DNA of 64,000 nt from Hyphomonas sp. Mor2 (GTDB lineage: Bacteria; Pseudomonadota; Alphaproteobacteria; Caulobacterales; Hyphomonadaceae): NCBI RefSeq assembly GCF_001854405.1, contig NZ_CP017718.1:620001-684000 (forward strand), written 5' to 3'. The notes beneath the pieces were generated by a model, which saw nothing but the letters and a program-made list of their open reading frames with translations, was not told the DNA's origin and did not search any database. A program made the position numbers and the translations under genes. Below are positions 1-64,000 of the stretch, piece by piece (the stretch's first letter is position 1; every line of letters begins with the position of its first letter).

Positions 1-348
1 GGCAAGCGGGTCGAACGCCTGATGCCAGCCGTCGCCAAGGCCTATGATGACTGGTGCGCCCGGGTGAAGACGGGCGACCTGAACCGCTGGCTGCGCTATA
101 TGATTGAACGCAATCCACCGCCAAGCGTGCAGGGCAAACGCATCAAGCCGCGCTATATGGCACAGATCAAGGCGCGCCCGCCAACCTTTGTGCTGATCGC
201 ATCGCGCGGGGATCAGATGCCTGAATCCTACAAGCGCTATCTGGTCAATGGTTTGCGCGAAGCCTTTGAATTACCCGGCGTGCCGATCCGGCTGATTGTG
301 AAGCAAGGGGCCAACCCCTACGCAGATAAGGCCAGGCGCAAGCGCTAG
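1..348 (+). CDS. der: GTPase Der (EngA), C-terminal fragment
   Basis: This is the 3' end of a gene that begins before the window; the frame is open from base 1 to the stop at 346-348. The fragment of about 115 residues matches the C-terminal KH-like domain of Der, a double-GTPase needed for 50S ribosome assembly. Recognisable pieces are the NRWL segment, the PPP turn, the stretch [15 protein letters not shown], and [12 protein letters not shown] followed by GVPIRL. The basic tail KARRKR is usual for the family. Both GTPase domains lie outside the window, so their integrity cannot be judged. The gene is convergent with the SDR gene that follows. Confidence 0.93.
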
Positions 349-390
349 GAGCTTTGTTGGAGCAGATGCTCGAAGCTTACCGAAAAGTGG

Positions 391-1095
391 CTAGAGCAGA
401 TCCCGGACATTGATGCGCGCATTGGTTCGCGCCTCTGACTCTTCCAATAATGGAACAATGTGTTGGGCCACGTCTTGCGTGGATGGCAAGGTCATTGGGT
501 CCTCGCCAGGCATGGCATCCGCGCGCATCTGTGTACGGGTGGCGCCAGGATCGAACAGGTTGACCCGCAGGCTGGTCTGCTCATTCTCATCGGCCCAGGC
601 GTAGACCAAGGCTTCAAGACCGGCCTTCGAGGCTTGATATGGCCCCCAGAAGGCGCGCGGTCTTGGAACAACACCGGACGTCACAAACACCGCACGGGGC
701 GACTCCGAACGCCTCAGGAGCGGATCCGTGACACGGATCAAGCGCCAGTTTGCGTTGAGATTGACGTCAATCACCTCATTGAATTGACGTTCTCCGCCCG
801 CCTGCAAGGGACCGATCGTGCCCAGCAGTCCAGCGTTTGCCAGGACCCCATCGAGCCGCCCGAACTTTTCGGCGATGGCGTGGCCGAGCGGCTCGAAAGC
901 CGCGGCGTCCTTCAAGTCGAAAGGGATCAGGGTCATCGATCCACCCGAAGCACGGATCTCATCATCGAGCGATTCCAGTGCGTTCTTGGACCGTGCGAGG
1001 CCAATGACGTGGTGACCCGCCTCTGCGAGGGCTAGTGCTGCGGCGCGCCCGATGCCTTGCGACGCGCCCGTGACGAGAGTGATACGTTTATCCAT
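391..1095 (-). CDS. SDR family NAD(P)-dependent oxidoreductase
   Basis: A 234-residue classical short-chain dehydrogenase/reductase. The Rossmann nucleotide motif TGASQGIG is at residues 9-16, NAG at 87-89, and the catalytic Ser140, Tyr153 and Lys157 (YxxxK) are all present. The substrate is unknown. It lies 27 bases downstream of purF on the same strand, and an SDR gene after radA-cvpA-purF is a recurrent arrangement in alphaproteobacteria, so co-transcription is likely. No strong ribosome-binding site is visible before the ATG at 1095. The length is typical of the family. Confidence 0.9.
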   Translation of the reverse strand: MDKRITLVTGASQGIGRAAALALAEAGHHVIGLARSKNALESLDDEIRASGGSMTLIPFDLKDAAAFEPLGHAIAEKFGRLDGVLANAGLLGTIGPLQAGGERQFNEVIDVNLNANWRLIRVTDPLLRRSESPRAVFVTSGVVPRPRAFWGPYQASKAGLEALVYAWADENEQTSLRVNLFDPGATRTQMRADAMPGEDPMTLPSTQDVAQHIVPLLEESEARTNARINVRDLL

Positions 1096-1122
1096 GCGCG
1101 CGCCCTAATGCGGAGATGCGAA

Positions 1123-2562
1123 CTAGTCCAGAAGCGAAAGCTGTCTTTCCTTGCTGCTCTCATTGTGTTCGTGGTCGATCAGACGGGTTGGATAGTCGCC
1201 TGTAAAACAATGGTCGGCAAAGGCTGGCGTTTCAGGGTCATAATCGACGCCTATCGCGCGATAGAGGCCGGGCACTGACAGGAAGCCGAGACTTTCGACT
1301 TTCAGATATTCGCGCATTTCTTCGAGCGAATGATTGGCGGCCAGCAGCTCGGTGCGATCGGCCATGTCGATGCCGTAAAAGTCCTGATGCGTGATTGGCG
1401 GACTGGCGGATCGGAAGTGAATTTCCTTGGCCCCGGCCTCGCGAACCATCTGGACGATCTTGCGAGACGTGTTGCCACGGACAATCGAGTCGTCGACGAG
1501 CAGAACGCGCTTACCTTCCAGCACGGCCTTGTTCGGCGAGTGTTTGCGCGACACAGCGCGCTGACGTCCGGTTTGGGTCGGCTGGATGAACGTCCGGCCA
1601 ACATAGTGGCTCCGAATGATGCCGAGCTGGAACGGGACGCCGGAATGCTCTGAAAAGCCGATTGCTGCCGGAACGCCGGAGTCCGGAACGGGGACGACCA
1701 CGTCAATATCGGCAGGGTGCTCCTCGGCGAGCTGATGGCCCATCTTGCGCCGAACTTCATAAACAGAACGGCCCTGAACGATACTGTCAGGGCGCGCGAA
1801 ATAAACATACTCAAACAAGCAAGGGCGAACGGGTTGAGACGGGAAAGCATTGTAGGACCGAATGCCGTCGGCGGTAATGATAATGACTTCGCCCGGGTCG
1901 ATTTCACGGACAAACTCGGCGCCCATGAGATCCAGTGCGCAAGTCTCGGAAGCCAGGACATAGCCATCCCCGATATGACCTAGCACAAGCGGGCGGAGAC
2001 CAGATGGATCACGCGCGCCGATCAATTTCTTGTTGGTCATTCCGACCAAAGAAAAGCCACCCTCAATTTTGCGGATGGCGTCGATGAATCTGTCGGCAAC
2101 GGAGTCCTGGTCGCTGCGGGCGAGGAGGTGGAGAATGACTTCTGTATCCATGGTAGACTGGAAGATCGATCCCCGACGCACCAGCCGTTTTCGAATGGCC
2201 CGCGCATTGGTCAGATTGCCATTATGCGCAATCGCGAAGCCGCCGGAATCCAAATCGGCATAAACCGGCTGAATGTTGCGAATGGCCGGCTTGCCCTGGG
2301 TCGAGTAGCGATTGTGCCCGATGCCGCTATTGCCAGGCAAACGATCGGAAACATCACCGCCGAAGTTTTCGCCGACGAGACCCATATGACGTTCGCCGTG
2401 GAACTTCTCACCGTCAAAACTTGTGATACCGCAGGCTTCTTGCCCGCGATGCTGGAGGGCGTGTAGTCCGAGCGCTACAAGGAGGGCAGCCTGGGGGTGG
2501 CCAAAGACGCCAACGACGCCGCATTCTTCGCGGGGCTTGTCGTCATCATGATCAAACAACAT
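1123..2562 (-). CDS. purF: amidophosphoribosyltransferase PurF
   Basis: A 479-residue enzyme for the first committed step of purine synthesis (PRPP + glutamine to phosphoribosylamine). After a 13-residue propeptide, Cys14 in EECGVVG is the N-terminal nucleophile exposed by processing. The glutaminase domain is followed by a type I phosphoribosyltransferase domain, with the PRPP-binding loop VLLVDDSIVRGNTS at about 353-366. The short propeptide resembles the Bacillus-type enzyme. It follows cvpA by about 30 bases and precedes the SDR gene, so a radA-cvpA-purF-SDR operon is likely. Confidence 0.96.
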   Translation of the reverse strand: MLFDHDDDKPREECGVVGVFGHPQAALLVALGLHALQHRGQEACGITSFDGEKFHGERHMGLVGENFGGDVSDRLPGNSGIGHNRYSTQGKPAIRNIQPVYADLDSGGFAIAHNGNLTNARAIRKRLVRRGSIFQSTMDTEVILHLLARSDQDSVADRFIDAIRKIEGGFSLVGMTNKKLIGARDPSGLRPLVLGHIGDGYVLASETCALDLMGAEFVREIDPGEVIIITADGIRSYNAFPSQPVRPCLFEYVYFARPDSIVQGRSVYEVRRKMGHQLAEEHPADIDVVVPVPDSGVPAAIGFSEHSGVPFQLGIIRSHYVGRTFIQPTQTGRQRAVSRKHSPNKAVLEGKRVLLVDDSIVRGNTSRKIVQMVREAGAKEIHFRSASPPITHQDFYGIDMADRTELLAANHSLEEMREYLKVESLGFLSVPGLYRAIGVDYDPETPAFADHCFTGDYPTRLIDHEHNESSKERQLSLLD

Positions 2563-2595
2563 TCGACTAACCCTCGCGGTCTGTTCGTGCGCGGA

Positions 2596-3144
2596 TTATT
2601 CTGCCAGGGTCTCTGCGTCAAGGTCTGATGTCTGTGCCGTGCGTTCCGCAAGCTCGGGCGCGCGGTCATTCAGATAGTCAGCGCCAGCTGAAATGATTGG
2701 ATAAGTCCTTGCCTGCGTTACAAATTCCGGGATCTGATCGCGATCCATGGCAAGATTGAGCAAGTACACAAAGAAAACCAGAACCACGCCGCCGCGGGCA
2801 AAGCCGAACAGGCCTCCGGCGACTCGATCGAGCAGTCCGATTCCATCGACGCCTTGAATCGTCCTCGACAAGTTTGCACCGAACCACGCCACCGCGACGT
2901 AGACGACGAGAAAGACGACGACGAAAATGATGGCGTCCGGCATCCAGTCCGGGGAATTTGCAGGGAGCAAGGCATCCAGTTGATCAACGAAATAGCGGCG
3001 TGCAAAGAAGGCGGCCGCGATCGCCGCAATAAACGCTCCGAGGGTCGCAAGTTCGCGCATGAAGCCACGGGCGAGAGCCATCAATGTCGAGACGATCACA
3101 ATTACGATCGCCACGGCATCAAAGGCTGTAAGGGCTTCCATCAT
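2596..3144 (-). CDS. cvpA: CvpA family membrane protein
   Basis: A 182-residue inner-membrane protein with about four hydrophobic segments (near residues 8-25, 30-48, 65-90 and 108-130) and the family signature RGF(M/x)RE near residue 26. Its position between radA and purF matches the usual context of CvpA (colicin V production protein), whose cellular role concerns envelope or stress tolerance. Its start codon overlaps the radA stop in an ATGA arrangement (3141-3144), which suggests translational coupling. The C-terminal tail is acidic and likely cytoplasmic. Confidence 0.9.
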   Translation of the reverse strand: MMEALTAFDAVAIVIVIVSTLMALARGFMRELATLGAFIAAIAAAFFARRYFVDQLDALLPANSPDWMPDAIIFVVVFLVVYVAVAWFGANLSRTIQGVDGIGLLDRVAGGLFGFARGGVVLVFFVYLLNLAMDRDQIPEFVTQARTYPIISAGADYLNDRAPELAERTAQTSDLDAETLAE

Positions 3145-4511
3145 GAGGCAGCTTCCGGTGCGATCAACTCTACTAATTCAGATAGGCGCTTGATTGGCGT
3201 AATCGTCAAGCCTTCTACAGCTTTTGGGCTCCCCTCTGGAACGAATGCGCGCTCGAAGCCCAGGCGGGCTGCTTCCTTCAACCTCTGCTCCATGCGGGCC
3301 ACGGGCCTGACCGTTCCCGACAGGGCAAGCTCGCCAAAATAGATGGCCTTGCCGGGTCCGGGATTGGCTGCGGCCGAGGTCAGCAAAGCAGCCGCGGCGG
3401 CGAGATCGCCGGCGGGTTCTGACATGCGATATCCACCGGCCACGGACAGGTAGACGTCACGCCCTCCCAGGGAAACTCCGCACCGGGACTCAAGCACGGC
3501 CAGCAACATGGCGAGGCGATTGCTGTCCCATCCGACAATGGAGCGCCGCGGCGTCCCATAGGCGCTCGGTGCGACGAGGGCCTGGACTTCGGCAAGAACG
3601 GGACGCGAGCCTTCCATTGCCGCGAAGACGGCGGTGCCACCGGTCTCATCGGCTTCCGTCGACAGGAACAGGGCGGAAGGCTCAGGCGCAGGGGCGAGAC
3701 CGTATTGGTGCATCTCGAAAATGCCGATCTCGTCAGTCGGACCGAAACGGTTCTTCACCGCGCGCAGGATCCGGAATTGATGCCCGCGCTCGCCTTCGAA
3801 ATAGAACACCGTGTCGACCATGTGCTCGACCACGCGTGGGCCGGCAATCTGCCCTTCCTTGGTGACATGCCCGACCAGGATCAGCGCTGCGCCGGATGTC
3901 TTGGCCCAGCGGGTCAATTCCTGCCCGCACGCACGCACCTGGCTGACGCTGCCCGGCGCCGCCTCGAGACTGTCGGACCACATGGTTTGTATCGAGTCGA
4001 TCACGACAAAGTCCGGTTTGGCCGACTTCAGGGCGCTCAGCACTTTGCGCAGATCGGTTTCCGTTGCGAGTTGCACCGGGCTGTCCGCGACTTTCAGGCG
4101 GCGCGCGCGATCCTGGATTTGAGCGACGGCTTCCTCACCAGAGACATAGACCGAGGTCTTGCCATTTCGGGCCAGGCGTGCGGCGACCTGCAGAAGGAGC
4201 GTGGATTTGCCGATGCCGGGATCGCCGCCAATCAAGGTCGCGCTGGAGGGGACGATGCCGCCGCCAAAAACGCGGTCCAGCTCGTCGACACCAAGCACAA
4301 TTCGTTCAGGTGGCGCATCGTCACCATTTAGCGCCGAGAACTTCGCTTTGCTGGTGCGTTTTGTACCTGATTTCGGGGCTTTCAATCCGCCGGGCGGTCC
4401 CGAGACAGCCTCTTCGACCAATGTGTTCCATTCGCCGCAAGCATCGCAGCGTCCGGACCATTTGGAATGGGTCGCGCCGCAGGACTGACAAACGAAATGC
4501 GATTTGGCCAT
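3141..4511 (-). CDS. radA: DNA repair protein RadA
   Basis: A 456-residue RecA-like ATPase that drives branch migration in recombinational repair. The N-terminal zinc finger has Cys8, Cys11, Cys22 and Cys25. The Walker A motif GGDPGIGKST is at residues 95-104, the RadA-specific KNRFG motif lies near residue 255, and the C-terminal third is the Lon-protease-like domain typical of the family. The length is normal. It heads the minus-strand block radA-cvpA-purF-SDR. The 5' region (4512-4672) is shared with the divergent UrcA-like gene. Confidence 0.96.
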   Translation of the reverse strand: MAKSHFVCQSCGATHSKWSGRCDACGEWNTLVEEAVSGPPGGLKAPKSGTKRTSKAKFSALNGDDAPPERIVLGVDELDRVFGGGIVPSSATLIGGDPGIGKSTLLLQVAARLARNGKTSVYVSGEEAVAQIQDRARRLKVADSPVQLATETDLRKVLSALKSAKPDFVVIDSIQTMWSDSLEAAPGSVSQVRACGQELTRWAKTSGAALILVGHVTKEGQIAGPRVVEHMVDTVFYFEGERGHQFRILRAVKNRFGPTDEIGIFEMHQYGLAPAPEPSALFLSTEADETGGTAVFAAMEGSRPVLAEVQALVAPSAYGTPRRSIVGWDSNRLAMLLAVLESRCGVSLGGRDVYLSVAGGYRMSEPAGDLAAAAALLTSAAANPGPGKAIYFGELALSGTVRPVARMEQRLKEAARLGFERAFVPEGSPKAVEGLTITPIKRLSELVELIAPEAAS

Positions 4512-4565
4512 GAAGTCTGGTTAGCCGGGTCCGGGCTTGAGTGAAAGACACGATATGCGGATTTG

Positions 4566-4584
4566 TGTTACAAGTGTAGTAACA
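4566..4584. promoter_or_regulatory. inverted repeat TGTTAC-N7-GTAACA in radA/urcA-like divergent promoter
   Basis: A perfect 6-bp inverted repeat, TGTTAC and GTAACA, separated by 7 bases. It lies 55 bases upstream of radA and about 90 bases upstream of the UrcA-like start. The size and spacing suit a dimeric helix-turn-helix regulator. The AT-rich stretch after it (4585-4610) may be promoter. No regulator is encoded next to it. Confidence 0.35.
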
Positions 4585-4672
4585 AAAAGTTCATATTGTT
4601 TTTCGATAAAGTGTGATACATGCCGTGGACGGGAAGAGAGGACAATTACAACCCTCAATAGGAGTCTACTCC

Positions 4673-5014
4673 ATGATCCTTTCCCAGAAACTCTCCAAAC
4701 TGACACTGTCCATCGCGGTCGCAACCGGCGCGCTTTCTGTATCGCCTGCGATGGCGGCTGCATCCGATGTCCACACCAAGACGCAAGAGATTTCCATTCT
4801 TGGATATGATCTGTCGGATCGCAGCGATGCCTCGGACCTGCTGGCCCGAATCCAGTCCGCATCCAAGCGCGTCTGCAAGATCTACACTAATCGCGAAACG
4901 GTTCGCGAACGGAGCCTTCGCGAACATTGTGCGGAACAGGCAACGGCAACCGCGGTCCAGTCATTGAACTCGCCAATTCTGACAGCCGTGTGGAACGAAA
5001 CGAAAAGCAGCTAG
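4673..5014 (+). CDS. UrcA family exported protein
   Basis: A 113-residue small secreted protein. The ATG at 4673 is preceded by AGGAGT at good spacing and is followed by a clear signal peptide (basic SQKLSK, hydrophobic LTLSIAVATGALSV, cleavage near AMA-A). The mature part has the UrcA pattern: a short beta segment, then the helix DLLARIQSASKRVCKIY with a Cys, and a second conserved Cys in LREHCAEQA, probably forming a disulfide. UrcA proteins are common and often abundant in Caulobacterales-like bacteria; their function is unknown. A terminator hairpin follows the gene directly. Confidence 0.8.
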   Translation: MILSQKLSKLTLSIAVATGALSVSPAMAAASDVHTKTQEISILGYDLSDRSDASDLLARIQSASKRVCKIYTNRETVRERSLREHCAEQATATAVQSLNSPILTAVWNETKSS

Positions 5015-5036
5015 AAACAGCTGCCTTGAAAGCAGA

Positions 5037-5077
5037 GAGAGGGCGCGGTGAAAATTCATCGCGCCCTCTCGATTTTC
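5037..5077 (+). terminator. Rho-independent terminator after urcA-like gene
   Basis: An 11-bp perfect stem, GAGAGGGCGCG (5037-5047) with CGCGCCCTCTC (5060-5070), closes a 12-base loop and is followed by GATTTTC. It sits 22 bases after the stop codon. Confidence 0.8.
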
Positions 5078-5124
5078 TCGACAGGCTGTCGCACTGTGCG
5101 GAGCAGTTGCGGGAGGACACGCGA

Positions 5125-6369
5125 ATGAAAATGCCAGAACAAGGACGGCCCTGGTCTGAGATCCAAGCTGAAATGCGTGATCGAGGCGCCAAGGATGCCA
5201 GATGGCGGGACGGGCGTACCGCAGTCTATGTGTTCAATGCCGGGGAAGAGATCGCAGCGATCCAGAAGGAAGCCTATGCGGCCTTTATGTCAGAGAACGG
5301 TCTTGGACCATTGGCCTTTCCATCGCTTGCGCAAATGGAGAAGGACGTGATCTCCATGGGGCTCGGCCTCCTGCATGGGCCAGAAGGGGCGACCGGGGCG
5401 ATGACCTCGGGAGGGACCGACTCGATCACCATGGCAATCAAGACGGCGCGAGACTATGCGCGGTCCGCAGGACGGGCGCAGGCGCGCGCCAATATCGTCC
5501 TTCCGCAATCGGCCCATCTTGCTTTCGACAAGGCGGCCCACCTGATGGACATCGAGGTCCGGCGCGTCGCCCTGAAAGACAACGGATCCTATGAAGCTGA
5601 TCCGGTGGCCATGGGCGCAGCATGCGATCCAGATACGATCATGATGGTCGGCTCCGCGCCCAACTTTCCGCACGGCATCATCGATCCGATCGAAGCCCTC
5701 GGCGAGGTGGCGGCTGCGAAACAGGTCTGGCTGCACGTGGATGCTTGTGTCGGCGGCTTTTTCGCGCCCTTCGCGCGCATGAATGGCGTGCCCGTGCCAG
5801 CTTTCGATTTTGAAGTCCCGGCGGTTCATTCGATGAGCGCGGATCTGCACAAATATGGTTATGCCGCGAAGGGGGCCTCCACGGTTCTGTTTCGTTCCGA
5901 GGCTCTGTTTGAGCATATGCCCTTCGATATGAACCAATGGTCTGGCGCCCCGATGAAGACGCCGACACTGGCGGGCACGCGCCCAGGCGGTGCAATCTCG
6001 GCGGCTTGGGCTGTCATGACCCATCTGGGCATCGAAGGGTATAAACGCCTGCAAGGGCAGGTCTGTGCCACGCGTGAGCGCGTCGAGGAGGGCGTGAAGC
6101 GACTCGGCTTCGAAGTGCTCGGCAACCCCATGCTGGGCCTCATCGCGTTCCGGCATCCGAACCATCATGCCTTCGCCATTTATGGCGAGATCTACCGGCG
6201 GGGCTGGTTTACGTCCGTGACCAAGGAGCCGCCGAGCCTGCATCTCATGTTGTCGCCGAAACACGCCGATTTCATTGATGAATATCTCAGCGATCTCGAA
6301 GCCAGCCTGCGGGCGGTCGAGACGGCGGCGGATGCCGAAAAACTGAAGGTCGAAGCGCGCTACAGCTAG
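5125..6369 (+). CDS. PLP-dependent decarboxylase-fold enzyme, sphingosine-1-phosphate lyase-like
   Basis: A 414-residue enzyme starting at the ATG at 5125, which has GGGAGG upstream; a longer in-frame extension exists but would overlap the preceding gene and terminator. The PLP-binding Lys243 sits in MSADLHKYGYAAKG, which closely resembles the active site of sphingosine-1-phosphate lyases (HKYGYxxKG). Asp206 in HVDAC should contact the PLP ring, and the phosphate-binding TSGGTDS is at 94-100. It is a group II decarboxylase-fold protein, probably cytosolic since no membrane anchor is seen. The substrate could be a phosphorylated long-chain base; other amino-acid decarboxylase roles cannot be excluded. 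Confidence 0.75.
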   Translation: MKMPEQGRPWSEIQAEMRDRGAKDARWRDGRTAVYVFNAGEEIAAIQKEAYAAFMSENGLGPLAFPSLAQMEKDVISMGLGLLHGPEGATGAMTSGGTDSITMAIKTARDYARSAGRAQARANIVLPQSAHLAFDKAAHLMDIEVRRVALKDNGSYEADPVAMGAACDPDTIMMVGSAPNFPHGIIDPIEALGEVAAAKQVWLHVDACVGGFFAPFARMNGVPVPAFDFEVPAVHSMSADLHKYGYAAKGASTVLFRSEALFEHMPFDMNQWSGAPMKTPTLAGTRPGGAISAAWAVMTHLGIEGYKRLQGQVCATRERVEEGVKRLGFEVLGNPMLGLIAFRHPNHHAFAIYGEIYRRGWFTSVTKEPPSLHLMLSPKHADFIDEYLSDLEASLRAVETAADAEKLKVEARYS

Positions 6370-6418
6370 GCCTCAGAGCGGCATCTGCAAAAAAACAATT
6401 TCCCTATTGGACAAGCGC

Positions 6419-6451
6419 GGGAAGGGCGGCTAATAAGCCGCTTCCCTGTTT
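6419..6451 (+). terminator. probable terminator after PLP lyase gene
   Basis: The stem GGGAA plus GCGGCT (with a 2-base bulge) pairs with AGCCGC plus TTCCC around an AATA loop (6419-6446), followed by TGTTT. It lies between the lyase stop and tRNA-Phe, and could also insulate the tRNA. Confidence 0.5.
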
Positions 6452-6456
6452 GGCCT

Positions 6457-6531
6457 GCCCGGGTAGCTCAGGGGTAGAGCAGCGGATTGAAAATCCGCGT
6501 GTCGGTGGTTCAAATCCGCCCCCGGGCACCA
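6457..6531 (+). tRNA. tRNA-Phe (GAA)
   Basis: A 75-base tRNA including an encoded CCA. The acceptor stem GCCCGGG/CCCGGGC is perfect. The anticodon stem CGGAT/ATCCG holds the loop TTGAAAA with anticodon GAA, and the T-loop TTCAAAT is standard. No integrase or att-like repeat is seen beside it. Confidence 0.95.
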
Positions 6532-6560
6532 TTTTACACGATACTCGAAGTCGGCCCCGA

Positions 6561-7955
6561 TTAGCTCACATCCTGGTCTTCTATCGCGCAGATTCCGTTT
6601 CGATAGTTGCCGACGGTGCGGATCACGTCTTCGCCCTCAGGCTCGACGCGCTGCCCGATGACGAGGCTGACCAGGACGCGTTCCACCAGCTGGTCCAGCC
6701 GGGTGACGACATAGCAATCCACGGTCGGTTCGGCATGTGGCAGGCCGATTCCGCTATCATCTGTGAGGAAGAGATAACGCGCATTGGTCAGCTGTGAGAG
6801 GCCGCGCATCATGAATTCCGCCGTATCGTCGATGCCGCTGGCGGCGAGAGAGACGATATGGATGCCGCGCGCCCGCGAGATCAGGCCGCTATCCCAGGTT
6901 GCCTGGATGTGTTCATCATGGGGCGGCGCATCGGCGACGAGCAGGTTGATTTTCACGGCATCTTCGCGCCAGTCGAAATCGAGGCCCTGGCTCAGGGCAT
7001 CATGCATCGCCTCCGGCATATCGCCGCCGCCCTGTGCGGACTGATTTCCAAGCGCGGCCTTGAACGCCTCCAGATCCTCACTGAAGGCGAAATCACGCAC
7101 CACATACTCATCGCCGCGGTCGCGATAGACGATGAAGCCGGCGCGAATATCCAGATCCGGCTGGCTTGACCGAACACGGTCGAGAATGGCGACCAGCTCG
7201 GCCTGCAAGTAGCGCATCTCGTCGCTCATCGAACCCGTGGCATCGAGGGTCAGCAGCAAATCCAATTTCTGCGGCATATCGCGATCCAGGCTCAGATCGA
7301 AAGTGAGTTTGCCGCCGGTTTCGAGCAGATCCTTTGTCAGCGCTTGTTCCATAGGCGGCAAACCATCGACTGAGGCTGAAACGGTCATGCCCGGCTTCAG
7401 GGCGTCATAATCGGGAAACAGGTAGGCTTTGCCATCTACGCCGGTTCGAAGCGGGAAGGCGCGGTCGCCATTTGATTTGTGGATCTCCAATTCGGCCAAG
7501 GGCACCGCTTTGCCGAGCCGATCGATGACCTCGATTTCGATCCGGTTATTGGCGTCTACATATGGCAGTCCCTTTTTGCCGAGACCACCTTGCAACGCCT
7601 TATCGAGATAGGTCTTGTACAGGCCTGGATTGAGAACGTCGTCATAGTCGCCAGCGGTCAGCAGTCCGGATTGTACCGGTGTCTCTTCATCTTTCTCGCG
7701 CGGGTGCTCGCCGATCGCCTTTTCCATCGGGCTGGATTCGGCCAACTCAGCCTCGAACGCGGTCACAGACGGAGGCGGTGGCGGGGACGGCGGAGGCGGA
7801 GGAGAGGCTTCGTCAGCGCGCGCGCCTGTGACGGTAATCGTGTCTGTCGCCGAACCCTCGCCACTACTGGGCCCAGACCCGCCGACTGAAGCCGTCTCGC
7901 AAGCGGCCAGAAAAAGGCCAAGCAGCAGAATGGAAATAGATGATTGTTTACGCAT
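6561..7955 (-). CDS. VWA domain-containing lipoprotein
   Basis: A 464-residue protein from the ATG at 7955, which has GGAGGAACTC directly upstream. It begins with a lipoprotein signal ending LFLAAC (Cys19). A proline-rich linker (about residues 52-63) suggests a spacer across the envelope. The middle part (130-225) is beta-rich and carpet-like. From about 231 a von Willebrand factor A domain starts, with the MIDAS motif DATGS at 238-242 and a second metal-loop segment DMPEAMHDAL. VWA domains bind protein ligands through a divalent metal. The partner is unknown. The last 40 residues contain a Cys-rich end. Confidence 0.82.
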   Translation of the reverse strand: MRKQSSISILLLGLFLAACETASVGGSGPSSGEGSATDTITVTGARADEASPPPPPSPPPPPSVTAFEAELAESSPMEKAIGEHPREKDEETPVQSGLLTAGDYDDVLNPGLYKTYLDKALQGGLGKKGLPYVDANNRIEIEVIDRLGKAVPLAELEIHKSNGDRAFPLRTGVDGKAYLFPDYDALKPGMTVSASVDGLPPMEQALTKDLLETGGKLTFDLSLDRDMPQKLDLLLTLDATGSMSDEMRYLQAELVAILDRVRSSQPDLDIRAGFIVYRDRGDEYVVRDFAFSEDLEAFKAALGNQSAQGGGDMPEAMHDALSQGLDFDWREDAVKINLLVADAPPHDEHIQATWDSGLISRARGIHIVSLAASGIDDTAEFMMRGLSQLTNARYLFLTDDSGIGLPHAEPTVDCYVVTRLDQLVERVLVSLVIGQRVEPEGEDVIRTVGNYRNGICAIEDQDVS

Positions 7956-8076
7956 GAGTTCCTCCGTCCTGCCCGCAAGATAATTCGGGCAATACGGCGC
8001 GATCATGACCGGATTGTTACTTTGTCGAGGTCTGCGACCGGCTCAGGCACGGACCTTTGAGACTCGAACTTCAGGC

Positions 8077-9225
8077 TTATCCGTCCGTGGCGATGGACGC
8101 CGAACCCGTCGTATCCACCTCTGCGAGTAGGGTGGCGAGTTCCGCTCCAATCAATCGGGAGAGGCGTTCCGCGCCTTCGCCGGTCATATGGGATTCATCG
8201 AACCAGAGTGAGGGTTCGGTGAACTCGGTATAGATGGCGGGATCGAAATCCAGCACCAGGAGATCGGGATCCAGTTTCAGCGCCGCATCGCGAACCGCGT
8301 TGCTCAGCGGCGAAAACTTCACCGTCGGCGGATTGAGATAAATGACGGTGTAGCCAGCAGCTTCCAGGCGGGTGACCAGGTCGAGAATCAAACCCGCCCG
8401 ACAGGCCAGTTGGCTTTCGCGGGGGGCTCGCATGCCCTGTCCATCAATGTATGCCTGCATCTTATCGGGCGTCATCGACGCGAAGCCTTGGCGGGCGACG
8501 ACATGGTCTGTCAAATCGCGATCGACGGGCCAAAAACCATGATTGTTCCGGTAAGCTGGATCGTACGTTAACTGGAGCGTTTCAGCCGCTGGAAACAGCG
8601 TGTTTGCCAAGCGTCCAAATCCCGTCGTTTCAGCCGTCACCGCTAGGCTGTTACTATAGATGCGCCGCAACAGGCCAAGCGAGGTTCCAGTATAGCAGGC
8701 CACTTCGGAAACGGTGTTGCCCACCCGCGCACCATTCCTGAAATAGCGACCACGATCGGTGAGCAGAGTATCCAGATCTCCCCGCACCGGGAGTGGGTTC
8801 TGGATGACAACAAACTTGCGACCGTCAGCCGGATTGTCCGCGATCCTGTCGGTCAACAGGCTGAGTTCTGAATAGTTCAGAGCCGGTACGCCAAAATTGT
8901 AAACGTCCAGCTCATGTCCGTTGTCTGCGAGGACTGCGGAAATGGCGCTCGGGTCTATATGACGAAACGTTTCACTCGTGCCCAGGAATATGACGTCATA
9001 ATCCGCGCTTTGCTTGTCATAGTCTTCCAGCTTTTCGGTCAGGACCGCCATGTAAGGCATGCCATGGGCGCTGCGATAAAGGTTGGCGACAAGGCTGGTC
9101 AGGACGAGAAACGTTACCAGTGCGATCGTCCAGATGACGAAAGCGGGCATGCGCGCGCCAGACGCAGCTGCCTCTGAGGCCGGCGTCTTGTGAACGTAAA
9201 TGGAGGGAAGATTGTCGAGCGACAT
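8077..9225 (-). CDS. membrane-anchored SGNH/GDSL-like protein, MBOAT partner
   Basis: A 382-residue protein with one N-terminal membrane span (about 29-49), so most of it should be periplasmic. The start of the soluble domain, FLGTSETFRHIDP with Ser84, and the C-terminal DESHMTGEGAERL (Asp-x-x-His) fit an SGNH-hydrolase fold as in DltD/AlgJ/AlgX-type proteins. It starts 18 bases after the MBOAT gene ends, and this pairing is the classic two-component O-acylation module: MBOAT exports the acyl group and the SGNH protein transfers it to a glycan. The target polymer is unknown. Confidence 0.72.
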   Translation of the reverse strand: MSLDNLPSIYVHKTPASEAAASGARMPAFVIWTIALVTFLVLTSLVANLYRSAHGMPYMAVLTEKLEDYDKQSADYDVIFLGTSETFRHIDPSAISAVLADNGHELDVYNFGVPALNYSELSLLTDRIADNPADGRKFVVIQNPLPVRGDLDTLLTDRGRYFRNGARVGNTVSEVACYTGTSLGLLRRIYSNSLAVTAETTGFGRLANTLFPAAETLQLTYDPAYRNNHGFWPVDRDLTDHVVARQGFASMTPDKMQAYIDGQGMRAPRESQLACRAGLILDLVTRLEAAGYTVIYLNPPTVKFSPLSNAVRDAALKLDPDLLVLDFDPAIYTEFTEPSLWFDESHMTGEGAERLSRLIGAELATLLAEVDTTGSASIATDG

Positions 9226-9243
9226 GGCGCGATGGAGGGTCCT

Positions 9244-10659
9244 TTAGAACTGGAAGTAGACGAACGGGCGATAGCCAAGTGGGAACAGCGTGATCACCAA
9301 AGCTGCGAGCGCACCCGCTGCGGCGGCAAAGCGAAGGTCAGACAATGTGCTCAGGCGTTCCAGCATACCGATCTTGTGGGAGACATAGTGTAGCGCGCCG
9401 AGCGTAAACAAGAGCGGCCAGAGGGCGATTGGGAGCACCTGATCCCCGGCGCTCGACCAGGTAAAGTAAGCGAGCGTCATTCCGAACGCGGCCTCGAAGT
9501 CGGGCGCTCTGAAGAAGATCCAGGCGAGATTGACCCACCAATACGTGATCAGGGTGGAGAGGAGAATGAAAGCGGTTTTCATTCCGGCCACTTCAAACTT
9601 CACGAACCGGCGCCAATAGTTTTCGACAATTTGGGCCGTCCCGTGCAGGCCACCCCAGATGATGAAATTGTAACTGGCACCGTGCCACAATCCACCCAGC
9701 AACATGGTGGTCATCAGGTTGACCTTGTGATGCACCTCTCCGACGCGGCTGCCACCGAGCGGAATGTAGAGATAATCGCGAAGCCAGCTCGACAGGCTGA
9801 TATGCCAGCGCCGCCAGAAGACCTGGATGTTCGAGGCGAGATAGGGCGAGTTGAAATTCTGCGGGAAAACAAATCCGAGCAAGCCAGCGCAGGCAATTGC
9901 CATATCTGAATAACCGGAAAAGTCGCAATAGATCTGGACGCCATAAAGCAGGACGCCGCCGACGATCGTGGGGCCTGTATAGGCGGCGTGATCGCTGAAC
10001 ACCATATCGACATAGGGCGCGATATTGTCCGAAATGCCGGCCTTCTTGAACATGCCGATCATGAACAGGATCAGGCAATACCGGACATTGACGCTGTTCC
10101 AGACGCGTTTGCGTTCGATCTGGGGCAGAAAATCCGCCGCGCGCACGATCGGCCCAGCCACCAGCTGCGGGAAGAACGCGATGTAGAAACAGACATCCTG
10201 AAAGGACTTGCGCACGCCGACATCTCCGCGACGTATGTCGACGATGTAAGAGATCGACTGAAACGTATAAAAACTGATGCCGACAGGCAGAACCAGTTGT
10301 AGCGTGACCGTATTGACCGGCAATCCAACCAATTGCGCGACATCGGCAAATGAACCGGTGAAGAAGTTGAAATACTTGAACACCGCCAGCACGAGCAGCG
10401 AAGACACCACGCCGAATGCGAGCCATCGGTTTTGCGTTCGCCTGGATCGTCCTGGTGCTTCGCCGACATTCAGACCGACGACATAACAGATGATCGTGAT
10501 CAGCCAGATCAGGCCCAGAAAACGCCAGTCCCAGGCGGCATAGAACACATAGGATGCCAGCGTCAGAAGCAGCTTTCGAGAGCTATTGGACTTGAGCGAC
10601 CAATAGATCCCGAAGACGACCGCAAAAAACGCGAAGAAGCGAAGTTCAACAAACAGCAT
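9244..10659 (-). CDS. MBOAT family O-acyltransferase (AlgI-like)
   Basis: A 471-residue polytopic inner-membrane protein of the membrane-bound O-acyltransferase family. The catalytic His326 is in GGLWHGASYNFI and the second conserved motif RRWHISLSSWLRDYLY has His286. VAGPIVRAADFLPQ near 167-180 is also AlgI-like. About ten hydrophobic segments are visible, and the length suits the family. It should move acyl groups to extracytoplasmic polysaccharide together with the downstream SGNH protein. The preceding deacetylase gene lies 57 bases upstream on the same strand. Confidence 0.88.
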   Translation of the reverse strand: MLFVELRFFAFFAVVFGIYWSLKSNSSRKLLLTLASYVFYAAWDWRFLGLIWLITIICYVVGLNVGEAPGRSRRTQNRWLAFGVVSSLLVLAVFKYFNFFTGSFADVAQLVGLPVNTVTLQLVLPVGISFYTFQSISYIVDIRRGDVGVRKSFQDVCFYIAFFPQLVAGPIVRAADFLPQIERKRVWNSVNVRYCLILFMIGMFKKAGISDNIAPYVDMVFSDHAAYTGPTIVGGVLLYGVQIYCDFSGYSDMAIACAGLLGFVFPQNFNSPYLASNIQVFWRRWHISLSSWLRDYLYIPLGGSRVGEVHHKVNLMTTMLLGGLWHGASYNFIIWGGLHGTAQIVENYWRRFVKFEVAGMKTAFILLSTLITYWWVNLAWIFFRAPDFEAAFGMTLAYFTWSSAGDQVLPIALWPLLFTLGALHYVSHKIGMLERLSTLSDLRFAAAAGALAALVITLFPLGYRPFVYFQF

Positions 10660-10716
10660 GTCAGTTGCACCGTGCTTTCATACGTATGGCGCCTGGCCAG
10701 TTCGTGAGCCCTGACA

Positions 10717-11493
10717 TCATCCGGATTCCGATCCTGCATACGCCAGACGTACGCGAACAAACTGGTAGTCTTTGCTCTTCAGTGAAGCGAGCACTTGTTC
10801 GAGTATGCGATCTGACTCCTCGTAAGGATCGTGCAGGAGCACGATGCCGCGATTTCCATTCCGGCTGAGCGCGGTTTCCACATTCTCGACGATCTGAGCA
10901 GATGACGCGCCTCCATAGTCGTGTCCTAGCGCGTTCGCCCCAATGGCGATCAATCCAAGGTCATCGACGATCGCATCCAACACATCATTGGATTGCAAAT
11001 ACGTGAATCTGAAGAGTTTGGTGGCGCCCGTGTCGGGTGTGGAGCCAACGGCATCAGTCAAAGCCTCCATCCCTCTGGTGATCTCATCGCGTGCTTCTTC
11101 CGGACTGAGCTGAATCAACCGGGCGTGCGAAAGCGTATGGGATCCAATCAAATGACCGTCTTTGACAATCTGTTGGGCCAGTTCCGGATATTTAGCGGCT
11201 CTGTCTCCTCGCGGAAAAAATGAGGCCTGTATGCACTCAGCGGCAAGAACGTTCAGGACGCGTGGCGTGCGGACATCATGCGGGCCATCATCGAACGTCA
11301 ATGCGACTTCGCCTGATCGCAATTGTTCGATCAGGGGAGCGGATTGTTCGCTCAAAATGATTTCTCGCCCGACATGCGGCTGCGAGGCGCATTCTGCGGC
11401 GCTCGGGCGAACTCGCATGTCCGGCCGGCCTGAGCAGGCAGTGATTGCAAGGATCAGGACGCCTAATAACAGACATGGCTTGAGCGATGGCAT
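10717..11493 (-). CDS. polysaccharide deacetylase family lipoprotein
   Basis: A 258-residue NodB-homology protein (carbohydrate esterase family 4). The signal ends in the lipobox ITAC (Cys20). Motif 1, TFDDGP, is at 66-71 with the catalytic Asp68 and metal-ligand Asp69. Motif 2, HTLSH, supplies His119 and His123 for zinc. C-terminal VLLHDPYEESDRIL carries the catalytic-base His motif. It should remove N- or O-acetyl groups from a cell-envelope glycan. The next genes downstream are the MBOAT/SGNH pair, so this set may control acylation of one polymer. Confidence 0.85.
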   Translation of the reverse strand: MPSLKPCLLLGVLILAITACSGRPDMRVRPSAAECASQPHVGREIILSEQSAPLIEQLRSGEVALTFDDGPHDVRTPRVLNVLAAECIQASFFPRGDRAAKYPELAQQIVKDGHLIGSHTLSHARLIQLSPEEARDEITRGMEALTDAVGSTPDTGATKLFRFTYLQSNDVLDAIVDDLGLIAIGANALGHDYGGASSAQIVENVETALSRNGNRGIVLLHDPYEESDRILEQVLASLKSKDYQFVRVRLAYAGSESG

Positions 11494-11600
11494 AAGTCGG
11501 TCGTCCCCATATGAGCCGGTTTGCTGGTCAAAAATGCACGCAATTCATCTATCGCGGCATCCTTAACCCCGGCAAGAACTATGCCAGATTCCCCCGCTTT

Positions 11601-14600
11601 TTACTCGACATCCTCGCCGGTAATTCCAAGCGGAGGCAACGGACGGGGAGAAAGATCCGGAACAGGTTCGGCAGCGATCTTGTCGGTCAGGTAGGACAAG
11701 GCCCGCGCGAGTTGCGCATCCTCGCCCCCGTAAGTCGCTTTAGGCGGGTTCACGACCTCTATGTCTGGCGACACGCCTCGCCCTTCGATCAACCAACGTC
11801 CATCGGCGCCATATTGCGCAAATTCGGCAATGCGCGCCTGTCCACGATCGCTGAGCGGATTGCGATCCGAGAGCCAGATTCCCGCGCCGGCGGTCTGCGT
11901 CCCGATTGTGGGCGCCAGATCAAGCGCCTTGATCCCGGCAGCGAAGGTTTCGCCGTCCGAATAGGTCCCCTCATTGATCAGCACCGCGAGATGGCCACGG
12001 AAGGTCTGCTGCATATTGGTCGTGGCCGGTCCGCCTGACGGTTGGCGCCAGAAGGCCCAGGCCTGACGCAGCAGGGTGCTCAGAATGATACTGTCGACAT
12101 TGCCGCCGCTATTGCCCCGCACATCGATGATCAGGCCGGGCTTGTCGTGATGCTCGTAGAAATCGCGCGCGAAGCTGGCCAGATCGCCGGATGTCATGGC
12201 GCGCAGGTGAAGATACCCGATCTGATCATCCGATTGTTCCGCCACTCTTTTGCGATTTCGCTCCACCCAGTGTCGATAGCGAAGCATTGCGGTGCGCCGA
12301 GCCGTCATCGGCGTGACGATTTCCTGTCGGCGCTCCCCCCCGCGGGAGAAATCCAGCAATACTTCTTCGCCCGCTTTCATGGTGAGCGCATTGGCGAGTT
12401 CGATCTCGGTCCGGATCCGCATCCCGTCCACGGCCTGCAGAATGTCGCCAACGGCAACGTCCACGCCAGGCTCCTGCAGAGCCCCCAGTGTTTCGACCCG
12501 ATCCGGCTCACCGTTATAAATTGAAGTGATTTCAAGCCCGTTCGGACGCGCGATGTAGGTCGCGCCGAGGAAGCTTGGCTCACCACTCTCGCGATCCTCC
12601 GGCTGATCACCGCCGCGAACCTGGCTATGCAGGATGCCCAATTCGGCCGCCATCTGCCGCAGAAGATCATTGACCTCAGAGCGATGCCCAATGCGATCGC
12701 GCAGCGGGACGTAGCGATCGCGAACCGCGTTCCAGTCGACACCGCGCAGGTTCGGATCATAGGCAAAGTCCCGATGCAGGCGCCAGGCGTCGAGCACCAG
12801 TTGTCGCCATTCATCCTTAGGATCAATCCGAAGCGTCCAATCTGACAGGCGCACTGTCTGCTTGCTTGTGTCAGATGGAAAATCCTTGTCCGCCGGGACA
12901 ATTACAAATTTCGGATCGCGCCCGTTTCCGGTCTGCACGAACACTTTCTTGCCGTCCGCAGAGAGCTCATAACTTTGAACGTTGGAGGCAAAATCCGATA
13001 GTTCCGGAGCCTGATGCGTGAACGCCAGTCGCTGCAGGATGGGGCTGCCGTCGACATTGATGACGAAAAGATGCTTCTCCGTCGCCGACAAGGCGAAATA
13101 GGTCCCAGCTGGCACAGGTACCTGGTAAAGGCGCGATGCGAGACCGTTCATCGGGATGTCAGCTTCGCCCTGATCCGCGTCGTCTTCAGCTTCATCAGAC
13201 CCGTTCCCGTCTTTCGATGCGCGGCTCAGCTCGCTGGGAGGATCAAATGGAAAAGCGGCGTCGGGATCAAGTTGCACCGCGAAGATCTGGCCGCGCGACT
13301 GGAATGCTGGGCCCATGTTCCGATCCCCCCAAGGCGATCCCGGCGACGCCTCAAAGTTTCGATTGGAGACAAAGTACAACCAAGCTCCATCGGTGGAGAT
13401 GGCCGGGCCGAAGGATTCGAATTTCCCGGTTGTGACGACGCTTTTCTGACCCGACTCGGTGTCGTAGAGCGCGACCCGTCTCATATCGCGATCGTCGTAG
13501 AATCCATAAGTGAGGTAACGCCCGCCAGCCGACCAGTTGAAGTCGAAAAAGGCGAAATCATTGCCACTGCTTGTCGTGTCGATCAGTTGGGATTGCCGCG
13601 TTTCAGGATCGAGCAGGAACAGACGCCCGCCCTTGTCTGAATAGAGTAGAGTATTGTCATGTGGGGCGGGATAGATGCCCCAGATATGGGTATCAGTCGA
13701 CTGTGTCAGTTGGACAGGATCGCCCTGGCCATCCGCCGGAAAGCGCCAGATCTCGCCAGAGTCGTCGTGATCCAGAATCACATAAATGGACTCGCCGTCA
13801 CCGCTATATGCGGCCGAGCGGGCCCGTTTTTCCTTCGGAAACTGATGATCAATCCGGCGGCGTTGACCGGTAAACGCCGAAGCGATCCGACCGCGTGCGG
13901 TGACCACAAGCGCGTCGCCTTGTGGGTTCATCCGGGCGCTTTCCAGATAGGCGAGCGGGTTATCAATCCAGCGTTCTCTCTGATAGTCGCCATCGCTCAT
14001 CAGAAAGACGTCAATTGGGGCGATGGTTTCACCGGAAATGTCATAGGTGAACAGATCGGCGCCGCTTTGGAACACGATCTTATCATTGTTCAGTTGCGGC
14101 GTTCGGATCTGCGATTGCGTGCGCTGTGTGTGCTGACGGGGATCAAGGCCGTCTGTATCCACGGACCAGATATTGTCGGCGCCGGATTTGTCGCTGACAA
14201 AATAGACCCGGCCGTTCGCATACATCGGATGGCGAATAGGCGCGCCGAAATCTGCCGCAAGACGAACAGCTTCAGTCTCTCCGTCCACATCGCCGCGCCA
14301 GAGCTGCGCCATGCGCCCTCCGCGATAGAGAACGGCATTGTCGGAAAACATGGACAGGCCGTAGCGGGTAAAGAACAGATGGTTAGATCCGGTATCGAGC
14401 GTCGCCAGATCGGCATTGTCATAGGGAATGTCCGACACTGTGAAACTGCGTCGGTCAATGGTTCTCAAGATCCGCGGAATGCGGCCAGAAATGTTGGTGG
14501 TGCGGTACAGGACCGTGTCATTGTCGACCCAACCCCGCACGGTTGCACCGCCGCCTTCGTGGGTCAGACGCTGTGGCGTACCGCCGGTGACGGATATGAC

Positions 14601-14873
14601 ATAGACTTCAGACGGACCGTCATAACTTGCCTGAAATGCGATCCACTGTCCGTCCGGGGACAGGATTGGGCTTGTTTCAACCTCGGGATGCGTGGTCAGG
14701 CGAACCGCCGTTCCGCCGTTTGCGCGGGTCCGCCACAAGTCGCCTTCACTGGAGAAGACCAGGATTTCGTCATTCAAAGTGGGCGACTGATAATAGCCGC
14801 GGTCTTGCGCCTGTGCAGTGTTTCCGAGCAAGGACAGGGAAAGCGCTGCTAGTGCGTACAATGAGTTCTTCAT
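11601..14873 (-). CDS. tricorn-like S41 family serine protease, exported
   Basis: A 1090-residue exported protease with an N-terminal signal peptide (cleavage after AQA, about residue 22). Residues 30-620 form TolB/beta-propeller repeats of the type LSPDGQWIAFQA and ISTDGAWLYFVSNR. They are followed by a C1/helical region, a PDZ-like domain (about 770-860) and the S41 catalytic domain. In the last, IIDVRGNSGGNVDS and NEGTYSDGETFAAG are the oxyanion and nucleophile regions, with the Ser in YSDG predicted catalytic by analogy with tricorn. Its role is probably periplasmic peptide degradation. It is flanked by unrelated genes, so it is likely monocistronic. Confidence 0.87.
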   Translation of the reverse strand: MKNSLYALAALSLSLLGNTAQAQDRGYYQSPTLNDEILVFSSEGDLWRTRANGGTAVRLTTHPEVETSPILSPDGQWIAFQASYDGPSEVYVISVTGGTPQRLTHEGGGATVRGWVDNDTVLYRTTNISGRIPRILRTIDRRSFTVSDIPYDNADLATLDTGSNHLFFTRYGLSMFSDNAVLYRGGRMAQLWRGDVDGETEAVRLAADFGAPIRHPMYANGRVYFVSDKSGADNIWSVDTDGLDPRQHTQRTQSQIRTPQLNNDKIVFQSGADLFTYDISGETIAPIDVFLMSDGDYQRERWIDNPLAYLESARMNPQGDALVVTARGRIASAFTGQRRRIDHQFPKEKRARSAAYSGDGESIYVILDHDDSGEIWRFPADGQGDPVQLTQSTDTHIWGIYPAPHDNTLLYSDKGGRLFLLDPETRQSQLIDTTSSGNDFAFFDFNWSAGGRYLTYGFYDDRDMRRVALYDTESGQKSVVTTGKFESFGPAISTDGAWLYFVSNRNFEASPGSPWGDRNMGPAFQSRGQIFAVQLDPDAAFPFDPPSELSRASKDGNGSDEAEDDADQGEADIPMNGLASRLYQVPVPAGTYFALSATEKHLFVINVDGSPILQRLAFTHQAPELSDFASNVQSYELSADGKKVFVQTGNGRDPKFVIVPADKDFPSDTSKQTVRLSDWTLRIDPKDEWRQLVLDAWRLHRDFAYDPNLRGVDWNAVRDRYVPLRDRIGHRSEVNDLLRQMAAELGILHSQVRGGDQPEDRESGEPSFLGATYIARPNGLEITSIYNGEPDRVETLGALQEPGVDVAVGDILQAVDGMRIRTEIELANALTMKAGEEVLLDFSRGGERRQEIVTPMTARRTAMLRYRHWVERNRKRVAEQSDDQIGYLHLRAMTSGDLASFARDFYEHHDKPGLIIDVRGNSGGNVDSIILSTLLRQAWAFWRQPSGGPATTNMQQTFRGHLAVLINEGTYSDGETFAAGIKALDLAPTIGTQTAGAGIWLSDRNPLSDRGQARIAEFAQYGADGRWLIEGRGVSPDIEVVNPPKATYGGEDAQLARALSYLTDKIAAEPVPDLSPRPLPPLGITGEDVE

Positions 14874-14953
14874 GTGGAGCCCCGATTTACATGTGTGGCG
14901 ACCTTAGAAGCTCTCCACAATTGAACAAGGGCAATCGCAATGTTTCTGGACCT

Positions 14954-15790
14954 TTACGTGTTTGCGCGTACCAGCCAGCAGGCCGAAGACATGGAGACCT
15001 GACCCTGTGCATTCGAACTGGCGTCCAAGCGCGCCATGACAGCCTCAAGGATCGATTTCGGGTCAAGGTCCTGTTCGGCGACCAGACGTGACAGAGGCCC
15101 AAGTTCCAGCATGAATCTGGCGCTGGTCTCGACATCGTTTCCCGGCAGCGCGATCTCGGGCTCGAATGCTTCAATAGAGACGCTTTTCCAGCCAGCCTCC
15201 GTGAGCAGGCCCGCAACACGGTCCTTGTCCGCAAACGCAAACGGGCCGGGTGCGGTCGGGTCTGGAGATGGAGGCGCTTGTTTCAAGAGCGGTAGCGCGG
15301 CCTGGAATGGCGCGAAGGCCCAATCATTGAGGGGAAGTGCTTGCCAGCAGATGAAGGCCAGTCGTCCACCGGGGCGAATTTGCGCCCGGATATTCGCGAA
15401 GGCTTCTGCGGGGCGCTCAAAGAACATCACACCGAAGCGTGAGATCATCAGGTCGAGCTTTTCGGTTACGGTGTACGCGCTCGCATCTGCCTGTTCGAAT
15501 GTGGCCAGTGATCCACGCTCAGAAGCACGTTGTCTGGCCAGCTCCAGCAGCGGCGCAGACACATCTACACCCAGCGAACCGGCTCCACCGCCTGCGCGGG
15601 TTGTGGCCTCCAGTGTCAGGATCCCGGCGCCACAGCCAATATCCAAAGCGCGTTCACCGGTTTGAATGGCCGCACCGTGCAGGACCTGATCCGCGAACGG
15701 TGCCAGCATCGAATCGAGAAAATTCGACTGATCCACCCACTTTCGGCCCGCATCTCCATTCCAGTATTCGATCATGTCGTCATTGTTCAT
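14954..15790 (-). CDS. class I SAM-dependent methyltransferase
   Basis: A 278-residue methyltransferase. The SAM-binding motif I ALDIGCGAGILTLE is at about 48-61, the acidic LGVDVS at the end of strand 2, and EQADAS and ISRFGVMFF mark later strands. The N-terminus has the pattern YWNGDAGRKWVDQ seen in UbiE/COQ5-like small-molecule methyltransferases. It begins 23 bases after the selD fusion stop, on the same strand, so it is the last gene of the selenocysteine operon. A role in selenium methylation is possible but not shown. It could instead act on an unrelated metabolite. Confidence 0.82.
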   Translation of the reverse strand: MNNDDMIEYWNGDAGRKWVDQSNFLDSMLAPFADQVLHGAAIQTGERALDIGCGAGILTLEATTRAGGGAGSLGVDVSAPLLELARQRASERGSLATFEQADASAYTVTEKLDLMISRFGVMFFERPAEAFANIRAQIRPGGRLAFICWQALPLNDWAFAPFQAALPLLKQAPPSPDPTAPGPFAFADKDRVAGLLTEAGWKSVSIEAFEPEIALPGNDVETSARFMLELGPLSRLVAEQDLDPKSILEAVMARLDASSNAQGQVSMSSACWLVRANT

Positions 15791-15813
15791 GGTGTCGGTC
15801 TTTCAATTGGAGA

Positions 15814-17985
15814 TCATTGGACAAGGATATGGGGGGCGCCTGCGGTGATTTCACCAATCTGCCAGATGGGTTCTCTCGCCGCCTTGAAGGTAGCGAAGAG
15901 ATCAGCGGCGTGTGTTGCCGGAATGGTTGCGAGTAAACCGCCGCAGGTCTGGGGGTCGAACAATAGGTCGCTGAGCGGCGACGCGGTCACGGTCATCTGG
16001 GCAGTGCGCACGGCATTGGATGGCCAAAGGGTGGATCGAACACCGCCTTCTGCGAGTGCCAGTGCCCCATCAAGGAGGGGGACGCGCTCCAGATCAAGCC
16101 TCGCCGAGACGTCAGATCCTTCCAGGATGTTGAGCAAATGCCCGGCGAGCCCAAATCCGGTGACATCTGTCAGCGCGGTGGCGTGATCGAGAAGCAGTCC
16201 AGCTGCAACGGATTGTAGCCGGCCCATGCTGGCCAGCGCGGATTGATAATGGTCACCATCGGCGAGCTGGCGCATCTCTCCAGCCAGCAGGACGCCGGTG
16301 CCGACGGGCTTTGTCAGTACCAATAGATCGCCCACCTTGGCACCGGTTTGCGTGATGGGTGCACGACCGATCTCGCCCTCAATCGAGAACCCAATCGTCA
16401 GTTCAGCACCGCTGCTTGTATGACCGCCAGCGATCTCGGTACCGCACTCTGAGAAGACTTCATTGGCCCCAGCGGTGATCTCACGGATCATCGCCACCTG
16501 CTTTTCCGGCGCCAGCGGCGGCAGGATGATGTGGGATAGAACCGTGCGCGGCGTTGCGCCCATCGCCCAAACATCGCCCAAGGCGTGGACGGCCGCGATT
16601 TTCGCGAGCAGGTACGCGTCGGGTGTAAAGGCGCGCAAATGGTCCGTGCTCAACACTCGGGTGCGATCGCTGTCCTGGAGGATGGCGGCATCTTCGGGCT
16701 GCGCGCCGGCAACCGAGTTCAATCCGTTCACCAACTCCGCGTGCCCGACTTTCGCACCACACCCTCCGCATTGTTGCGTGTGGTCGTCATACAGCGCGTC
16801 CAGCCCGGATGCGCGCGCCTCCGGAAGCGGGGCAGTTTGCATTCCCATCGGGACGTGAAATTTATCCATGAACGCGCGATCAATGCGATCCTTCAGGCGC
16901 CAGATCGAGGAACCCGAAATTCCGATCCCCCACTTGTCCGTGAGCGCTGATTTTCGACCCAGCGAAATCAGCTTGAGATAAGAGTTCTGCGGCGAAAAGG
17001 ATCGACGGGGACCGTCTGAGAGGCTTGCGCGCAGGTTCTCGTAAAGCACAGGCGCTTGCCGGACGGCAAACACCCCCGCTTTGGGACGGGGCGCATGCAC
17101 CAGATGCGCGCAATCCCCGGCTGCGAACACGTTTGGTGTATTGGTCGAGCACAAATTCCTGTCGACGCGGATGTAGCCGCTTTCAAGCTCCAGCGCTGTC
17201 TCCGCCAGCCAGGCATGTGGCGCTGCGCCGGCGGCACTTACGATGAAATCTGCGGGTACGCGCTGTTCCGACGCGTGGAGGCGAACACCATCCTGGTTTA
17301 CCTCCGTGACCTTGGCGTTGGTCATGATCTCAATCTGCGTGCGTTCCAACTCAGCTAGCAGTTTCGCGCGCGCGGTTCTGCCCGCCTCGCGAAGGATCGA
17401 GGGGCCGGCTTCTATCAATCTGATATCTCCCCGCAGGCCGAGTTCACTCAACCGATGGGCCATTGCCAATGAGAGCTCGACCCCGGCCACGCCGCCACCC
17501 AAGATGGCGATGCTGGGAGCTTGCCCGGTCTCGCTTGCCTTTGAAACCAAAGTGGCCCACCGGTCGGCAAAGATGCCGAGTGGTTTGGCCGGGACCAGGT
17601 GGCTTTCAGCGCCGGGCAAATCGCCCAGCGCGGAGGTTATCCCGATATCAATGGACAGTGTGTCATAGGCGATGGCAGGGCGACCGTGCAGCTCGACGCG
17701 CTTTTGCGTGGTATCAATTCCGATCGCGTGATCCACAATCAACCGCGCGCCCGCTTGGCGGGCCAGGCGGACCAGATCGATATCGAGTTCGCTCCGGTCG
17801 TAGTGACCCGCGACAAATCCTGGCAGCATGCCCGTATAAGGGGCTTTGGGATGCGGATTGACCAACGTCACTTGCGCGCCGGGGAGCGGTGCCATGGCCC
17901 ACTGTTTCAAGACCAGAGCATGCGCATGCCCACCGCCCAGCAAGACCAGGTCGCGCGTGATCGGGAGAGGACGGGTCTGTTGCAA
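15814..17985 (-). CDS. selD: fusion of FAD/NAD(P)-dependent oxidoreductase with selenide, water dikinase (SelD)
   Basis: A 723-residue two-enzyme protein. Residues 12-380 are an NDH-2-like pyridine-nucleotide-disulfide oxidoreductase (FAD motif LLGGGHAHALVL near 15, NAD motif ILGGGVAGVE at 161-170, FAD-binding FAAGDCAH at 287-294). Residues 400-723 are SelD, which makes selenophosphate from selenide and ATP. CGGCGAKV places Cys409 and Lys412 at the catalytic Cys17/Lys20 of the E. coli enzyme; this SelD uses Cys, not selenocysteine. The start is a TTG at 17985 behind AAGGA; another start slightly upstream is possible. The oxidoreductase may supply reduced selenium or redox protection (inference). 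Confidence 0.92.
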   Translation of the reverse strand: MQQTRPLPITRDLVLLGGGHAHALVLKQWAMAPLPGAQVTLVNPHPKAPYTGMLPGFVAGHYDRSELDIDLVRLARQAGARLIVDHAIGIDTTQKRVELHGRPAIAYDTLSIDIGITSALGDLPGAESHLVPAKPLGIFADRWATLVSKASETGQAPSIAILGGGVAGVELSLAMAHRLSELGLRGDIRLIEAGPSILREAGRTARAKLLAELERTQIEIMTNAKVTEVNQDGVRLHASEQRVPADFIVSAAGAAPHAWLAETALELESGYIRVDRNLCSTNTPNVFAAGDCAHLVHAPRPKAGVFAVRQAPVLYENLRASLSDGPRRSFSPQNSYLKLISLGRKSALTDKWGIGISGSSIWRLKDRIDRAFMDKFHVPMGMQTAPLPEARASGLDALYDDHTQQCGGCGAKVGHAELVNGLNSVAGAQPEDAAILQDSDRTRVLSTDHLRAFTPDAYLLAKIAAVHALGDVWAMGATPRTVLSHIILPPLAPEKQVAMIREITAGANEVFSECGTEIAGGHTSSGAELTIGFSIEGEIGRAPITQTGAKVGDLLVLTKPVGTGVLLAGEMRQLADGDHYQSALASMGRLQSVAAGLLLDHATALTDVTGFGLAGHLLNILEGSDVSARLDLERVPLLDGALALAEGGVRSTLWPSNAVRTAQMTVTASPLSDLLFDPQTCGGLLATIPATHAADLFATFKAAREPIWQIGEITAGAPHILVQ

Positions 17986-18042
17986 GAAAGCAATTTCCTT
18001 GTTCGGAAGAGGGGCGGGTGAGTCCGCCTCCCTAAAAGCGAT

Positions 18043-18066
18043 CAGCCCGGTTTCCCAACCGGGCTG
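18043..18066 (-). terminator. hairpin between UGSC selenoprotein gene and selD
   Basis: A perfect 10-bp stem, CAGCCCGGTT/AACCGGGCTG, with a 4-base loop, 23 bases after the selenoprotein stop. On the minus strand it is followed by ATCGCTTTTAG, a weak U-tract. It may be a partial terminator or attenuator that lowers selD expression relative to the selenoprotein, or an mRNA-end stabiliser. Confidence 0.5.
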
Positions 18067-18089
18067 ACCAGATCGGAATGTGTGTGCGA

Positions 18090-18608
18090 TCAGTCGGTCA
18101 GCGCTTGCACGACATGATCGTATACAGCTGCCGCTTTTGCGCGCATTTCCTCATCGGTTGCATCCTGAATCGGATGATCAACGAGAACGAAGCGGGCATC
18201 GCTCATGCCCAGCGCATCGCGCTGCGTGACCGCGGCATTGTGGAACTCGCTGGAGGCGATTGTCACCGCTGGAAGGCCCTGGATTTCAAACCAGACTGTG
18301 TCGTGCATACTGCACGTCGTACAAGACCCTCAGTCCGCCAATCCTTCCACCACGAAGTCGCATTCAGCCTTCATCTGCGCCCGTAAATCATCCGGGCAGG
18401 GTTTTGTGAAGGTCGGTTTGGCGTAGCGCCGGACCTCGATGTCCGGCATCCGTTCGCCAAGCAGGCGCTCCAGCTCGTCCAGGAGCACGTCGCCTCGTGG
18501 TTTGCGAATGTCCATCAAGCCAACGACGCCAGAGACCTTGCCAGAGCGCGGCGTAATTTGCCGGCTGACAGGAACTGCTTCGTCAGTTGGATCGAGAATA
18601 ATCGTCAT
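18090..18608 (-). CDS. UGSC-type selenoprotein (Sec at residue 93, UGA read through)
   Basis: A 172-residue protein whose reading frame contains one in-frame UGA at 18330-18332, decoded as selenocysteine 93. The local motif is U93-G-S-C96-T-T-C99. Reading it as a stop would split the gene into 92- and 72-residue pieces. Support for read-through: both halves are in the same frame with no other stop; the motif matches the known UGSC family; a hairpin fits directly after the UGA; and selA, selB, selC and selD are all in the same operon. A near-perfect ribosome-binding site AAAGGAGG precedes the ATG at 18608, which suggests strong translation. No signal peptide or membrane span is present. The biochemical function is unknown; the Sec-Gly-Ser-Cys centre suggests a redox or reductive-cleavage active site. 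Confidence 0.93.
18299..18332 (-). promoter_or_regulatory. Sec UGA codon and bacterial SECIS-like hairpin
   Basis: Directly after the UGA (18330-18332), the mRNA forms a perfect 6-bp stem CGUGCA/UGCACG (18302-18316) capped by a GUA loop. An outer UGU/ACA pairing lies across a 4-base asymmetric bulge (18299-18323). The apical loop begins 20 bases after the UGA and starts with G, which fits the known spacing and loop rule for bacterial SECIS elements read by SelB. Confidence 0.75.
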
Positions 18609-18622
18609 TCTTCCTCCTTTGT

Positions 18623-20209
18623 CTAAACGTCTTCAATCTTGCGCGAGACAGTTTGTGAGCCCATCGGTCCGGTTACCCAGCCATGATAGGCGCTCGAAAA
18701 TTTACCCGCGCCGGATCCAGCCACAACAATATGGATATGTTCCGGCTTGGCAAATTTGGGCACCAGTTTGTCCAGCTGCTCATCCTCGAGCTTTGCCGCC
18801 ACAGCCCGGGTCATACCTGCGCCAGAGATCTCATTGGCCACCATGTCCCGCAAGGGGCGCTTTGTGACCTCCTGTATACGATCGCGCAGACGGTTTTTCT
18901 CATAAGGGCCATCGCGCAGCAGCGTTTCGATATGTTCCGGGCAAACCACCAACAGAGCATCGACCGGCATCATGTGATATTTGGGCAAGAACATGGATTC
19001 CAGTCCCAATCCGAGCGTACCGGCAATTTCGTCCGGGGCGCGGGATTCCTGATCGACAATGTGAACGGGTCCGGACGTCATCGCAAACGCGGTGACGACA
19101 GAGTCCTTTGCATTGAAGCCACGCTCCACATGCAGGGGTGACCAGGGGGAGTGGTCTTCATTTTCCGCGAAGCACATGGTGAACTTCATCGGATTGCCGA
19201 GCGTTGAGCGATCCGTACCCCCCGGCTTTGAGCCGCCAATATTGCGCACAGCCAGGCGGACCGCGCGCCCGATCGTGGCATTCGCCCGGTTGCCCGTGCC
19301 CAGCGCCATCAGGCCGCTATTCATACCGATACGCTCGCAAATCGGGCCATTGACGACCAGCACCGGCGAGGCTCCCATTGTGGTAGCCATAACGCCATGA
19401 ATGTTGAACTCGTCCGTGCAGATGGCCTCAATCGCGGCGATCACCACTGGAAGATATTCGGGCTTGCAGCCCGCCATGACGGCATTGATGGCGATCTTTT
19501 CTATTGTCGCTTCACCCATATTCGGTGGCATCTGTGCGATCACCTCTTTCGGGGAGCCCCGCGTGCCGCTGAGCATGCGTATCACCCGCTCAGGCGTGGG
19601 CGGGACGACCGGCAGACCGTCGGAGAAGCCTTGATCGAACATGAATTCAGCCACATCGTCGGCCTTGGCAATCTCGATCTTGCGGGCGCGGATCGGGCTA
19701 TCCTCGGCCTCGGCGCGCAGGCGATCATGGATTTCCGGATCCAGGTGTTTTGAGCCACAACCGGGGCGCCAATCGGGGAGGGCATCCCAATCGACGGTTG
19801 CGGGGCCACACTTGAGCGCAGCAGCGATTTTTTGCGCGACATCCTGCCATTCTGATTTCACGAATCCTTCAAACTGGGTGTCCGTTGCCTCGCCATCCGG
19901 GCACCAGTACAGGGCAGGCACAATGTCAAAGCCGTAGGCGAAAGACGTCTTCAGTTCGGAATCGTCCAGAACGGGAAGGGTGAGCCCGTGGCGATCCTTC
20001 AGAATCAAACTGCCTTCGCGAGTCTGGCTAATCATCCAGACATTTGCCTTGTCACCATAGGCCTGCGCGAACGCTTCGAGCACCGGCGCAGCGAGGTTGC
20101 AGGTCTCGCAATCCTCTTTCACGAAACAGATCAGGCTCGGCTGTGATGACGGAAACGTCTGCGGCGTACCGCCTAAATCTTCAAGGTCGAAACCGGGGTT
20201 TGCAGCCAT
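18623..20209 (-). CDS. thioredoxin-fold fusion protein, partner of UGSC selenoprotein
   Basis: A 528-residue protein. The ATG at 20209 is preferred because AGGAG sits 6 bases upstream; an ATG two codons earlier abuts it. Residues 1-110 look like a thioredoxin fold with a CETC redox pair (Cys34, Cys37). Residues about 175-480 form a large domain I do not recognise, with conserved-looking blocks GFSDGLPVVPPTPERV, PPNMGEATIEKIAINAVMAG and ALGTGNRANATIGRAVRL. The C-terminus has a short beta-rich end, HIHIVVAGSGAGKFSSAYHG. It is 14 bases upstream of the selenoprotein gene and 69 bases after tRNA-Sec, so the two proteins are probably made together. It may be a redox partner or the other subunit of one enzyme; this is inference. 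Confidence 0.78.
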   Translation of the reverse strand: MAANPGFDLEDLGGTPQTFPSSQPSLICFVKEDCETCNLAAPVLEAFAQAYGDKANVWMISQTREGSLILKDRHGLTLPVLDDSELKTSFAYGFDIVPALYWCPDGEATDTQFEGFVKSEWQDVAQKIAAALKCGPATVDWDALPDWRPGCGSKHLDPEIHDRLRAEAEDSPIRARKIEIAKADDVAEFMFDQGFSDGLPVVPPTPERVIRMLSGTRGSPKEVIAQMPPNMGEATIEKIAINAVMAGCKPEYLPVVIAAIEAICTDEFNIHGVMATTMGASPVLVVNGPICERIGMNSGLMALGTGNRANATIGRAVRLAVRNIGGSKPGGTDRSTLGNPMKFTMCFAENEDHSPWSPLHVERGFNAKDSVVTAFAMTSGPVHIVDQESRAPDEIAGTLGLGLESMFLPKYHMMPVDALLVVCPEHIETLLRDGPYEKNRLRDRIQEVTKRPLRDMVANEISGAGMTRAVAAKLEDEQLDKLVPKFAKPEHIHIVVAGSGAGKFSSAYHGWVTGPMGSQTVSRKIEDV

Positions 20210-20278
20210 CGTCATCTCCTGCGTAAAGCTAGGCGAAGTCGGTCCGGCTTGTCCATGAGTTGCGCCGCGTCACATGGC

Positions 20279-20374
20279 TGGCGGAGGCGGATGGGAATCG
20301 AACCCACCACACGCCGATGACGACGCGTCGCTGGTTTTGAAGACCAGGGAAGCCACCAGACTCCAGTCGCCTCC
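20279..20374 (-). tRNA. selC: tRNA-Sec (UCA)
   Basis: A 96-base tRNA including an encoded CCA. The anticodon stem CTGGT/ACCAG holds the loop CTTCAAA with anticodon TCA. The acceptor stem is GGAGGCGA/CCGCCTCC (seven pairs plus an A-C mismatch at the eighth), giving the long acceptor-T arm needed by SelB. The T stem GTGGG/CCCAT with TTCGATT loop, a variable arm of about 22 bases and an extended D stem are also typical. It lies inside the operon between selB and the thioredoxin-fold gene and is probably processed from the polycistronic transcript. Confidence 0.95.
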
Positions 20375-20429
20375 GCTTGGGACCACACTTAGTTGCGAGG
20401 TCGAGTCGTGCAAGCAGATTTCAAGCGCC

Positions 20430-22307
20430 CTATGCGAGGATGATGCGCATATCCCCATCACGGCGTGTTTGCTCTGTCAGATCGAAATGTTCCAGCAAGG
20501 GCACGATGGTTTTTCGATTTGTGTTCAGGATTTCGCGGGCCTGACCTGTCGTGAACGTGGTGCCAGCCGGGAAGTGTTGGCTCAGTACCTTCAGCGCTTC
20601 TGTAACAACGCTTTGATGAAGAAGAATGCTCTGCTTCAGAGCATGATTGTACAGGCGCACTGCTATTCGCTCAGAGATCATCAGTTCAATCATATCCGCT
20701 TGCTCCGTCGTCATCTCTTTGCTGCCGAAGAGGTGCGTCGGTCGCAGGTCCATGTTAGCGAGGCGTTCAATGGCATCGCTGTACACGTCCTGCTGTTCGG
20801 GGGTCATCGCTGCGAAGGGGTCGTGCTCCGCGAGCGCTACGAAGCCTTCAACTGCTACAACGCGCTCGGACCTCAATAAATCTCGCTCAGCCTGTTCAAA
20901 CAGTTCGGTCTGTCGCCGTTTCAAGCGGGCGCGTACCGAAGCTGTGGGATGATGTGGTCGCAGGGGACGCGCCACGTGCAGGTCGGCCAGGCTCAACAGA
21001 TACGCGTCTGCGGCATCTTCGATGTCCTTTTCCCTTATGACCGTTTCTGGATTGAGAACCCGCAAACCGCGGGGCAGACTCGCGCCGATCACAGGCGACG
21101 GTTTGCCAATCAGTCGAGATAGTTCGGCCAATTGGATGACGCCCTTGTCGCGGTTCGCCAAAGCGTCCGCCAGAGCTGTCAGATCGTTTTCCTGCGCGGC
21201 GTCCAGAACCGCCACATGGAGCGGTTTGTTCTTGCGAACCAGGCGCGCCTCTGGATCCAGAATCTTGCCGCCGATTATTGTTTTGGCAGTGTTCGGATTT
21301 CTGAGCGCAAAACACTGCCCGCGAAATCCCGGTTGAGGATGCTCGAACTGCAATTGTACGAATTGGCGGCCCTTCTCCGATGAGGGGTATAAGCGCACCC
21401 GTGCAGCTTCATGCGTGGTGCCCCACATGACCATGACGCGCTCCATGTGCTCTATATCAACGGACGTGTCTGGCTTCGATGTCAGGAATACATCGAAACA
21501 TCGGGACGCCTTGAACGTGTTTGCCGCGCAGACCACATCGCCCCTGCTGATCTGCGACGTGCTGACACCGCGCAGGTTGAGGGCGACTCGAGATCCTGCC
21601 TCTGATGACCTCTTCGAGTGGCCAGCGACGTGGATGTCTCGCACGGTGGCATCGAGTCCGGCGGGGAGTATCGTCGCTGCCGCATCTTGCGAGACCGAAT
21701 GGCCGATCAAGGTTCCGGTGACGATCGTTCCCGCTCCCGGCGCGGAGAAAACACGATCCACCGGCAGAAAAAATCCGGGTAAATCCGGGTGTTCTGCGCA
21801 TCTGCCGGCATGATTTTGCAAGACCGCCTTCAGCTCCGACAGGCCATCCGTCGTGCGTGCGGAGGTCACGAGGATAGGCGAGGGGGATAGCTCCACAGAC
21901 TTCATCAACTGTTCAACCTCAATTCGCCGGTCCTCGATCGTGCGGGCCTCTGCGAGATCGGATTTAGTCAGTACGGAGATGACGTTCTTGATCCCGAGCA
22001 TCCGCGCGAGATGAAGATAGTCGTGGGTCTGACGCTTCACGCCTTCCACGGCGGAAACAACCAACAGAACCGTGCTCACGCCACTCAACCCTGCAGCGGT
22101 CGTGCGCACGAAATCGGCGTGACCCGGCGTGTCGATCAGGTGAATGTATCCTGACGGAGTGGCGACTCGGGCAAACCCGAGCTGGATGGTGAGCCCGCGC
22201 GCTCGTTCTTCGGCAAGCGTATCCGTCTCAATGCCGGTGAGGGCTTTCACCAGTGCTGTCTTGCCGTGATCCACATGGCCGATAACAGCGATAGTCTTGT
22301 CTGTCAT
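20430..22307 (-). CDS. selB: selenocysteine-specific translation elongation factor SelB
   Basis: A 625-residue GTPase that brings Sec-tRNA to the ribosome and binds SECIS RNA. The G1 motif GHVDHGKTALV is at 10-20, with DTPGHADF (G3) and TKSD (G4) following. EF-Tu-like domains 2 and 3 are followed by a C-terminal series of winged-helix domains, of which the last (about 565-625, with FTTGQAREILNTNRK and EHFDLTEQT) is the usual SECIS-binding module. The length matches the family. It overlaps selA by ATGA (22304-22307) and is followed 55 bases later by tRNA-Sec. Confidence 0.96.
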   Translation of the reverse strand: MTDKTIAVIGHVDHGKTALVKALTGIETDTLAEERARGLTIQLGFARVATPSGYIHLIDTPGHADFVRTTAAGLSGVSTVLLVVSAVEGVKRQTHDYLHLARMLGIKNVISVLTKSDLAEARTIEDRRIEVEQLMKSVELSPSPILVTSARTTDGLSELKAVLQNHAGRCAEHPDLPGFFLPVDRVFSAPGAGTIVTGTLIGHSVSQDAAATILPAGLDATVRDIHVAGHSKRSSEAGSRVALNLRGVSTSQISRGDVVCAANTFKASRCFDVFLTSKPDTSVDIEHMERVMVMWGTTHEAARVRLYPSSEKGRQFVQLQFEHPQPGFRGQCFALRNPNTAKTIIGGKILDPEARLVRKNKPLHVAVLDAAQENDLTALADALANRDKGVIQLAELSRLIGKPSPVIGASLPRGLRVLNPETVIREKDIEDAADAYLLSLADLHVARPLRPHHPTASVRARLKRRQTELFEQAERDLLRSERVVAVEGFVALAEHDPFAAMTPEQQDVYSDAIERLANMDLRPTHLFGSKEMTTEQADMIELMISERIAVRLYNHALKQSILLHQSVVTEALKVLSQHFPAGTTFTTGQAREILNTNRKTIVPLLEHFDLTEQTRRDGDMRIILA

Positions 22308-23695
22308 TTTTGAGTGGTCTTGCTGAGTTGCGCAGCGATCAGGGCGATTTCGTCCTCGGCAACCGCACGCAAATCGAGCAGAAACTGATCGTTGGCGATC
22401 CGTCCGATAATCGGTGTTTCGCTCCTCCGCAGAAGCGTCGCAAGGTCATCGGCCGAATGCTCGTCGCTAAACAGGGCCAGGGCGAAACTTGGCAAATCCT
22501 GCTGCGGCAGCGAACCTGCTCCGGCGCGGGCCGTGGTCGAGACGAGTTCAGCATTGAATTGGGTTCGGCGCTTGATCGCCTCAGCGAGTTGGCGCGCCCT
22601 TGCTTCGATCTGATCGATCGGTTCGGAGAGCATCTGAAGAACGGGAATGCGCGCAAGTGGATCACTTGGTGCACGATATAGATCGAGTGTTGCACGCAGC
22701 GCGGCCAGAGAGAGTTTGTCGATCCGCACCGCGCGCGCCACGGGGTGCCTTTTGATGGTCTCAATGAGGTCGCGGCGTCCGGCAATAATTCCTGCTTGCG
22801 GACCGCCCAGAAGTTTGTCGCCAGAGAACGTCACCAGATCAACCCCTGCCGAGAGCACATCGCGTACGACGGGTTCGTCGCTCAGTCCAAACTTGGCGAG
22901 ATCAATCAGGACGCCGCTGCCAAGATCCTCGATCAGGATCTTACCCGCGTCATGCGCGAGCTTTGCAAGTTCGGTTCGGCTCGGGACCGACGTGAAGCCA
23001 ACAATGCTGTAATTGCTCGTATGGCTCTTCAGCAGGAGGGCTGTGTCTTCATCAATCGCATCCGCATAATCGTGCAGATGGGTTTTGTTGGTCGTGCCGA
23101 CTTCCTTCAGCTCCGCGCCGCTTTGCGCGATCACATCCGGCATCCGGAACGACCCGCCAATCTCAACCAATTCACCACGTGAGGCGATGACATTTTGTCC
23201 TTTGGAAAGCGCGCTCAGGCTGGTCAGAATGGCGGCGGCGCAATTATTGACGACCATGGCCGCTTCGGCACCCGTGAGTTTGCAGATCAGGGCTTCCACA
23301 TGCGCATGCCTGGATCCGCGCTTGCCATTGCTCAGCGCCAGCTCCAGCGACGAATAATTCGCCGCGACAGATTGCATGGCCTCAATTGCCTCCGGGGCCA
23401 GACGGGCGCGTCCGAGATTGGTGTGGATGATCACGCCAGTTGCATTGATGGCGCGGGTCAGCGTCGGCGCTCGGGCTGCGTTCAGATCTGTGGCGATCTC
23501 ATCAAATAGCATCTGTTCGGAGACTGGGTTGAGCGAAGCACCGCCCGCCGCCATGATCTTTGAGCGGGCAATGTCCAGCTTGCCTCGAATGGCATTCACG
23601 ACATCGCCGCGACCGTGCCGTTCGATCAACCGCTCGGCAGCCTCTGTTTCGAGCAGAGTCTGGACTTTGGGGAGGCGTCTCAATTGATCTTGCAT
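22304..23695 (-). CDS. selA: L-seryl-tRNA(Sec) selenium transferase SelA
   Basis: A 463-residue PLP enzyme that converts Ser-tRNA(Sec) to Sec-tRNA(Sec) with selenophosphate. The N-terminal helical segment LRRLPKVQTLLE is the SelA tRNA-binding start. Lys294 in FSGDKLLGGPQAG is the PLP lysine, and TNLGRA near 92-97 and DLGSG at 257-261 are family motifs. The length is normal. It is the first gene of the minus-strand selenocysteine operon, and 166 bases separate it from the divergent fabY-like gene. Confidence 0.96.
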   Translation of the reverse strand: MQDQLRRLPKVQTLLETEAAERLIERHGRGDVVNAIRGKLDIARSKIMAAGGASLNPVSEQMLFDEIATDLNAARAPTLTRAINATGVIIHTNLGRARLAPEAIEAMQSVAANYSSLELALSNGKRGSRHAHVEALICKLTGAEAAMVVNNCAAAILTSLSALSKGQNVIASRGELVEIGGSFRMPDVIAQSGAELKEVGTTNKTHLHDYADAIDEDTALLLKSHTSNYSIVGFTSVPSRTELAKLAHDAGKILIEDLGSGVLIDLAKFGLSDEPVVRDVLSAGVDLVTFSGDKLLGGPQAGIIAGRRDLIETIKRHPVARAVRIDKLSLAALRATLDLYRAPSDPLARIPVLQMLSEPIDQIEARARQLAEAIKRRTQFNAELVSTTARAGAGSLPQQDLPSFALALFSDEHSADDLATLLRRSETPIIGRIANDQFLLDLRAVAEDEIALIAAQLSKTTQK

Positions 23696-23861
23696 GCCTC
23701 ATTCTTTCCGAACTGAGACACGGGCGCAAGTTGGCGCGAGGGACGGGCACGGGTGCAATCGATCGAAATTAAGTGTTGAGCCTGGTCTCGAATAGCTTCT
23801 AGTGTTTCCGCTTATTCTATTGCGTGTGGGTCACGCGCAGATCGAACCGACGGATATTTCT

Positions 23862-25784
23862 ATGCGCTTACCAGTCATTGTCAGCATGGGTGGCGTCAAC
23901 GCTGCCGGTCGCACATCGGGGCATCAGGCCTATCGCCGTATGGTCATCGACGCGCTTCCCGATGAGCAGGCGAATGAGACCATCTTGGGCCTGGCCGTCA
24001 TGATGGGGCTGGTGAAACCAGGCCAAGGCGACAAATACGTCACAGCGGGCGATGACGCTCCAGATTCTCTCAGTGCCGAAGAGGTGGTCGGTCGCTACCA
24101 AAGTGAGGTCATAGCGGGAACCCTGGTGCGCCGCATTGAGAAAGAGCGTTTCGACGTCGATGCACTCTACTGGCAATCGAGCGCAGCCCTGTCCCCGCTG
24201 GCTGAGGACGGAGAAGACACAATCCGCGTGCTCGCCGACAAGGCAGCCATTCCAGATCAGATCCCGGACACGTGGGCAATTGAACCTCATGATGACACCC
24301 GCGTTCGGGTCACAATCAAGGGCGACCTGAACGTCTTTCTTTCAAATGCCAGGGAGTTTCCTGTGAAGGCGGCGGGCCAACTGCCGCGCGGCTTCGAGAT
24401 GGCGGGCCTTTACAATTCGCGCTTTCAGCCACGGGGCCTGCAAATGGCCCTATTCGGGGCGACGGATGCACTGCGATCGCTCGGCATCGATTGGGACGAC
24501 GTGCTGGCCTGTATCGAGCCGGACGAAGTCGGCGTCTATTCCAGCAGCGGCTTCGGGCAAATGGACAAGGAAGGTTATGGCGGCATGCATCAAGCGCGCA
24601 TGATGGGGCAGCGCGTGACCGCAAAATCCCTGGTCATGGGCATCAATTCCATGCCGACAGATTTCATCAACGCCTATGTCCTGTCCAATGTCGGGATCGC
24701 TAGCAGCGCGGTCGCGGCGTGTGCGACGTTCCTGAGCAATTTGCGCCACGCCGTTGCGGACATCCAAGCCGGCAAAGTGCGGGTCGCCATGGTCGGAAAC
24801 AGTGAGGCGCCCGTGGTGCCTGAGATCATGGATGGCTTCGGGACCATGGGGGCGCTCGCGACCGACGATAATATGACCAAGATCTACGGCGACGGCGAGA
24901 TCGACTATCGCCGCGCCAGCCGTCCCTTCGGCAACAATTGCGGATTTACGATCGGCGAAGCGAGCCAATACTTCATTCTGATGGACGATGCGCTGGCAAT
25001 GGAGCTTGGTGCGCCGTGCCTCGGATCGATAACCGACGTGTTTGTCGATGCCGACGGAACCAAGAAATCGATTACCGCTCCCGGCCCGGGCAATCACATC
25101 AGTATGGCGAAAGCCGTCGCCGCCGCCTCAGCTGTCGCCGGGCGGGAAGCCGTTCAGGCACACAGTTTCGTGCTCGCTCATGGCTCGAGCACGCCGCAAA
25201 ACAGGGTCACCGAGTCCCAGATCTTTGATCAGGTGGCGACCGCGTTCGGCATCGAGGACTGGCCACTCATCGCCGTCAAAGCCTATCTCGGACACACAAT
25301 CGCGCCGGCAAGCGGCGACCAGTTGGCGGCTGCGCTAGGATGTTTCGCGCATGGCATCCTGCCGGGAATTCCAACCCTGGATCACGTCGCCGCGGATGTG
25401 TCGCAGGATCGCTTGTCACTCGGCCCGGAGCATCAGCATCGCGACCCTTCCGATCTGGAGGTTGCGATCCTCAACTCCAAAGGATTTGGGGGGAACAATG
25501 CATCCGCAGTGATCCTGTCGCCTGGGAAGACGGAGGCAATGCTCGAGAAGCGTCATGGCACGACGGCGTTTTCTGCCTATGCGGCGCGGCGTGAGACAGC
25601 GCTTGAGGCGTCCGCAGACTACCTCGCGCGTGCGGACCGCGGCGAGTACGCCCCGATCTATCGCTTCGGCGAGGAAGTCATCTCGGACGCCGATATCCTT
25701 ATGACCGACAAAGCGATCTCACTGAAGGGCGCTGGCAATCCGATTTCTTTGCCGACCGACAATCCCTACGCGGACATGACGTAA
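23862..25784 (+). CDS. fabY: beta-ketoacyl-ACP synthase FabY-like
   Basis: A 640-residue ketosynthase. The start at 23862 (MRLPVIVSMGGVNAAGRTS) is chosen because this is how FabY proteins begin; the upstream in-frame extension is not conserved-looking. The catalytic triad is Cys287 (SSAVAACATF), His440 (LAHGSSTP) and His478 (YLGHTIAP). In Pseudomonas, FabY starts fatty acid synthesis by condensing acetyl-CoA with malonyl-ACP, in place of FabH. It is longer than FabB/FabF because of an N-terminal extension and an insert. The gene is divergent from selA and convergent with the RND operon. No visible ACP domain is attached. Confidence 0.78.
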   Translation: MRLPVIVSMGGVNAAGRTSGHQAYRRMVIDALPDEQANETILGLAVMMGLVKPGQGDKYVTAGDDAPDSLSAEEVVGRYQSEVIAGTLVRRIEKERFDVDALYWQSSAALSPLAEDGEDTIRVLADKAAIPDQIPDTWAIEPHDDTRVRVTIKGDLNVFLSNAREFPVKAAGQLPRGFEMAGLYNSRFQPRGLQMALFGATDALRSLGIDWDDVLACIEPDEVGVYSSSGFGQMDKEGYGGMHQARMMGQRVTAKSLVMGINSMPTDFINAYVLSNVGIASSAVAACATFLSNLRHAVADIQAGKVRVAMVGNSEAPVVPEIMDGFGTMGALATDDNMTKIYGDGEIDYRRASRPFGNNCGFTIGEASQYFILMDDALAMELGAPCLGSITDVFVDADGTKKSITAPGPGNHISMAKAVAAASAVAGREAVQAHSFVLAHGSSTPQNRVTESQIFDQVATAFGIEDWPLIAVKAYLGHTIAPASGDQLAAALGCFAHGILPGIPTLDHVAADVSQDRLSLGPEHQHRDPSDLEVAILNSKGFGGNNASAVILSPGKTEAMLEKRHGTTAFSAYAARRETALEASADYLARADRGEYAPIYRFGEEVISDADILMTDKAISLKGAGNPISLPTDNPYADMT

Positions 25785-28700
25785 CTATTCTGCGGCGGGG
25801 CGAATATCTGTGTCAGGCTCAGCCCAGCCCTTGTCTTCGATCTCGCCGCCTTGCGCGTAAGCGGCTTGGTCGCGTCCGAGCAGGCGGTTGATCATGCGAT
25901 CGCGCCAGCGGCCAATCTTGGCAGGCGCGGCGAGCCAGACCGGTGTCACAATCAGGGTCAGCATGGTTGAGAAGCCAAGGCCGAACACCACAGCGGTCGC
26001 CAGCGGGACCCACCATTCCGCGGTCACGCCGCCGAATGAGATGGCGCCCCGGATGAAGCTCACATTCATCATGAAGACCATCGGCAGAAGCCCGCAAATG
26101 GTCGTCAGTGTGGTCAGCAGGATCGGGCGGATTCGCTGGGCGGCTGCGGCAATGGCGGCTTCTTCGCTGGAGCGACCATCACGCTTCAAGCGCTGATAGG
26201 TATCGATCAGAACGATATTATTGTTCACCACAATCCCCGCAAGCGCGACGATTCCCGTCCCAATCATCAGTGTCGAGATATAGGGCAGGACAAGCTGGAT
26301 ACCGATCAGGACGCCGGCGGTGGACAACACGACGGCTGAAAGCGTCAGGACAACGTGATAGAAATTGTTGAACTCCCACAGCAGGATGATGCCCATCAAG
26401 AACAAGGCGGACAGTGCAGCCATCTGGAAGAATGCCGCAGCTTCTGCCGCGTCCTCATCCGCGCCCTCGAACTGAACATCGACGGCTGGATTGAGATTGG
26501 CCGTTTCCAGCCATTCCTTGATTTCCGCCACCTTGGCAGCGCCTTCGCCCTGAACGACGGCATTGGCGCGCACGAGGATGAGACGTTTGCCGTCACGACG
26601 TTCGATCTTCGTGACTTTCTGAGCGGGTACGCGGGTCACGAACTGCGATAGCGGGACCTGACCGCCAGGCGTAGCGATCCGCAAACGATCCAGAGCCTGA
26701 ACGCTACGTTCGCTCTCTGGCAGGCGGACACGGATATCAATTTCGTCAAGCGCATCATCCGGCCGATATCGTCCGACCAGAATGCCGTTGGTGACCAGCT
26801 GAACGGCAGCACCGACCTGGCTGACATCGATGCCGAATTTTCCAGCTTGCGCGCGATCGACCTCCAGCTGGTACTCGATACCAGGGAGCGGGCGACTGTC
26901 TTCGATTTCGCGCAGGCCGTCCATGCTGTCGACAAAGCCTCGCACCTGTGCGGCGACTTCGAGCAAGGCTGGGCCGTCGTTCGAGCGGACGGCAATTTGC
27001 ACATCCTTGCCCACTGGAGGGCCTTGTTCGAGTTTTTGGACTTCCGTGCGAACGCCAGGAACAGTGACCAGTGCATCGCGAATATTCTGTTCCGTGACGC
27101 GTCCATCATAACCGGCTTCGCGGTCAGTCAGATTGATCAGAACCCGCCCGATCGTATCCTGCGGAGGGGAAGCGACACCGTCAAAGTTGAAAGACCCGGA
27201 GCCCTCGCTGCCGGAAGTGGAAGCCATGGACTCAATCCCGTCCAGCGGCAGCAGCCGCTCGACCACCCGATCGACAATGTCATATTCCTCGTCCGCGGAC
27301 AGGTTACCCTGTGCCTGCACAAAGACGTAAAGCTGCTCGGGTTCGACGTCGAGGAAGAGCTCCGCCTTGTGCTCTGTCGATCCAAACCATGCGAAAATCG
27401 CGATGATCACAGCCACCGCGCCGCCGGTCACGAGGAACGGGCGTTTGATAAGCTCGCTTGTGGCGCGGGCATAACGGCCGAACCAGCCTGGCGCTTCCAG
27501 TGGATCACCGCCGACTCCAGACACTTCGACCAGGCCGCTATTGCTTTCCGAAGCCCCGCGACCGCCGAGGACAGATCCGAGCACTGGAAGGAAGATCAAG
27601 GCCATGACCAGAGAAGCGACAAGAACGAAGATCAACGTGATCGGCAGATAGGACATGAATTTTCCGACCAGGCTGTCCCAGAACAGGAATGGAAAAAATG
27701 CGGCGAGCGTCGTCGCAGAAGAGGCAACGATCGGCCAGAACATCCGTTTTGCAGCCATGGCATAAGCCTGCTTGCGATCCAGCCCCTCAGCCATCTTCCG
27801 GTCGGCATATTCGACCACCACGATCGCCCCATCGACCAGGATACCCACGGCGATGACCATGCCGAACATCACCATCATGTTGATCGTGTATCCGAACATG
27901 CCGAGCATCAGGAAGGCCATCACGAATGATCCGGGAATGGCAAGACCGACCATCGCAGCCGAACGCAAGCCGAGCGCCGCTACAACGATGATCATCACCA
28001 GCACCACCGCCACGGCGATGGAGGATTGCAATTGACCGAGCTGGCTGTCGATCATCTCAGACATGTCGGATGTCAGAGCAACGTCGACCGTCGCTGGCCA
28101 ACGGGCTTTGTGCGCTTCCACGATGGTTTCTACTTCAGCCACCGTATCTAGAATGTTGGCGCCGGTGCGCTTTACAATTTGAATCGAGATCGCCGGTTGA
28201 CCGTCGAACTTGGCGTATTGCTCGCGGTCCTTGAAGGTCCGGCGCACGGTCGACACGTCGGCAAGAGTGATGGTTGAGTCATCTTCGGATTTGATCGGCA
28301 GATCGAATGCATCCTCAGCCGTCTTGATCAGACCAGGTACCTTTACCGGGAAACGCCCTTCGCCCATGTCGATGCGGCCGGCAGGGACCAGCCGGTTATT
28401 GTTTGCGACCGCCGCGAAAATCTCCTGATAGGACAGGTTGTAGGCTTCCAGCTTGGCTGGATCCACTTCGATCTCGAGAACTTCTTCTCGATCGCCTTGC
28501 AGGCGTGCCTCCAGGACGCCTTCCAGTCCCTCCAGCTCTTCCTGCAATTCCTGGCCGATTCTGTACAATCCGCGCTCCGGCGCATCGCCAAAAATGTTGA
28601 TGTTCAGGATCGGGAACAGAGAGGCATTGATCTCTGTGATGATCGGTTCGCGCGCTTCTTCCGGGAATTCACGCTGTGCCAGATCGACTTTTTCCTGAAC

Positions 28701-29024
28701 GTCGAGAACGGCCTGGTCCTGGTCGAATGACACATCAAACTCGACAATGATCTGCCCCGCGCCTTCCAGGGCAAAGGAGTTGATCTGCTTGACACCCTCA
28801 ATACTTTTCAACTCGGTCTCGACGGGCCGCACGAGAAGACGCTCGGCATCTTCGGGAGACACACCCTCCAGCGGAATCGTCACCCCAACAAACGGGATTG
28901 GTACGTCCGGATCAGCTTCCTTGGGCAGATCGACATAGGTGAATGTTCCGGCGATGAGCGCGACAAAAAGAATGGCCAGGACCATTCTTGCGCGACCGAT
29001 GGCACCATCAATAAGAGCGTTCAT
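25785..29024 (-). CDS. RND efflux transporter permease (HAE1-like)
   Basis: A 1079-residue inner-membrane pump subunit with about 12 membrane spans and two large periplasmic loops. The N-terminal DVPIPFVGVTIPLEGVSPEDAE and the TM4 stretch GMVIAVGILVDGAIVVVEY are RND signatures. Relative to AcrB, Asp407 is kept but Asp408 is replaced by Gly, and the TM10 lysine region reads GIVVNNNIVLID, so the Lys is missing; the proton relay must differ. It follows the membrane-fusion gene by 3 bases. No outer-membrane channel gene is adjacent, so a distant TolC-like protein is probably used. Confidence 0.92.
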   Translation of the reverse strand: MNALIDGAIGRARMVLAILFVALIAGTFTYVDLPKEADPDVPIPFVGVTIPLEGVSPEDAERLLVRPVETELKSIEGVKQINSFALEGAGQIIVEFDVSFDQDQAVLDVQEKVDLAQREFPEEAREPIITEINASLFPILNINIFGDAPERGLYRIGQELQEELEGLEGVLEARLQGDREEVLEIEVDPAKLEAYNLSYQEIFAAVANNNRLVPAGRIDMGEGRFPVKVPGLIKTAEDAFDLPIKSEDDSTITLADVSTVRRTFKDREQYAKFDGQPAISIQIVKRTGANILDTVAEVETIVEAHKARWPATVDVALTSDMSEMIDSQLGQLQSSIAVAVVLVMIIVVAALGLRSAAMVGLAIPGSFVMAFLMLGMFGYTINMMVMFGMVIAVGILVDGAIVVVEYADRKMAEGLDRKQAYAMAAKRMFWPIVASSATTLAAFFPFLFWDSLVGKFMSYLPITLIFVLVASLVMALIFLPVLGSVLGGRGASESNSGLVEVSGVGGDPLEAPGWFGRYARATSELIKRPFLVTGGAVAVIIAIFAWFGSTEHKAELFLDVEPEQLYVFVQAQGNLSADEEYDIVDRVVERLLPLDGIESMASTSGSEGSGSFNFDGVASPPQDTIGRVLINLTDREAGYDGRVTEQNIRDALVTVPGVRTEVQKLEQGPPVGKDVQIAVRSNDGPALLEVAAQVRGFVDSMDGLREIEDSRPLPGIEYQLEVDRAQAGKFGIDVSQVGAAVQLVTNGILVGRYRPDDALDEIDIRVRLPESERSVQALDRLRIATPGGQVPLSQFVTRVPAQKVTKIERRDGKRLILVRANAVVQGEGAAKVAEIKEWLETANLNPAVDVQFEGADEDAAEAAAFFQMAALSALFLMGIILLWEFNNFYHVVLTLSAVVLSTAGVLIGIQLVLPYISTLMIGTGIVALAGIVVNNNIVLIDTYQRLKRDGRSSEEAAIAAAAQRIRPILLTTLTTICGLLPMVFMMNVSFIRGAISFGGVTAEWWVPLATAVVFGLGFSTMLTLIVTPVWLAAPAKIGRWRDRMINRLLGRDQAAYAQGGEIEDKGWAEPDTDIRPAAE

Positions 29025-29027
29025 GAT

Positions 29028-30155
29028 CTAGCGCTCCGATCCGGTTTGCGGATTGACCTTGACCCCTTCGCGAAGGAAGTCCTGACCCGCCGTCAGCAGG
29101 TTTGCACCGTCCGGGATCCCGGTGACCCAGATCCCCTCGGCAGCGTCGTCCACGACATTTACTTCAGCGAATTGAACAGTGTCAGCGTCATCCACATAGC
29201 GCACCCCGACGCGGCCATCATCGTGCAGTACAAGCGATGCCGGTGTCATCAGGATCGCTGGCGCCTCACCGAGGCCAATTCTGACAGATGCTGTCAGACC
29301 GGCTGCGATTCGATTGTCCGTGTTCGGGATTTCAATCTCGACGCGGAAGGTGCGGGTCTGAGCGCTCGCCGTGCGGGCGATGAAACGCACTCGGCCAGTG
29401 GCCTTCACGCCGGTCGCCAGTTCGACATCAACTGGAACCTCGGGATCAATCGCCGTAAGTTGGTTCTCGGTAGCGTCAACGGCAACCACGATCGGATCCA
29501 GATCGACGACGCGCCCGCAAGCAGCGCCGACCGACAAAAAGTCCCCGCGTTCGGCGAGACGTGTTTCGAACACGCCATCAAAAGGCGCGGTGATCAGCGT
29601 TTTGCTCATCTCGATCCGTGCTGCGGCCAGACCGGCCTCGGCGCGATCAAGCGCAGCTTTCGCCGCTGCAGCATTATTTGAGGTGGTCCAGCCTTTTTCT
29701 TCAAGCTGGCGAGCTGCGTCATAGTCGAGCGTGGCAGATGCCACACCTGCCTCTGCCTCGGCGATCCGGGCGGCGCGACTTTCGACGTCCAGGCCACAGA
29801 GGACTGTTCCACGGGCGACGGCTTGCCCTTCCGCAATGCGGGCATTCACCACAGTACCCATTGTTTCAGAGCGCACGGTGACCTCGCGATCCGGTTCCGT
29901 GCTTCCCTTGAGCGTCGTGAAGATCGTGTGCTGTGTCGTTTCTGCAGGGGTCACGATGACATGCGGGACGGTCCGCTCAGCTGAAGTTGAAGACAAGCTC
30001 TCTTCAGTGACGGACTCTTCAGCAGGCGCACGAAAAACGGCGCTGCCGACAAAATAGATCAGGAGTGCCAACAGGATAAAACCTGCGATACGAACGGAGG
30101 TGGGCATGGATGGCATCGGGAGGAAGCTCTTTTTATGAAATGCACGCGCGTGCAT
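29028..30155 (-). CDS. RND efflux membrane-fusion (periplasmic adaptor) subunit
   Basis: A HlyD/AcrA-like adaptor of about 375 residues. An N-terminal membrane anchor (RIAGFILLALLIYFVGSAV) is followed by a lipoyl-like half (VRSETMGTVVNARIAEG), a coiled hairpin of alanine-rich helices (AEAEAGVASATLDYDAARQ) and beta-barrel domains ending near the C-terminus. The start is uncertain: the ATG at 30155 has AAGG upstream, while ATGs at 30116 and 30107 lie just before the anchor. If one of the latter is used, the 16-bp palindrome at 30140-30155 is outside the gene and could be an operator. It is the first gene of the pump operon. Confidence 0.88.
   Translation of the reverse strand: MHARAFHKKSFLPMPSMPTSVRIAGFILLALLIYFVGSAVFRAPAEESVTEESLSSTSAERTVPHVIVTPAETTQHTIFTTLKGSTEPDREVTVRSETMGTVVNARIAEGQAVARGTVLCGLDVESRAARIAEAEAGVASATLDYDAARQLEEKGWTTSNNAAAAKAALDRAEAGLAAARIEMSKTLITAPFDGVFETRLAERGDFLSVGAACGRVVDLDPIVVAVDATENQLTAIDPEVPVDVELATGVKATGRVRFIARTASAQTRTFRVEIEIPNTDNRIAAGLTASVRIGLGEAPAILMTPASLVLHDDGRVGVRYVDDADTVQFAEVNVVDDAAEGIWVTGIPDGANLLTAGQDFLREGVKVNPQTGSER
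30140..30155. promoter_or_regulatory. 16-bp perfect palindrome at start of efflux operon
   Basis: ATGCACGCGCGTGCAT is a perfect 16-bp palindrome. It overlaps the most upstream plausible start codon and lies 24 bases before the next one. The size and position suit an operator for a TetR-type repressor of the pump; no such regulator gene is adjacent, so this is inference. Confidence 0.4.
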
Positions 30156-30365
30156 ATGGCCTTGGTTATTCGGTATTAACCCTAATAGCGGCCAGAAATT
30201 TCCATCCCGAAAAATCTGACCGGGATTTTGGGTGAATGAATAAACATATAGTTCACTTTTCACCAAATGATGAGTCTTCGAACTGTCGCGCGTCAAAAAT
30301 GACCGCAACAGGGTTCAATATCCACCAATTTATCGATGCCAAACGGCCGTCTCGGGGCGTCGGCG

Positions 30366-31994
30366 TCAGCCCTCAATTCCGAGCTGCGCATAAGCGAAGG
30401 CGCGGATGGCTTTATAGTCAGCCTTGCCGTTCGGGGCGCGCTTCAGATCCTCTGAGACGAGCACTCTTTTAGGCGCTTTATAGGCCGCAAGACGCGAACG
30501 GACGAAATCTTTCAGCTCGTCCTCTGAGGCTGTGGCATTGTCGGCAAACTCAACGACACCCGTCACGGCTTGTCCCCACTTGTCGTCTGGCACGCCGACT
30601 ACAAGCGCGTCGCGAACAGCATCGTGTTGCTTCAATGCCTCCTCGACTTCTTCCGGATAGATTTTCTCGCCGGCGGAGTTGATGCAGTTCGAACCGCGCC
30701 CGAGAAGCGTCATCGTGCCGTCTTCCGCCACAAGACACCAGTCGCCCGGAATGGCGTAACGGACACCATCGATGGTCTTGAATGTCTCCGCTGTCTTCTT
30801 CTGATCCTTATAGTACCCGAGCGGGACTGCACCCCCGCGCGCGATCAGTCCGGGTTCGTCAGAGCCTGGCGCAATCTCACGGCCGTCCTCAGTGAAGACT
30901 TTGCAATGCTCGCCAATCTCGAACTTTGCCGTTTCGACAACGCCGTCCGCAGTGGTCACCGACATGCCGAAACCGACGGCTTCGGAGGCCCCGAAACTGT
31001 CATTCAGCGCGACTTGCGGGATATGCTCGATCAGCCTTTGCTTCACTTCATGGCTCCACATCACACCGGAGGAGGTGATGCTGGCCACGCTGGACAGATC
31101 GTACTTGCCTGGCGCGGAGTCGAGCACGTTCAGCATGGGTTTGGCAAAAGCATCGCCAACAATTGCCATAGCGGTGACGCCGTGACGCTCAGCCGTCTGC
31201 CACAATTGTTTCGGGTCAAATTTCGCCTTGTTCTCCAAGGTCACAATCGCACCGCCAGCGAGCATGGTGCCAAGCGCCGTGAACAAGCCCGTGCCGTGCA
31301 TGAGAGGGCAGGCGGGCAATTGCCGTGCGAGACGACCGGCTTGATCGACGAATGCGCGGTGCGCCTCCCAGGTTCTCAAGTCCAGGCCCAGTGAGCGTTC
31401 TACCCCGTCCAGACTAACCTCACGCCAGATCCGATGGGACCACATAACGCCTTTCGGCATGCCGGTCGTGCCGCCGGTATAGAGGAACATCAGATCGTCC
31501 GGACTACGTTCTATATCGAGCGGACGACCATCGCCAGAGGCGGCAAGGTCTTCATAGGCCACGGCAAAATCCGGGGTATCGGCGCCACCGCCAATCTCGA
31601 CCCAGATTTTGACCTTAGGGAGCGAGGCCAGGATGCGGGCCACGTTCTCACGGAACTCATTCTCGTAGAGCACGACAGTGCTGTCTGAATTGTCGATAAT
31701 ATAGCGCAGCTCATCGTCGAGATATCGGTAATTGACGTTCACGTGCGTGAGCCGCGCTTTGAAGGCGGCGGCGAGCCCTTCGATATATTCCGGCTGATTG
31801 CGCAGATAGAATCCGATCTTGTCGCCCGGAGCGGCGCCGCGATCCAGCAGTGCGCGGGCGACATTATTGGCGCGGGCGGACATGTCAGGCCATGACACGA
31901 CTCGGTCGCCATGGATCAGCGCCGGATCTTCCGCTCCGAGATGGGTAGCATTGTCGTCCAGAACGTCCCCGAAATTCCATATCGATTTGACCAT
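30366..31994 (-). CDS. acyl-CoA synthetase (AMP-binding, ANL superfamily)
   Basis: A 542-residue adenylate-forming enzyme that activates a carboxylic acid to its CoA thioester. The AMP-binding P-loop YTGGTTGMPKGV is near 173-184, the A5 region NDSFGASEAVG and the hinge/CoA region GDWCLVAEDGTMTLLGRGSNCINSAGEKIYPEEVEEAL are clear, and the C-terminal catalytic Lys is in RAPNGKADYKA. It resembles long-chain or steroid-type FadD proteins; the substrate cannot be assigned. It is flanked by xseA on one side and the efflux operon on the other, with no obvious pathway context. Confidence 0.88.
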   Translation of the reverse strand: MVKSIWNFGDVLDDNATHLGAEDPALIHGDRVVSWPDMSARANNVARALLDRGAAPGDKIGFYLRNQPEYIEGLAAAFKARLTHVNVNYRYLDDELRYIIDNSDSTVVLYENEFRENVARILASLPKVKIWVEIGGGADTPDFAVAYEDLAASGDGRPLDIERSPDDLMFLYTGGTTGMPKGVMWSHRIWREVSLDGVERSLGLDLRTWEAHRAFVDQAGRLARQLPACPLMHGTGLFTALGTMLAGGAIVTLENKAKFDPKQLWQTAERHGVTAMAIVGDAFAKPMLNVLDSAPGKYDLSSVASITSSGVMWSHEVKQRLIEHIPQVALNDSFGASEAVGFGMSVTTADGVVETAKFEIGEHCKVFTEDGREIAPGSDEPGLIARGGAVPLGYYKDQKKTAETFKTIDGVRYAIPGDWCLVAEDGTMTLLGRGSNCINSAGEKIYPEEVEEALKQHDAVRDALVVGVPDDKWGQAVTGVVEFADNATASEDELKDFVRSRLAAYKAPKRVLVSEDLKRAPNGKADYKAIRAFAYAQLGIEG

Positions 31995-32077
31995 CGCGCC
32001 GCCGTCTCCTGTGCAATGCTGCAGCAGCTTAGCGGCTTCACGACCATCGAAAAGAGTGCCCGCAGGGGCAGGCGGAC

Positions 32078-33619
32078 CTAAAACAGGCTGCCCTGGTCGG
32101 ATGGATCCGTCTTCGTTTTCGCCTTTTTGGGTTTGGCTGAAATGGGCGGGGGCACCGTGCCGGTCGGGCTCAGCCGGACGGAGCCGTCAGAGAGGGTCAC
32201 ATCGACCTGGTCCGCACGCGCGACCGTATTGGCGGAACGCAAGACCGTTCCATCTGGATCCCGGACAATCGCATAGCCGCGATCGAGAGTCGCCTGATAG
32301 GAGAGTGTTTCCAGGAGTTTCCCCTGTGCGGCGAGATCACTGCGACTTCGCTCGAGAATGCGCGCCAGGGCGGGACGTGCGCGACGTGCCGCATCTATGA
32401 GAGACGACCGTGCGCGTTTTGCATCAGCGATCAGGGGTTCGGGGCGGAGGCGGGAGGCCGTCCTGGTAAACGCGATTCGCTTTGCGGATGCTGCGCGCGA
32501 CAGGCCAGCACCAAGCCGCGCGGAGAGGTTTTCAAGATGCGCAATTTTCGCCGACACGATCTGTTTGGGACTGATCAATCGAGCACTGACCGTCTCGAGG
32601 CGGGCGCGGCGACGTTCGACCAGGCTTCTGACCGCCAGCGGCAATCGTTCCCCGATCGCATCATAGCGCTGACGTTTCGGCTCCAGCAGACGATCGGCGC
32701 GTGGTAGGCGCGTGGCGTCGACCCGCTCACGGCCCCGGCGGGCGTATCGCACCAGGGCGCGTTTCAGCCGTTGTTGTCGTTCATCGATCTGCAGCTGTAG
32801 CTCACTGCGGACAGGCACAGCGATTTCGGCCGCGCCTGTAGGTGTCGGCGCTCGGGCGTCCGACACATAGTCGATCAAGGTCGTATCGGTTTCGTGGCCG
32901 ACAGCGGAGATCAGGGGGATCTTGCTCTCGAACGCGGCGCGCACCACCTCTTCTTCATTGAACGGCCAGAGATCCTCAATGGATCCACCACCACGCCCGA
33001 CAATCAGAACGTCGGGGCGATCAGCCTCTCGCATGGCATTGAAGCCGCGAATGCCAGCCACGATTTGCGGCGCGGCGGTGTCGCCCTGAACCAGCGCTGG
33101 CCAGAGAATGACCCGGACCGGGAAGCGGTCGCGGATCCGGTGGAGAATATCGCGAATGACAGCGCCTGTCGGTGACGTCACCACGCCAACGGTTCTTGGC
33201 AAGAAGGGCAGAGGCTGTTTGTGCCGTTCATCGAACAGGCCTTCGGCCGCGAGTTTTTTCTTGCGCTCCTCAAGCAACGCCATCAGCGCCCCGACCCCTG
33301 CGGGGCGGAGACTGTCGGCGATCAGTTGATAATTGGAGCGGCCCGGATAAGTCGACATGCGACCAGTGGCGATGACTTCCAGGCCTTCTTCAGGGCGGAA
33401 TGGCAGCCGCGATACCTGGCCCTTCCACATGATTGTGTTGAGGACGGCCTTGTCATCCTTGAGGTCGGCATACAAGTGCCCGGACCGGGCGATGGTCACG
33501 CGGCCCAACTCACCGCGGACTCGAACATGGTCGTAGGCTGTCTCGATCGTTCTCTTCAGCGCTGAAGATAGCTCCGAAACCGTGAGTTCAGGCATATTGG
33601 AGGCAGGGGAATCGACCAT
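32078..33619 (-). CDS. xseA: exodeoxyribonuclease VII large subunit
   Basis: A 513-residue large subunit of exonuclease VII, a single-strand DNA exonuclease. The N-terminal OB-fold begins ELTVSELSSALKRTIE, and the catalytic domain has the family blocks VGVVTSPTGAVIRDIL, LIVGRGGGSIEDLW and ISAVGHETDTTLIDYV. The C-terminal half is a long Arg-rich coiled region and the YAIVRDPDG end is typical. The ATG at 33619 leaves a short extension before the OB-fold; the internal Met at residue 9 is an alternative. The small subunit xseB is not in the window. Confidence 0.95.
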   Translation of the reverse strand: MVDSPASNMPELTVSELSSALKRTIETAYDHVRVRGELGRVTIARSGHLYADLKDDKAVLNTIMWKGQVSRLPFRPEEGLEVIATGRMSTYPGRSNYQLIADSLRPAGVGALMALLEERKKKLAAEGLFDERHKQPLPFLPRTVGVVTSPTGAVIRDILHRIRDRFPVRVILWPALVQGDTAAPQIVAGIRGFNAMREADRPDVLIVGRGGGSIEDLWPFNEEEVVRAAFESKIPLISAVGHETDTTLIDYVSDARAPTPTGAAEIAVPVRSELQLQIDERQQRLKRALVRYARRGRERVDATRLPRADRLLEPKRQRYDAIGERLPLAVRSLVERRRARLETVSARLISPKQIVSAKIAHLENLSARLGAGLSRAASAKRIAFTRTASRLRPEPLIADAKRARSSLIDAARRARPALARILERSRSDLAAQGKLLETLSYQATLDRGYAIVRDPDGTVLRSANTVARADQVDVTLSDGSVRLSPTGTVPPPISAKPKKAKTKTDPSDQGSLF

Positions 33620-33673
33620 CTGACTTTTCTAGCCTCGAGGTCGCCCGCCGTCACGCGCGAATTGGTCAGATGA

Positions 33674-35350
33674 TCAGAGGTCGGGATGCCGGATGGTCAA
33701 ACGCTGATTAGCGACAATGGCGGTCAGATCCGAAGTTTTTCCGTCTGGCCACTGAACCCGCAACGAATCAACTTGAGTAGCCTCTCCGAGACCGAAGTAT
33801 TGCGTCGTCGAGTTATGAGAGACAAAATTGGAGTTGATGCCGACGAGGCGGGTTTGTGTGGCATTGCCGATCGTTATTGAAACCGTTGCCCCGACCCCAA
33901 ACGTGTTTGGTGCGACGCCTTCCAGGATGATCGATAACGTATTGGCGCCGGTGAGTTGATTGGTCCACAATAGCCCGGCATTTTGATCGTCCAAAGTGAG
34001 CAGGAGGACATCCACGTCTCCATCATTGTCGAAATCGTCGCAAATGACGCCTCGTCCTTGCTCGGAATCGAGCATCTCGGAATCATTCGCCATATCTTCA
34101 AATGAGCCGTCAGGCTGGGCCATCCACAGTCGTGATGTATCCTCGACATAGTTCGAGCTCGCCGCCGACATGCCGACATCCCAACCATTGGTCTGATAAA
34201 TATCCAGTAGCCCATCAGCGTTGAAATCTGCAAAGCAAGACCCCCAGCCCCAGCCCCCTAGACTCACGTCTGCGGCCTCACTCGGATAGTCGTATTCACC
34301 ACCTGTGTTCTGATACAGGCGATTGCCGTCGATGGAAGAAACGAACCAATCCATGTCCCCATCTCCATCATAGTCGCCAATGGCTGAGCCCATACCATTC
34401 GTGTCGGTGATCCGGGTCGGATCGGTAATGTTGGTAAATGTTCCATCACCCTCATTGATGAAGACGCGCGACGAACCAAAATCTGCCACGCTCAGCAAGT
34501 CCTGGTCACCATCCTGGTCAATATCTGCAAATCCAGGCGCGAACGTATAGTCATGATCTTCTCCAAGCACGCCGCCGCTTCGGTCGAGACCGATCTCATC
34601 CGAAATCCCTGCAGGCTGACTCACTGGCGTGAATCGGATGGTCGACGCCGTGCTGTCATTGCGCCACAGCGTCTCGGTCTCGCCTGGATTGTTTTGCGGG
34701 CGAGGCGTGCCCCAATGAGCCATGGCAAGGTCGAGATCTCCGTCCCCGTCATAGTCGCCCATCGCAGCTGAAATTGTGTATGCCGATGTCATCAGATCGA
34801 AGCCGGACCCGGGTGTGACGTCGCTAAAACGGCCAGTACCGTCATTGCGATAGACCTGGGATGGATCGCCTTCCAGTCCGCCAAGAAAAAGATCCAGGTC
34901 ACCGTCGCCATCCATGTCCCCAAGAACGGGTCCACTTTGCCGATACGTTTCCACGGTGCTCTTTGTGTAATCGAGTCCCGCTGAGGCTGCGTCTTCGGTG
35001 AAACCGGATCCGCCCTGATTCAGATAAAGCAGATTTGGTCCCATATTTCCGGGAACGATGAAAATATCGAGGAATCCGTCGCCATTCACATCGCCAACCG
35101 CGCCTCCACCCGAGAACAGGCGCACCATGCCGTTCATGTCATTTGTATATCCAGACGCGAAGACGAGACCGCGTAGCACTGCCTGTTCTTCAAACCGCGT
35201 TGGGGTGGCGCTTTGTGCCACGGGCGGCGGTGGCGGCGGTGGAGAGGCAACGGGATTGCTGGCCGGGGGCGGTGCGCTTCCGCCTCCGCCGCCGCATCCA
35301 GTTATGAAAAGCAGCGCAATCGCTGGCGCAATACGAGACTTTCTCATCAT
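33674..35350 (-). CDS. FG-GAP/VCBS repeat CRTAC1-like lipoprotein
   Basis: A 558-residue lipoprotein from the ATG at 35350, behind GAGGGA; an in-frame GTG lies 7 codons upstream. The lipobox is FITGC, followed by a Gly run and a proline-rich linker. Seven FG-GAP-type calcium-binding repeats follow (for example DVNGDGFLDIF, DMDGDGDLDLF, DYDGDGDMDWF, DFDNDGDVDVLL), forming an integrin-like beta-propeller. The end is an ASPIC/UnbV domain (GVGATVSITIG to RVQWPDGKTSDL). It is likely on the outer surface in adhesion or matrix binding. It lies between purD and xseA, two housekeeping genes. Confidence 0.88.
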   Translation of the reverse strand: MMRKSRIAPAIALLFITGCGGGGGSAPPPASNPVASPPPPPPPVAQSATPTRFEEQAVLRGLVFASGYTNDMNGMVRLFSGGGAVGDVNGDGFLDIFIVPGNMGPNLLYLNQGGSGFTEDAASAGLDYTKSTVETYRQSGPVLGDMDGDGDLDLFLGGLEGDPSQVYRNDGTGRFSDVTPGSGFDLMTSAYTISAAMGDYDGDGDLDLAMAHWGTPRPQNNPGETETLWRNDSTASTIRFTPVSQPAGISDEIGLDRSGGVLGEDHDYTFAPGFADIDQDGDQDLLSVADFGSSRVFINEGDGTFTNITDPTRITDTNGMGSAIGDYDGDGDMDWFVSSIDGNRLYQNTGGEYDYPSEAADVSLGGWGWGSCFADFNADGLLDIYQTNGWDVGMSAASSNYVEDTSRLWMAQPDGSFEDMANDSEMLDSEQGRGVICDDFDNDGDVDVLLLTLDDQNAGLLWTNQLTGANTLSIILEGVAPNTFGVGATVSITIGNATQTRLVGINSNFVSHNSTTQYFGLGEATQVDSLRVQWPDGKTSDLTAIVANQRLTIRHPDL

Positions 35351-35506
35351 CTGGATTCGTCCCTCGGTCACTCACAATTGCAGACATTGATAAGCGCAAT
35401 GGGCGAGAAAGCCAAGCGATCTAATGCGGGACCGATGAATGCAAAGATTTGCAAAAACTCAACGGGGGCTTGATCCTGGGCGACCAAAGGTGCATGGGCT
35501 GGCGCC

Positions 35507-36796
35507 ATGAAAATTCTTGTTGTCGGTTCGGGTGGCCGCGAACACGCCCTGGCATGGAAAATCAAGCAATCCGAGATTGTCGACGAAGTCTTTTGTGTGC
35601 CCGGTAATCCCGGCATGGACGAGATCGGTCCGTGTTTTGATGTCGATCCAACCGACTTGCACAAGATGCAGGAACTGGTCTTGCAGGTGGTGCCAGACCT
35701 GATCGTGATTGGCCCGGAAGCGCCGCTGGCTGTTGGGCTATCCGATGCCTTGCGCGCCCGCGGTTTCGATGTGTTCGGCCCGAGCGAGAAAGCGGCGCAA
35801 TTGGAGAGTTCCAAGGGGTTCTCCAAGGACATCATGAAGAAGCTCGATATCCCGACCGCTGCCTATGGCCGCTTCACCGACCTCACCGAAGCGCTGGATT
35901 TCCTCGAAACCATGGACGCGCCTTTCGTCATCAAGGCGGACGGCCTCGCGGCTGGCAAGGGCGTGGTGATTTGCGAGACGCTGGAGGAGGCAGAGAACGA
36001 AGTCGAAGCGATGATGACCGGAAAGTTCGGTGATGCTTCAACCGAGATTGTCATCGAAGAGTTCATGGAGGGGGAAGAGGCCTCGATCTTTGTTCTGACG
36101 GATGGGGAAGGGGCGATCTATCTGCCTCCAGCGCAAGACCATAAGCGCGTCGGAGATGGGGATGTTGGTTTGAACACTGGGGGCATGGGGTCGTATGCGC
36201 CTGCGCCCGTGGTCACGCCCCGCGTCATGGAGCTGGTCCAGACATTGATCGTTGAGCCATTACTGTCTGGCATGGCGGAGGACGACATGCCTTATCAGGG
36301 CGTGCTCTATGTCGGCATCATGGTGACCCCGTCCGGGCCAAAAGTGGTGGAGTTCAATGCCCGCTTTGGCGATCCGGAATGCCAGGTCCTGATGGCCGGT
36401 CTGCCTGGAGATATCGTCCCCGCATTGCTGACTTGCGCAACTGGCGGTCTGGTTCATGGCCATCGCGAGATTGCCGAAATGATGGGCGTGAACGCGTTCC
36501 AACCCAGCGCGTGTGTGGTCATGGCCACGCAGGGCTACCCGGACTCCTATCCCAAGGGCTCGATCATCAAGGGAATTGAGGACGCCAATGCCATTGAGGA
36601 TGTCACCGTCTTTCAGGCCGGGACTGATCGCGACAGTGACGGCGCGCTGATCGCTGTCGGTGGTCGCGTGCTGGGCGTCACGGCGACGGGAAGCGACCTG
36701 CGCGGCGCCATCGATAGCGCTTATTCCGGCGTCGAAGCGATCAACTGGCCGGAAGGCTTTAATCGCAAGGATATTGGCTGGCGGGCGCTGACCTAG
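35507..36796 (+). CDS. purD: phosphoribosylamine-glycine ligase PurD
   Basis: A 429-residue ATP-grasp enzyme for the second step of purine synthesis. The N-terminal GSGGREHALAWKI, the ATP-grasp blocks FVIKADGLAAGKGVVI and EEFMEGEEASIFVLTDG, and the active-site QDHKRVGDGDVGLNTGGMGSYAP (metal and phosphate binding) are all present and intact. The length is standard. The stop TAG shares one base with the GTG start of the next gene, so the two are probably translated together. Confidence 0.96.
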   Translation: MKILVVGSGGREHALAWKIKQSEIVDEVFCVPGNPGMDEIGPCFDVDPTDLHKMQELVLQVVPDLIVIGPEAPLAVGLSDALRARGFDVFGPSEKAAQLESSKGFSKDIMKKLDIPTAAYGRFTDLTEALDFLETMDAPFVIKADGLAAGKGVVICETLEEAENEVEAMMTGKFGDASTEIVIEEFMEGEEASIFVLTDGEGAIYLPPAQDHKRVGDGDVGLNTGGMGSYAPAPVVTPRVMELVQTLIVEPLLSGMAEDDMPYQGVLYVGIMVTPSGPKVVEFNARFGDPECQVLMAGLPGDIVPALLTCATGGLVHGHREIAEMMGVNAFQPSACVVMATQGYPDSYPKGSIIKGIEDANAIEDVTVFQAGTDRDSDGALIAVGGRVLGVTATGSDLRGAIDSAYSGVEAINWPEGFNRKDIGWRALT

Positions 36797-37203
36797 TGGC
36801 GGAATCCGATCTCTCCAAACTGCTCGCAACGCTGTCGGTCAAACAGCATGATGGGGCCTGGCGGTTTGAGACGATCCCGGCCGATGCGGCGTCCTGGGTT
36901 GAGTTGGTCAATCTGCGGGAAAGCCGCGGCATCGCAATGCTGTTTCAGGAAACCGAGGGCCTCACCGTGATCACCAAGGCCAATGAGGACACACCTAACG
37001 ATAATCGTTGGGCCTGGCTGGAGCTGACGGTCTATTCCGACTTGCAGGCCGTGGGATTTCTCGCCGAGGTGGCCGGCGCCTTGACGGAGGTGGGCGTGCC
37101 CTGCAACGCCATCGCGGCTTATCATCACGACCATATTTTCGTGCCGGAAGCGCGCGCAGCCGATGCGATCGCGGCGATTGAGGCGCTCCGCAGGGACAGC
37201 TAA
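36796..37203 (+). CDS. ACT domain-containing protein
   Basis: A 135-residue protein starting at a GTG (36796) that overlaps the purD stop by one base (TAGTG). It has the tandem ACT-like arrangement of the COG3602 family: a first half with ITKANEDTPNDNRWAWLEL, and a C-terminal ACT unit with LAEVAGALTEVGVPCNAIAAYHHDHIFVP. ACT domains bind amino acids or other small molecules, so a regulatory role is likely; the ligand is unknown. Tight overlap with purD suggests a link to purine or glycine status (inference). Confidence 0.75.
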   Translation: MAESDLSKLLATLSVKQHDGAWRFETIPADAASWVELVNLRESRGIAMLFQETEGLTVITKANEDTPNDNRWAWLELTVYSDLQAVGFLAEVAGALTEVGVPCNAIAAYHHDHIFVPEARAADAIAAIEALRRDS

Positions 37204-37280
37204 CCCTGCGTCTGTCTTGTCGCGCGCGGCTGCATCGCTAAACAGGTCTCAGTCAAGGATACCGTTTCGGGAGGTGCGCC

Positions 37281-38369
37281 ATGGTACACGGCGGCAATGC
37301 ACAGGAAATGTTCACCGGCACAAAGGATGTGGCCGATACGCACAAGTTCGATGAAGCCAATCTCGAAGCCTGGATGGCCGAGAATGTCGAAGGCTTTGAA
37401 GGACCGCTGACGGTCAAGCAGTTCAAGGGCGGTCAATCCAATCCGACCTACAAACTTTTCGCTGGCGGCAAGACCTATGTTATGCGCCGCAAGCCGCCCG
37501 GTAAACTGCTGCCGTCTGCGCACGCCGTGGACCGGGAGTTTCGCGTTATTAACGCCTTGTATCCACTTGGTTTTCCTGTTGCGCGACCATACGGGCTTTG
37601 CATGGATGAGAGCGTCGTTGGGACGATTTTCTACATCATGGACTGCGTTGAGGGGCGGATTCTGTGGGATGGGACGCTGCCAGATCTTGAACCCGCTGAT
37701 CGTCGCGCGATCTACGAGGCGAAGGTCAAAACATTTGCTGAACTTCACAATGTCGACTGGCGTGCAGCAGGCCTTGAAGGCTTCGGTAAGGAAGGCGATT
37801 ACATCGCCCGTCAGACCCACCGTTGGACGAAACAATATGTGGCCTCTGAAACCAAGAAAATTCCTGAAATGGACGCGCTGATCGAGTGGTTGCCGACGAA
37901 TATTCCGGATGGCGATAAAACCACGATCGTTCACGGCGACTATCGCCTGGACAATATGATCCTGCATCCGACTGACCCGAAGGTGATTGCTGTCCTCGAC
38001 TGGGAGCTTTGCACGCTGGGTGATCCACTGGCGGATTTCACCTACCACCTGATGAACTGGGTGATGCCGAGCTCCGATCCATCGCGCGGTGCGTTGGCTG
38101 ATATCGAGGATTTGCAGAGTTACGGAATTCCGACCATGGAGGAGTATACCGCGCTTTATTGCGAGCATACTGGGCGTGATGGTCTGCCGGAGGTCGACTT
38201 CTACTTTGCCTACAATGCCTTCCGCCTGGCTGCGATCTGCCAGGGCATTGTGGGTCGCGTTCGCGATGGCACGGCTTCCAACGCGTCCGCAGCACAGATG
38301 GAGGCACGGGTCGCACCGCTCGCCCAGTTCGCTGCGGACTGCGCGCGCAAGGCCGGGATGGAAGGATGA
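37281..38369 (+). CDS. phosphotransferase family protein (APH/ACAD10-like kinase fold)
   Basis: A 362-residue protein-kinase-like fold of the aminoglycoside-phosphotransferase type. The nucleotide-binding strand FAGGKTYVMRRKP is near 66, the Brenner-type catalytic loop is HGDYRLDNMILH (about 214-225), and the metal-binding DWELCTLGDPLAD is about 236-248. It resembles the kinase domain of ACAD10/ACAD11, which in animals phosphorylates 4-hydroxyacyl-CoAs. GGGAGG precedes the start. It overlaps the next gene by ATGA, so the two are coupled. The substrate is probably a hydroxyacyl-CoA, but this is inference. Confidence 0.8.
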   Translation: MVHGGNAQEMFTGTKDVADTHKFDEANLEAWMAENVEGFEGPLTVKQFKGGQSNPTYKLFAGGKTYVMRRKPPGKLLPSAHAVDREFRVINALYPLGFPVARPYGLCMDESVVGTIFYIMDCVEGRILWDGTLPDLEPADRRAIYEAKVKTFAELHNVDWRAAGLEGFGKEGDYIARQTHRWTKQYVASETKKIPEMDALIEWLPTNIPDGDKTTIVHGDYRLDNMILHPTDPKVIAVLDWELCTLGDPLADFTYHLMNWVMPSSDPSRGALADIEDLQSYGIPTMEEYTALYCEHTGRDGLPEVDFYFAYNAFRLAAICQGIVGRVRDGTASNASAAQMEARVAPLAQFAADCARKAGMEG

Positions 38370-39295
38370 GTTTCGACACGCCCATCCTCGAACAGGACGG
38401 TGTGCTGAGCGGTCCTTTTCGCGCTCCTGCCAATATGCTGATCGAACAGGAATATGGCGGCCACAAATCTATCCATGATGATGCGGAGGCCGAACGCCTG
38501 GGATTCAAGGCGGGTCCGATAGAAGGTCCGACGCATTTCAGCCAGTTTGATCCGCTTCTCGTAAAGCTTTGGGGACAGGCCTGGTTCGAGCGCGGCTGCA
38601 TTTCCTGCCACTACAAGAATATGGTCGTAGAGGGCGAACAGGTCCGAGTTTTCGTGAAGCCGGAAACAAGGACACGCGCTGCGTGCTGGGCCGAAAAGGC
38701 GGACGGTACGCCCGTGCTCGAGGCGTCAGCGACGCTCGGGCCCGATCATGGGGAGACCTTGCTGGAGGCGCGCATGGCCAAGCTGCGCCCGGCAGGCGAG
38801 CTGGTGATTTTGTCAGAGCTGTCGGTCGGAATGGTCGGTCAGCAGGATGAGCCAATCCGGATGGCGGCCGATCAGAACATGGGCGCGCTCTATCCGTTTT
38901 CGCTGAATGAGAAGCTGGAAAAGATAACGGAACGCACAGCCTGGTATGATGATGACGCCACCTCGCCGTGGGGACGGGCAATCATCCCGACGGAAATGAT
39001 CAGCGTGCTCGCAGAGTACACAAACAGAATGGCTGGTTTCCCGGTGAAGGGCCCCGCAATCGGCCTCTTCGCGGATCTGGAGATCCGTTATGCGAATGGG
39101 CCACTCTTCGTGGATGAGGATTATCTGATCCGCCGCGAAATCGTGGCACTCTCGCAAGGCCGCCGGACAGAGAACTACTGGACACGTACGCGGATTTTCG
39201 ATGCGACGGGCACGACACAAGTGGCAGAAACGCTCCTCAATCACGGCGTGCTCAAGCACTCCTACGAGGGCTACCCGCCTGAATTGCTGGCCTGA
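38366..39295 (+). CDS. MaoC-like double-hotdog protein of unknown function
   Basis: A 309-residue protein. The N-terminal half has the pattern of a hotdog-fold hydratase or thioesterase (GPIEGPTHFSQFDPLLVKLWG, then VEGEQVRVFVKP), and the second half repeats a similar pattern (EMISVLAEYTN, then VDEDYLIRREIV), suggesting tandem hotdog domains. No catalytic Asp-His pair can be assigned with confidence. Its start overlaps the kinase-fold gene by 4 bases, so they likely act on the same acyl-CoA-type substrate. I do not recognise a precise family. Confidence 0.6.
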   Translation: MSFDTPILEQDGVLSGPFRAPANMLIEQEYGGHKSIHDDAEAERLGFKAGPIEGPTHFSQFDPLLVKLWGQAWFERGCISCHYKNMVVEGEQVRVFVKPETRTRAACWAEKADGTPVLEASATLGPDHGETLLEARMAKLRPAGELVILSELSVGMVGQQDEPIRMAADQNMGALYPFSLNEKLEKITERTAWYDDDATSPWGRAIIPTEMISVLAEYTNRMAGFPVKGPAIGLFADLEIRYANGPLFVDEDYLIRREIVALSQGRRTENYWTRTRIFDATGTTQVAETLLNHGVLKHSYEGYPPELLA

Positions 39296-39523
39296 TCAGA
39301 CTGCCCGAAGTCTGCCAAATGCCGCTGCGGTCGGCGCAGGGTGCGTACGCTGCTCCAAGTTTATAACTTCCGCTGTCAGCCACTGATAGTGATGTTCGAG
39401 GCGTGTGATCATGTCCAGATCGAGATCGGGACGGCTGGCAATGTCTTCGCGCCAGGCTTCTATGACCCGTACCTGAGTTTTCAACCATTCGAGCATGTCA
39501 CTGGACTGGAAGTGATAGCACAT
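39296..39523 (-). CDS. small hypothetical protein
   Basis: A 75-residue protein from the ATG at 39523, chosen because AGGA sits 7 bases upstream; an extension of 14 codons is possible. It is mostly helical and charged (MLEWLKTQVRVIEAWRE and DMITRLEHHYQWLTAEV), with no membrane span and no family I recognise. Its stop directly abuts the stop of the preceding gene, so the two converge. Its reality is moderately likely only; the same DNA is also open on the other strand. Confidence 0.45.
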   Translation of the reverse strand: MCYHFQSSDMLEWLKTQVRVIEAWREDIASRPDLDLDMITRLEHHYQWLTAEVINLEQRTHPAPTAAAFGRLRAV

Positions 39524-39631
39524 GAGAAATTCCTGCAAATGAGAATGATTTGCAAGTAATGGCATGACTCCGTTTCTCGTGCAATAGGGAGGTTTGCCTA
39601 TGTTGAGTGTGCCTTCATGGAGGGGCGTAAT

Positions 39632-40465
39632 TCAGCAATCAGCGTCTTTCAGGTCGTCCTTGAAGATATAGGTTTGCGACGAGATGGGTTCGGTGATGTT
39701 CTTGTAAATGAGATTGTTTGGATCATCCCAGGACTGGGCAAATGCCTCCATCCGCGAGACGCGATCGCCGAGAAAGAGACGAATGTGCTGCGCGTCCAGC
39801 ATACCCCAATAATCCTTCGGATCGACACGGCATTCAAATGCAAGTGCAGCTGTTTCCATGCGTGCGCTGACGCTCTGAATATAGTCGACCTCGACCTGCT
39901 GGCCCTCAAGATGGTCGCGCATATGATCGGCACCGCTGCGATGCATGACATAGCCGAAATCATACCCAAGCTGAGCTGACATCAGCGCGATCGGCGTCGG
40001 GGCAGCATCCTCCTTCAGCCAGCCCCACCAGGTGCGATAGTCCATCATCGTAATGCCATGCACGGCAATATGGGCGGTGTGATGAATGTGCACCTGATCC
40101 AGGCCCGGCAGGATGACCATGGCGCAAGCAGACATGCACTGGCCTGCAATCACTGCGGGCTCACCGCGATTATCCAGAATCGTGCTCATTCCGCGGGCGG
40201 TTGCGACATTGCCGCCAGGGCTCGTAATGATAATGCGGCTGGCGTCCGGAAGGGCATTGAGCTTCAGGAACTGCTCCGGGAAGATTGCGGCATTATAGCA
40301 AATCACATCCGTGCCTTCGAGCATCGTGACGCCTTCCGTCGCCAGGCAGTTTTCGACGAGGCGATCTGTCTCCGCATCCGGAGAATCGAAGTCGATCGCG
40401 TTCTGCGCTTGCACAAACGGCGTGAGTGCCAATGCGCCCGACAGCGCAAACAGCCAAGATCTCAT
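39632..40465 (-). CDS. exported ClpP/SppA-fold (COG3904-like) protein
   Basis: A 277-residue protein from the ATG at 40465 (AGGA 6 bases upstream), with a signal peptide ending near VQAQ. The ClpP/crotonase-fold pattern is clear: SPGGNVATARG near 82, then GQCMSACAMVIL with Ser112 as the candidate nucleophile, and AVHG with His136; the 24-residue spacing equals that of ClpP's Ser and His. Two extra Cys (Cys110 and Cys114) flank the Ser. The third catalytic residue cannot be assigned. It may be a periplasmic serine peptidase. The next gene, an exported amidohydrolase, is divergent. Confidence 0.72.
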   Translation of the reverse strand: MRSWLFALSGALALTPFVQAQNAIDFDSPDAETDRLVENCLATEGVTMLEGTDVICYNAAIFPEQFLKLNALPDASRIIITSPGGNVATARGMSTILDNRGEPAVIAGQCMSACAMVILPGLDQVHIHHTAHIAVHGITMMDYRTWWGWLKEDAAPTPIALMSAQLGYDFGYVMHRSGADHMRDHLEGQQVEVDYIQSVSARMETAALAFECRVDPKDYWGMLDAQHIRLFLGDRVSRMEAFAQSWDDPNNLIYKNITEPISSQTYIFKDDLKDADC

Positions 40466-40588
40466 GATAGGTCCTTTCCTGACAGATCCAACATGGGTGA
40501 AGATTCCGGCAAATCCAAGGCTCAAGCCACGGCCATGACTTGCCGGATCCGCTGCAGCGGTCCAGATTGAGCTAAACGGGAGAACAAA

Positions 40589-41878
40589 ATGAAACTTCTA
40601 GCGAGAGTGTGCGTCGCTGCGGTGGCGGCATTGGGGCTGACGGCTGGAACACAGGCGCAAGAGGAGACAACCGTCATCGAAGCCGGTTACCTCTTGGCTG
40701 AGCCCGGTGACGGATATCTACGCAATCGCTCGGTCACCATTCAGGAAGGCCGTATTGTCAGCGTCGATCGCGGGTTCAGACGTCATCCAGATGATGTTCG
40801 TGTGATCAACTTGCGGGACTCATATGTGATTCCAGGGCTTATCGACAGCCATGTCCACCTGCTGAATGAATTCTCTCCGACCATGCGGCTGCGCATGCTC
40901 GACACTTCGGAAGTGGATGCGGCGTTGAACGGGGCCGCGCACGCGAAAAAGACTCTTCTGGCAGGCTTTACCACAGTGCAGGATGTTGGCGGTGCTAATG
41001 AGGCGATTTTCTCTTTGCGGGACGCCATCCGCGCAGGCAAAGTGCCGGGACCGAGAATCCGTGCTTCCGGCGCGGCAATTACGCCGACGGGAGGGCACGG
41101 AGATGCCAACGGGTTCTCTCCGGCGCTCACCAAGATCTTCACTGGGCCGAATGCGTGTGATGGCGCAGACGATTGCCGCCGTGCGGTGCGAGAGGCCATC
41201 CGCTCCGGCGCAGACGTGATCAAGATCACCGCCACGGGTGGGGTTTTGTCCAACACCAAGGCGGGTCTGGAGCAACAATTCTTTGACGATGAGATTGCGG
41301 CGATCGTCGAGACGGCTGCGATGATGGGCCGGAAAGTGACGGCGCACGCACACGGGAAGGGGGGGATCGAAGCCGCCTTGCGAAATGGCGTGCAGTCGAT
41401 CGAGCATGGCACTTATCTCGATGATGAGACGATCACGATCTTCCGTGAGACCGGAGGGACACTGGTGCCGACGGTTCTGGCCGGGGTGACCGTGACCGGC
41501 TGGACCGAGCAACCCTGGTTACCAGAGGCCTCGCGCGAAAAAGCGGCGATCGTCGGTCCACTCATGCTCGATATGCTGCGCCGAGCCAGGGAAGGCGGCG
41601 TCAATATCGCGTTCGGGACCGATACAGGCGTCTCTCGGCACGGTGAAAACGCTCAGGAATTCGTCTTCATGGTCGAGGCCGGTTTCACACCCGAAGAGGC
41701 TATTCGGTCTGCGACAATCATCGCTGCGGAACATGTGGAGATGGCCGATCAAATCGGAACGTTGGAAGCGGGCAAGTTTGCGGACATGGTGGTGCTGGAT
41801 CAAGATCCGCTCAAGGATATTACGGCGCTGAAATCTATCCAATTTGTCATCAAGAACGGGCAAGAATTTCGTCCGTAA
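40589..41878 (+). CDS. exported amidohydrolase (imidazolonepropionase/dipeptidase-like)
   Basis: A 429-residue secreted metal-dependent hydrolase. The signal peptide ends in AGTQAQ. Zinc-site motifs of the amidohydrolase superfamily are intact: DSHVHLL near 86, the IKITATGGVLS Lys region, AHAHGKGG, EHGTY, and GTDTGV with the catalytic Asp near 346. It belongs to the COG1228-like group that includes Xaa-Pro dipeptidases and related exported enzymes. It probably cleaves peptide or cyclic amide substrates in the periplasm. The divergent promoter is shared with the ClpP-fold gene (123 bases). Confidence 0.88.
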   Translation: MKLLARVCVAAVAALGLTAGTQAQEETTVIEAGYLLAEPGDGYLRNRSVTIQEGRIVSVDRGFRRHPDDVRVINLRDSYVIPGLIDSHVHLLNEFSPTMRLRMLDTSEVDAALNGAAHAKKTLLAGFTTVQDVGGANEAIFSLRDAIRAGKVPGPRIRASGAAITPTGGHGDANGFSPALTKIFTGPNACDGADDCRRAVREAIRSGADVIKITATGGVLSNTKAGLEQQFFDDEIAAIVETAAMMGRKVTAHAHGKGGIEAALRNGVQSIEHGTYLDDETITIFRETGGTLVPTVLAGVTVTGWTEQPWLPEASREKAAIVGPLMLDMLRRAREGGVNIAFGTDTGVSRHGENAQEFVFMVEAGFTPEEAIRSATIIAAEHVEMADQIGTLEAGKFADMVVLDQDPLKDITALKSIQFVIKNGQEFRP

Positions 41879-41951
41879 CCGGGTGTATTGCCTTCCAATC
41901 GCGCGTGATCGCAGCTAGTCATGGCTGGTGGAGTACAAATTGGGGCGAGAG

Positions 41952-43004
41952 ATGCATTCAACGCGCGGGAGCGTGATTGCAATTGTTCTGGGCGCGGGCA
42001 TTGCCGCTTGCGCGCCGTCCGATGACGCCAATTTTGCCAAAGCCGCGCAGTGTGTGGACGTTCCCGACGGGCAATATTTTCAGTTCGTTGATGGCAAGCT
42101 TGTCCAGGTTCAGATCGCCGATGATGATACGCGGCAGAGACAAGCCATTGCGGTTCAGATCATTACTCAGAGCTTGCATAATCAGGGCTTTCCCTGGCTA
42201 ACCGTGGATTGGGATGGACAAACGGCTGTGATCGGCGGTCTGGCGCCCAATCGCGATAGTGAGATTGATGGATTTCGAAACGCCCAGGCGGCGTTCAACG
42301 GCGATCCGGTGATCCGTGGTTTTGTGCGCGAGGTGAAGAACAATATCGATGTGCGCGTACGGTCCGACAACGTGTCTGCAACGCTCAATGATGCATTCGA
42401 ACTTATGGGCGTCGGCTGGCTGCAGGCAGAGGTGAAAAGCCAGGTTCTGATCCTGACCGGGACGGCCCCAGACCTTGAATCGAAGCGTGATGCGTATCGG
42501 ACCGCCTTGAATGCGGTCAATATCCGTTTGAACGACGATGATACGGAATTTGTCGCCGTCGATGCGATCGCTGTGGACGGGCAGGCGAGTCCGGTCGGCT
42601 CAGCGCTTCTGGGCCTTGAGGATATGCCCTCAATGATAGCCTGCGATAATGCCTTCTTCGATACGATGAATGGGCGTTCAATCGCGTTCGTCGAGGGCCA
42701 ATCCGTGATCGATACGTCGAGCAATGCGTTGATGGATGCATTGTCGGGCATTGCTCATTTGTGCCGAGACTATGAGATCGAGATCCGACAACACGCGGCC
42801 GGTCCATCCGAGACAATAGACGTACAGGAATTGTCTCAAAACCGGGCCTCCCGGATCCGGGACCGATTATCGATATTTGGCGATCGGGATGCGATCATGC
42901 CGCGCGGTATGGGGGCAGAATACCCGCTTGATGACGGTAATAGTCCTGAAGCCCAAACACGCAATCAGCGCACCGAGTTCACGGTGCGCGACCGCGCGGA
43001 TTAA
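41952..43004 (+). CDS. OmpA-family lipoprotein with BON-like domains
   Basis: A 350-residue lipoprotein from the ATG at 41952, behind GCGAGAG; a GTG eight codons earlier also opens the frame. The signal ends GIAAC. Residues about 60-210 contain two BON-like repeats (for example LTVDWDGQTAVIGGLAPNRD and VKSQVLILTGTAPDLESK). The C-terminal third is an OmpA-like peptidoglycan-binding domain (LSQNRASRIRDRLSIFG, then RNQRTEFTV). It should tether the outer membrane to the wall. Its stop overlaps the convergent DUF2855 gene by 4 bases. Confidence 0.82.
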   Translation: MHSTRGSVIAIVLGAGIAACAPSDDANFAKAAQCVDVPDGQYFQFVDGKLVQVQIADDDTRQRQAIAVQIITQSLHNQGFPWLTVDWDGQTAVIGGLAPNRDSEIDGFRNAQAAFNGDPVIRGFVREVKNNIDVRVRSDNVSATLNDAFELMGVGWLQAEVKSQVLILTGTAPDLESKRDAYRTALNAVNIRLNDDDTEFVAVDAIAVDGQASPVGSALLGLEDMPSMIACDNAFFDTMNGRSIAFVEGQSVIDTSSNALMDALSGIAHLCRDYEIEIRQHAAGPSETIDVQELSQNRASRIRDRLSIFGDRDAIMPRGMGAEYPLDDGNSPEAQTRNQRTEFTVRDRAD

Positions 43005-44074
43005 AACCTGCAGACCAATCCCTGATCGGCGGGAACATTTGCCTCAACCGTATCCAGCCACGCTTGCGTGATTGCGTCGGCACCCTGAAGAGGCTTCGGA
43101 GTTACGAATGTTCGCGAGACCGGATAGAAGGCGACGAGATCCTTGCCCGTTCGCGCATCGAGTTCGCCAGGCGGTAATTGCTTGGCCCGATTAGCGGCAT
43201 AGTCAGGCACGAAGAAAAGGGTAGGCGTTGGCCCCGGCAGTTCCCCGGCAGGGGCGCGATCCGTTTCCCAGTCTGTGGCCCCGATGACCATGCTATGGAC
43301 GAGATTTGAGCCGCAGGTTTCATGCACCGAATTTGTCAGTTCCGGGCGCCCGACAAAGTCGACATAGGCGACCGATCCGTCGCCGCTATAGGTGCCGACA
43401 TCATCGTAGGTGAGGACATCATCATACAAACCGCTCTTCTTTACGAACTCGACATTGCGCGGGGAGGTCAGGCCAACGGTTCGGACGCCGCGGCGCTGCA
43501 GGCTGTGAGCTGCGGCAATCGCCGTCTTGGATGAGGCGCTTGAGATCAGGGCAACGTCAGGACGCGGATCTGCCTCCATCAGAAAATCGCAAATCATCCA
43601 CCCGGTCATGTAAAGCGGACGAAACAACATCTGCTCGGGCTCCGCGCCTTCGACATAAGCCGGATCTGTGCTCGTGAAGGCATAGGAATTATAGATGGGA
43701 GCCAGTCCCTGACGGTGTGCCGCGCCATCCATGAATCCTCGATCGGAAATGCGCATGGGGCTGACGATCAGCTCCTCGGATATCGGGAAATAGCCATAGA
43801 CGCGCTGTCCTTCTGAGACACCTTCGGACTTGGATTCGGCAACGGTCGCGAAGCCCCAAACCGGCACCCGTCCTTGTCCATCATCGCCGGACGGGAAAAA
43901 ATTCCAATAGTGCATCGGAGGTCCGCCAAACGCCGCGTAGGTGACATTGTTGGCAGTGAGGGCGAATGCATCGAGCCGCAGGCGGACATCCCCTTCAGCC
44001 AATGCTGCTGCAGGAGAGTCGATCCATTGAGTCTCTCGCAAGTTCGACTTTGAGATCAGATGTTGCTTGCTCAT
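43001..44074 (-). CDS. DUF2855 family protein
   Basis: A 357-residue protein with the MDR-like shape of DUF2855: an N-terminal part beginning SKSNLRETQWID, a region with GFATVAES, and a Rossmann-like segment ALISSASSKTAIAAAHSLQRRGVRTVGLTS. The start at 44074 is chosen from the ideal GGAGG 5 bases upstream; the upstream open frame is not conserved-looking. The family is related to zinc-free medium-chain reductases and has no established substrate. It converges with the OmpA-like gene. Confidence 0.8.
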   Translation of the reverse strand: MSKQHLISKSNLRETQWIDSPAAALAEGDVRLRLDAFALTANNVTYAAFGGPPMHYWNFFPSGDDGQGRVPVWGFATVAESKSEGVSEGQRVYGYFPISEELIVSPMRISDRGFMDGAAHRQGLAPIYNSYAFTSTDPAYVEGAEPEQMLFRPLYMTGWMICDFLMEADPRPDVALISSASSKTAIAAAHSLQRRGVRTVGLTSPRNVEFVKKSGLYDDVLTYDDVGTYSGDGSVAYVDFVGRPELTNSVHETCGSNLVHSMVIGATDWETDRAPAGELPGPTPTLFFVPDYAANRAKQLPPGELDARTGKDLVAFYPVSRTFVTPKPLQGADAITQAWLDTVEANVPADQGLVCRF

Positions 44075-44141
44075 GATATCCTCCGTTTTGACAGCACCTT
44101 GAGCGGAGGATTGGCGAGAATCAAGCTTGACGTTGGAGCAT

Positions 44142-44432
44142 CTAGTGGCGGGTCGGAGGCGTCGGCGGACCTGACTGCGATGATTCAAGATCGCGGACAT
44201 GACGCCGTAAGGCGGCAAGTGCTTCGCGCGCCTCTTCGATAACGGCTGGGGCTTCTTCGCGATAGAATGTGAATTCCTGGCTATCTGGCGCGGCCAGGCA
44301 AGCTGCTTCCAGATCCTTCAACGCCCGCGACAGGACTTGTGCATAAAATACCCAGGGCGCGGATTTCAATACCATCTTGAATACCAAATAAAGAATCATA
44401 TTTTTGGTACTAGAAAATAAGTATTCGCACAA
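44142..44432 (-). CDS. small hypothetical protein
   Basis: A 96-residue open frame with a hydrophobic start (MILYLVFKMVLK) and a helical, acidic C-terminal part (VIEEAREALAALRRHVRDLE). No family is recognised and no clear ribosome-binding site is seen. The AT-rich region at 44383-44460 upstream could be promoter. It is kept with low confidence. Confidence 0.35.
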   Translation of the reverse strand: MCEYLFSSTKNMILYLVFKMVLKSAPWVFYAQVLSRALKDLEAACLAAPDSQEFTFYREEAPAVIEEAREALAALRRHVRDLESSQSGPPTPPTRH

Positions 44433-44478
44433 TCACTAAGTGTAAAAATATGAATGCGTTCAGAGGTGGATTGAGCGA

Positions 44479-45024
44479 TTATTTGTTGTTCGCGGCGCGC
44501 GAAGCTTTCGTGCTGGTGATGAGCTCTGCGAAGGTCTGTGCGAGTTCAGGCGACTGAGCGCCTGGGGCGACGTGTTCGACCAGGGTTTGCGGAGCGATTG
44601 GTTCGCCTGATCTATTCTGAATCGCCAGCAGAGTGACTACCCCCGCATGGTTCTTGTCATTGCGCATAAACTTTTGACCGAGAACCAGGAAGCGGTCATC
44701 CCATCCATGAATCTGGGTCTCCAGCTTAAAGGGCTTGGGCGCTTGCAGCATTCGATTGATGGTCATGGTCTGACCGCATATTTCCAAACGCCAGCCATTC
44801 GACATGATCACTTTTCGCAGACCGGATCGCGTGAACAGGTCAACCCGCCCGAGATCGCTGAATGACAGGTAGCGACTATTGGTCATGTGCAGAAACATGT
44901 CCTGATCCGTCAGCCAGACCCGAAACTTCAAAAATGCAGGAGCCAAGATGGACGTGTGTCTGGCGCCAAATCGCGCGCGGATCATAACCCACAGAAGTCG
45001 GAATAGCAGATTCATGCGTGCCAC
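44479..45024 (-). CDS. acyl-CoA thioesterase, THEM6/hotdog-like
   Basis: A 181-residue single hotdog protein. After a hydrophobic N-terminal segment (LLFRLLWVMIRARF, perhaps a membrane anchor), WLTDQDMFLHMTNSRYLSFSDLGR is the hotdog start with an Asp/His/Asn arrangement as in 4-hydroxybenzoyl-CoA-like thioesterases; strands WRLEICGQTMTINRML and PFKLETQIHGWDDRFLVLGQKF follow. It resembles THEM6-type proteins. The substrate is unknown. Confidence 0.75.
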   Translation of the reverse strand: MARMNLLFRLLWVMIRARFGARHTSILAPAFLKFRVWLTDQDMFLHMTNSRYLSFSDLGRVDLFTRSGLRKVIMSNGWRLEICGQTMTINRMLQAPKPFKLETQIHGWDDRFLVLGQKFMRNDKNHAGVVTLLAIQNRSGEPIAPQTLVEHVAPGAQSPELAQTFAELITSTKASRAANNK

Positions 45025-45154
45025 TCCCGCGCGTCAGGCGCCGGCCGGGGCGGATAGGTCTTGTGGGATTGTCGGCTCATATTCATTGGGTGGGGACTTT
45101 ATTCGGCGTGTTGCAGCCCAATCGGATCCACAATTCAAGAGGTAATTTGTTAAT

Positions 45155-45940
45155 TTAGTCGCGCCAAAGCTTGTCTAATTCGGCAGCAATGGCGAACGCT
45201 TTTCTGGCTGAGGCGCCGCCAATTCGTAAACCGATCATCGCTGAACCTTCCAGAGCGGAGGGGTCGTCGCTCGCGCGGGCCCAGCGGCTACCCGCGACGA
45301 ACCCTTCATCAAGCTCGGACAGGAAAGCGCCGAACTCTTCCTCTCGACCATCTGCAAACAGCGGAAGCCAGATCAGGAAGCGCGCCGTAGGCCACTTGTT
45401 CATTGCACGCGGCACCCAATTGGCCAGCGCATCCATGTCCGCTTCCGTCTCATAGCTTGGGTCCAGCATGACCAGCATTTCTTCACCGCGTCGAGGTTGC
45501 AGGCGCAGAGCGCCGCGATAGCCGTCCTCCTTGCGGATCTGGACGCGGTCATCCTTTCGCAAGGCTTGCGATAGCGCCTTGTGCTCGGCCGGGTGCAGCT
45601 CAAACAGAGCCAGCCGCGCCTTGGGTCCGAGCATCTGTGTGGCCAGGGCCGGGGATCCGGGATAGGAGCCCGCGCCCTTGGACTGCACATGCCGCAGCCA
45701 GGGTTGCAGCGCGTCTGCAGCCTTTCTCGCCTTCGGCAGGGCGAGCACACCGGTTTCTGCCTCTCCGGTCTTTGTCGCTTGCGCACTCTTCAGATCGTAA
45801 AACCCGCGCGCAGCGTGGGTTTCGACGTAGAGCAAGGGCCGGTCAGCCTCCGCCTCGGTTTCCAGCACAGCATGCAGGACCGCGTGCTTCAGAACGTCGG
45901 CCTTGTTGCCGGCATGGAAACCGTGTTGGTAGGAGAGCAT
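45155..45940 (-). CDS. rlmJ: 23S rRNA (adenine(2030)-N6)-methyltransferase RlmJ
   Basis: A 261-residue methyltransferase. The N-terminal MLSYQHGFHAGNKADVLKHAVL is the RlmJ signature. Motif IV reads MLDPSYE where E. coli has DPPYE-like sequence, so a Pro is replaced by Ser. It modifies A2030 of 23S rRNA. It begins 6 bases after the peptidase stop on the same strand, with which it is probably co-transcribed. Confidence 0.93.
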   Translation of the reverse strand: MLSYQHGFHAGNKADVLKHAVLHAVLETEAEADRPLLYVETHAARGFYDLKSAQATKTGEAETGVLALPKARKAADALQPWLRHVQSKGAGSYPGSPALATQMLGPKARLALFELHPAEHKALSQALRKDDRVQIRKEDGYRGALRLQPRRGEEMLVMLDPSYETEADMDALANWVPRAMNKWPTARFLIWLPLFADGREEEFGAFLSELDEGFVAGSRWARASDDPSALEGSAMIGLRIGGASARKAFAIAAELDKLWRD

Positions 45941-45946
45941 GGGGGG

Positions 45947-47716
45947 CTACTCGTCGCGCTCTGCCAGGGATGCTTGACGAATGGCTTCAAACTCATTGCC
46001 AGGATACCAGGTCGGCCAGATGTCGGACTGGACAATTTTCAAGCCGACAGAGTAAAGCGCTTCAACATCCTGCTCCATGCCTGACAGGTCCCAGTCTGCC
46101 TCATACTCATCCATCGGTTTGTGATAGCGCTGCGCCGTGTAAACGTCGCCAATGGCTTTGCCAGCGGCTTCGCCGCCATCGATCTTGTCGATCCCGCCAT
46201 CGGCGTAAAGCATCGGCACACCTTTCTTGGCGAACGAGACATGGTCGGAGCGATAAAAGTATCCGGCTTGCGGATTCGGATCCGGCACGATCACGCGCCC
46301 GACTTCATCCAGATGTTGCTTGAGCAAGTCCTCGAGTTCCGAGGCGCCGTATCCGACCACGACCATGTCATTGGTCGGACCAACCGGAAGCATCGCATCC
46401 ATATTGAGCCCGGCAACGATCTGATTCATAGGAACGGTGGGGTTCTCCGCATAGAACGCCGAGCCCAGAAGGCCGGACTCTTCCAGGGTGACCGCAAGGA
46501 ACAAGGCGGATCGGTCAATCTCTTCGGCCGCCAAGGCTTCCGCCATTTCAAGCAGAGCTGACGTGCCAGTCGCATTATCGACGGCGCCATTGAAGATGCT
46601 GTCACGATAAAAGTCTTGCGTTGCGCCACCTTCTCTTTCCTCGGACTTCTTTCCAAGGTGATCCCAGTGGGCGGTGAACAGCATGTATTCATCTGGCGCT
46701 GTCGATCCCGGCAACATGCCGACGACATTGCGAGACTCTGTTCTGCTGACCGACTGAGCCAGGCTGCCGCTTACTGAGAGATTCCCCATATCGACTGAGC
46801 GGAAGCCTTGCGTCTTGGCGGCGTCCTTCATTTCAGAAAAATCGAGACCGGCTTCGGCAAACAAGGCGCGCGCGGTTTCTTCGGTGATCCAGGACTCGAA
46901 AAGTGTGCGATTGTCGCCTCCATCGGCTCGGACCAGATCGGCCTGCGCGCCCGACCAGGAGTTGGCCACCACGTCCCAGCCGTAAGAAGCTGGCGCGGTT
47001 TCGTGAACAACAATCGCTCCGGTCGCCCCCTGTCGGCCTGCTTCCTCAAACTTGTAAGTCCAGCGCCCATAATAGGTCATCGACTTGCCATTGAAGAGTT
47101 CGCCTTCGAGTGCATAGCCTGGATCATTGACCAACATGACCACGGTTTTGCCTTCGACATCCAGGCCTGCATAATCGTCCCAACCGTATTCCGGTGCGAC
47201 CACGCCATAGCCGACGAAGACCAGCTCGGAGTCATTCCATTCAGCTTCACCCCGGTCCTGCTTCTTGGTCCAGAGAACAGTGTCTTCCTTGAGCGTCATC
47301 GGGAAGTCTTCACCCGAGGCTCCGCCTGAAAAGGTCAGGGAAGAGGCGTTTTCGTCGAGGGTCTGTTCGACCATCCCCACGGTCTGAAACCAGCTACCAT
47401 TCTCTCCAGCAGGCTGCAGGCCGACGCGTTCCATTTCCGCGGCAATCCAATCCGCCGCCTGTTCGCCTTTTTCGGCCGCTGGCGCACGGCCTTCGAACGC
47501 ATCATCTGCGAGCGCAACAATTCTCTGGCGAAGATCGTCAGCGCTGATCGCGGCGCTCGTGCCCTCAGGCAGTGGCATCAGTAATCCGGGGGCGCCCGTC
47601 GCTTCGGTTTCCACCGTCGCGGACGATTCCGGAGCTATCGGGTCGGTTTCCTCACCAACTTGTCCGCACGCTGTGATCAACGCAAGGACAGACGCAGTCA
47701 TTGTGAGACGGATCAT
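45947..47716 (-). CDS. M28 family metallopeptidase lipoprotein with PA domain
   Basis: A 589-residue protein from the ATG at 47716; the lipobox is ITAC. After an N-terminal helical cap, a PA domain (about 150-310) is inserted, then the M28 dizinc domain: TAHWDHLGKK, DNATGTSALLEMAEAL, TLEESGLLGS and the late SDHVSFAKKGVPMLYADG supply metal ligands and the catalytic Glu. It is probably a periplasmic or outer-membrane-linked aminopeptidase. The gene follows the pirin gene on the same strand with about 70 bases between them. Confidence 0.9.
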   Translation of the reverse strand: MIRLTMTASVLALITACGQVGEETDPIAPESSATVETEATGAPGLLMPLPEGTSAAISADDLRQRIVALADDAFEGRAPAAEKGEQAADWIAAEMERVGLQPAGENGSWFQTVGMVEQTLDENASSLTFSGGASGEDFPMTLKEDTVLWTKKQDRGEAEWNDSELVFVGYGVVAPEYGWDDYAGLDVEGKTVVMLVNDPGYALEGELFNGKSMTYYGRWTYKFEEAGRQGATGAIVVHETAPASYGWDVVANSWSGAQADLVRADGGDNRTLFESWITEETARALFAEAGLDFSEMKDAAKTQGFRSVDMGNLSVSGSLAQSVSRTESRNVVGMLPGSTAPDEYMLFTAHWDHLGKKSEEREGGATQDFYRDSIFNGAVDNATGTSALLEMAEALAAEEIDRSALFLAVTLEESGLLGSAFYAENPTVPMNQIVAGLNMDAMLPVGPTNDMVVVGYGASELEDLLKQHLDEVGRVIVPDPNPQAGYFYRSDHVSFAKKGVPMLYADGGIDKIDGGEAAGKAIGDVYTAQRYHKPMDEYEADWDLSGMEQDVEALYSVGLKIVQSDIWPTWYPGNEFEAIRQASLAERDE

Positions 47717-47788
47717 GGTCTCTCGCTCCTGTCTTGTTTCGATTATGGCGCCCGGTGTGGCACACGGCGAAAAGAGCGACAAGGTTGC

Positions 47789-48703
47789 TTATGAAACCGT
47801 TTCATCTCCGGGCAGTGGGATGAATTCGTTTTCGCCCTCCGGCAAAGTAAAGGGCGTGTCCGTCCACCCCCCAGCGGCCGACGCGCGCCAATCGGCCTTT
47901 GCCTGTTCAATGCGGTCGGTGTCTGTGGCGACAAAGTTCCAGTCGATCTTTCGTGGACCATCCATGGTCTCGCCGCCCGCCAGCATGAATCGTGTGCCTT
48001 CGGAAACCGTGACCGGAATATCCACACCCGGCGACAGGATTGCCATTTGCCCGGCTTCAACGGTTAGACCGTCGATCGTGGCAGATCCGTATGCCACATA
48101 GAGCGCGCGTTCCTGCGCTTCTTCGCGGCCTATGGTGAAGTCAGCGCCTTTGTCGGCTTCGGCTCCGACATACCAGATGCCCCATGGGAACTCGACGGGC
48201 GAGGCGTGGCCAAAGGCTGTGCCTGCCAGAACGCGTGCATGGGCGCCGCCCAAGTCAAATTCCGGCAAGGTCTCGGCCGGGTGATGGACAAAATCTGGCG
48301 CGACCTCGGTATGACCTTTTGGCAAGGCGACCCAGGTCTGGATTCCATGCATAGACTGCCCGCTGGCGCGTTCTTCGTCCGGGGTGCGCTCGGAATGGCA
48401 GATCCCGCGGCCGGCGGTCATCCAGTTCACCGCGCCTGGGCGAATTACCAGGTCATTGCCGAGATTATCCTTATGGCGGATTGCGCCTTCAAACAGGAAG
48501 GTCACGGTTGAAAGGCCGATATGCGGGTGCGGCCGCACATCAAAGCCCTTGCCGGGGGCGTAATCGACAGGTCCGAAATGGTCAAAAAAGATAAAGGGAC
48601 CAACCATCTTGCGGCTGTGGAACGGCAAGATCCGGCGGACAACAAAGCCGTCGCCCAGGTCTTTTTCTCGCGGTTTTATGATTTGCTCAATCAAGCCAGT
48701 CAT
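47789..48703 (-). CDS. pirin family protein
   Basis: A 304-residue bicupin from the ATG at 48703 (AGGA upstream). The N-terminal cupin has VRPHPHIGLSTVTFLFEGAIRHKDNLG with the metal-binding His residues, and MTAGRGICHSE is the matching second motif. The C-terminal cupin follows. Bacterial pirins include quercetin dioxygenase-like enzymes and redox sensors; the activity here is not known. Confidence 0.9.
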   Translation of the reverse strand: MTGLIEQIIKPREKDLGDGFVVRRILPFHSRKMVGPFIFFDHFGPVDYAPGKGFDVRPHPHIGLSTVTFLFEGAIRHKDNLGNDLVIRPGAVNWMTAGRGICHSERTPDEERASGQSMHGIQTWVALPKGHTEVAPDFVHHPAETLPEFDLGGAHARVLAGTAFGHASPVEFPWGIWYVGAEADKGADFTIGREEAQERALYVAYGSATIDGLTVEAGQMAILSPGVDIPVTVSEGTRFMLAGGETMDGPRKIDWNFVATDTDRIEQAKADWRASAAGGWTDTPFTLPEGENEFIPLPGDETVS

Positions 48704-48747
48704 GGTTCTGATCCTCATGTTTATCGCTTCTGGAATGACCTAGATCA

Positions 48748-49338
48748 ATGAGCACCGATCTCCATGATTTCGTAGCCGAGATCCGCGCATGTCAATTATG
48801 CAAGGCCGACATGGAACGCTCGCCACGCCCAGTTTTGCAGGTGTCCGAGACCGCCAGAATCCTGATCGCGGGTCAGGCACCCGGTAACCTGGCAATGGAG
48901 TCCGGGCGTCCATTTACCGATCCCTCCGGCGTGCGCCTGCGCGAGTGGTTGCAGATGGATGAGAAGACATTCTATGACGCTTCCAAGGTCGCGATCGTGC
49001 CGATGGGATTCTGTTTCCCGGGTTATGACATGAATGGTGGTGACATACCGCCGATGAAACGCTGCGCGGAAACCTGGAGGCAACCTTTGCTCGATCGCCT
49101 GCCGAACATTGGCCTGACCTTGCTGATCGGTGGCTATGCCCAGAAATGGCATATTGGCGATCAGATGGAGAAAACCCTCACGGCTACCGTCAAAAAGTGG
49201 CAGAGTTTTCTCGACCAAGGCGTCATTGTTACGCCACATCCAAGCTGGAGAAATAATGCATGGCTCAAACGCAATCCCTGGTTCGAAACCGAACTCTTGC
49301 CCGAATTGCGAAAGCGGGTGCAGGTTTTGTTGTCCTGA
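48748..49338 (+). CDS. Fe-S uracil-DNA glycosylase family protein (family 4-like)
   Basis: A 196-residue DNA repair glycosylase. Motif A is GQAPG (42-46) and motif B is HPSWRNN near the C-terminus. Four cysteines sit as in the [4Fe-4S] family 4 enzymes: Cys15 and Cys18 (C-x2-C), Cys89 and Cys106. The size is right for the family. It would excise uracil from deaminated DNA. Its 3' end overlaps the start of the hydrolase gene by 79 bases in another frame. Confidence 0.8.
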   Translation: MSTDLHDFVAEIRACQLCKADMERSPRPVLQVSETARILIAGQAPGNLAMESGRPFTDPSGVRLREWLQMDEKTFYDASKVAIVPMGFCFPGYDMNGGDIPPMKRCAETWRQPLLDRLPNIGLTLLIGGYAQKWHIGDQMEKTLTATVKKWQSFLDQGVIVTPHPSWRNNAWLKRNPWFETELLPELRKRVQVLLS

Positions 49339-50315
49339 TCGCGGCAGCGTTCGGATTTCTGGCCGCGTGCGTCACACCGGCCACTATGAAACCTCTGGTC
49401 CTGGAGAATCCGCCCATGCCGACCCTCGAGCCTGAATCAAATCGCATGATCAGTTTTGACGGGGCTGAACTTGGCCTGACGGTCTGGGAGACTGATGAAC
49501 CACCGGAAATCGTCGTGGTCGGTGTGCACGGCATGAATGACTATGCCAATGCCTTCCACATGGCGGCACCCTACTGGGCCGAGCGGGGCGTTATGACCTA
49601 TGCCTATGACCAACGCGGATTTGGTCGTTCCTATGGACGCGGCGAATGGCCGAATGAGGACGATATGCGCGAGGATCTGCGCACCGCCGTGCGCTTGGTC
49701 AAAGCCGAACACCCTGACACCACGCTGGCCGTGGTCGGTATTTCCATGGGCGGGGCCATGACCATGACGGCGTTTGGCTCCGGTGATCCGCCAGAAGGCG
49801 TTGATCGCGTTGTATTCTCAGGGCCGGGTTTGCGGGGATGGGGCTCGATCCCGGCGGTGCAGCGTGTCGCCTTGTGGACCAGCGTTCGGGTTCGCCCCGG
49901 CTGGGTCGTGCGTCCGCCGCGGTTTGTGAAGATCGAGCCGAGCGACAATATCGAAATGCTGCAACGTCTGTGGACGGACCCACTCGGCATTCGCACCAAC
50001 AAGATTGAACAGGTCCACGGCGTGGTGACGCTGATGGAAAACGCGCACAAGGCAGCGCCGGATCTGCCGGCCGACACGCCCATGCTCCTGACTTATGGAG
50101 CTAAGGATATTGTCATTCCAAAGCGCGGTGTGCGTCGCACGGCCAAGATCCTGCCAGATCATGTGCGGACCGCCTATTATCCAGAGGGGTATCACATGCT
50201 TCTGCGCGACCTTCAGTCGGAGGTCGTGTTTGAGGATGTACTCACGTTCCTGCGTGACCCCGACGCGCCATTGCCAAGCAATGTTGATGAAGTTCCCGGA
50301 AGAACACCAAACTGA
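49260..50315 (+). CDS. alpha/beta hydrolase lipoprotein (lysophospholipase-like)
   Basis: A 351-residue protein. The lipobox is FLAAC (Cys37) after a hydrophobic stretch, so this start is required although it overlaps the glycosylase gene by 79 bases. The hydrolase fold has the oxyanion HGMNDY (about 90-95), the nucleophile elbow GISMGG (Ser162), and a late His in PEGYHMLLRD. It resembles monoacylglycerol lipase/lysophospholipase proteins and probably acts at the envelope. Confidence 0.85.
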   Translation: MAQTQSLVRNRTLARIAKAGAGFVVLIAAAFGFLAACVTPATMKPLVLENPPMPTLEPESNRMISFDGAELGLTVWETDEPPEIVVVGVHGMNDYANAFHMAAPYWAERGVMTYAYDQRGFGRSYGRGEWPNEDDMREDLRTAVRLVKAEHPDTTLAVVGISMGGAMTMTAFGSGDPPEGVDRVVFSGPGLRGWGSIPAVQRVALWTSVRVRPGWVVRPPRFVKIEPSDNIEMLQRLWTDPLGIRTNKIEQVHGVVTLMENAHKAAPDLPADTPMLLTYGAKDIVIPKRGVRRTAKILPDHVRTAYYPEGYHMLLRDLQSEVVFEDVLTFLRDPDAPLPSNVDEVPGRTPN

Positions 50316-50388
50316 TTGTTGACCCCGCGCCAAGAGGCGTTACACCGCCGCTTTGTTTCAAATGCAACCATGACGATGGGCAGCGACC

Positions 50389-51432
50389 ATGTTCGACAAT
50401 CCTTCCTTTGATGATCATGAAGGGGTTCATTTCTTTTCGGATGCGGAAAGTGGCCTGCGTGCCGTGATTGCCGTCCACTCGACCGCGCTCGGTCCGTCCT
50501 CCGGCGGCACGCGCATGTGGGACTATCCAGACAGCCATTCCATGGTGACAGACGCGCTGCGCCTCAGCCAGGGGATGAGCTACAAGAATGCCATGGCGTC
50601 TATCCCACATGGCGGCGGCAAAGCGGTGATCTGGGGCAATTCAAAAACTGACAAATCAGAGGCTCTGTTCCGCGCGTTCGGGCGGGCTGTAGACAGTTTA
50701 CAGGGCCGTTACTGGACGGCTGAGGATGTCGGGATCGATACCGCCGATATCGAGGTCGCCGCACAGGAGACCCGTTTCGCAGCTGGCTTGACGACAGGGG
50801 CAGCCGCAAGTGGTGATCCATCGCCCGTCACCGCCCTTGGCGTGTTCCGAGGCATCCAGCAAACGGCTTTGCGCGCTTTTGGCAGTTACGACCTGAACGG
50901 CAAGACGATTGCTGTGCAGGGAGTTGGCTCAGTGGGCGGCTATGCGTGCGAACATCTTGCGGAAGCTGGTGCAAACCTGGTGATCACAGACATTGACCAG
51001 GATGCCCTGACTGAGATCGCCTCAAAGACCGGCGCCAAGATCGTTACGCCTGACGAGATTTACGATGTCGATGCCGACATCTTTTCGCCCAATGCCCTCG
51101 GCGCGATCATCAATGAGGACACGCTGAAACGCCTCAAGGTGAAAGTCATCGCCGGCGGCGCCAATAATCAGCTGGTGACGCCTGCCATGGGTGAGTTCGT
51201 GCGGCGCGCCGGGATTCTCTACGCGCCCGATTACGTGATTAATGGCGGCGGGATCATCAATGTGGCGGCCGAAATTTCGGGCGAATACTCACGCGCCTGG
51301 GTTGATCAGAAGCTCGATACTCTGATGGACACGCTGGGCAGCGTTCTCGACGACGCACTTTCGAGCGGACGGCCTACAAATGAAGTCGCCGACGAAATTG
51401 CCCGCGCTCGCATCGCTGCGGCGCGCGCTTAA
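50389..51432 (+). CDS. Glu/Leu/Phe/Val dehydrogenase, leucine dehydrogenase-like
   Basis: A 347-residue NAD-dependent amino-acid dehydrogenase. Lys66 (MSYKNAM) and Lys78 (PHGGGKAVI) are the conserved substrate-binding and catalytic lysines, and the NAD motif is GVGSVGG (about 184-190). The length and GSSSGGTRM-like N-terminal pattern fit leucine dehydrogenases, which deaminate branched-chain amino acids. The gene stands alone on the plus strand, facing the mlaF gene. Confidence 0.88.
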   Translation: MFDNPSFDDHEGVHFFSDAESGLRAVIAVHSTALGPSSGGTRMWDYPDSHSMVTDALRLSQGMSYKNAMASIPHGGGKAVIWGNSKTDKSEALFRAFGRAVDSLQGRYWTAEDVGIDTADIEVAAQETRFAAGLTTGAAASGDPSPVTALGVFRGIQQTALRAFGSYDLNGKTIAVQGVGSVGGYACEHLAEAGANLVITDIDQDALTEIASKTGAKIVTPDEIYDVDADIFSPNALGAIINEDTLKRLKVKVIAGGANNQLVTPAMGEFVRRAGILYAPDYVINGGGIINVAAEISGEYSRAWVDQKLDTLMDTLGSVLDDALSSGRPTNEVADEIARARIAAARA

Positions 51433-51449
51433 CGGCATTAAGGCGATCT

Positions 51450-52217
51450 CTAGAGAGCCGGCTGGATCGGCCCGTCGGCGCGCCCGTGGACGAACTGATC
51501 CACATGTTCATTGCCGCTATTATCGATCATGCTGGCAGGTCCTCGCCAGATAATCTTGCCTTCGAACAGCATCGCGATTTCGTCTGCAATCTTGCGCGCA
51601 CTCGCCATATCATGCGTGATCGAGATGGCTGCCGCACCTAGGGCCTTGGTCTGCTCGACAATCAGATCATTGATGGCATCCGCGGTGATTGGATCCAGTC
51701 CTGTGGTTGGCTCATCAAAGAAGATGAGTTCCGGTCGGGAGACAATTGCGCGCGCCAGGCCAACCCGTTTCTGCATCCCACCCGAGATCTCGGCCGGTGT
51801 CAGGTCAGCGACGTCAGAGCCGAGTCGGACCTGCTTCAAGGTCTCGATGGCGCGCTCTTTCGCGTCCTTGCGCTTCATGCCGTCCGCATTGAGCAGGCGG
51901 AAGGCGATATTTTCCCAGACAGTCAAACTGTCGAACAGAGCGGCCGACTGAAACAGCATGCCGATCCTGGCCCGCATGGCTTCGCGTGTCTTACCCTGAT
52001 CACGGGTCACGTCGATACCGTCGAAGAGGATCTGCCCCTTGTCGGGCGTCATCAGACCGAGCGCGTTTTTCAGCATCACGGATTTGCCTGAGCCGGATCC
52101 ACCCAGAACGACCAGCGACTTGCCGGGCGCCACGTCGAGATCCACGCCGGTCAGAACCTGATTGGGACCGAACGATTTGTGGACGTCTTTAAGTTCAAGA
52201 AGCGGCTGTGTACTCAT
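51450..52217 (-). CDS. mlaF: lipid-transport ABC ATPase MlaF-like
   Basis: A 255-residue ABC ATPase. Walker A is GGSGSGKSV, signature EISGGMQKR, Walker B LIFFDEPTTGLDP, and the switch His in SITHD is present. The EISGGMQKR signature is typical of MlaF, which drives phospholipid movement between outer and inner membrane. It starts inside the mlaE stop (overlap 52214-52217), so coupled translation is likely. Confidence 0.9.
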   Translation of the reverse strand: MSTQPLLELKDVHKSFGPNQVLTGVDLDVAPGKSLVVLGGSGSGKSVMLKNALGLMTPDKGQILFDGIDVTRDQGKTREAMRARIGMLFQSAALFDSLTVWENIAFRLLNADGMKRKDAKERAIETLKQVRLGSDVADLTPAEISGGMQKRVGLARAIVSRPELIFFDEPTTGLDPITADAINDLIVEQTKALGAAAISITHDMASARKIADEIAMLFEGKIIWRGPASMIDNSGNEHVDQFVHGRADGPIQPAL

Positions 52218-53029
52218 GATCCGAAATTTACCAGAAGCGTTGATATGAGATAGTTGAAGGCGAGGATCAGGACCGCTGCGCCGACCATGGCGAAGGTTGC
52301 GGCACGGCCGACCCCAGTGGCTCCTGCGCTCGATTTATCCCCATGATAACAGCCGAGTATCGCAATCACGCCGCCAAAGACGACAGCCTTGATCAGGCCA
52401 ACCGTGACATCTTGCCAGGTCAAGAAATCCATCGTGTTGCGCAGGTAGGTCGTCGAGTCGAACCCGAGCCCGAGTGTGCTGACGGCCCAGCCGCCCATTA
52501 CTCCGATCACGTCGGCAATAATGACCAGCAAGGGAAGGGTGATGATCCCGGCCAGGAAGCGCGGTGCGTAGAGATAACGGAACGGATTGGCGCTCAGCGT
52601 TTTCAGGGCGTCGATCTGTTCGGTCACCCGCATTGCCCCGATCTCAGCAGCGATCCCTGCAGAGACGCGGCCGGCCAACATCAAGCCTGTGATCGTCACC
52701 CCAAGCTCGCGCGTGATGCCCAGCACCACGATGTTCGGCACAAACTGTTCAGCACCAAACCGGCTGCCGCCGGAATAGATGTTGAGGGCCAGTGCGGCGC
52801 CGATAAAGATGGCCGACAGACCGACGACGGGCAGGCTGTAGAATCCGATTGCGATTATCTGACGGATGATCTGGGCCGGATACCAACGCGGGCTGAAGCT
52901 CGCGCCCATGGTCTTGGCCGTGAAGATCGATAGGCGGCCGACTTCGCCGAGCATGGCCAGCGTAGCTCCGCCCAACCATTGCAGCGGATTCGGGAAGCCC
53001 GACTTAGCTTTCGTAGATGCGTTTGACAC
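52214..53029 (-). CDS. mlaE: lipid-transport permease MlaE-like
   Basis: A 271-residue permease with about five membrane spans and the MlaE signature GREGVT-like block (VLGITRELGVTITGLMLAGRVSAGIAAEIGAMRVTEQIDAL). It partners the ATPase encoded next. Its 5' end overlaps the alr stop by 26 bases, giving an alr-mlaE-mlaF run. The MCE protein that would complete the transporter is not in the window. Confidence 0.9.
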   Translation of the reverse strand: MSNASTKAKSGFPNPLQWLGGATLAMLGEVGRLSIFTAKTMGASFSPRWYPAQIIRQIIAIGFYSLPVVGLSAIFIGAALALNIYSGGSRFGAEQFVPNIVVLGITRELGVTITGLMLAGRVSAGIAAEIGAMRVTEQIDALKTLSANPFRYLYAPRFLAGIITLPLLVIIADVIGVMGGWAVSTLGLGFDSTTYLRNTMDFLTWQDVTVGLIKAVVFGGVIAILGCYHGDKSSAGATGVGRAATFAMVGAAVLILAFNYLISTLLVNFGS

Positions 53030-54080
53030 GAGGCGTCAGTCCTGTGGTGAGTTCATAACCAATGGTGCCCGCCAGGGCGGCTTGCTCTTCTAATGGAGCG
53101 TCTGGTCCGATCAATTGGGCATAAACACCAGGGCGTGCAAGATCGGCGGCGTTTGTGACGTCAATTGTAATCAAATCCATAGACACTCGGCCAACGATCG
53201 GACAGCGCTTGCCGCCAAGGCTGGCAAATCCCTTGTTTGACGCCGAACGCGGAACGCCGTCGCCGTACCCGATCGCAAGCGTCGCCAATAGGGTCGGTTC
53301 GGCTGCGCGCCAGGTGGCGCCATAGCCAACGGTTTCGCCGGCTTCAATCTGACGGATCTGCAAGATCGGGGCTTCCAATGTCATACCCGGTTTGAGCGTC
53401 CCGGAATCAGGCGGATGCCCGCCGCCATAAAGCGCTATTCCCGGTCGAGACAAGGAGTGATGATAGTTCTTGCCGAGCCAGACACCGCCAGAATTGGCCA
53501 AACTGAGTGCAATGCCAGGGAAAGCCTCGCTGATCGCGGCGAGCGCCTCCGCCTGATGAGCATTCATGCCCGATTGAGCGTCCTCGGAACAGGCGAGGTG
53601 GGACATGATCAAGACGGGATCACGCCCATCCGTGGCCTCTGCCAGGTCGGCCGCATCTCGTGCAGGCAGCCCCAGACGATTCATGCCGGTATCAAAGTGC
53701 AGCGCATACCCGCGAGGCATGCGGACACCATCAACCAGCCACTCGGCCATGGTGCGAAACTGGAAGCTGGAATTGATCACCGGCGTGAGGGCGTTTTCCC
53801 GGTACAGCGCCTCCTCATCCGGGGAAGGGCCGTTCAGAATGTAAATATTGGGGTGGCTGCCCAGCGTGGCGCGGACTTGTTCTGCCTCGAACCCGTGCGC
53901 CACGAAGAAGTGATCACATCCGGCATCGTGCAATGTCTCGGCAACGCGCGCCAGGCCGTGCCCATATGCGTCAGCCTTGACGACCGCGGCGACAACACCG
54001 CTCGTCTGGGCCTCATGCAAGGACCGCCAATTGTCGGCAATATTGGCCAAATGGATTCGGGCGCGGGGTCTCAGGCTCAT
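53004..54080 (-). CDS. alr: alanine racemase
   Basis: A 358-residue PLP racemase that makes D-alanine for peptidoglycan. Lys35 (VVKADAYGHG) binds PLP and Tyr253 (ETVGYGATW) is the opposite catalytic base; IGYGDGVPR near 270 also binds the cofactor. It lies 38 bases downstream of dnaB and overlaps mlaE. Such a dnaB-alr-mlaEF run is common in alphaproteobacteria. Confidence 0.95.
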   Translation of the reverse strand: MSLRPRARIHLANIADNWRSLHEAQTSGVVAAVVKADAYGHGLARVAETLHDAGCDHFFVAHGFEAEQVRATLGSHPNIYILNGPSPDEEALYRENALTPVINSSFQFRTMAEWLVDGVRMPRGYALHFDTGMNRLGLPARDAADLAEATDGRDPVLIMSHLACSEDAQSGMNAHQAEALAAISEAFPGIALSLANSGGVWLGKNYHHSLSRPGIALYGGGHPPDSGTLKPGMTLEAPILQIRQIEAGETVGYGATWRAAEPTLLATLAIGYGDGVPRSASNKGFASLGGKRCPIVGRVSMDLITIDVTNAADLARPGVYAQLIGPDAPLEEQAALAGTIGYELTTGLTPRVKRIYES

Positions 54081-54118
54081 AGGGGCCGGATTACAGCGCT
54101 TTGCGGCAGATGTAAGGC

Positions 54119-55621
54119 CTATTCCTCAAATGCACCTTGCGACGGCCGGGCGAGATTGCCGAAACGAGTGACATTGGCGTCGAAGGACAGAACGACTTTG
54201 CCAATCGGGCCATGGCGTTGCTTGCCAAGGATCACCTCAGCGGTGCCATAGACTTCGTCCATTCGCTGGCGCCAGGACGCCCATTTGTCGGCCGCAGCCG
54301 GATCCGCCCCGTCTGCTTGCGGCTCTGTGCGCTCAAGATAGTAGCTTTCGCGATAGACAAACATGACCACGTCGGCGTCTTGCTCGATCGAGCCAGACTC
54401 GCGAAGATCGGACAGCTGCGGGCGTTTATCATCGCGTTGTTCGACCTGACGTGAGAGCTGCGAGAGCGCGATCACTGGGACATTCAGTTCCTTTGCCAGC
54501 GCTTTCAGCGTGGTCGTGATCTGCGTGATTTCCTGCACCCGGTTCACGTCGGCTTTGCCGGACGTCCCGGTCAGGAGCTGCAAATAGTCGATAATGATCA
54601 GATCGACGCCCTGGGCCCGATGCAAGCGACGCGCGCGGGCGGCGAGCTGACTGACCGAAATACCGCCCTGGTCGTCAATATAGAGCGGCAGGTTCTGCAA
54701 TTCTTCGGTCGCCTCGCGCAGGGTCTCGAAGTCGTTTTTGTCGAGATCCCCCTGGCGGATCTTGTGCGCATTGATACTGGTCCGCTCGGCCAGGATCCGA
54801 GTCGCCAGCTGTTCCGACGACATTTCCAGAGAGAAGAAAGCGACCTTGCCGCCATCAATCGTCTTGGTGGACCCGTCTTCCAGTTTTTCGCCACGATACG
54901 AAGCCGCGACATTATAGGCGATATTGGTGACGAGAGACGTCTTCCCCATGGACGGACGGCCAGCCAGAATGATCAGGTCGGACTTGTGCAGCCCGCCCAT
55001 CTTGTGGTCGAGATCATCCAGCAACGTTGCGATACCGGCAATCTTGCCTTCGCGCTGGAACGCTGCCTCCGCCATTTGCAAGGACTCGGTCAGCGCTTCG
55101 GAAAAGGTCGAAAAGCCGCGTCCGGTAGATCCGCGTTCGGCGAGTGAAAACAGCTCTCGCTCGGCCAGCTCGATCTGCTGCGCGCCGTCGACATCGCGAT
55201 CATGATGCTGCGCGCGGGATTGCACACCGGCGCCGATATTGATCAGCTCGCGGCGCATGGCGAGGTCGCGAATGATCCGCGCATAGTCCTGGACCTCAGG
55301 CCCGAAGGCGGCGCTGTCGAGAAGATCGGCGAGATATTGCGCGCCGCCAATTTGCGTTAGTCGCTCATCCTTCTCGAACTGCTCGCGCAGAGTGACCCCG
55401 TCAGCCACACGCCCGTTCTGGATGAGCAACATGCAGGCTTCGAAAATTTCCTGGTGCGCAGGCGCGTAGAAATCGCTCGGACGCAGAAAATCAGATACAC
55501 GTTGGAACGCGTTATTATCATACAGGATCGAGCCGATCACAGCGGCTTCGGCCGACAGATTATGCGGCAATTCGCGGGCTGGTTCGTCCGATTCCGGAAG
55601 ATGTGATACGGCTGTGCTCAT
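54119..55621 (-). CDS. dnaB: replicative DNA helicase DnaB
   Basis: A 500-residue replicative helicase. The N-terminal domain begins PHNLSAEAAVIGSILYD; Walker A LAGRPSMGKTSL has Lys227, with the Walker B IIIDYLQLL region and VIALSQLSRQVEQR following. No intein is present. A DnaA box (55694-55702) and a CtrA-like half-site (55631-55638) lie upstream, which could tie expression to the cell cycle. It leads the dnaB-alr-mlaE-mlaF block. Confidence 0.96.
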   Translation of the reverse strand: MSTAVSHLPESDEPARELPHNLSAEAAVIGSILYDNNAFQRVSDFLRPSDFYAPAHQEIFEACMLLIQNGRVADGVTLREQFEKDERLTQIGGAQYLADLLDSAAFGPEVQDYARIIRDLAMRRELINIGAGVQSRAQHHDRDVDGAQQIELAERELFSLAERGSTGRGFSTFSEALTESLQMAEAAFQREGKIAGIATLLDDLDHKMGGLHKSDLIILAGRPSMGKTSLVTNIAYNVAASYRGEKLEDGSTKTIDGGKVAFFSLEMSSEQLATRILAERTSINAHKIRQGDLDKNDFETLREATEELQNLPLYIDDQGGISVSQLAARARRLHRAQGVDLIIIDYLQLLTGTSGKADVNRVQEITQITTTLKALAKELNVPVIALSQLSRQVEQRDDKRPQLSDLRESGSIEQDADVVMFVYRESYYLERTEPQADGADPAAADKWASWRQRMDEVYGTAEVILGKQRHGPIGKVVLSFDANVTRFGNLARPSQGAFEE

Positions 55622-55630
55622 GGGTCCCTG

Positions 55631-55638
55631 TTAACCAT
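55631..55638 (+). promoter_or_regulatory. CtrA-like half-site TTAACCAT
   Basis: TTAACCAT, the 8-base half-site bound by the cell-cycle regulator CtrA in Caulobacterales and relatives, sits 10 bases before the dnaB start codon. It is a single short match and may be chance. Confidence 0.35.
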
Positions 55639-55693
55639 AGAAGCGATTCGCAAGCATCCCCCAGTTACACAAATCCCCCTGATTTCGTCCGAC

Positions 55694-55702
55694 TTATCCA
55701 CA
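55694..55702 (+). promoter_or_regulatory. consensus DnaA box TTATCCACA
   Basis: A perfect DnaA box 73 bases upstream of dnaB, in the 200-base gap between divergent dnaB and mfd. A single box does not make an origin; control of dnaB by DnaA is the simpler reading. Confidence 0.5.
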
Positions 55703-55821
55703 ATAGAGCGCGGCCCGTTTGTGACATTGCATTGGCTCGGGTGGCGTTTCTGAATCTATGCGCTATGTAGCGCCTCTTACCCGCCAGCCGATTCACCAAA
55801 CTCTGCGGAGTCTTCCTGTTC

Positions 55822-58800
55822 ATGAGCCAGGTCTCGCTCCTGTCCAACCTATCCAGCCCGGCCGCAGTATATGGCGCGCCTTTCGGGCTTGACCTGCTGC
55901 GCCTGATCGAGGCGCTGGAAGAAAGAGGCAGCGCCGCGCTCTACGTCGCGCGCGATGACAAGCAGGCAGCGACGGCGTTCAAACTGGCGCAGTTCTTTGC
56001 CCCGGCGCTGGAGATTGTCCGCCTGCCAGGTTGGGACGTGCTGCCGTATGATCGCGTCAGTCCGTCGCCGGCGGTGGCGGCTGCTCGCTGTGCGGGACTC
56101 GCCTTTCTGGCGCAGCGGGCGGCGAATGCCGAGCCTTGCCTGGTGATCACAACAGCGAGCTCACTGGCACAGCGGGTGCCGCCGGTAGAGACGATGCGAG
56201 CCAGCTCATTGTCGGTCTACACAGGCGGCAGGATCGCGCAGGATGATCTCTCTTCATACCTGTCGATCAACGGCTATGTCCGAGTCGCCTCGGTGTCAGA
56301 GAAAGGCGAGTATTCCATTCGCGGCGGCAAGGTCGATATCTATCCGCCCACAGGTGACGAGCCGGTGCGGCTCGACCTGTTCGGCGATGAGATAGAGACG
56401 ATCAAGGCTTTCGATCCTGAAACACAGATTTCCACGCGCGTGCTCAACCGCGTTGCGCTAGCGCCTGTGTCCGAAGTCCTGTTCAACGAACACACGCTCG
56501 GCCTGTTCCGGGAGCGCTATCTCGAGGCGCTCGGGTCTCCCGTGGGGGATCCGATGTATGAGGCCGCCCGGGCAGAGATACGCAGAGGCGGGATCGAGAG
56601 CTGGTTGTCTCTGTTCCATGATCGCCTGCAGACCTTGTTCGACTATCTGGGCCCCGACGTATTGATCGGTCTCGGCGCCTTATCGGCGGAGGCGGCGAGC
56701 GAGCGCTTGGCGCAGGCGAAGGATTATTATGAGGCACGCCTGGAAGCCGCGGGTGAAGAGCGACAGGCGCGCGTGCTGCCGCCGCATCACTTGTATCTGA
56801 CAGAGCAGGAACTTTCCGCAGCTCTGCAATCACGAGGCGTGGCACGCTTCCATGGCGGGAGCGGAGAGGGCGGTCTGGACCTTGGCGGCGGACAGGGGCG
56901 CGATTTTGCGCCGGAACGTGCACAGCCGGAAGTCAATATATTCGAAGTCGCCGCCGCGCATGCCAAAGCCAAGCACGAGGTGGGGAAGACGGTGATCTTC
57001 GGGGCCTGGACTGAGGGCTCAGCGAGCCGTCTGGAAGGTGTGCTCGAAGACCACGGCCTGCCGGACGCAACACGGATCTATTCGCTCGAAGCCGCCAGAC
57101 AGGCAGAGATCGCGATCTGCGAACTGCCACTCGAGAACGGGTTTGAGACGGCCGATCTCGTCATAATCGGCGAACCGGATATTCTCGGCGATCGCCTGGC
57201 GGCGCCGCGACGCAAGCGCAAGGCCGCAAACTTCATTGCTGAGGCGGGCAGCCTCAATCCCGGCGATCTGGTTGTGCATGTGGATCATGGGGTTGGGCGC
57301 TATGTCGGTCTCAAGACGCTGGATCTGGCCGGCGCTGCGCATGACTGCCTCGAGCTGGGATATGCAAAGGGCGACAAGGTCTTCCTGCCGGTCGAGAATA
57401 TCGATCTGATCAGCCGCTATGGCAGCGAAGATGCGGAGAGCGCGATTGACGGGTTGGGCGGCGTGGGTTGGCAAACGCGCAAGGCCAAGGCGAAGAAAAA
57501 GATTCTCGAGATGGCGGCTGAGTTGATGGCCATCGCCGCCGCCCGCGAGATGAAGAAGGCCGATTCCGTCGTCACTGGCGACGGCTTGTATGAGGAGTTC
57601 GCGGCGCGCTTCCCGTATGAAGAGACCGATGATCAGCTCAATGCGATCGAAGATGCGCTGGGCGATCTGTCATCTGGGAAGCCGATGGATCGTCTTGTCT
57701 GCGGCGATGTCGGATTCGGCAAAACAGAAGTGGCGCTTCGGGCTGCCTTCGTGGCGGCGATGGCCGGACAGCAAGTTGCCGTCATCGCTCCGACGACACT
57801 GCTCGCGCGTCAGCATTATAATACTTTCGCTGCGCGCTTTGCCGGATGGCCAATGAACGTGCGCCCGCTGTCGCGTTTTGTCTCTGCCAAGGAGGCCAGT
57901 GAGACCAAGGCGGCCATGGCGAATGGCACAGTGGACGTGGTCATCGGGACCCACGCCTTGCTTGCCAAGAATGTTGAGTTCAAGCGGCTCGGGCTACTAA
58001 TCGTAGACGAAGAGCAACGCTTCGGCGTGAAGCATAAGGAGCGGCTGAAGGAGCTGAAAGCCGACGTCCATGTCCTGACCTTGTCAGCGACGCCGATCCC
58101 TCGAACTCTGCAGATGGCGCTGACGGGCATTCGCGATCTATCCATCATTGCGACACCGCCGGTCGATCGCCTGGCGGTCCGGACCTATGTCACCGAGTTT
58201 GACACAGTCACCATCCGCGAAGCCTTGTTGCGGGAGAAGTATCGCGGCGGGCAGAGCTATTATGTGGCACCGCGTATCTCGGATCTCGATTATCTGGAGA
58301 ACTTCCTGAAATCGAATGTGCCGGAAGTGAAATTCTGTGTCGCGCATGGCCAGATGCCTTCTGGCGAACTCGAGGATCTGATGACGGCGTTTTACGAGGG
58401 CGAGTATGATGTCTTGCTCTCAACAACGATCGTAGAGAGCGGCCTGGATATTCCGCGTGCCAATACGTTGGTCATCCATAAAGCCGACCGGTTCGGTCTT
58501 GCGCAGCTCTACCAGCTTCGTGGGCGCGTTGGGCGGTCGAAACTGCGCGCCTATGCCTATCTGACAACGCCGGCAGATCGGGTGATCTCGCAATCCGCTG
58601 AGCGACGCCTGCGCGTCCTGCAATCGCTGGATAGTCTCGGCGCGGGCTTCCAGTTGGCAAGCCATGACCTCGATATGCGCGGAGGTGGCAACCTGCTCGG
58701 CGATCAACAGTCCGGCCACGTGCGCGAGGTTGGCGTTGAACTGTATCAGCAAATGCTCGAGGACGCGGTCAAAGCCCTGCAATCTGGATCCAATGATGTG

Positions 58801-59271
58801 GATGATGTGGTCGATGAGTGGTCGCCGCAGATCAATCTTGGCCTGTCCGTTCTGATCCCGGAAGGATACGTCGAAGACCTTGGCGTGCGGTTGGGACTTT
58901 ATCGCCGGCTCGCGGACCTCGCGACAGAGCAGGAGCGCGAAGCCTTTGCCGCAGAGCTGATCGACCGGTTCGGCGCGCTTCCAAAAGAAACGCAGCAATT
59001 GCTCGACGTCACCGCCGTGAAAGTGACGTGCAAGTCGCTCGGCATCTCCAAGCTCGATGCCGGACCGAAAGGCGTTGTTCTGACATTCCGGGCGGATACA
59101 GCTGTGGATCCGGCCAAACTGATGATGCTGGTTCGCTCACGCCCGGGCAAGATGAAGCTGCGCCCTGATAGCAAACTGGTCATTATGGGCGTGCCCGCCG
59201 ATGCAGATGCGCGCATGCAGTCGGTGAAAGGACTGTTGAACGAGCTGAAGGCGACAGCGGCACCCGCCTAG
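55822..59271 (+). CDS. mfd: transcription-repair coupling factor Mfd
   Basis: A 1149-residue protein that removes stalled RNA polymerase and recruits UvrA. It has the N-terminal UvrB-like module, the RNA-polymerase-interaction domain (NPGDLVVHVDHGVGRYVGL near 475), then an SF2 translocase with Walker A CGDVGFGKTEVALR (about 627-640), DEEQ near 728, and motif VI LRGRVGRS; the TRCF domain ends the protein. The length is standard. Its stop overlaps the convergent gene by 4 bases. Confidence 0.96.
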   Translation: MSQVSLLSNLSSPAAVYGAPFGLDLLRLIEALEERGSAALYVARDDKQAATAFKLAQFFAPALEIVRLPGWDVLPYDRVSPSPAVAAARCAGLAFLAQRAANAEPCLVITTASSLAQRVPPVETMRASSLSVYTGGRIAQDDLSSYLSINGYVRVASVSEKGEYSIRGGKVDIYPPTGDEPVRLDLFGDEIETIKAFDPETQISTRVLNRVALAPVSEVLFNEHTLGLFRERYLEALGSPVGDPMYEAARAEIRRGGIESWLSLFHDRLQTLFDYLGPDVLIGLGALSAEAASERLAQAKDYYEARLEAAGEERQARVLPPHHLYLTEQELSAALQSRGVARFHGGSGEGGLDLGGGQGRDFAPERAQPEVNIFEVAAAHAKAKHEVGKTVIFGAWTEGSASRLEGVLEDHGLPDATRIYSLEAARQAEIAICELPLENGFETADLVIIGEPDILGDRLAAPRRKRKAANFIAEAGSLNPGDLVVHVDHGVGRYVGLKTLDLAGAAHDCLELGYAKGDKVFLPVENIDLISRYGSEDAESAIDGLGGVGWQTRKAKAKKKILEMAAELMAIAAAREMKKADSVVTGDGLYEEFAARFPYEETDDQLNAIEDALGDLSSGKPMDRLVCGDVGFGKTEVALRAAFVAAMAGQQVAVIAPTTLLARQHYNTFAARFAGWPMNVRPLSRFVSAKEASETKAAMANGTVDVVIGTHALLAKNVEFKRLGLLIVDEEQRFGVKHKERLKELKADVHVLTLSATPIPRTLQMALTGIRDLSIIATPPVDRLAVRTYVTEFDTVTIREALLREKYRGGQSYYVAPRISDLDYLENFLKSNVPEVKFCVAHGQMPSGELEDLMTAFYEGEYDVLLSTTIVESGLDIPRANTLVIHKADRFGLAQLYQLRGRVGRSKLRAYAYLTTPADRVISQSAERRLRVLQSLDSLGAGFQLASHDLDMRGGGNLLGDQQSGHVREVGVELYQQMLEDAVKALQSGSNDVDDVVDEWSPQINLGLSVLIPEGYVEDLGVRLGLYRRLADLATEQEREAFAAELIDRFGALPKETQQLLDVTAVKVTCKSLGISKLDAGPKGVVLTFRADTAVDPAKLMMLVRSRPGKMKLRPDSKLVIMGVPADADARMQSVKGLLNELKATAAPA

Positions 59272-60464
59272 GACGCGTTGCGCTGCCGGTTGAGGAGCGA
59301 TTTGGCGGTCAGCCCGCCTAGAAGCGTCTTGAGCGTATGGAACTGACGGCGTTCAATCGCTCGCCAGGTCAACGATCCACTGACGGCGTCTTCAATCCGC
59401 CGTGAGAGCAGGACGGCGCCGCGATAGGAGGTTTCCGGCAGCGTGATGCAGACATGGGTGGAGTCGAGACGCGCGGCGAGATCAGTATCGCGCAGCATGG
59501 ATTTTATGGTCAGCGCCACCGACTTGATATCGTGCTCCGGAGACAGGGTGAAGGCGACCACCGAGAGCGGCGTTGCCAATCGATCGGCCTGTTCCATCTG
59601 CGCTTCGAGATGAGACTCCAGATACTCACGGGAGACCAGACCGGTGGCGTGATCTTCGATCACACCCGCTGGAATTTTTTGCGTGTCACGCTCGACCAAC
59701 GCTTCGTGTGATACCGCGTGCAGAGTGTTGCCAATGTTCGCGATATCGGCGGTCAGGTCCAGGATCTGATCCGCGTTGGACATGAGTTCTGGTGAAATCT
59801 GACCCGTCAGTTCCGGCCGAAGCAACAGAATGACACGCGGGACGGTCACGATTTGCAAGGACTTCACCCGCATGAGCAATTTCGCAGCTTCGTCATCTGG
59901 TGTTGCGGGGCAGAGTACGAGCGTCTGAAACTGGCCGCTGGCGAGATAATCTTCGGCGGTCAGGCGACTGATTGCTGCGACCAGGGTCACTTGCGCATCA
60001 GCCAGGTTGGACTTGATCGCATTCAGAAAAGGCGCGTCCTGGCCGAGCCAGAGCACTCGCGCCCGCCCGACCGGCGCAGGCGTGGATCTTGCCGGTCCAA
60101 ATTTCTCTGCCGTGCGCGCACGTAACTGAATCTCTCTTTGCCGCTGCGCCTCGCGTTGCCGAATGGCCAGGCGGGCGGGAAGGGACTCGATCTGCGCCAC
60201 ATCCGCGAGATGGATATCACTATGCACGGTCGACAGGCCTTGTTTCCCAATCGTCACGACGAGGCGATTGTCCAATCCTTCAAACGTGTTGCGACGAGTC
60301 AGATTGTCGATCAGCGCCGGAGCCGAATCCGGCGGCAAGTAGGATCCGCGAACGGGAACCGGGCGCAGGCCGGCTTGACGCAGCCGAGTCTGGAGCATTT
60401 CCAGCCGCGGGCTTTCGGATACGACATGTATCACCGGTGCATCGAACCGTTTGTCATTGAGCAT
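59268..60464 (-). CDS. pseudo-receiver/degenerate GGDEF protein
   Basis: A 398-residue protein. Residues 10-120 and 132-250 look like two receiver-like modules without a convincing phospho-acceptor set. From about 275 the sequence DHATGLVSREYLESHL matches the start of a GGDEF domain (usual form D-x-LTGL-x-NR), and DTDLAARLDSTHVCITLPET fits its core, but no GGDEF or EAL signature is present, so it should not make cyclic di-GMP. The layout recalls the Caulobacter PopA/PleD group. It may be a c-di-GMP effector or scaffold; this is inference. Confidence 0.65.
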   Translation of the reverse strand: MLNDKRFDAPVIHVVSESPRLEMLQTRLRQAGLRPVPVRGSYLPPDSAPALIDNLTRRNTFEGLDNRLVVTIGKQGLSTVHSDIHLADVAQIESLPARLAIRQREAQRQREIQLRARTAEKFGPARSTPAPVGRARVLWLGQDAPFLNAIKSNLADAQVTLVAAISRLTAEDYLASGQFQTLVLCPATPDDEAAKLLMRVKSLQIVTVPRVILLLRPELTGQISPELMSNADQILDLTADIANIGNTLHAVSHEALVERDTQKIPAGVIEDHATGLVSREYLESHLEAQMEQADRLATPLSVVAFTLSPEHDIKSVALTIKSMLRDTDLAARLDSTHVCITLPETSYRGAVLLSRRIEDAVSGSLTWRAIERRQFHTLKTLLGGLTAKSLLNRQRNAS

Positions 60465-60573
60465 TTTATGCGCCCTCGAGTCGACGTTACGTCAGGCCTT
60501 TTCTTTGCGCACTTGAGTCTTAAGGTCTGGTTGATCTCAGAAGTAAAAAAGCCCGCAGGCAAGGGAGAAAACG

Positions 60574-61668
60574 ATGGCAAAAGGCCCTTTGGATGGCGTC
60601 AAGATCGTCGAATTTGCAGGAATTGGCCCGTGTCCGTTTTGCGGCATGTTGCTCAGTGATATGGGGGCAGATGTCGTCCGCATTGACCGGGCAGGGTCCA
60701 ACCGACCGGGCAACCCCGCCGATGTGATGAGCCGAGGACGGCGCTCGATCGCGCTGAATTTGAAGGATGAGGCCGACCGCGAGACGGCGTTCAAGCTGCT
60801 CGAACAAGCGGACGCCCTGATCGAGGGATTCCGCCCGGGCGTGATGGAACGCAACGGACTTGGACCGGATGAGGTTTTGGCGCGAAATCCGAAGCTTGTT
60901 TACGGACGCATGACCGGTTGGGGGCAGCACGGCGCACTGTCGCACTCGGCCGGACACGATCTCAACTACATCGCCATTACGGGCGCCTTGCATGCCATGG
61001 GAGACGGCGATGGCCGTCCACGTCCACCATTGAATCTGATTGGAGATTATGGCGGCGGCGCGCTTTATCTTGCCATGGGGCTGCTGGCTGCTGTCGTGAA
61101 TGTCAAGAATGGCGGCGAAGGGCAGGTCATCGACTGCGCCATGTCAGACGGCGCTGCTTCCCTGACCACCATGTTCTACGGCATGCGGGCAAGCGGCATG
61201 TGGACAGATGATCGCGAAGCCAACCTGCTGGACGGCGGCGCACACTTCTATGACACATATGAATGCGCAGATGGGAAATGGGTGTCGATTGGATCGATTG
61301 AGCCACAATTCTACGCCTTGCTTGTGGAGAAGGCTGAGCTCACCGACCCGGACTTTCAGGCCCAAATGGATCGCTCCAAGTGGCCGGATTCAAAAGCAAA
61401 ACTGATCGCGGTGATGAAGACGAAAACGCGCGATGAATGGTGTGACATCATGGAAGGGACAGACATTTGCTTTGCGCCCGTCCTGTCTATGGCAGAAGCA
61501 CCAACCTACAAGCACAATGCAGACCGTCGCACATTCGAGACAGTAGATGGTGTGGTCCAGCCGGGACCGGCACCGCGTTTCTCCAAAACACCGGGCGCCA
61601 TCCAAGGCAAACCCGCTGGCATCGGCGAACATCAAGAAGAGGTGCTCAAGGACTGGGGAATCGCTTAA
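60574..61668 (+). CDS. CaiB/BaiF CoA-transferase family (alpha-methylacyl-CoA racemase-like)
   Basis: A 364-residue family III CoA-transferase fold. [13 protein letters not shown] has His128 and Asp129, and Asp157 in [10 protein letters not shown] matches the alpha-methylacyl-CoA racemase pair rather than the transferase Asp. The N-terminal [19 protein letters not shown] is typical. It likely epimerises 2-methylacyl-CoA during branched-chain or sterol side-chain breakdown. A phosphatase gene follows 36 bases later. Confidence 0.85.
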
Positions 61669-61704
61669 ACCCCACCTCCTGAACAGTGATTAGCGGAGGC
61701 GAGC

Positions 61705-62439
61705 ATGGGCGCTCTTCCTGGCACCACCGGACGACGGCGGCTTTACTTGATGCGGCATGGCTTCGTTGATTACACGTCGCCAGAGGTACGCGCCGCGCAG
61801 GATCCGTCCATTGCTTATCTGACCGAACAGGGGCGAGAGGAAGCGAAAGCGGCGGGCATCGCCCTTTCCGATGTGCCTCTAGACGCCGCATTTCATACGG
61901 GGTTGCGACGGACCCAGGAAACCGCGGAGATCGTCCTTGCGCAACATGATCTGACGGCGCCAGAGCTTGAGCAAGAGTCGCGGTTTCAGGAATTACGTTC
62001 GGGGCAGTATATCGACTTCAAATCCGCAGAACATCTTGCCGCAACCATGACTTTCCAGTTCGAGCAAGCTGGAACGCCGGGGGCGACCTTTTTGGAAGGC
62101 GGAGAGAAATTCTCCGACGCTATGGAGCGGATTGAGGATGGCTTGAAGGGCTTGTTGTCGCGCCCCGGTTGGGCCTCGGCCTTGCTTGTCGCGCATGAAG
62201 TGGTCAATCGGATGATCCTCGCCTGGACGATTGGCGCGCCTTTGGGATCGAGTGCCGGTTTCGAACAGGACACGGGCTGTATCAACATCATCGATTTCGA
62301 TCTGGTCCCGGACGAAGCTGGCAACACGCGAATTGAGCGAGCGATGATCAAGGCCGTCAATCTCACCCCGGCAAACTATGTGAAAAACGGCATGAACCTG
62401 CGATCGCTGGAGGCGATCTTCACCCGGGCATCTGAGTAG
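61705..62439 (+). CDS. histidine phosphatase family protein
   Basis: A 244-residue phosphoglycerate mutase-like protein. The RHG motif is at 17-19 (LMRHGF) with His18 as the phospho-acceptor; THTGLRRTQETAEIV-like sequence (HTGLRRTQETAEIVL) and the second His in VAHEVVNRMIL follow. The substrate is unknown. It is probably in one transcript with the CaiB-type gene. A structured intergenic region with a terminator follows. Confidence 0.85.
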   Translation: MGALPGTTGRRRLYLMRHGFVDYTSPEVRAAQDPSIAYLTEQGREEAKAAGIALSDVPLDAAFHTGLRRTQETAEIVLAQHDLTAPELEQESRFQELRSGQYIDFKSAEHLAATMTFQFEQAGTPGATFLEGGEKFSDAMERIEDGLKGLLSRPGWASALLVAHEVVNRMILAWTIGAPLGSSAGFEQDTGCINIIDFDLVPDEAGNTRIERAMIKAVNLTPANYVKNGMNLRSLEAIFTRASE

Positions 62440-62469
62440 TCGGTCCTGAACTAAGGCGAAATCGCGGCG

Positions 62470-62623
62470 CGAAAATGAACGGAACCTACAGGCGCTCCTC
62501 CGGATCCGTTCATGTTCATTCAGCTATAACGGGGATGTCGACGGAGATCCCGTCTGGTTTCAGACGCTCCGAAGACGTCCTTCTTGCTTGACCTTGGCCG
62601 TTCTTATGAACGGCCTTTTTTTT
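62470..62623 (+). ncRNA. candidate small RNA ending in a strong terminator
   Basis: The gap after the phosphatase gene contains a series of stem-loops on the plus strand: ATGAACGGA/TCCGTTCAT (first 40 bases, with a loop holding CTCCTCC), ACGGGGAT/ATCCCGT, CGTCTG-GTTT-CAGACG, and a final terminator. The loop CTCCTCC could pair with ribosome-binding sites. It may be an independent sRNA, or a 3' UTR of the phosphatase transcript. No clear promoter is seen, and no named RNA family is recognised. Confidence 0.4.
62596..62623 (+). terminator. strong Rho-independent terminator
   Basis: GGCCGTTC-TTAT-GAACGGCC followed by eight T residues (62616-62623). It ends the plus-strand transcript and overlaps the stop of the convergent acyltransferase gene. 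Confidence 0.9.
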
Positions 62624-63317
62624 GCGCGATCTCCTCGGCACGGGTCATCGCTGCTTTCAGATTATCCTCCAGCTTTTGCCGCAGGGTCTCTCGATCATCA
62701 GATTCGTCTGGAATGACCGCCTCTCCGAACACCAATGCGCCACGGGTGAACGGGTATGGGATACGAAAACCGTCCCAGGTGTTCAGCCGCCGGCGCGGGG
62801 CCGATACAATCGCATAGGGCAGGATTGGCGCCTTGCTTCTCTGTGCCATGATGATCGGGCCATTTTGGGCGACTTCGGCCGGACCGCGCGGACCATCGGG
62901 TGTGATACAGATGCCGCCGCCTGTTTTCAAAATGCGCAATGCCTCTGCGAGTGCCTTCATGCCACCCTTGTCGCGCTTCTTGCCTTTGTGTGTGGACGAG
63001 CCGCGCACGGCTTCCAGTCCGAGATGCTTGATTGCCTTGGCCACGGGCTCGCCGTCTTTCGAGAGCGAAATCAGCATGGCGGAGCGGGTCTTCTGCTGCG
63101 GCCATTTCTGGATGATCCGGTTCCAGCCAGAGGGCAGCAGGAGGATGGTTGAGTGCCAGGCCGCAACAATAATGTTGGGATATCCTAGCCAGACTTTCAG
63201 GGCTTCCTCGTTGCCCTCAACAGTCCAGCGAATCGTGCGGTTGCAGAGCGCCATATAGGCCCAGATCAGCCAGCCCAGAAGGCTCGCGACGATTGCACTG
63301 CGGAGGATCGCTTTCAT
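62604..63317 (-). CDS. lysophospholipid acyltransferase family protein (DUF374)
   Basis: A 237-residue protein from the ATG at 63317. An N-terminal membrane segment (AIVASLLGWLIWAYMAL) is followed by the acyltransferase block AAWHSTILLLP and the later ICITPDGPRGPAEVAQNG, which is the DUF374 signature. HS replaces the usual HxxxxD-type glycerolipid motif, as in this family. It is likely involved in lipid A or phospholipid acylation. The longer upstream frame is not used, as it lacks a membrane-compatible start. Confidence 0.82.
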   Translation of the reverse strand: MKAILRSAIVASLLGWLIWAYMALCNRTIRWTVEGNEEALKVWLGYPNIIVAAWHSTILLLPSGWNRIIQKWPQQKTRSAMLISLSKDGEPVAKAIKHLGLEAVRGSSTHKGKKRDKGGMKALAEALRILKTGGGICITPDGPRGPAEVAQNGPIIMAQRSKAPILPYAIVSAPRRRLNTWDGFRIPYPFTRGALVFGEAVIPDESDDRETLRQKLEDNLKAAMTRAEEIAQKKGRS

Positions 63318-63371
63318 GGCATCCGTGTGTAGCGGTGATTGCAGTCGGCGCAAAGGCGCTCGATACAGAAA

Positions 63372-63406
63372 TGCCCAGCCCTGTTGGTCAGGGCTGGGCA
63401 CTTTTT
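63372..63406. terminator. bidirectional hairpin terminator
   Basis: The 12-bp perfect stem TGCCCAGCCCTG/CAGGGCTGGGCA around TTGGT is followed on the plus strand by CTTTTTC and on the minus strand by TTTCTG. It lies just after the stop of the minus-strand gene that runs off the right edge. Confidence 0.75.
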
Positions 63407-63433
63407 CGAGATATTCGTATCTGAGGCGTCGCC

Positions 63434-64000
63434 TTACGGCACGTAGACCGTGTAAACGACCTCAGCTTCAACTTCACCGGCGCCCATGGACAGGTCATAT
63501 CCAGTGGTTCCCAGCTCATAAGTCGCGTCGAAGCGAACCGATTGAGCTGTGATGGTGCCCGCCGTTGCGGCGGTGCGCTGGTTGCCTTGATAGACTGGGG
63601 TTGCCCCGGTCATAGCGCCCAGATTGGCGAACGTTCCGAACGTGCCGCCTGGATCCTGAGCGTTGGCACCGAAATCGATTCCGTCATTGGCAGCCGTTCC
63701 CGATACAGTGACGCCCATAGAGAAGCTGACATCGGTCATGTCGAAGTCACCAGACTGAGTCACCGCCGTTGCGGTTCCGTCAATGTTGAACGCTGTGTTC
63801 GAGGCGACGAAGAAGCTGGAATTATGCGTCAGATCGCCGGTCAGCGACTCACCCGTGACGTCGAAGGCACCGAAAGAAGTTGGCGTGCCTGTGTCGACAG
63901 ACTGCGTGACGCCATTGGCTGGGTTGCCATCATCGTCAATCGTCAGGATATCGCCCAGCGCAGCGGTGGAAGTAGAATCCTTTGTCGGCGTCAGCGAACC
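63434..64000 (-). CDS. secreted beta-rich protein, 3' part only
   Basis: The C-terminal 188 residues of a gene that begins beyond the right edge; the frame stays open to base 64000. The sequence is low-charge, rich in Gly, Thr, Ser, Ala and Asp, with no Cys in the visible part, and alternates hydrophobic and polar residues (for example FDVTGESLTGDLTHNSSFFV and GEVEAEVVYTVYVP). This fits an exported beta-sheet protein such as a surface or autotransporter-type repeat, but no family is recognised. Confidence 0.6.
   Translation of the reverse strand, partial: GSLTPTKDSTSTAALGDILTIDDDGNPANGVTQSVDTGTPTSFGAFDVTGESLTGDLTHNSSFFVASNTAFNIDGTATAVTQSGDFDMTDVSFSMGVTVSGTAANDGIDFGANAQDPGGTFGTFANLGAMTGATPVYQGNQRTAATAGTITAQSVRFDATYELGTTGYDLSMGAGEVEAEVVYTVYVP

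What the first reader, a model, noticed from the sequence alone, without database searches (positions are those of the whole stretch)
14954..23695. Self-contained selenocysteine island next to a single selenoprotein
selA, selB, tRNA-Sec, a thioredoxin-fold gene, the UGSC selenoprotein, a SelD fusion and a methyltransferase all lie on one strand with tight spacing (ATGA overlap of selA/selB; 13-104 base gaps further on). Sec genes are often scattered; here the known Sec genes and one target are linked, so the set could move as a unit or form one regulated trait. Whether other selenoproteins exist elsewhere in the genome is unknown.
Basis: partly seen in the sequence, partly recalled or inferred. 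Interest (0 to 1): 0.85.

Follow-up and report, generated by a model that had tools for sequence, protein, structure and literature searches.

The report
Selenocysteine cassette with one selenoprotein pair
A compact set of genes for using selenium as the amino acid selenocysteine sits beside the one protein found so far that seems to need it, and that protein travels with a partner whose relatives suggest that the pair is a thioredoxin-driven enzyme of still unknown substrate.

Summary
On the minus strand lie selA, selB, tRNA-Sec, a 530-aa gene, a UGA-containing UGSC selenoprotein, an oxidoreductase-SelD fusion and a methyltransferase. The conserved cassette is the first five: 55 of 60 sufficiently long related loci have all of them. 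SelD is an occasional extra, the methyltransferase a local neighbour. A terminator-like hairpin, also in 7 of 7 near relatives, separates UGSC from selD, so a single operon is doubtful. Among 120 relatives, the 20 with selA are exactly the 20 with UGSC; the own genome has no SelU or formate dehydrogenase over cut-off. The 530-aa protein joins a TlpA/ResA-like thioredoxin domain to a domain, partC, without a credible Pfam, NCBIfam or PDB match. partC occurs in the same 38 of 385 alphaproteobacterial genomes as UGSC. UGSC carries UxxCxxC, like GrdB of glycine reductase, with weak but above-control profile similarity, and 5 of 9 annotated plasmid loci with partC have a TrxB-like flavoprotein within 2 kb. 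Best reading: a private Sec cassette for a two-subunit, thioredoxin-driven reductase. Such islands with fdhA are known; this is a new variant. Substrate and activity are untested.

The parts
22304..23695 (-). selA, L-seryl-tRNA(Sec) selenium transferase, 463 aa
   Evidence: TIGR00474 584.8 bits, cut-off 267.9; the one PF03841 match in the own genome
20430..22307 (-). selB, Sec-specific elongation factor, 625 aa; overlaps selA by 4 bases
   Evidence: TIGR00475 263.9 bits, cut-off 242.25; SelB-wing_3
20279..20374 (-). tRNA-Sec (anticodon TCA)
   Evidence: ARAGORN; Rfam RF01852, 74 bits
18623..20215 (-). 530-aa partner: TlpA/ResA-like thioredoxin domain (about residues 1-130, CETC motif) fused to an undescribed domain, called partC here (about 156-530)
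   Evidence: Thioredoxin part: hmmsearch and Foldseek to ResA/YkuV. partC: no match over a curated cut-off and none credible in Pfam, NCBIfam or PDB sequences; in the same 38 of 385 genomes as UGSC
18090..18608 (-). UGSC selenoprotein, 172 aa, Sec at codon 93 in U-G-S-C-T-T-C
   Evidence: NF041046 and PF24696; TGA in 78 of 81 homologous loci, the other three not covering it
18330..18332 (-). in-frame TGA codon, proposed Sec codon
18302..18316 (-). SECIS-type apical stem-loop CGTGCA-GTA-TGCACG, positions 17-31 counted from the T of the TGA
   Evidence: 354 of 354 cells paired in 59 near sequences; 97.5% of 282 cells in 47 distinct rows from near and distant sequences, 7 cells changed on both sides, 0 of 500 shuffles as high
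18034..18070 (-). terminator-like hairpin (14 pairs, then CTTTT) between UGSC and selD
   Evidence: -27 kcal/mol, z -4.29; counterpart in 7 of 7 near relatives L026-L032; not listed by the consensus scan
15814..17985 (-). oxidoreductase-SelD fusion, 723 aa, with Cys in CGGCGAK; occasional member
   Evidence: TIGR03169 + TIGR00476; downstream of UGSC in 10 of 61 named loci with 5 kb downstream
14954..15790 (-). class I methyltransferase, 278 aa; neighbour, not a conserved member
   Evidence: PF13649/PF08241; absent from the same site in L230; in 2 of 80 named loci

Best explanation
This is a self-contained selenocysteine cassette serving one client enzyme. SelA, SelB and tRNA-Sec, with selenophosphate from the adjacent SelD fusion, insert Sec at UGA-93 of UGSC; the hairpin at positions 17-31 from the U of the UGA is the likely SelB-binding SECIS. 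UGSC and the 530-aa partner form one two-subunit enzyme. The partner's N-terminal thioredoxin domain delivers electrons; partC is probably the substrate-binding or second catalytic part; the Sec of UxxCxxC is the attacking or reducible residue, as in GrdB/PrdB-type reductases. Shown here: gene content, conservation, co-occurrence, near-constant pairing, hairpin conservation, and uniqueness in the genome for the few families tested. Inferred: Sec insertion itself, binding of the two proteins, direction of electron flow, GrdB-like chemistry, and the substrate class (a small catabolic acid or CoA-linked compound). Core cassette and selD/methyltransferase are probably two transcripts, or one with strong attenuation.
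For: Gene content. Conserved cassette. selA over cut-off and UGSC in the same 20 of 120 relatives; at class level 34 of 35 genomes with TGA-type UGSC have selA, against 22 of the 350 others. Own genome: one UGSC, no SelU or FDH over cut-off, one strong SECIS site of this type. partC and UGSC in the same 38 of 385 genomes; a partC match in 28 of 29 loci L150-L178, within 0.9 kb of UGSC in 19 of 20 extended loci, and a Pfam UGSC match beside or fused to partC in 8 of 9 annotated plasmid loci. Thioredoxin domain fused in the window subfamily; trxB-trxA-partC-UGSC in Arthrobacter, partC-UGSC-trxB in Roseovarius, trxB or a TrxB-like flavoprotein within 2 kb in two Variovorax plasmids and Haloterrigena, TrxB homologues also in L274, L286, L287. 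UxxCxxC with U and the first C invariant, second C at least 90%; the review PMC13188914 gives UxxCxxC for GrdB and thioredoxin as reductant in glycine reductase (passages). Profile comparison UGSC to GrdB-like: score 30.4 with Sec on Sec, against a maximum of 21.4 in 200 column permutations.
Against: hhalign gives only 20.8% probability for the GrdB-like link (5.8% with the narrower alignment A1), and partC shows no such link. The UGSC model resembles its 50 listed PDB chains only at TM 0.34-0.51 by query length. UGSC stands without partC beside it in L166/L188, and partC without a recognised UGSC in the Haladaptatus plasmid L296. tblastn with the window's UGSC finds only 2 plasmid records against 24 for the partner, although profiles recover more. 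No TrxB homologue was found in the 20 larger divergent loci L179-L198; four of them have a fused thioredoxin domain. The SECIS hairpin is not unusually stable by energy, z 0.75. Few selenoprotein families were searched in the genome; the SECIS search scored 150 of 1372 first-look candidates, and the class searches scored at most 8, 4 and 5 candidates per genome. Co-occurrence is not corrected for shared ancestry. No expression, protein or activity data.
Confidence: 0.55

Rival explanations
1. UGSC and the partner form a thiol peroxidase or other oxidative-stress protein: the thioredoxin domain recycles Sec after it reduces peroxides or oxidised thiols, and no catabolic substrate is involved.
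For: TlpA/ResA-like domain with CETC; UxxC motif; redox reading of UGSC in the literature (PMC2398784, passages).
Confidence: 0.2
2. The Sec genes serve further, unrecognised selenoproteins; the linkage to UGSC is only one of several uses.
For: Only FDH, UGSC and GrdB-like families and the UGSC-type SECIS were tested in the own genome; bacterial SECIS elements differ between genes (recalled).
Against: No relative among 120 has selA over cut-off without UGSC; the other 100 have neither.
Confidence: 0.15
3. selD and the methyltransferase form a selenium or arsenic methylation detoxification unit that happens to adjoin the Sec cassette.
For: Hairpin separates them from UGSC; weak matches of the methyltransferase to ArsM-type models (34.8 bits against a cut-off of 510).
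Against: The methyltransferase is absent in L230 at the same site; its listed NCBIfam matches are spread over many class I methyltransferase models below their cut-offs.
Confidence: 0.1

Closest known systems
selA-selB-selC islands with fdhA as only selenoprotein (alpha-, betaproteobacteria, Pseudomonadales; PMC1794560, passages seen)
   Same: Clustered Sec genes, one neighbouring selenoprotein, proposed transfer as a unit
   Different: Here the client is UGSC plus partC; no formate dehydrogenase over cut-off in the genome
UGSC-containing selenoprotein family (NF041046, PF24696; reference ABI76733.1 in PMC9312934 and PMC13188914, passages seen)
   Same: Full membership by both models
   Different: The passages seen give no specific function and no constant partner; a UGSC/Unknown_1 fusion is mentioned (PMC2398784)
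GrdB/PrdB of glycine and D-proline reductase (PF07355)
   Same: UxxCxxC motif, weak profile similarity with Sec on Sec, thioredoxin link
   Different: No PF07355 match among hmmscan hits up to E 5; a pyruvoyl subunit was not looked for; 172 aa against GrdB-like proteins of about 280-300 aa; the known enzymes come from anaerobes (recalled)
Ndh-SelD fusion (TIGR03169 + TIGR00476; PMC2398784, passages)
   Same: Same architecture, Cys-type SelD
   Different: Linked to the Sec cassette here

Membership tests
UGSC family (seleno)protein | Score above the curated cut-offs of NF041046 and PF24696 | tested here: met
   171.1 bits (cut-off 125) and 167.3 bits (cut-off 25)
UGSC family (seleno)protein | In-frame UGA at the U of UGSC, followed by a SECIS-type hairpin | tested here: met
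   TGA in 78 of 81 loci, three not covering it; hairpin conserved with compensatory changes; energy alone not significant
Sec-decoding machinery | SelA, SelB, tRNA-Sec and SelD all present | tested here: met
selABC-fdhA island | Client is a Sec formate dehydrogenase | tested here: not met
   No TIGR01591 match over cut-off in the own genome; best match has no stop inside
GrdB/PrdB (PF07355) | Match to the Pfam GRDB profile | tested here: not met
   Not among hmmscan hits of 32 UGSC proteins up to E 5; matches to this profile end just before the Sec, so the test is weak
GrdB/PrdB (PF07355) | Homology by profile-profile comparison | tested here: inconclusive
   hhalign E 0.0011, probability 20.8%; 0 of 200 permutations reach the score
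GrdB/PrdB (PF07355) | UxxCxxC active-site motif | tested here: met
   motif of GrdB from PMC13188914
GrdB/PrdB-type reductase | Reductive cleavage activity with thioredoxin as donor | not testable with these tools
   -
Mobile island | Integrase, transposase or flanking repeats, or an empty site | tested here: inconclusive
   No integrase or transposase among the ten flanking genes scanned with Pfam; contexts differ between species; no clean empty site found; flanking repeats not searched

The most novel reading that the evidence does not exclude
UGSC plus partC is a previously unrecognised, widespread two-subunit enzyme class: a thioredoxin-driven selenoreductase (with Cys versions), distantly GrdB/PrdB-like, diversified in bacteria and haloarchaea, often on plasmids, to attack different catabolic substrates; in this lineage it has captured the whole Sec machinery as a private cassette.
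Probability: 0.4. Interest if true: 0.8.

Novelty: new variant of a known kind. Interest (0 to 1): 0.58.

Why it matters
UGSC proteins are among the commonest selenoproteins in aquatic metagenomes (255 in the GOS set, PMC2398784, passages), yet the passages I saw give them no specific function. Naming their usual partner, the thioredoxin link and a GrdB-like motif turns an orphan into an enzyme hypothesis that co-expression can test. A genome that keeps a whole machinery for apparently one client is also a simple system for asking what keeps, moves or loses selenocysteine use: 11 of 29 genomes of the genus have it and 18 do not.

Tried and rejected
partC as a second selenoprotein: eight partC matches showed a TGA inside; reading all eight put it at or within seven residues of the end of the match, i.e. 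the gene's own stop codon. Rejected.

partC related to GrdB-like proteins or to UGSC: hhalign E 0.073 and 0.47. Rejected.

UGSC as thioredoxin fold (said to be likely in PMC2398784): the AlphaFold model (mean pLDDT 91.4; its last residue is the stop codon read as C) gave mostly flavodoxin-, azoreductase-, riboflavin/lumazine-synthase- and TIR-like chains among the 50 listed Foldseek matches, and no thioredoxin. Not supported. The partner's model is weaker in partC (overall mean pLDDT 81.4, pTM 0.61), and the 50 listed matches are thioredoxin-type proteins by title, or uncharacterised.

Foreign base composition: core cassette G+C 0.582, window 0.585. No signal.

Empty site: in other species the neighbouring beta-ketoacyl synthase and tricorn-type protease genes, where found away from the cassette, were not adjacent to each other. 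No clean empty site.

Promoters: the consensus scan gave 3 sites against 2.8 expected, no information.

Rows and subsets: A1 used the window and 40 of 76 complete near UGSC proteins; A2 the window and 47 of 80 near partners; A4 the window, 5 near and 26 of 29 divergent UGSC proteins; A5 the window, 5 near and 23 of 28 divergent partners; A9 15 partC regions; A3 6 of 16 GRDB matches; A8 24 near and 27 of 28 divergent SECIS stretches; A7 138 of 140 selected neighbour ORFs. In one search, 20 of 24 records were listed and 11 were fetched.

Full report
What is there. The window lies in a 3.63-Mb single-contig genome. The nearest named loci are Henriciella, Hyphomonas and Hyphomonadaceae MAGs, so the organism is probably Henriciella-like; the record itself is unnamed. 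On the minus strand, 14954-23695 holds selA, selB, tRNA-Sec, a 530-aa gene, UGSC with an in-frame TGA, an oxidoreductase-SelD fusion and a methyltransferase. selA and selB overlap by 4 bases.

Conservation of the cassette. The 530-aa protein was used to fetch 80 named loci (the best 80 of 206 relatives). Of the 60 with at least 5 kb upstream and 0.7 kb downstream, 60 have UGSC, 57 selB, 56 selA, 56 tRNA-Sec, and 55 all four; 36 have exactly the order and strand seen here. Five miss something: L037 lacks selA, L076 lacks a detected tRNA-Sec, and L090, L098 and L101 have no Sec genes nearby although their UGSC has TGA. SelD follows UGSC in 10 of 61 loci with 5 kb downstream; the methyltransferase was found in 2 of 80 loci. 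The codon at the U was TGA in 78 of 81 loci with a UGSC match; in the other three the match does not cover it.

Dedicated or not. In 120 relatives, selA passes its cut-off in 20 genomes and UGSC in 20; they are the same 20. Two further genomes have only sub-threshold selA matches. Within the genus 11 of 29 genomes have both and 18 have neither. At class level, 385 genomes: selA over cut-off in 56, UGSC in 38, of which 35 have TGA; 34 of these 35 have selA, the exception G130 being 77% complete; 22 of the other 350 genomes have selA, 21 of them without any UGSC match. In these class searches at most 8 (UGSC), 4 (selA) and 5 (partC) candidates per genome were scored, so copy numbers are lower bounds, and the counts are not corrected for ancestry. 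In the own genome: one SelA, one UGSC, no SelU over cut-off (best E 0.043), no formate dehydrogenase over cut-off and no stop inside the best match, no GrdB-like match, and one strong site of the UGSC-type SECIS, E 1.3e-22, the next at 0.109, with 150 of 1372 candidates scored. Other selenoprotein families were not searched, so "single selenoprotein" is likely but not proven.

The SECIS. Positions 17-22 pair with 26-31 (counted from the T of the TGA) around a G-T-N loop. In 59 near sequences all 354 cells pair, but only one pair varies (GC 50, GU 6, AU 3). With distant homologues added, 97.5% of 282 cells pair, two pairs change on both sides, seven cells do so, and 0 of 500 shuffles reach the covariation score. 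The fold energy of the window's own 45 bases is not unusual (z 0.75).

One operon? Between UGSC and selD there is a 14-pair hairpin followed by CTTTT (-27 kcal/mol, z -4.29). A hairpin with T-rich tail was found at this place in 12 of 75 loci, 7 of them L026-L032, the near relatives, where the stem sequence is recognisably the same; shuffled stretches gave 10 of 750. The consensus scan did not list it. Core cassette and selD are therefore probably separate or attenuated transcripts.

Does it move? Around the intact cassette the flanking genes differ: one context is shared by the window, L230, L232, L234 and L246/L247, a second by L228 and L236, a third by L233 and L237, and L229 and L231 share no flanking gene with the rest (one 103-aa ORF shared by L231 and L232 lies antisense within the cassette and is probably spurious). 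So at least five contexts occur in 11 genomes of one genus, judged on stretches of up to about 7 kb per side. Distances correlate between all pairs of SelA, SelB, partner and UGSC in 61 sequences (Mantel r 0.645-0.838, 0 of 999 permutations). This fits co-inheritance as a unit. No integrase or transposase was seen among ten flanking genes, composition is native, and no empty site was found, so recent mobility is not shown.

The partner. Residues 1-130 resemble TlpA/ResA/YkuV thioredoxins by sequence (E 2.8e-8) and by structure (TM about 0.8 by the length of ResA), with a conserved CxxC. For the remaining part (partC), the scan of 29 members showed no credible Pfam or NCBIfam family: the best non-thioredoxin hit was MazE_antitoxin, E 0.0039 in two members, the others 0.07 or worse in single members. 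The PDB sequence search gave one hit at E 5.4. partC was found in 38 of 385 genomes, exactly the 38 with UGSC, the Cys-type genomes G363, G442 and G478 included. A partC match lies in 28 of 29 loci L150-L178, at identities down to about 26-35%, and within 0.9 kb of UGSC in 19 of 20 extended loci. The exception in both sets is the locus L166/L188. UGSC and partC are thus, with few exceptions, two parts of one thing, and the thioredoxin domain is an optional fusion.

What it may do. UGSC has an invariant U, an invariant first C and a nearly invariant second C in UxxCxxC. The review PMC13188914 (passages) gives UxxCxxC for GrdB and thioredoxin as reductant in glycine reductase. Comparing UGSC with six GrdB-like alphaproteobacterial proteins, hhalign places Sec on Sec with score 30.4, E 0.0011 but probability 20.8%; 200 column-permuted controls reached at most 21.4, and two reversed ones 13.1 and 13.7. 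In plasmids, 24 records hold a partC relative, all below 60% identity; tblastn with the window's UGSC finds only two. Of eleven fetched, nine are annotated. Pfam finds UGSC beside or fused to partC in eight of these nine (with annotations); the Haladaptatus plasmid L296 has partC without a recognised UGSC. Five of the nine have a TrxB-like flavoprotein within 2 kb: Arthrobacter trxB-trxA-partC-UGSC, Roseovarius partC-UGSC-trxB, Variovorax SRS16 trxB with two genes in between, V. boronicumulans a flavoprotein near a UGSC-partC fusion gene, and Haloterrigena a flavoprotein directly after partC. The last two are annotated only as NAD(P)/FAD-dependent oxidoreductases. Acidovorax, Natrinema, Haladaptatus and Halalkalicoccus show none annotated as trxB. 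By tblastn, TrxB homologues also adjoin the pairs in L274, L286 and L287, but none was seen in L179-L198. Neighbours of 20 divergent pairs include CoA-transferase family III (7 of 138 ORFs), TctC receptors (5) and luciferase-like monooxygenases (4) (25 of 185 families shown); no background rate was measured. I read this as a thioredoxin-driven reductase acting on catabolic substrates; the substrate is unknown.

Novelty. Sec islands with a single selenoprotein are known: selA-selB-selC beside fdhA, with proposed joint transfer (PMC1794560, passages; similar in PMC5029168, passages), and fdoGHI-selABC clusters in Alphaproteobacteria (PMC8124441, two of three parts and passages read). UGSC is a known family and Ndh-SelD a known fusion. 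New here, as far as my searches of the held library went (and passages), are the UGSC-centred cassette, the near-constant partC partner and the thioredoxin/GrdB-like reading. A UGSC/Unknown_1 fusion was reported in PMC2398784; Unknown_1 may be partC, but the figure was not available. Two directly relevant papers by Haft and colleagues could not be read, so part of this may be in print.

Noticed in passing
window 6561-11493: Minus-strand run of a VWA-domain protein, an unmatched 382-aa protein, an MBOAT acyltransferase and a polysaccharide deacetylase, left of the tricorn-type protease.
   Followed up: partly
window 23802-25784: Beta-ketoacyl synthase-like gene found at 71-100% identity in 9 of the 28 same-genus genomes searched, all nine of which carry the Sec cassette, even where it is not linked to it.
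   Followed up: partly
L275, L285, L286, L287: Some divergent loci have two tandem partC genes beside one UGSC, suggesting a three-gene version.
   Followed up: no
L071, L073, L075, L079: MAGs titled Acidobacteria or Candidatus Sulfopaludibacter carry cassettes like those of Hyphomonas-titled MAGs; L073, L075 and L079 also share neighbours with L074; probably mislabelled bins.
   Followed up: no
G130 (L159): A 77% complete genome has four UGSC matches with TGA but no selA match; probably missing sequence.
   Followed up: no
L134-L149: GrdB-like proteins, several with TGA at the Sec site (UPxC), occur in alphaproteobacteria; GRDB matches in 8 of 96 genomes of the class sample.
   Followed up: partly
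L289 8398-8688 (Acidovorax sp. T1 plasmid p2-T1): The annotated UGSC gene stops after 96 aa, matching the profile only up to position 92, while tblastn similarity goes on to 8928: possibly a Sec codon annotated as stop, on a conjugative plasmid.
   Followed up: no
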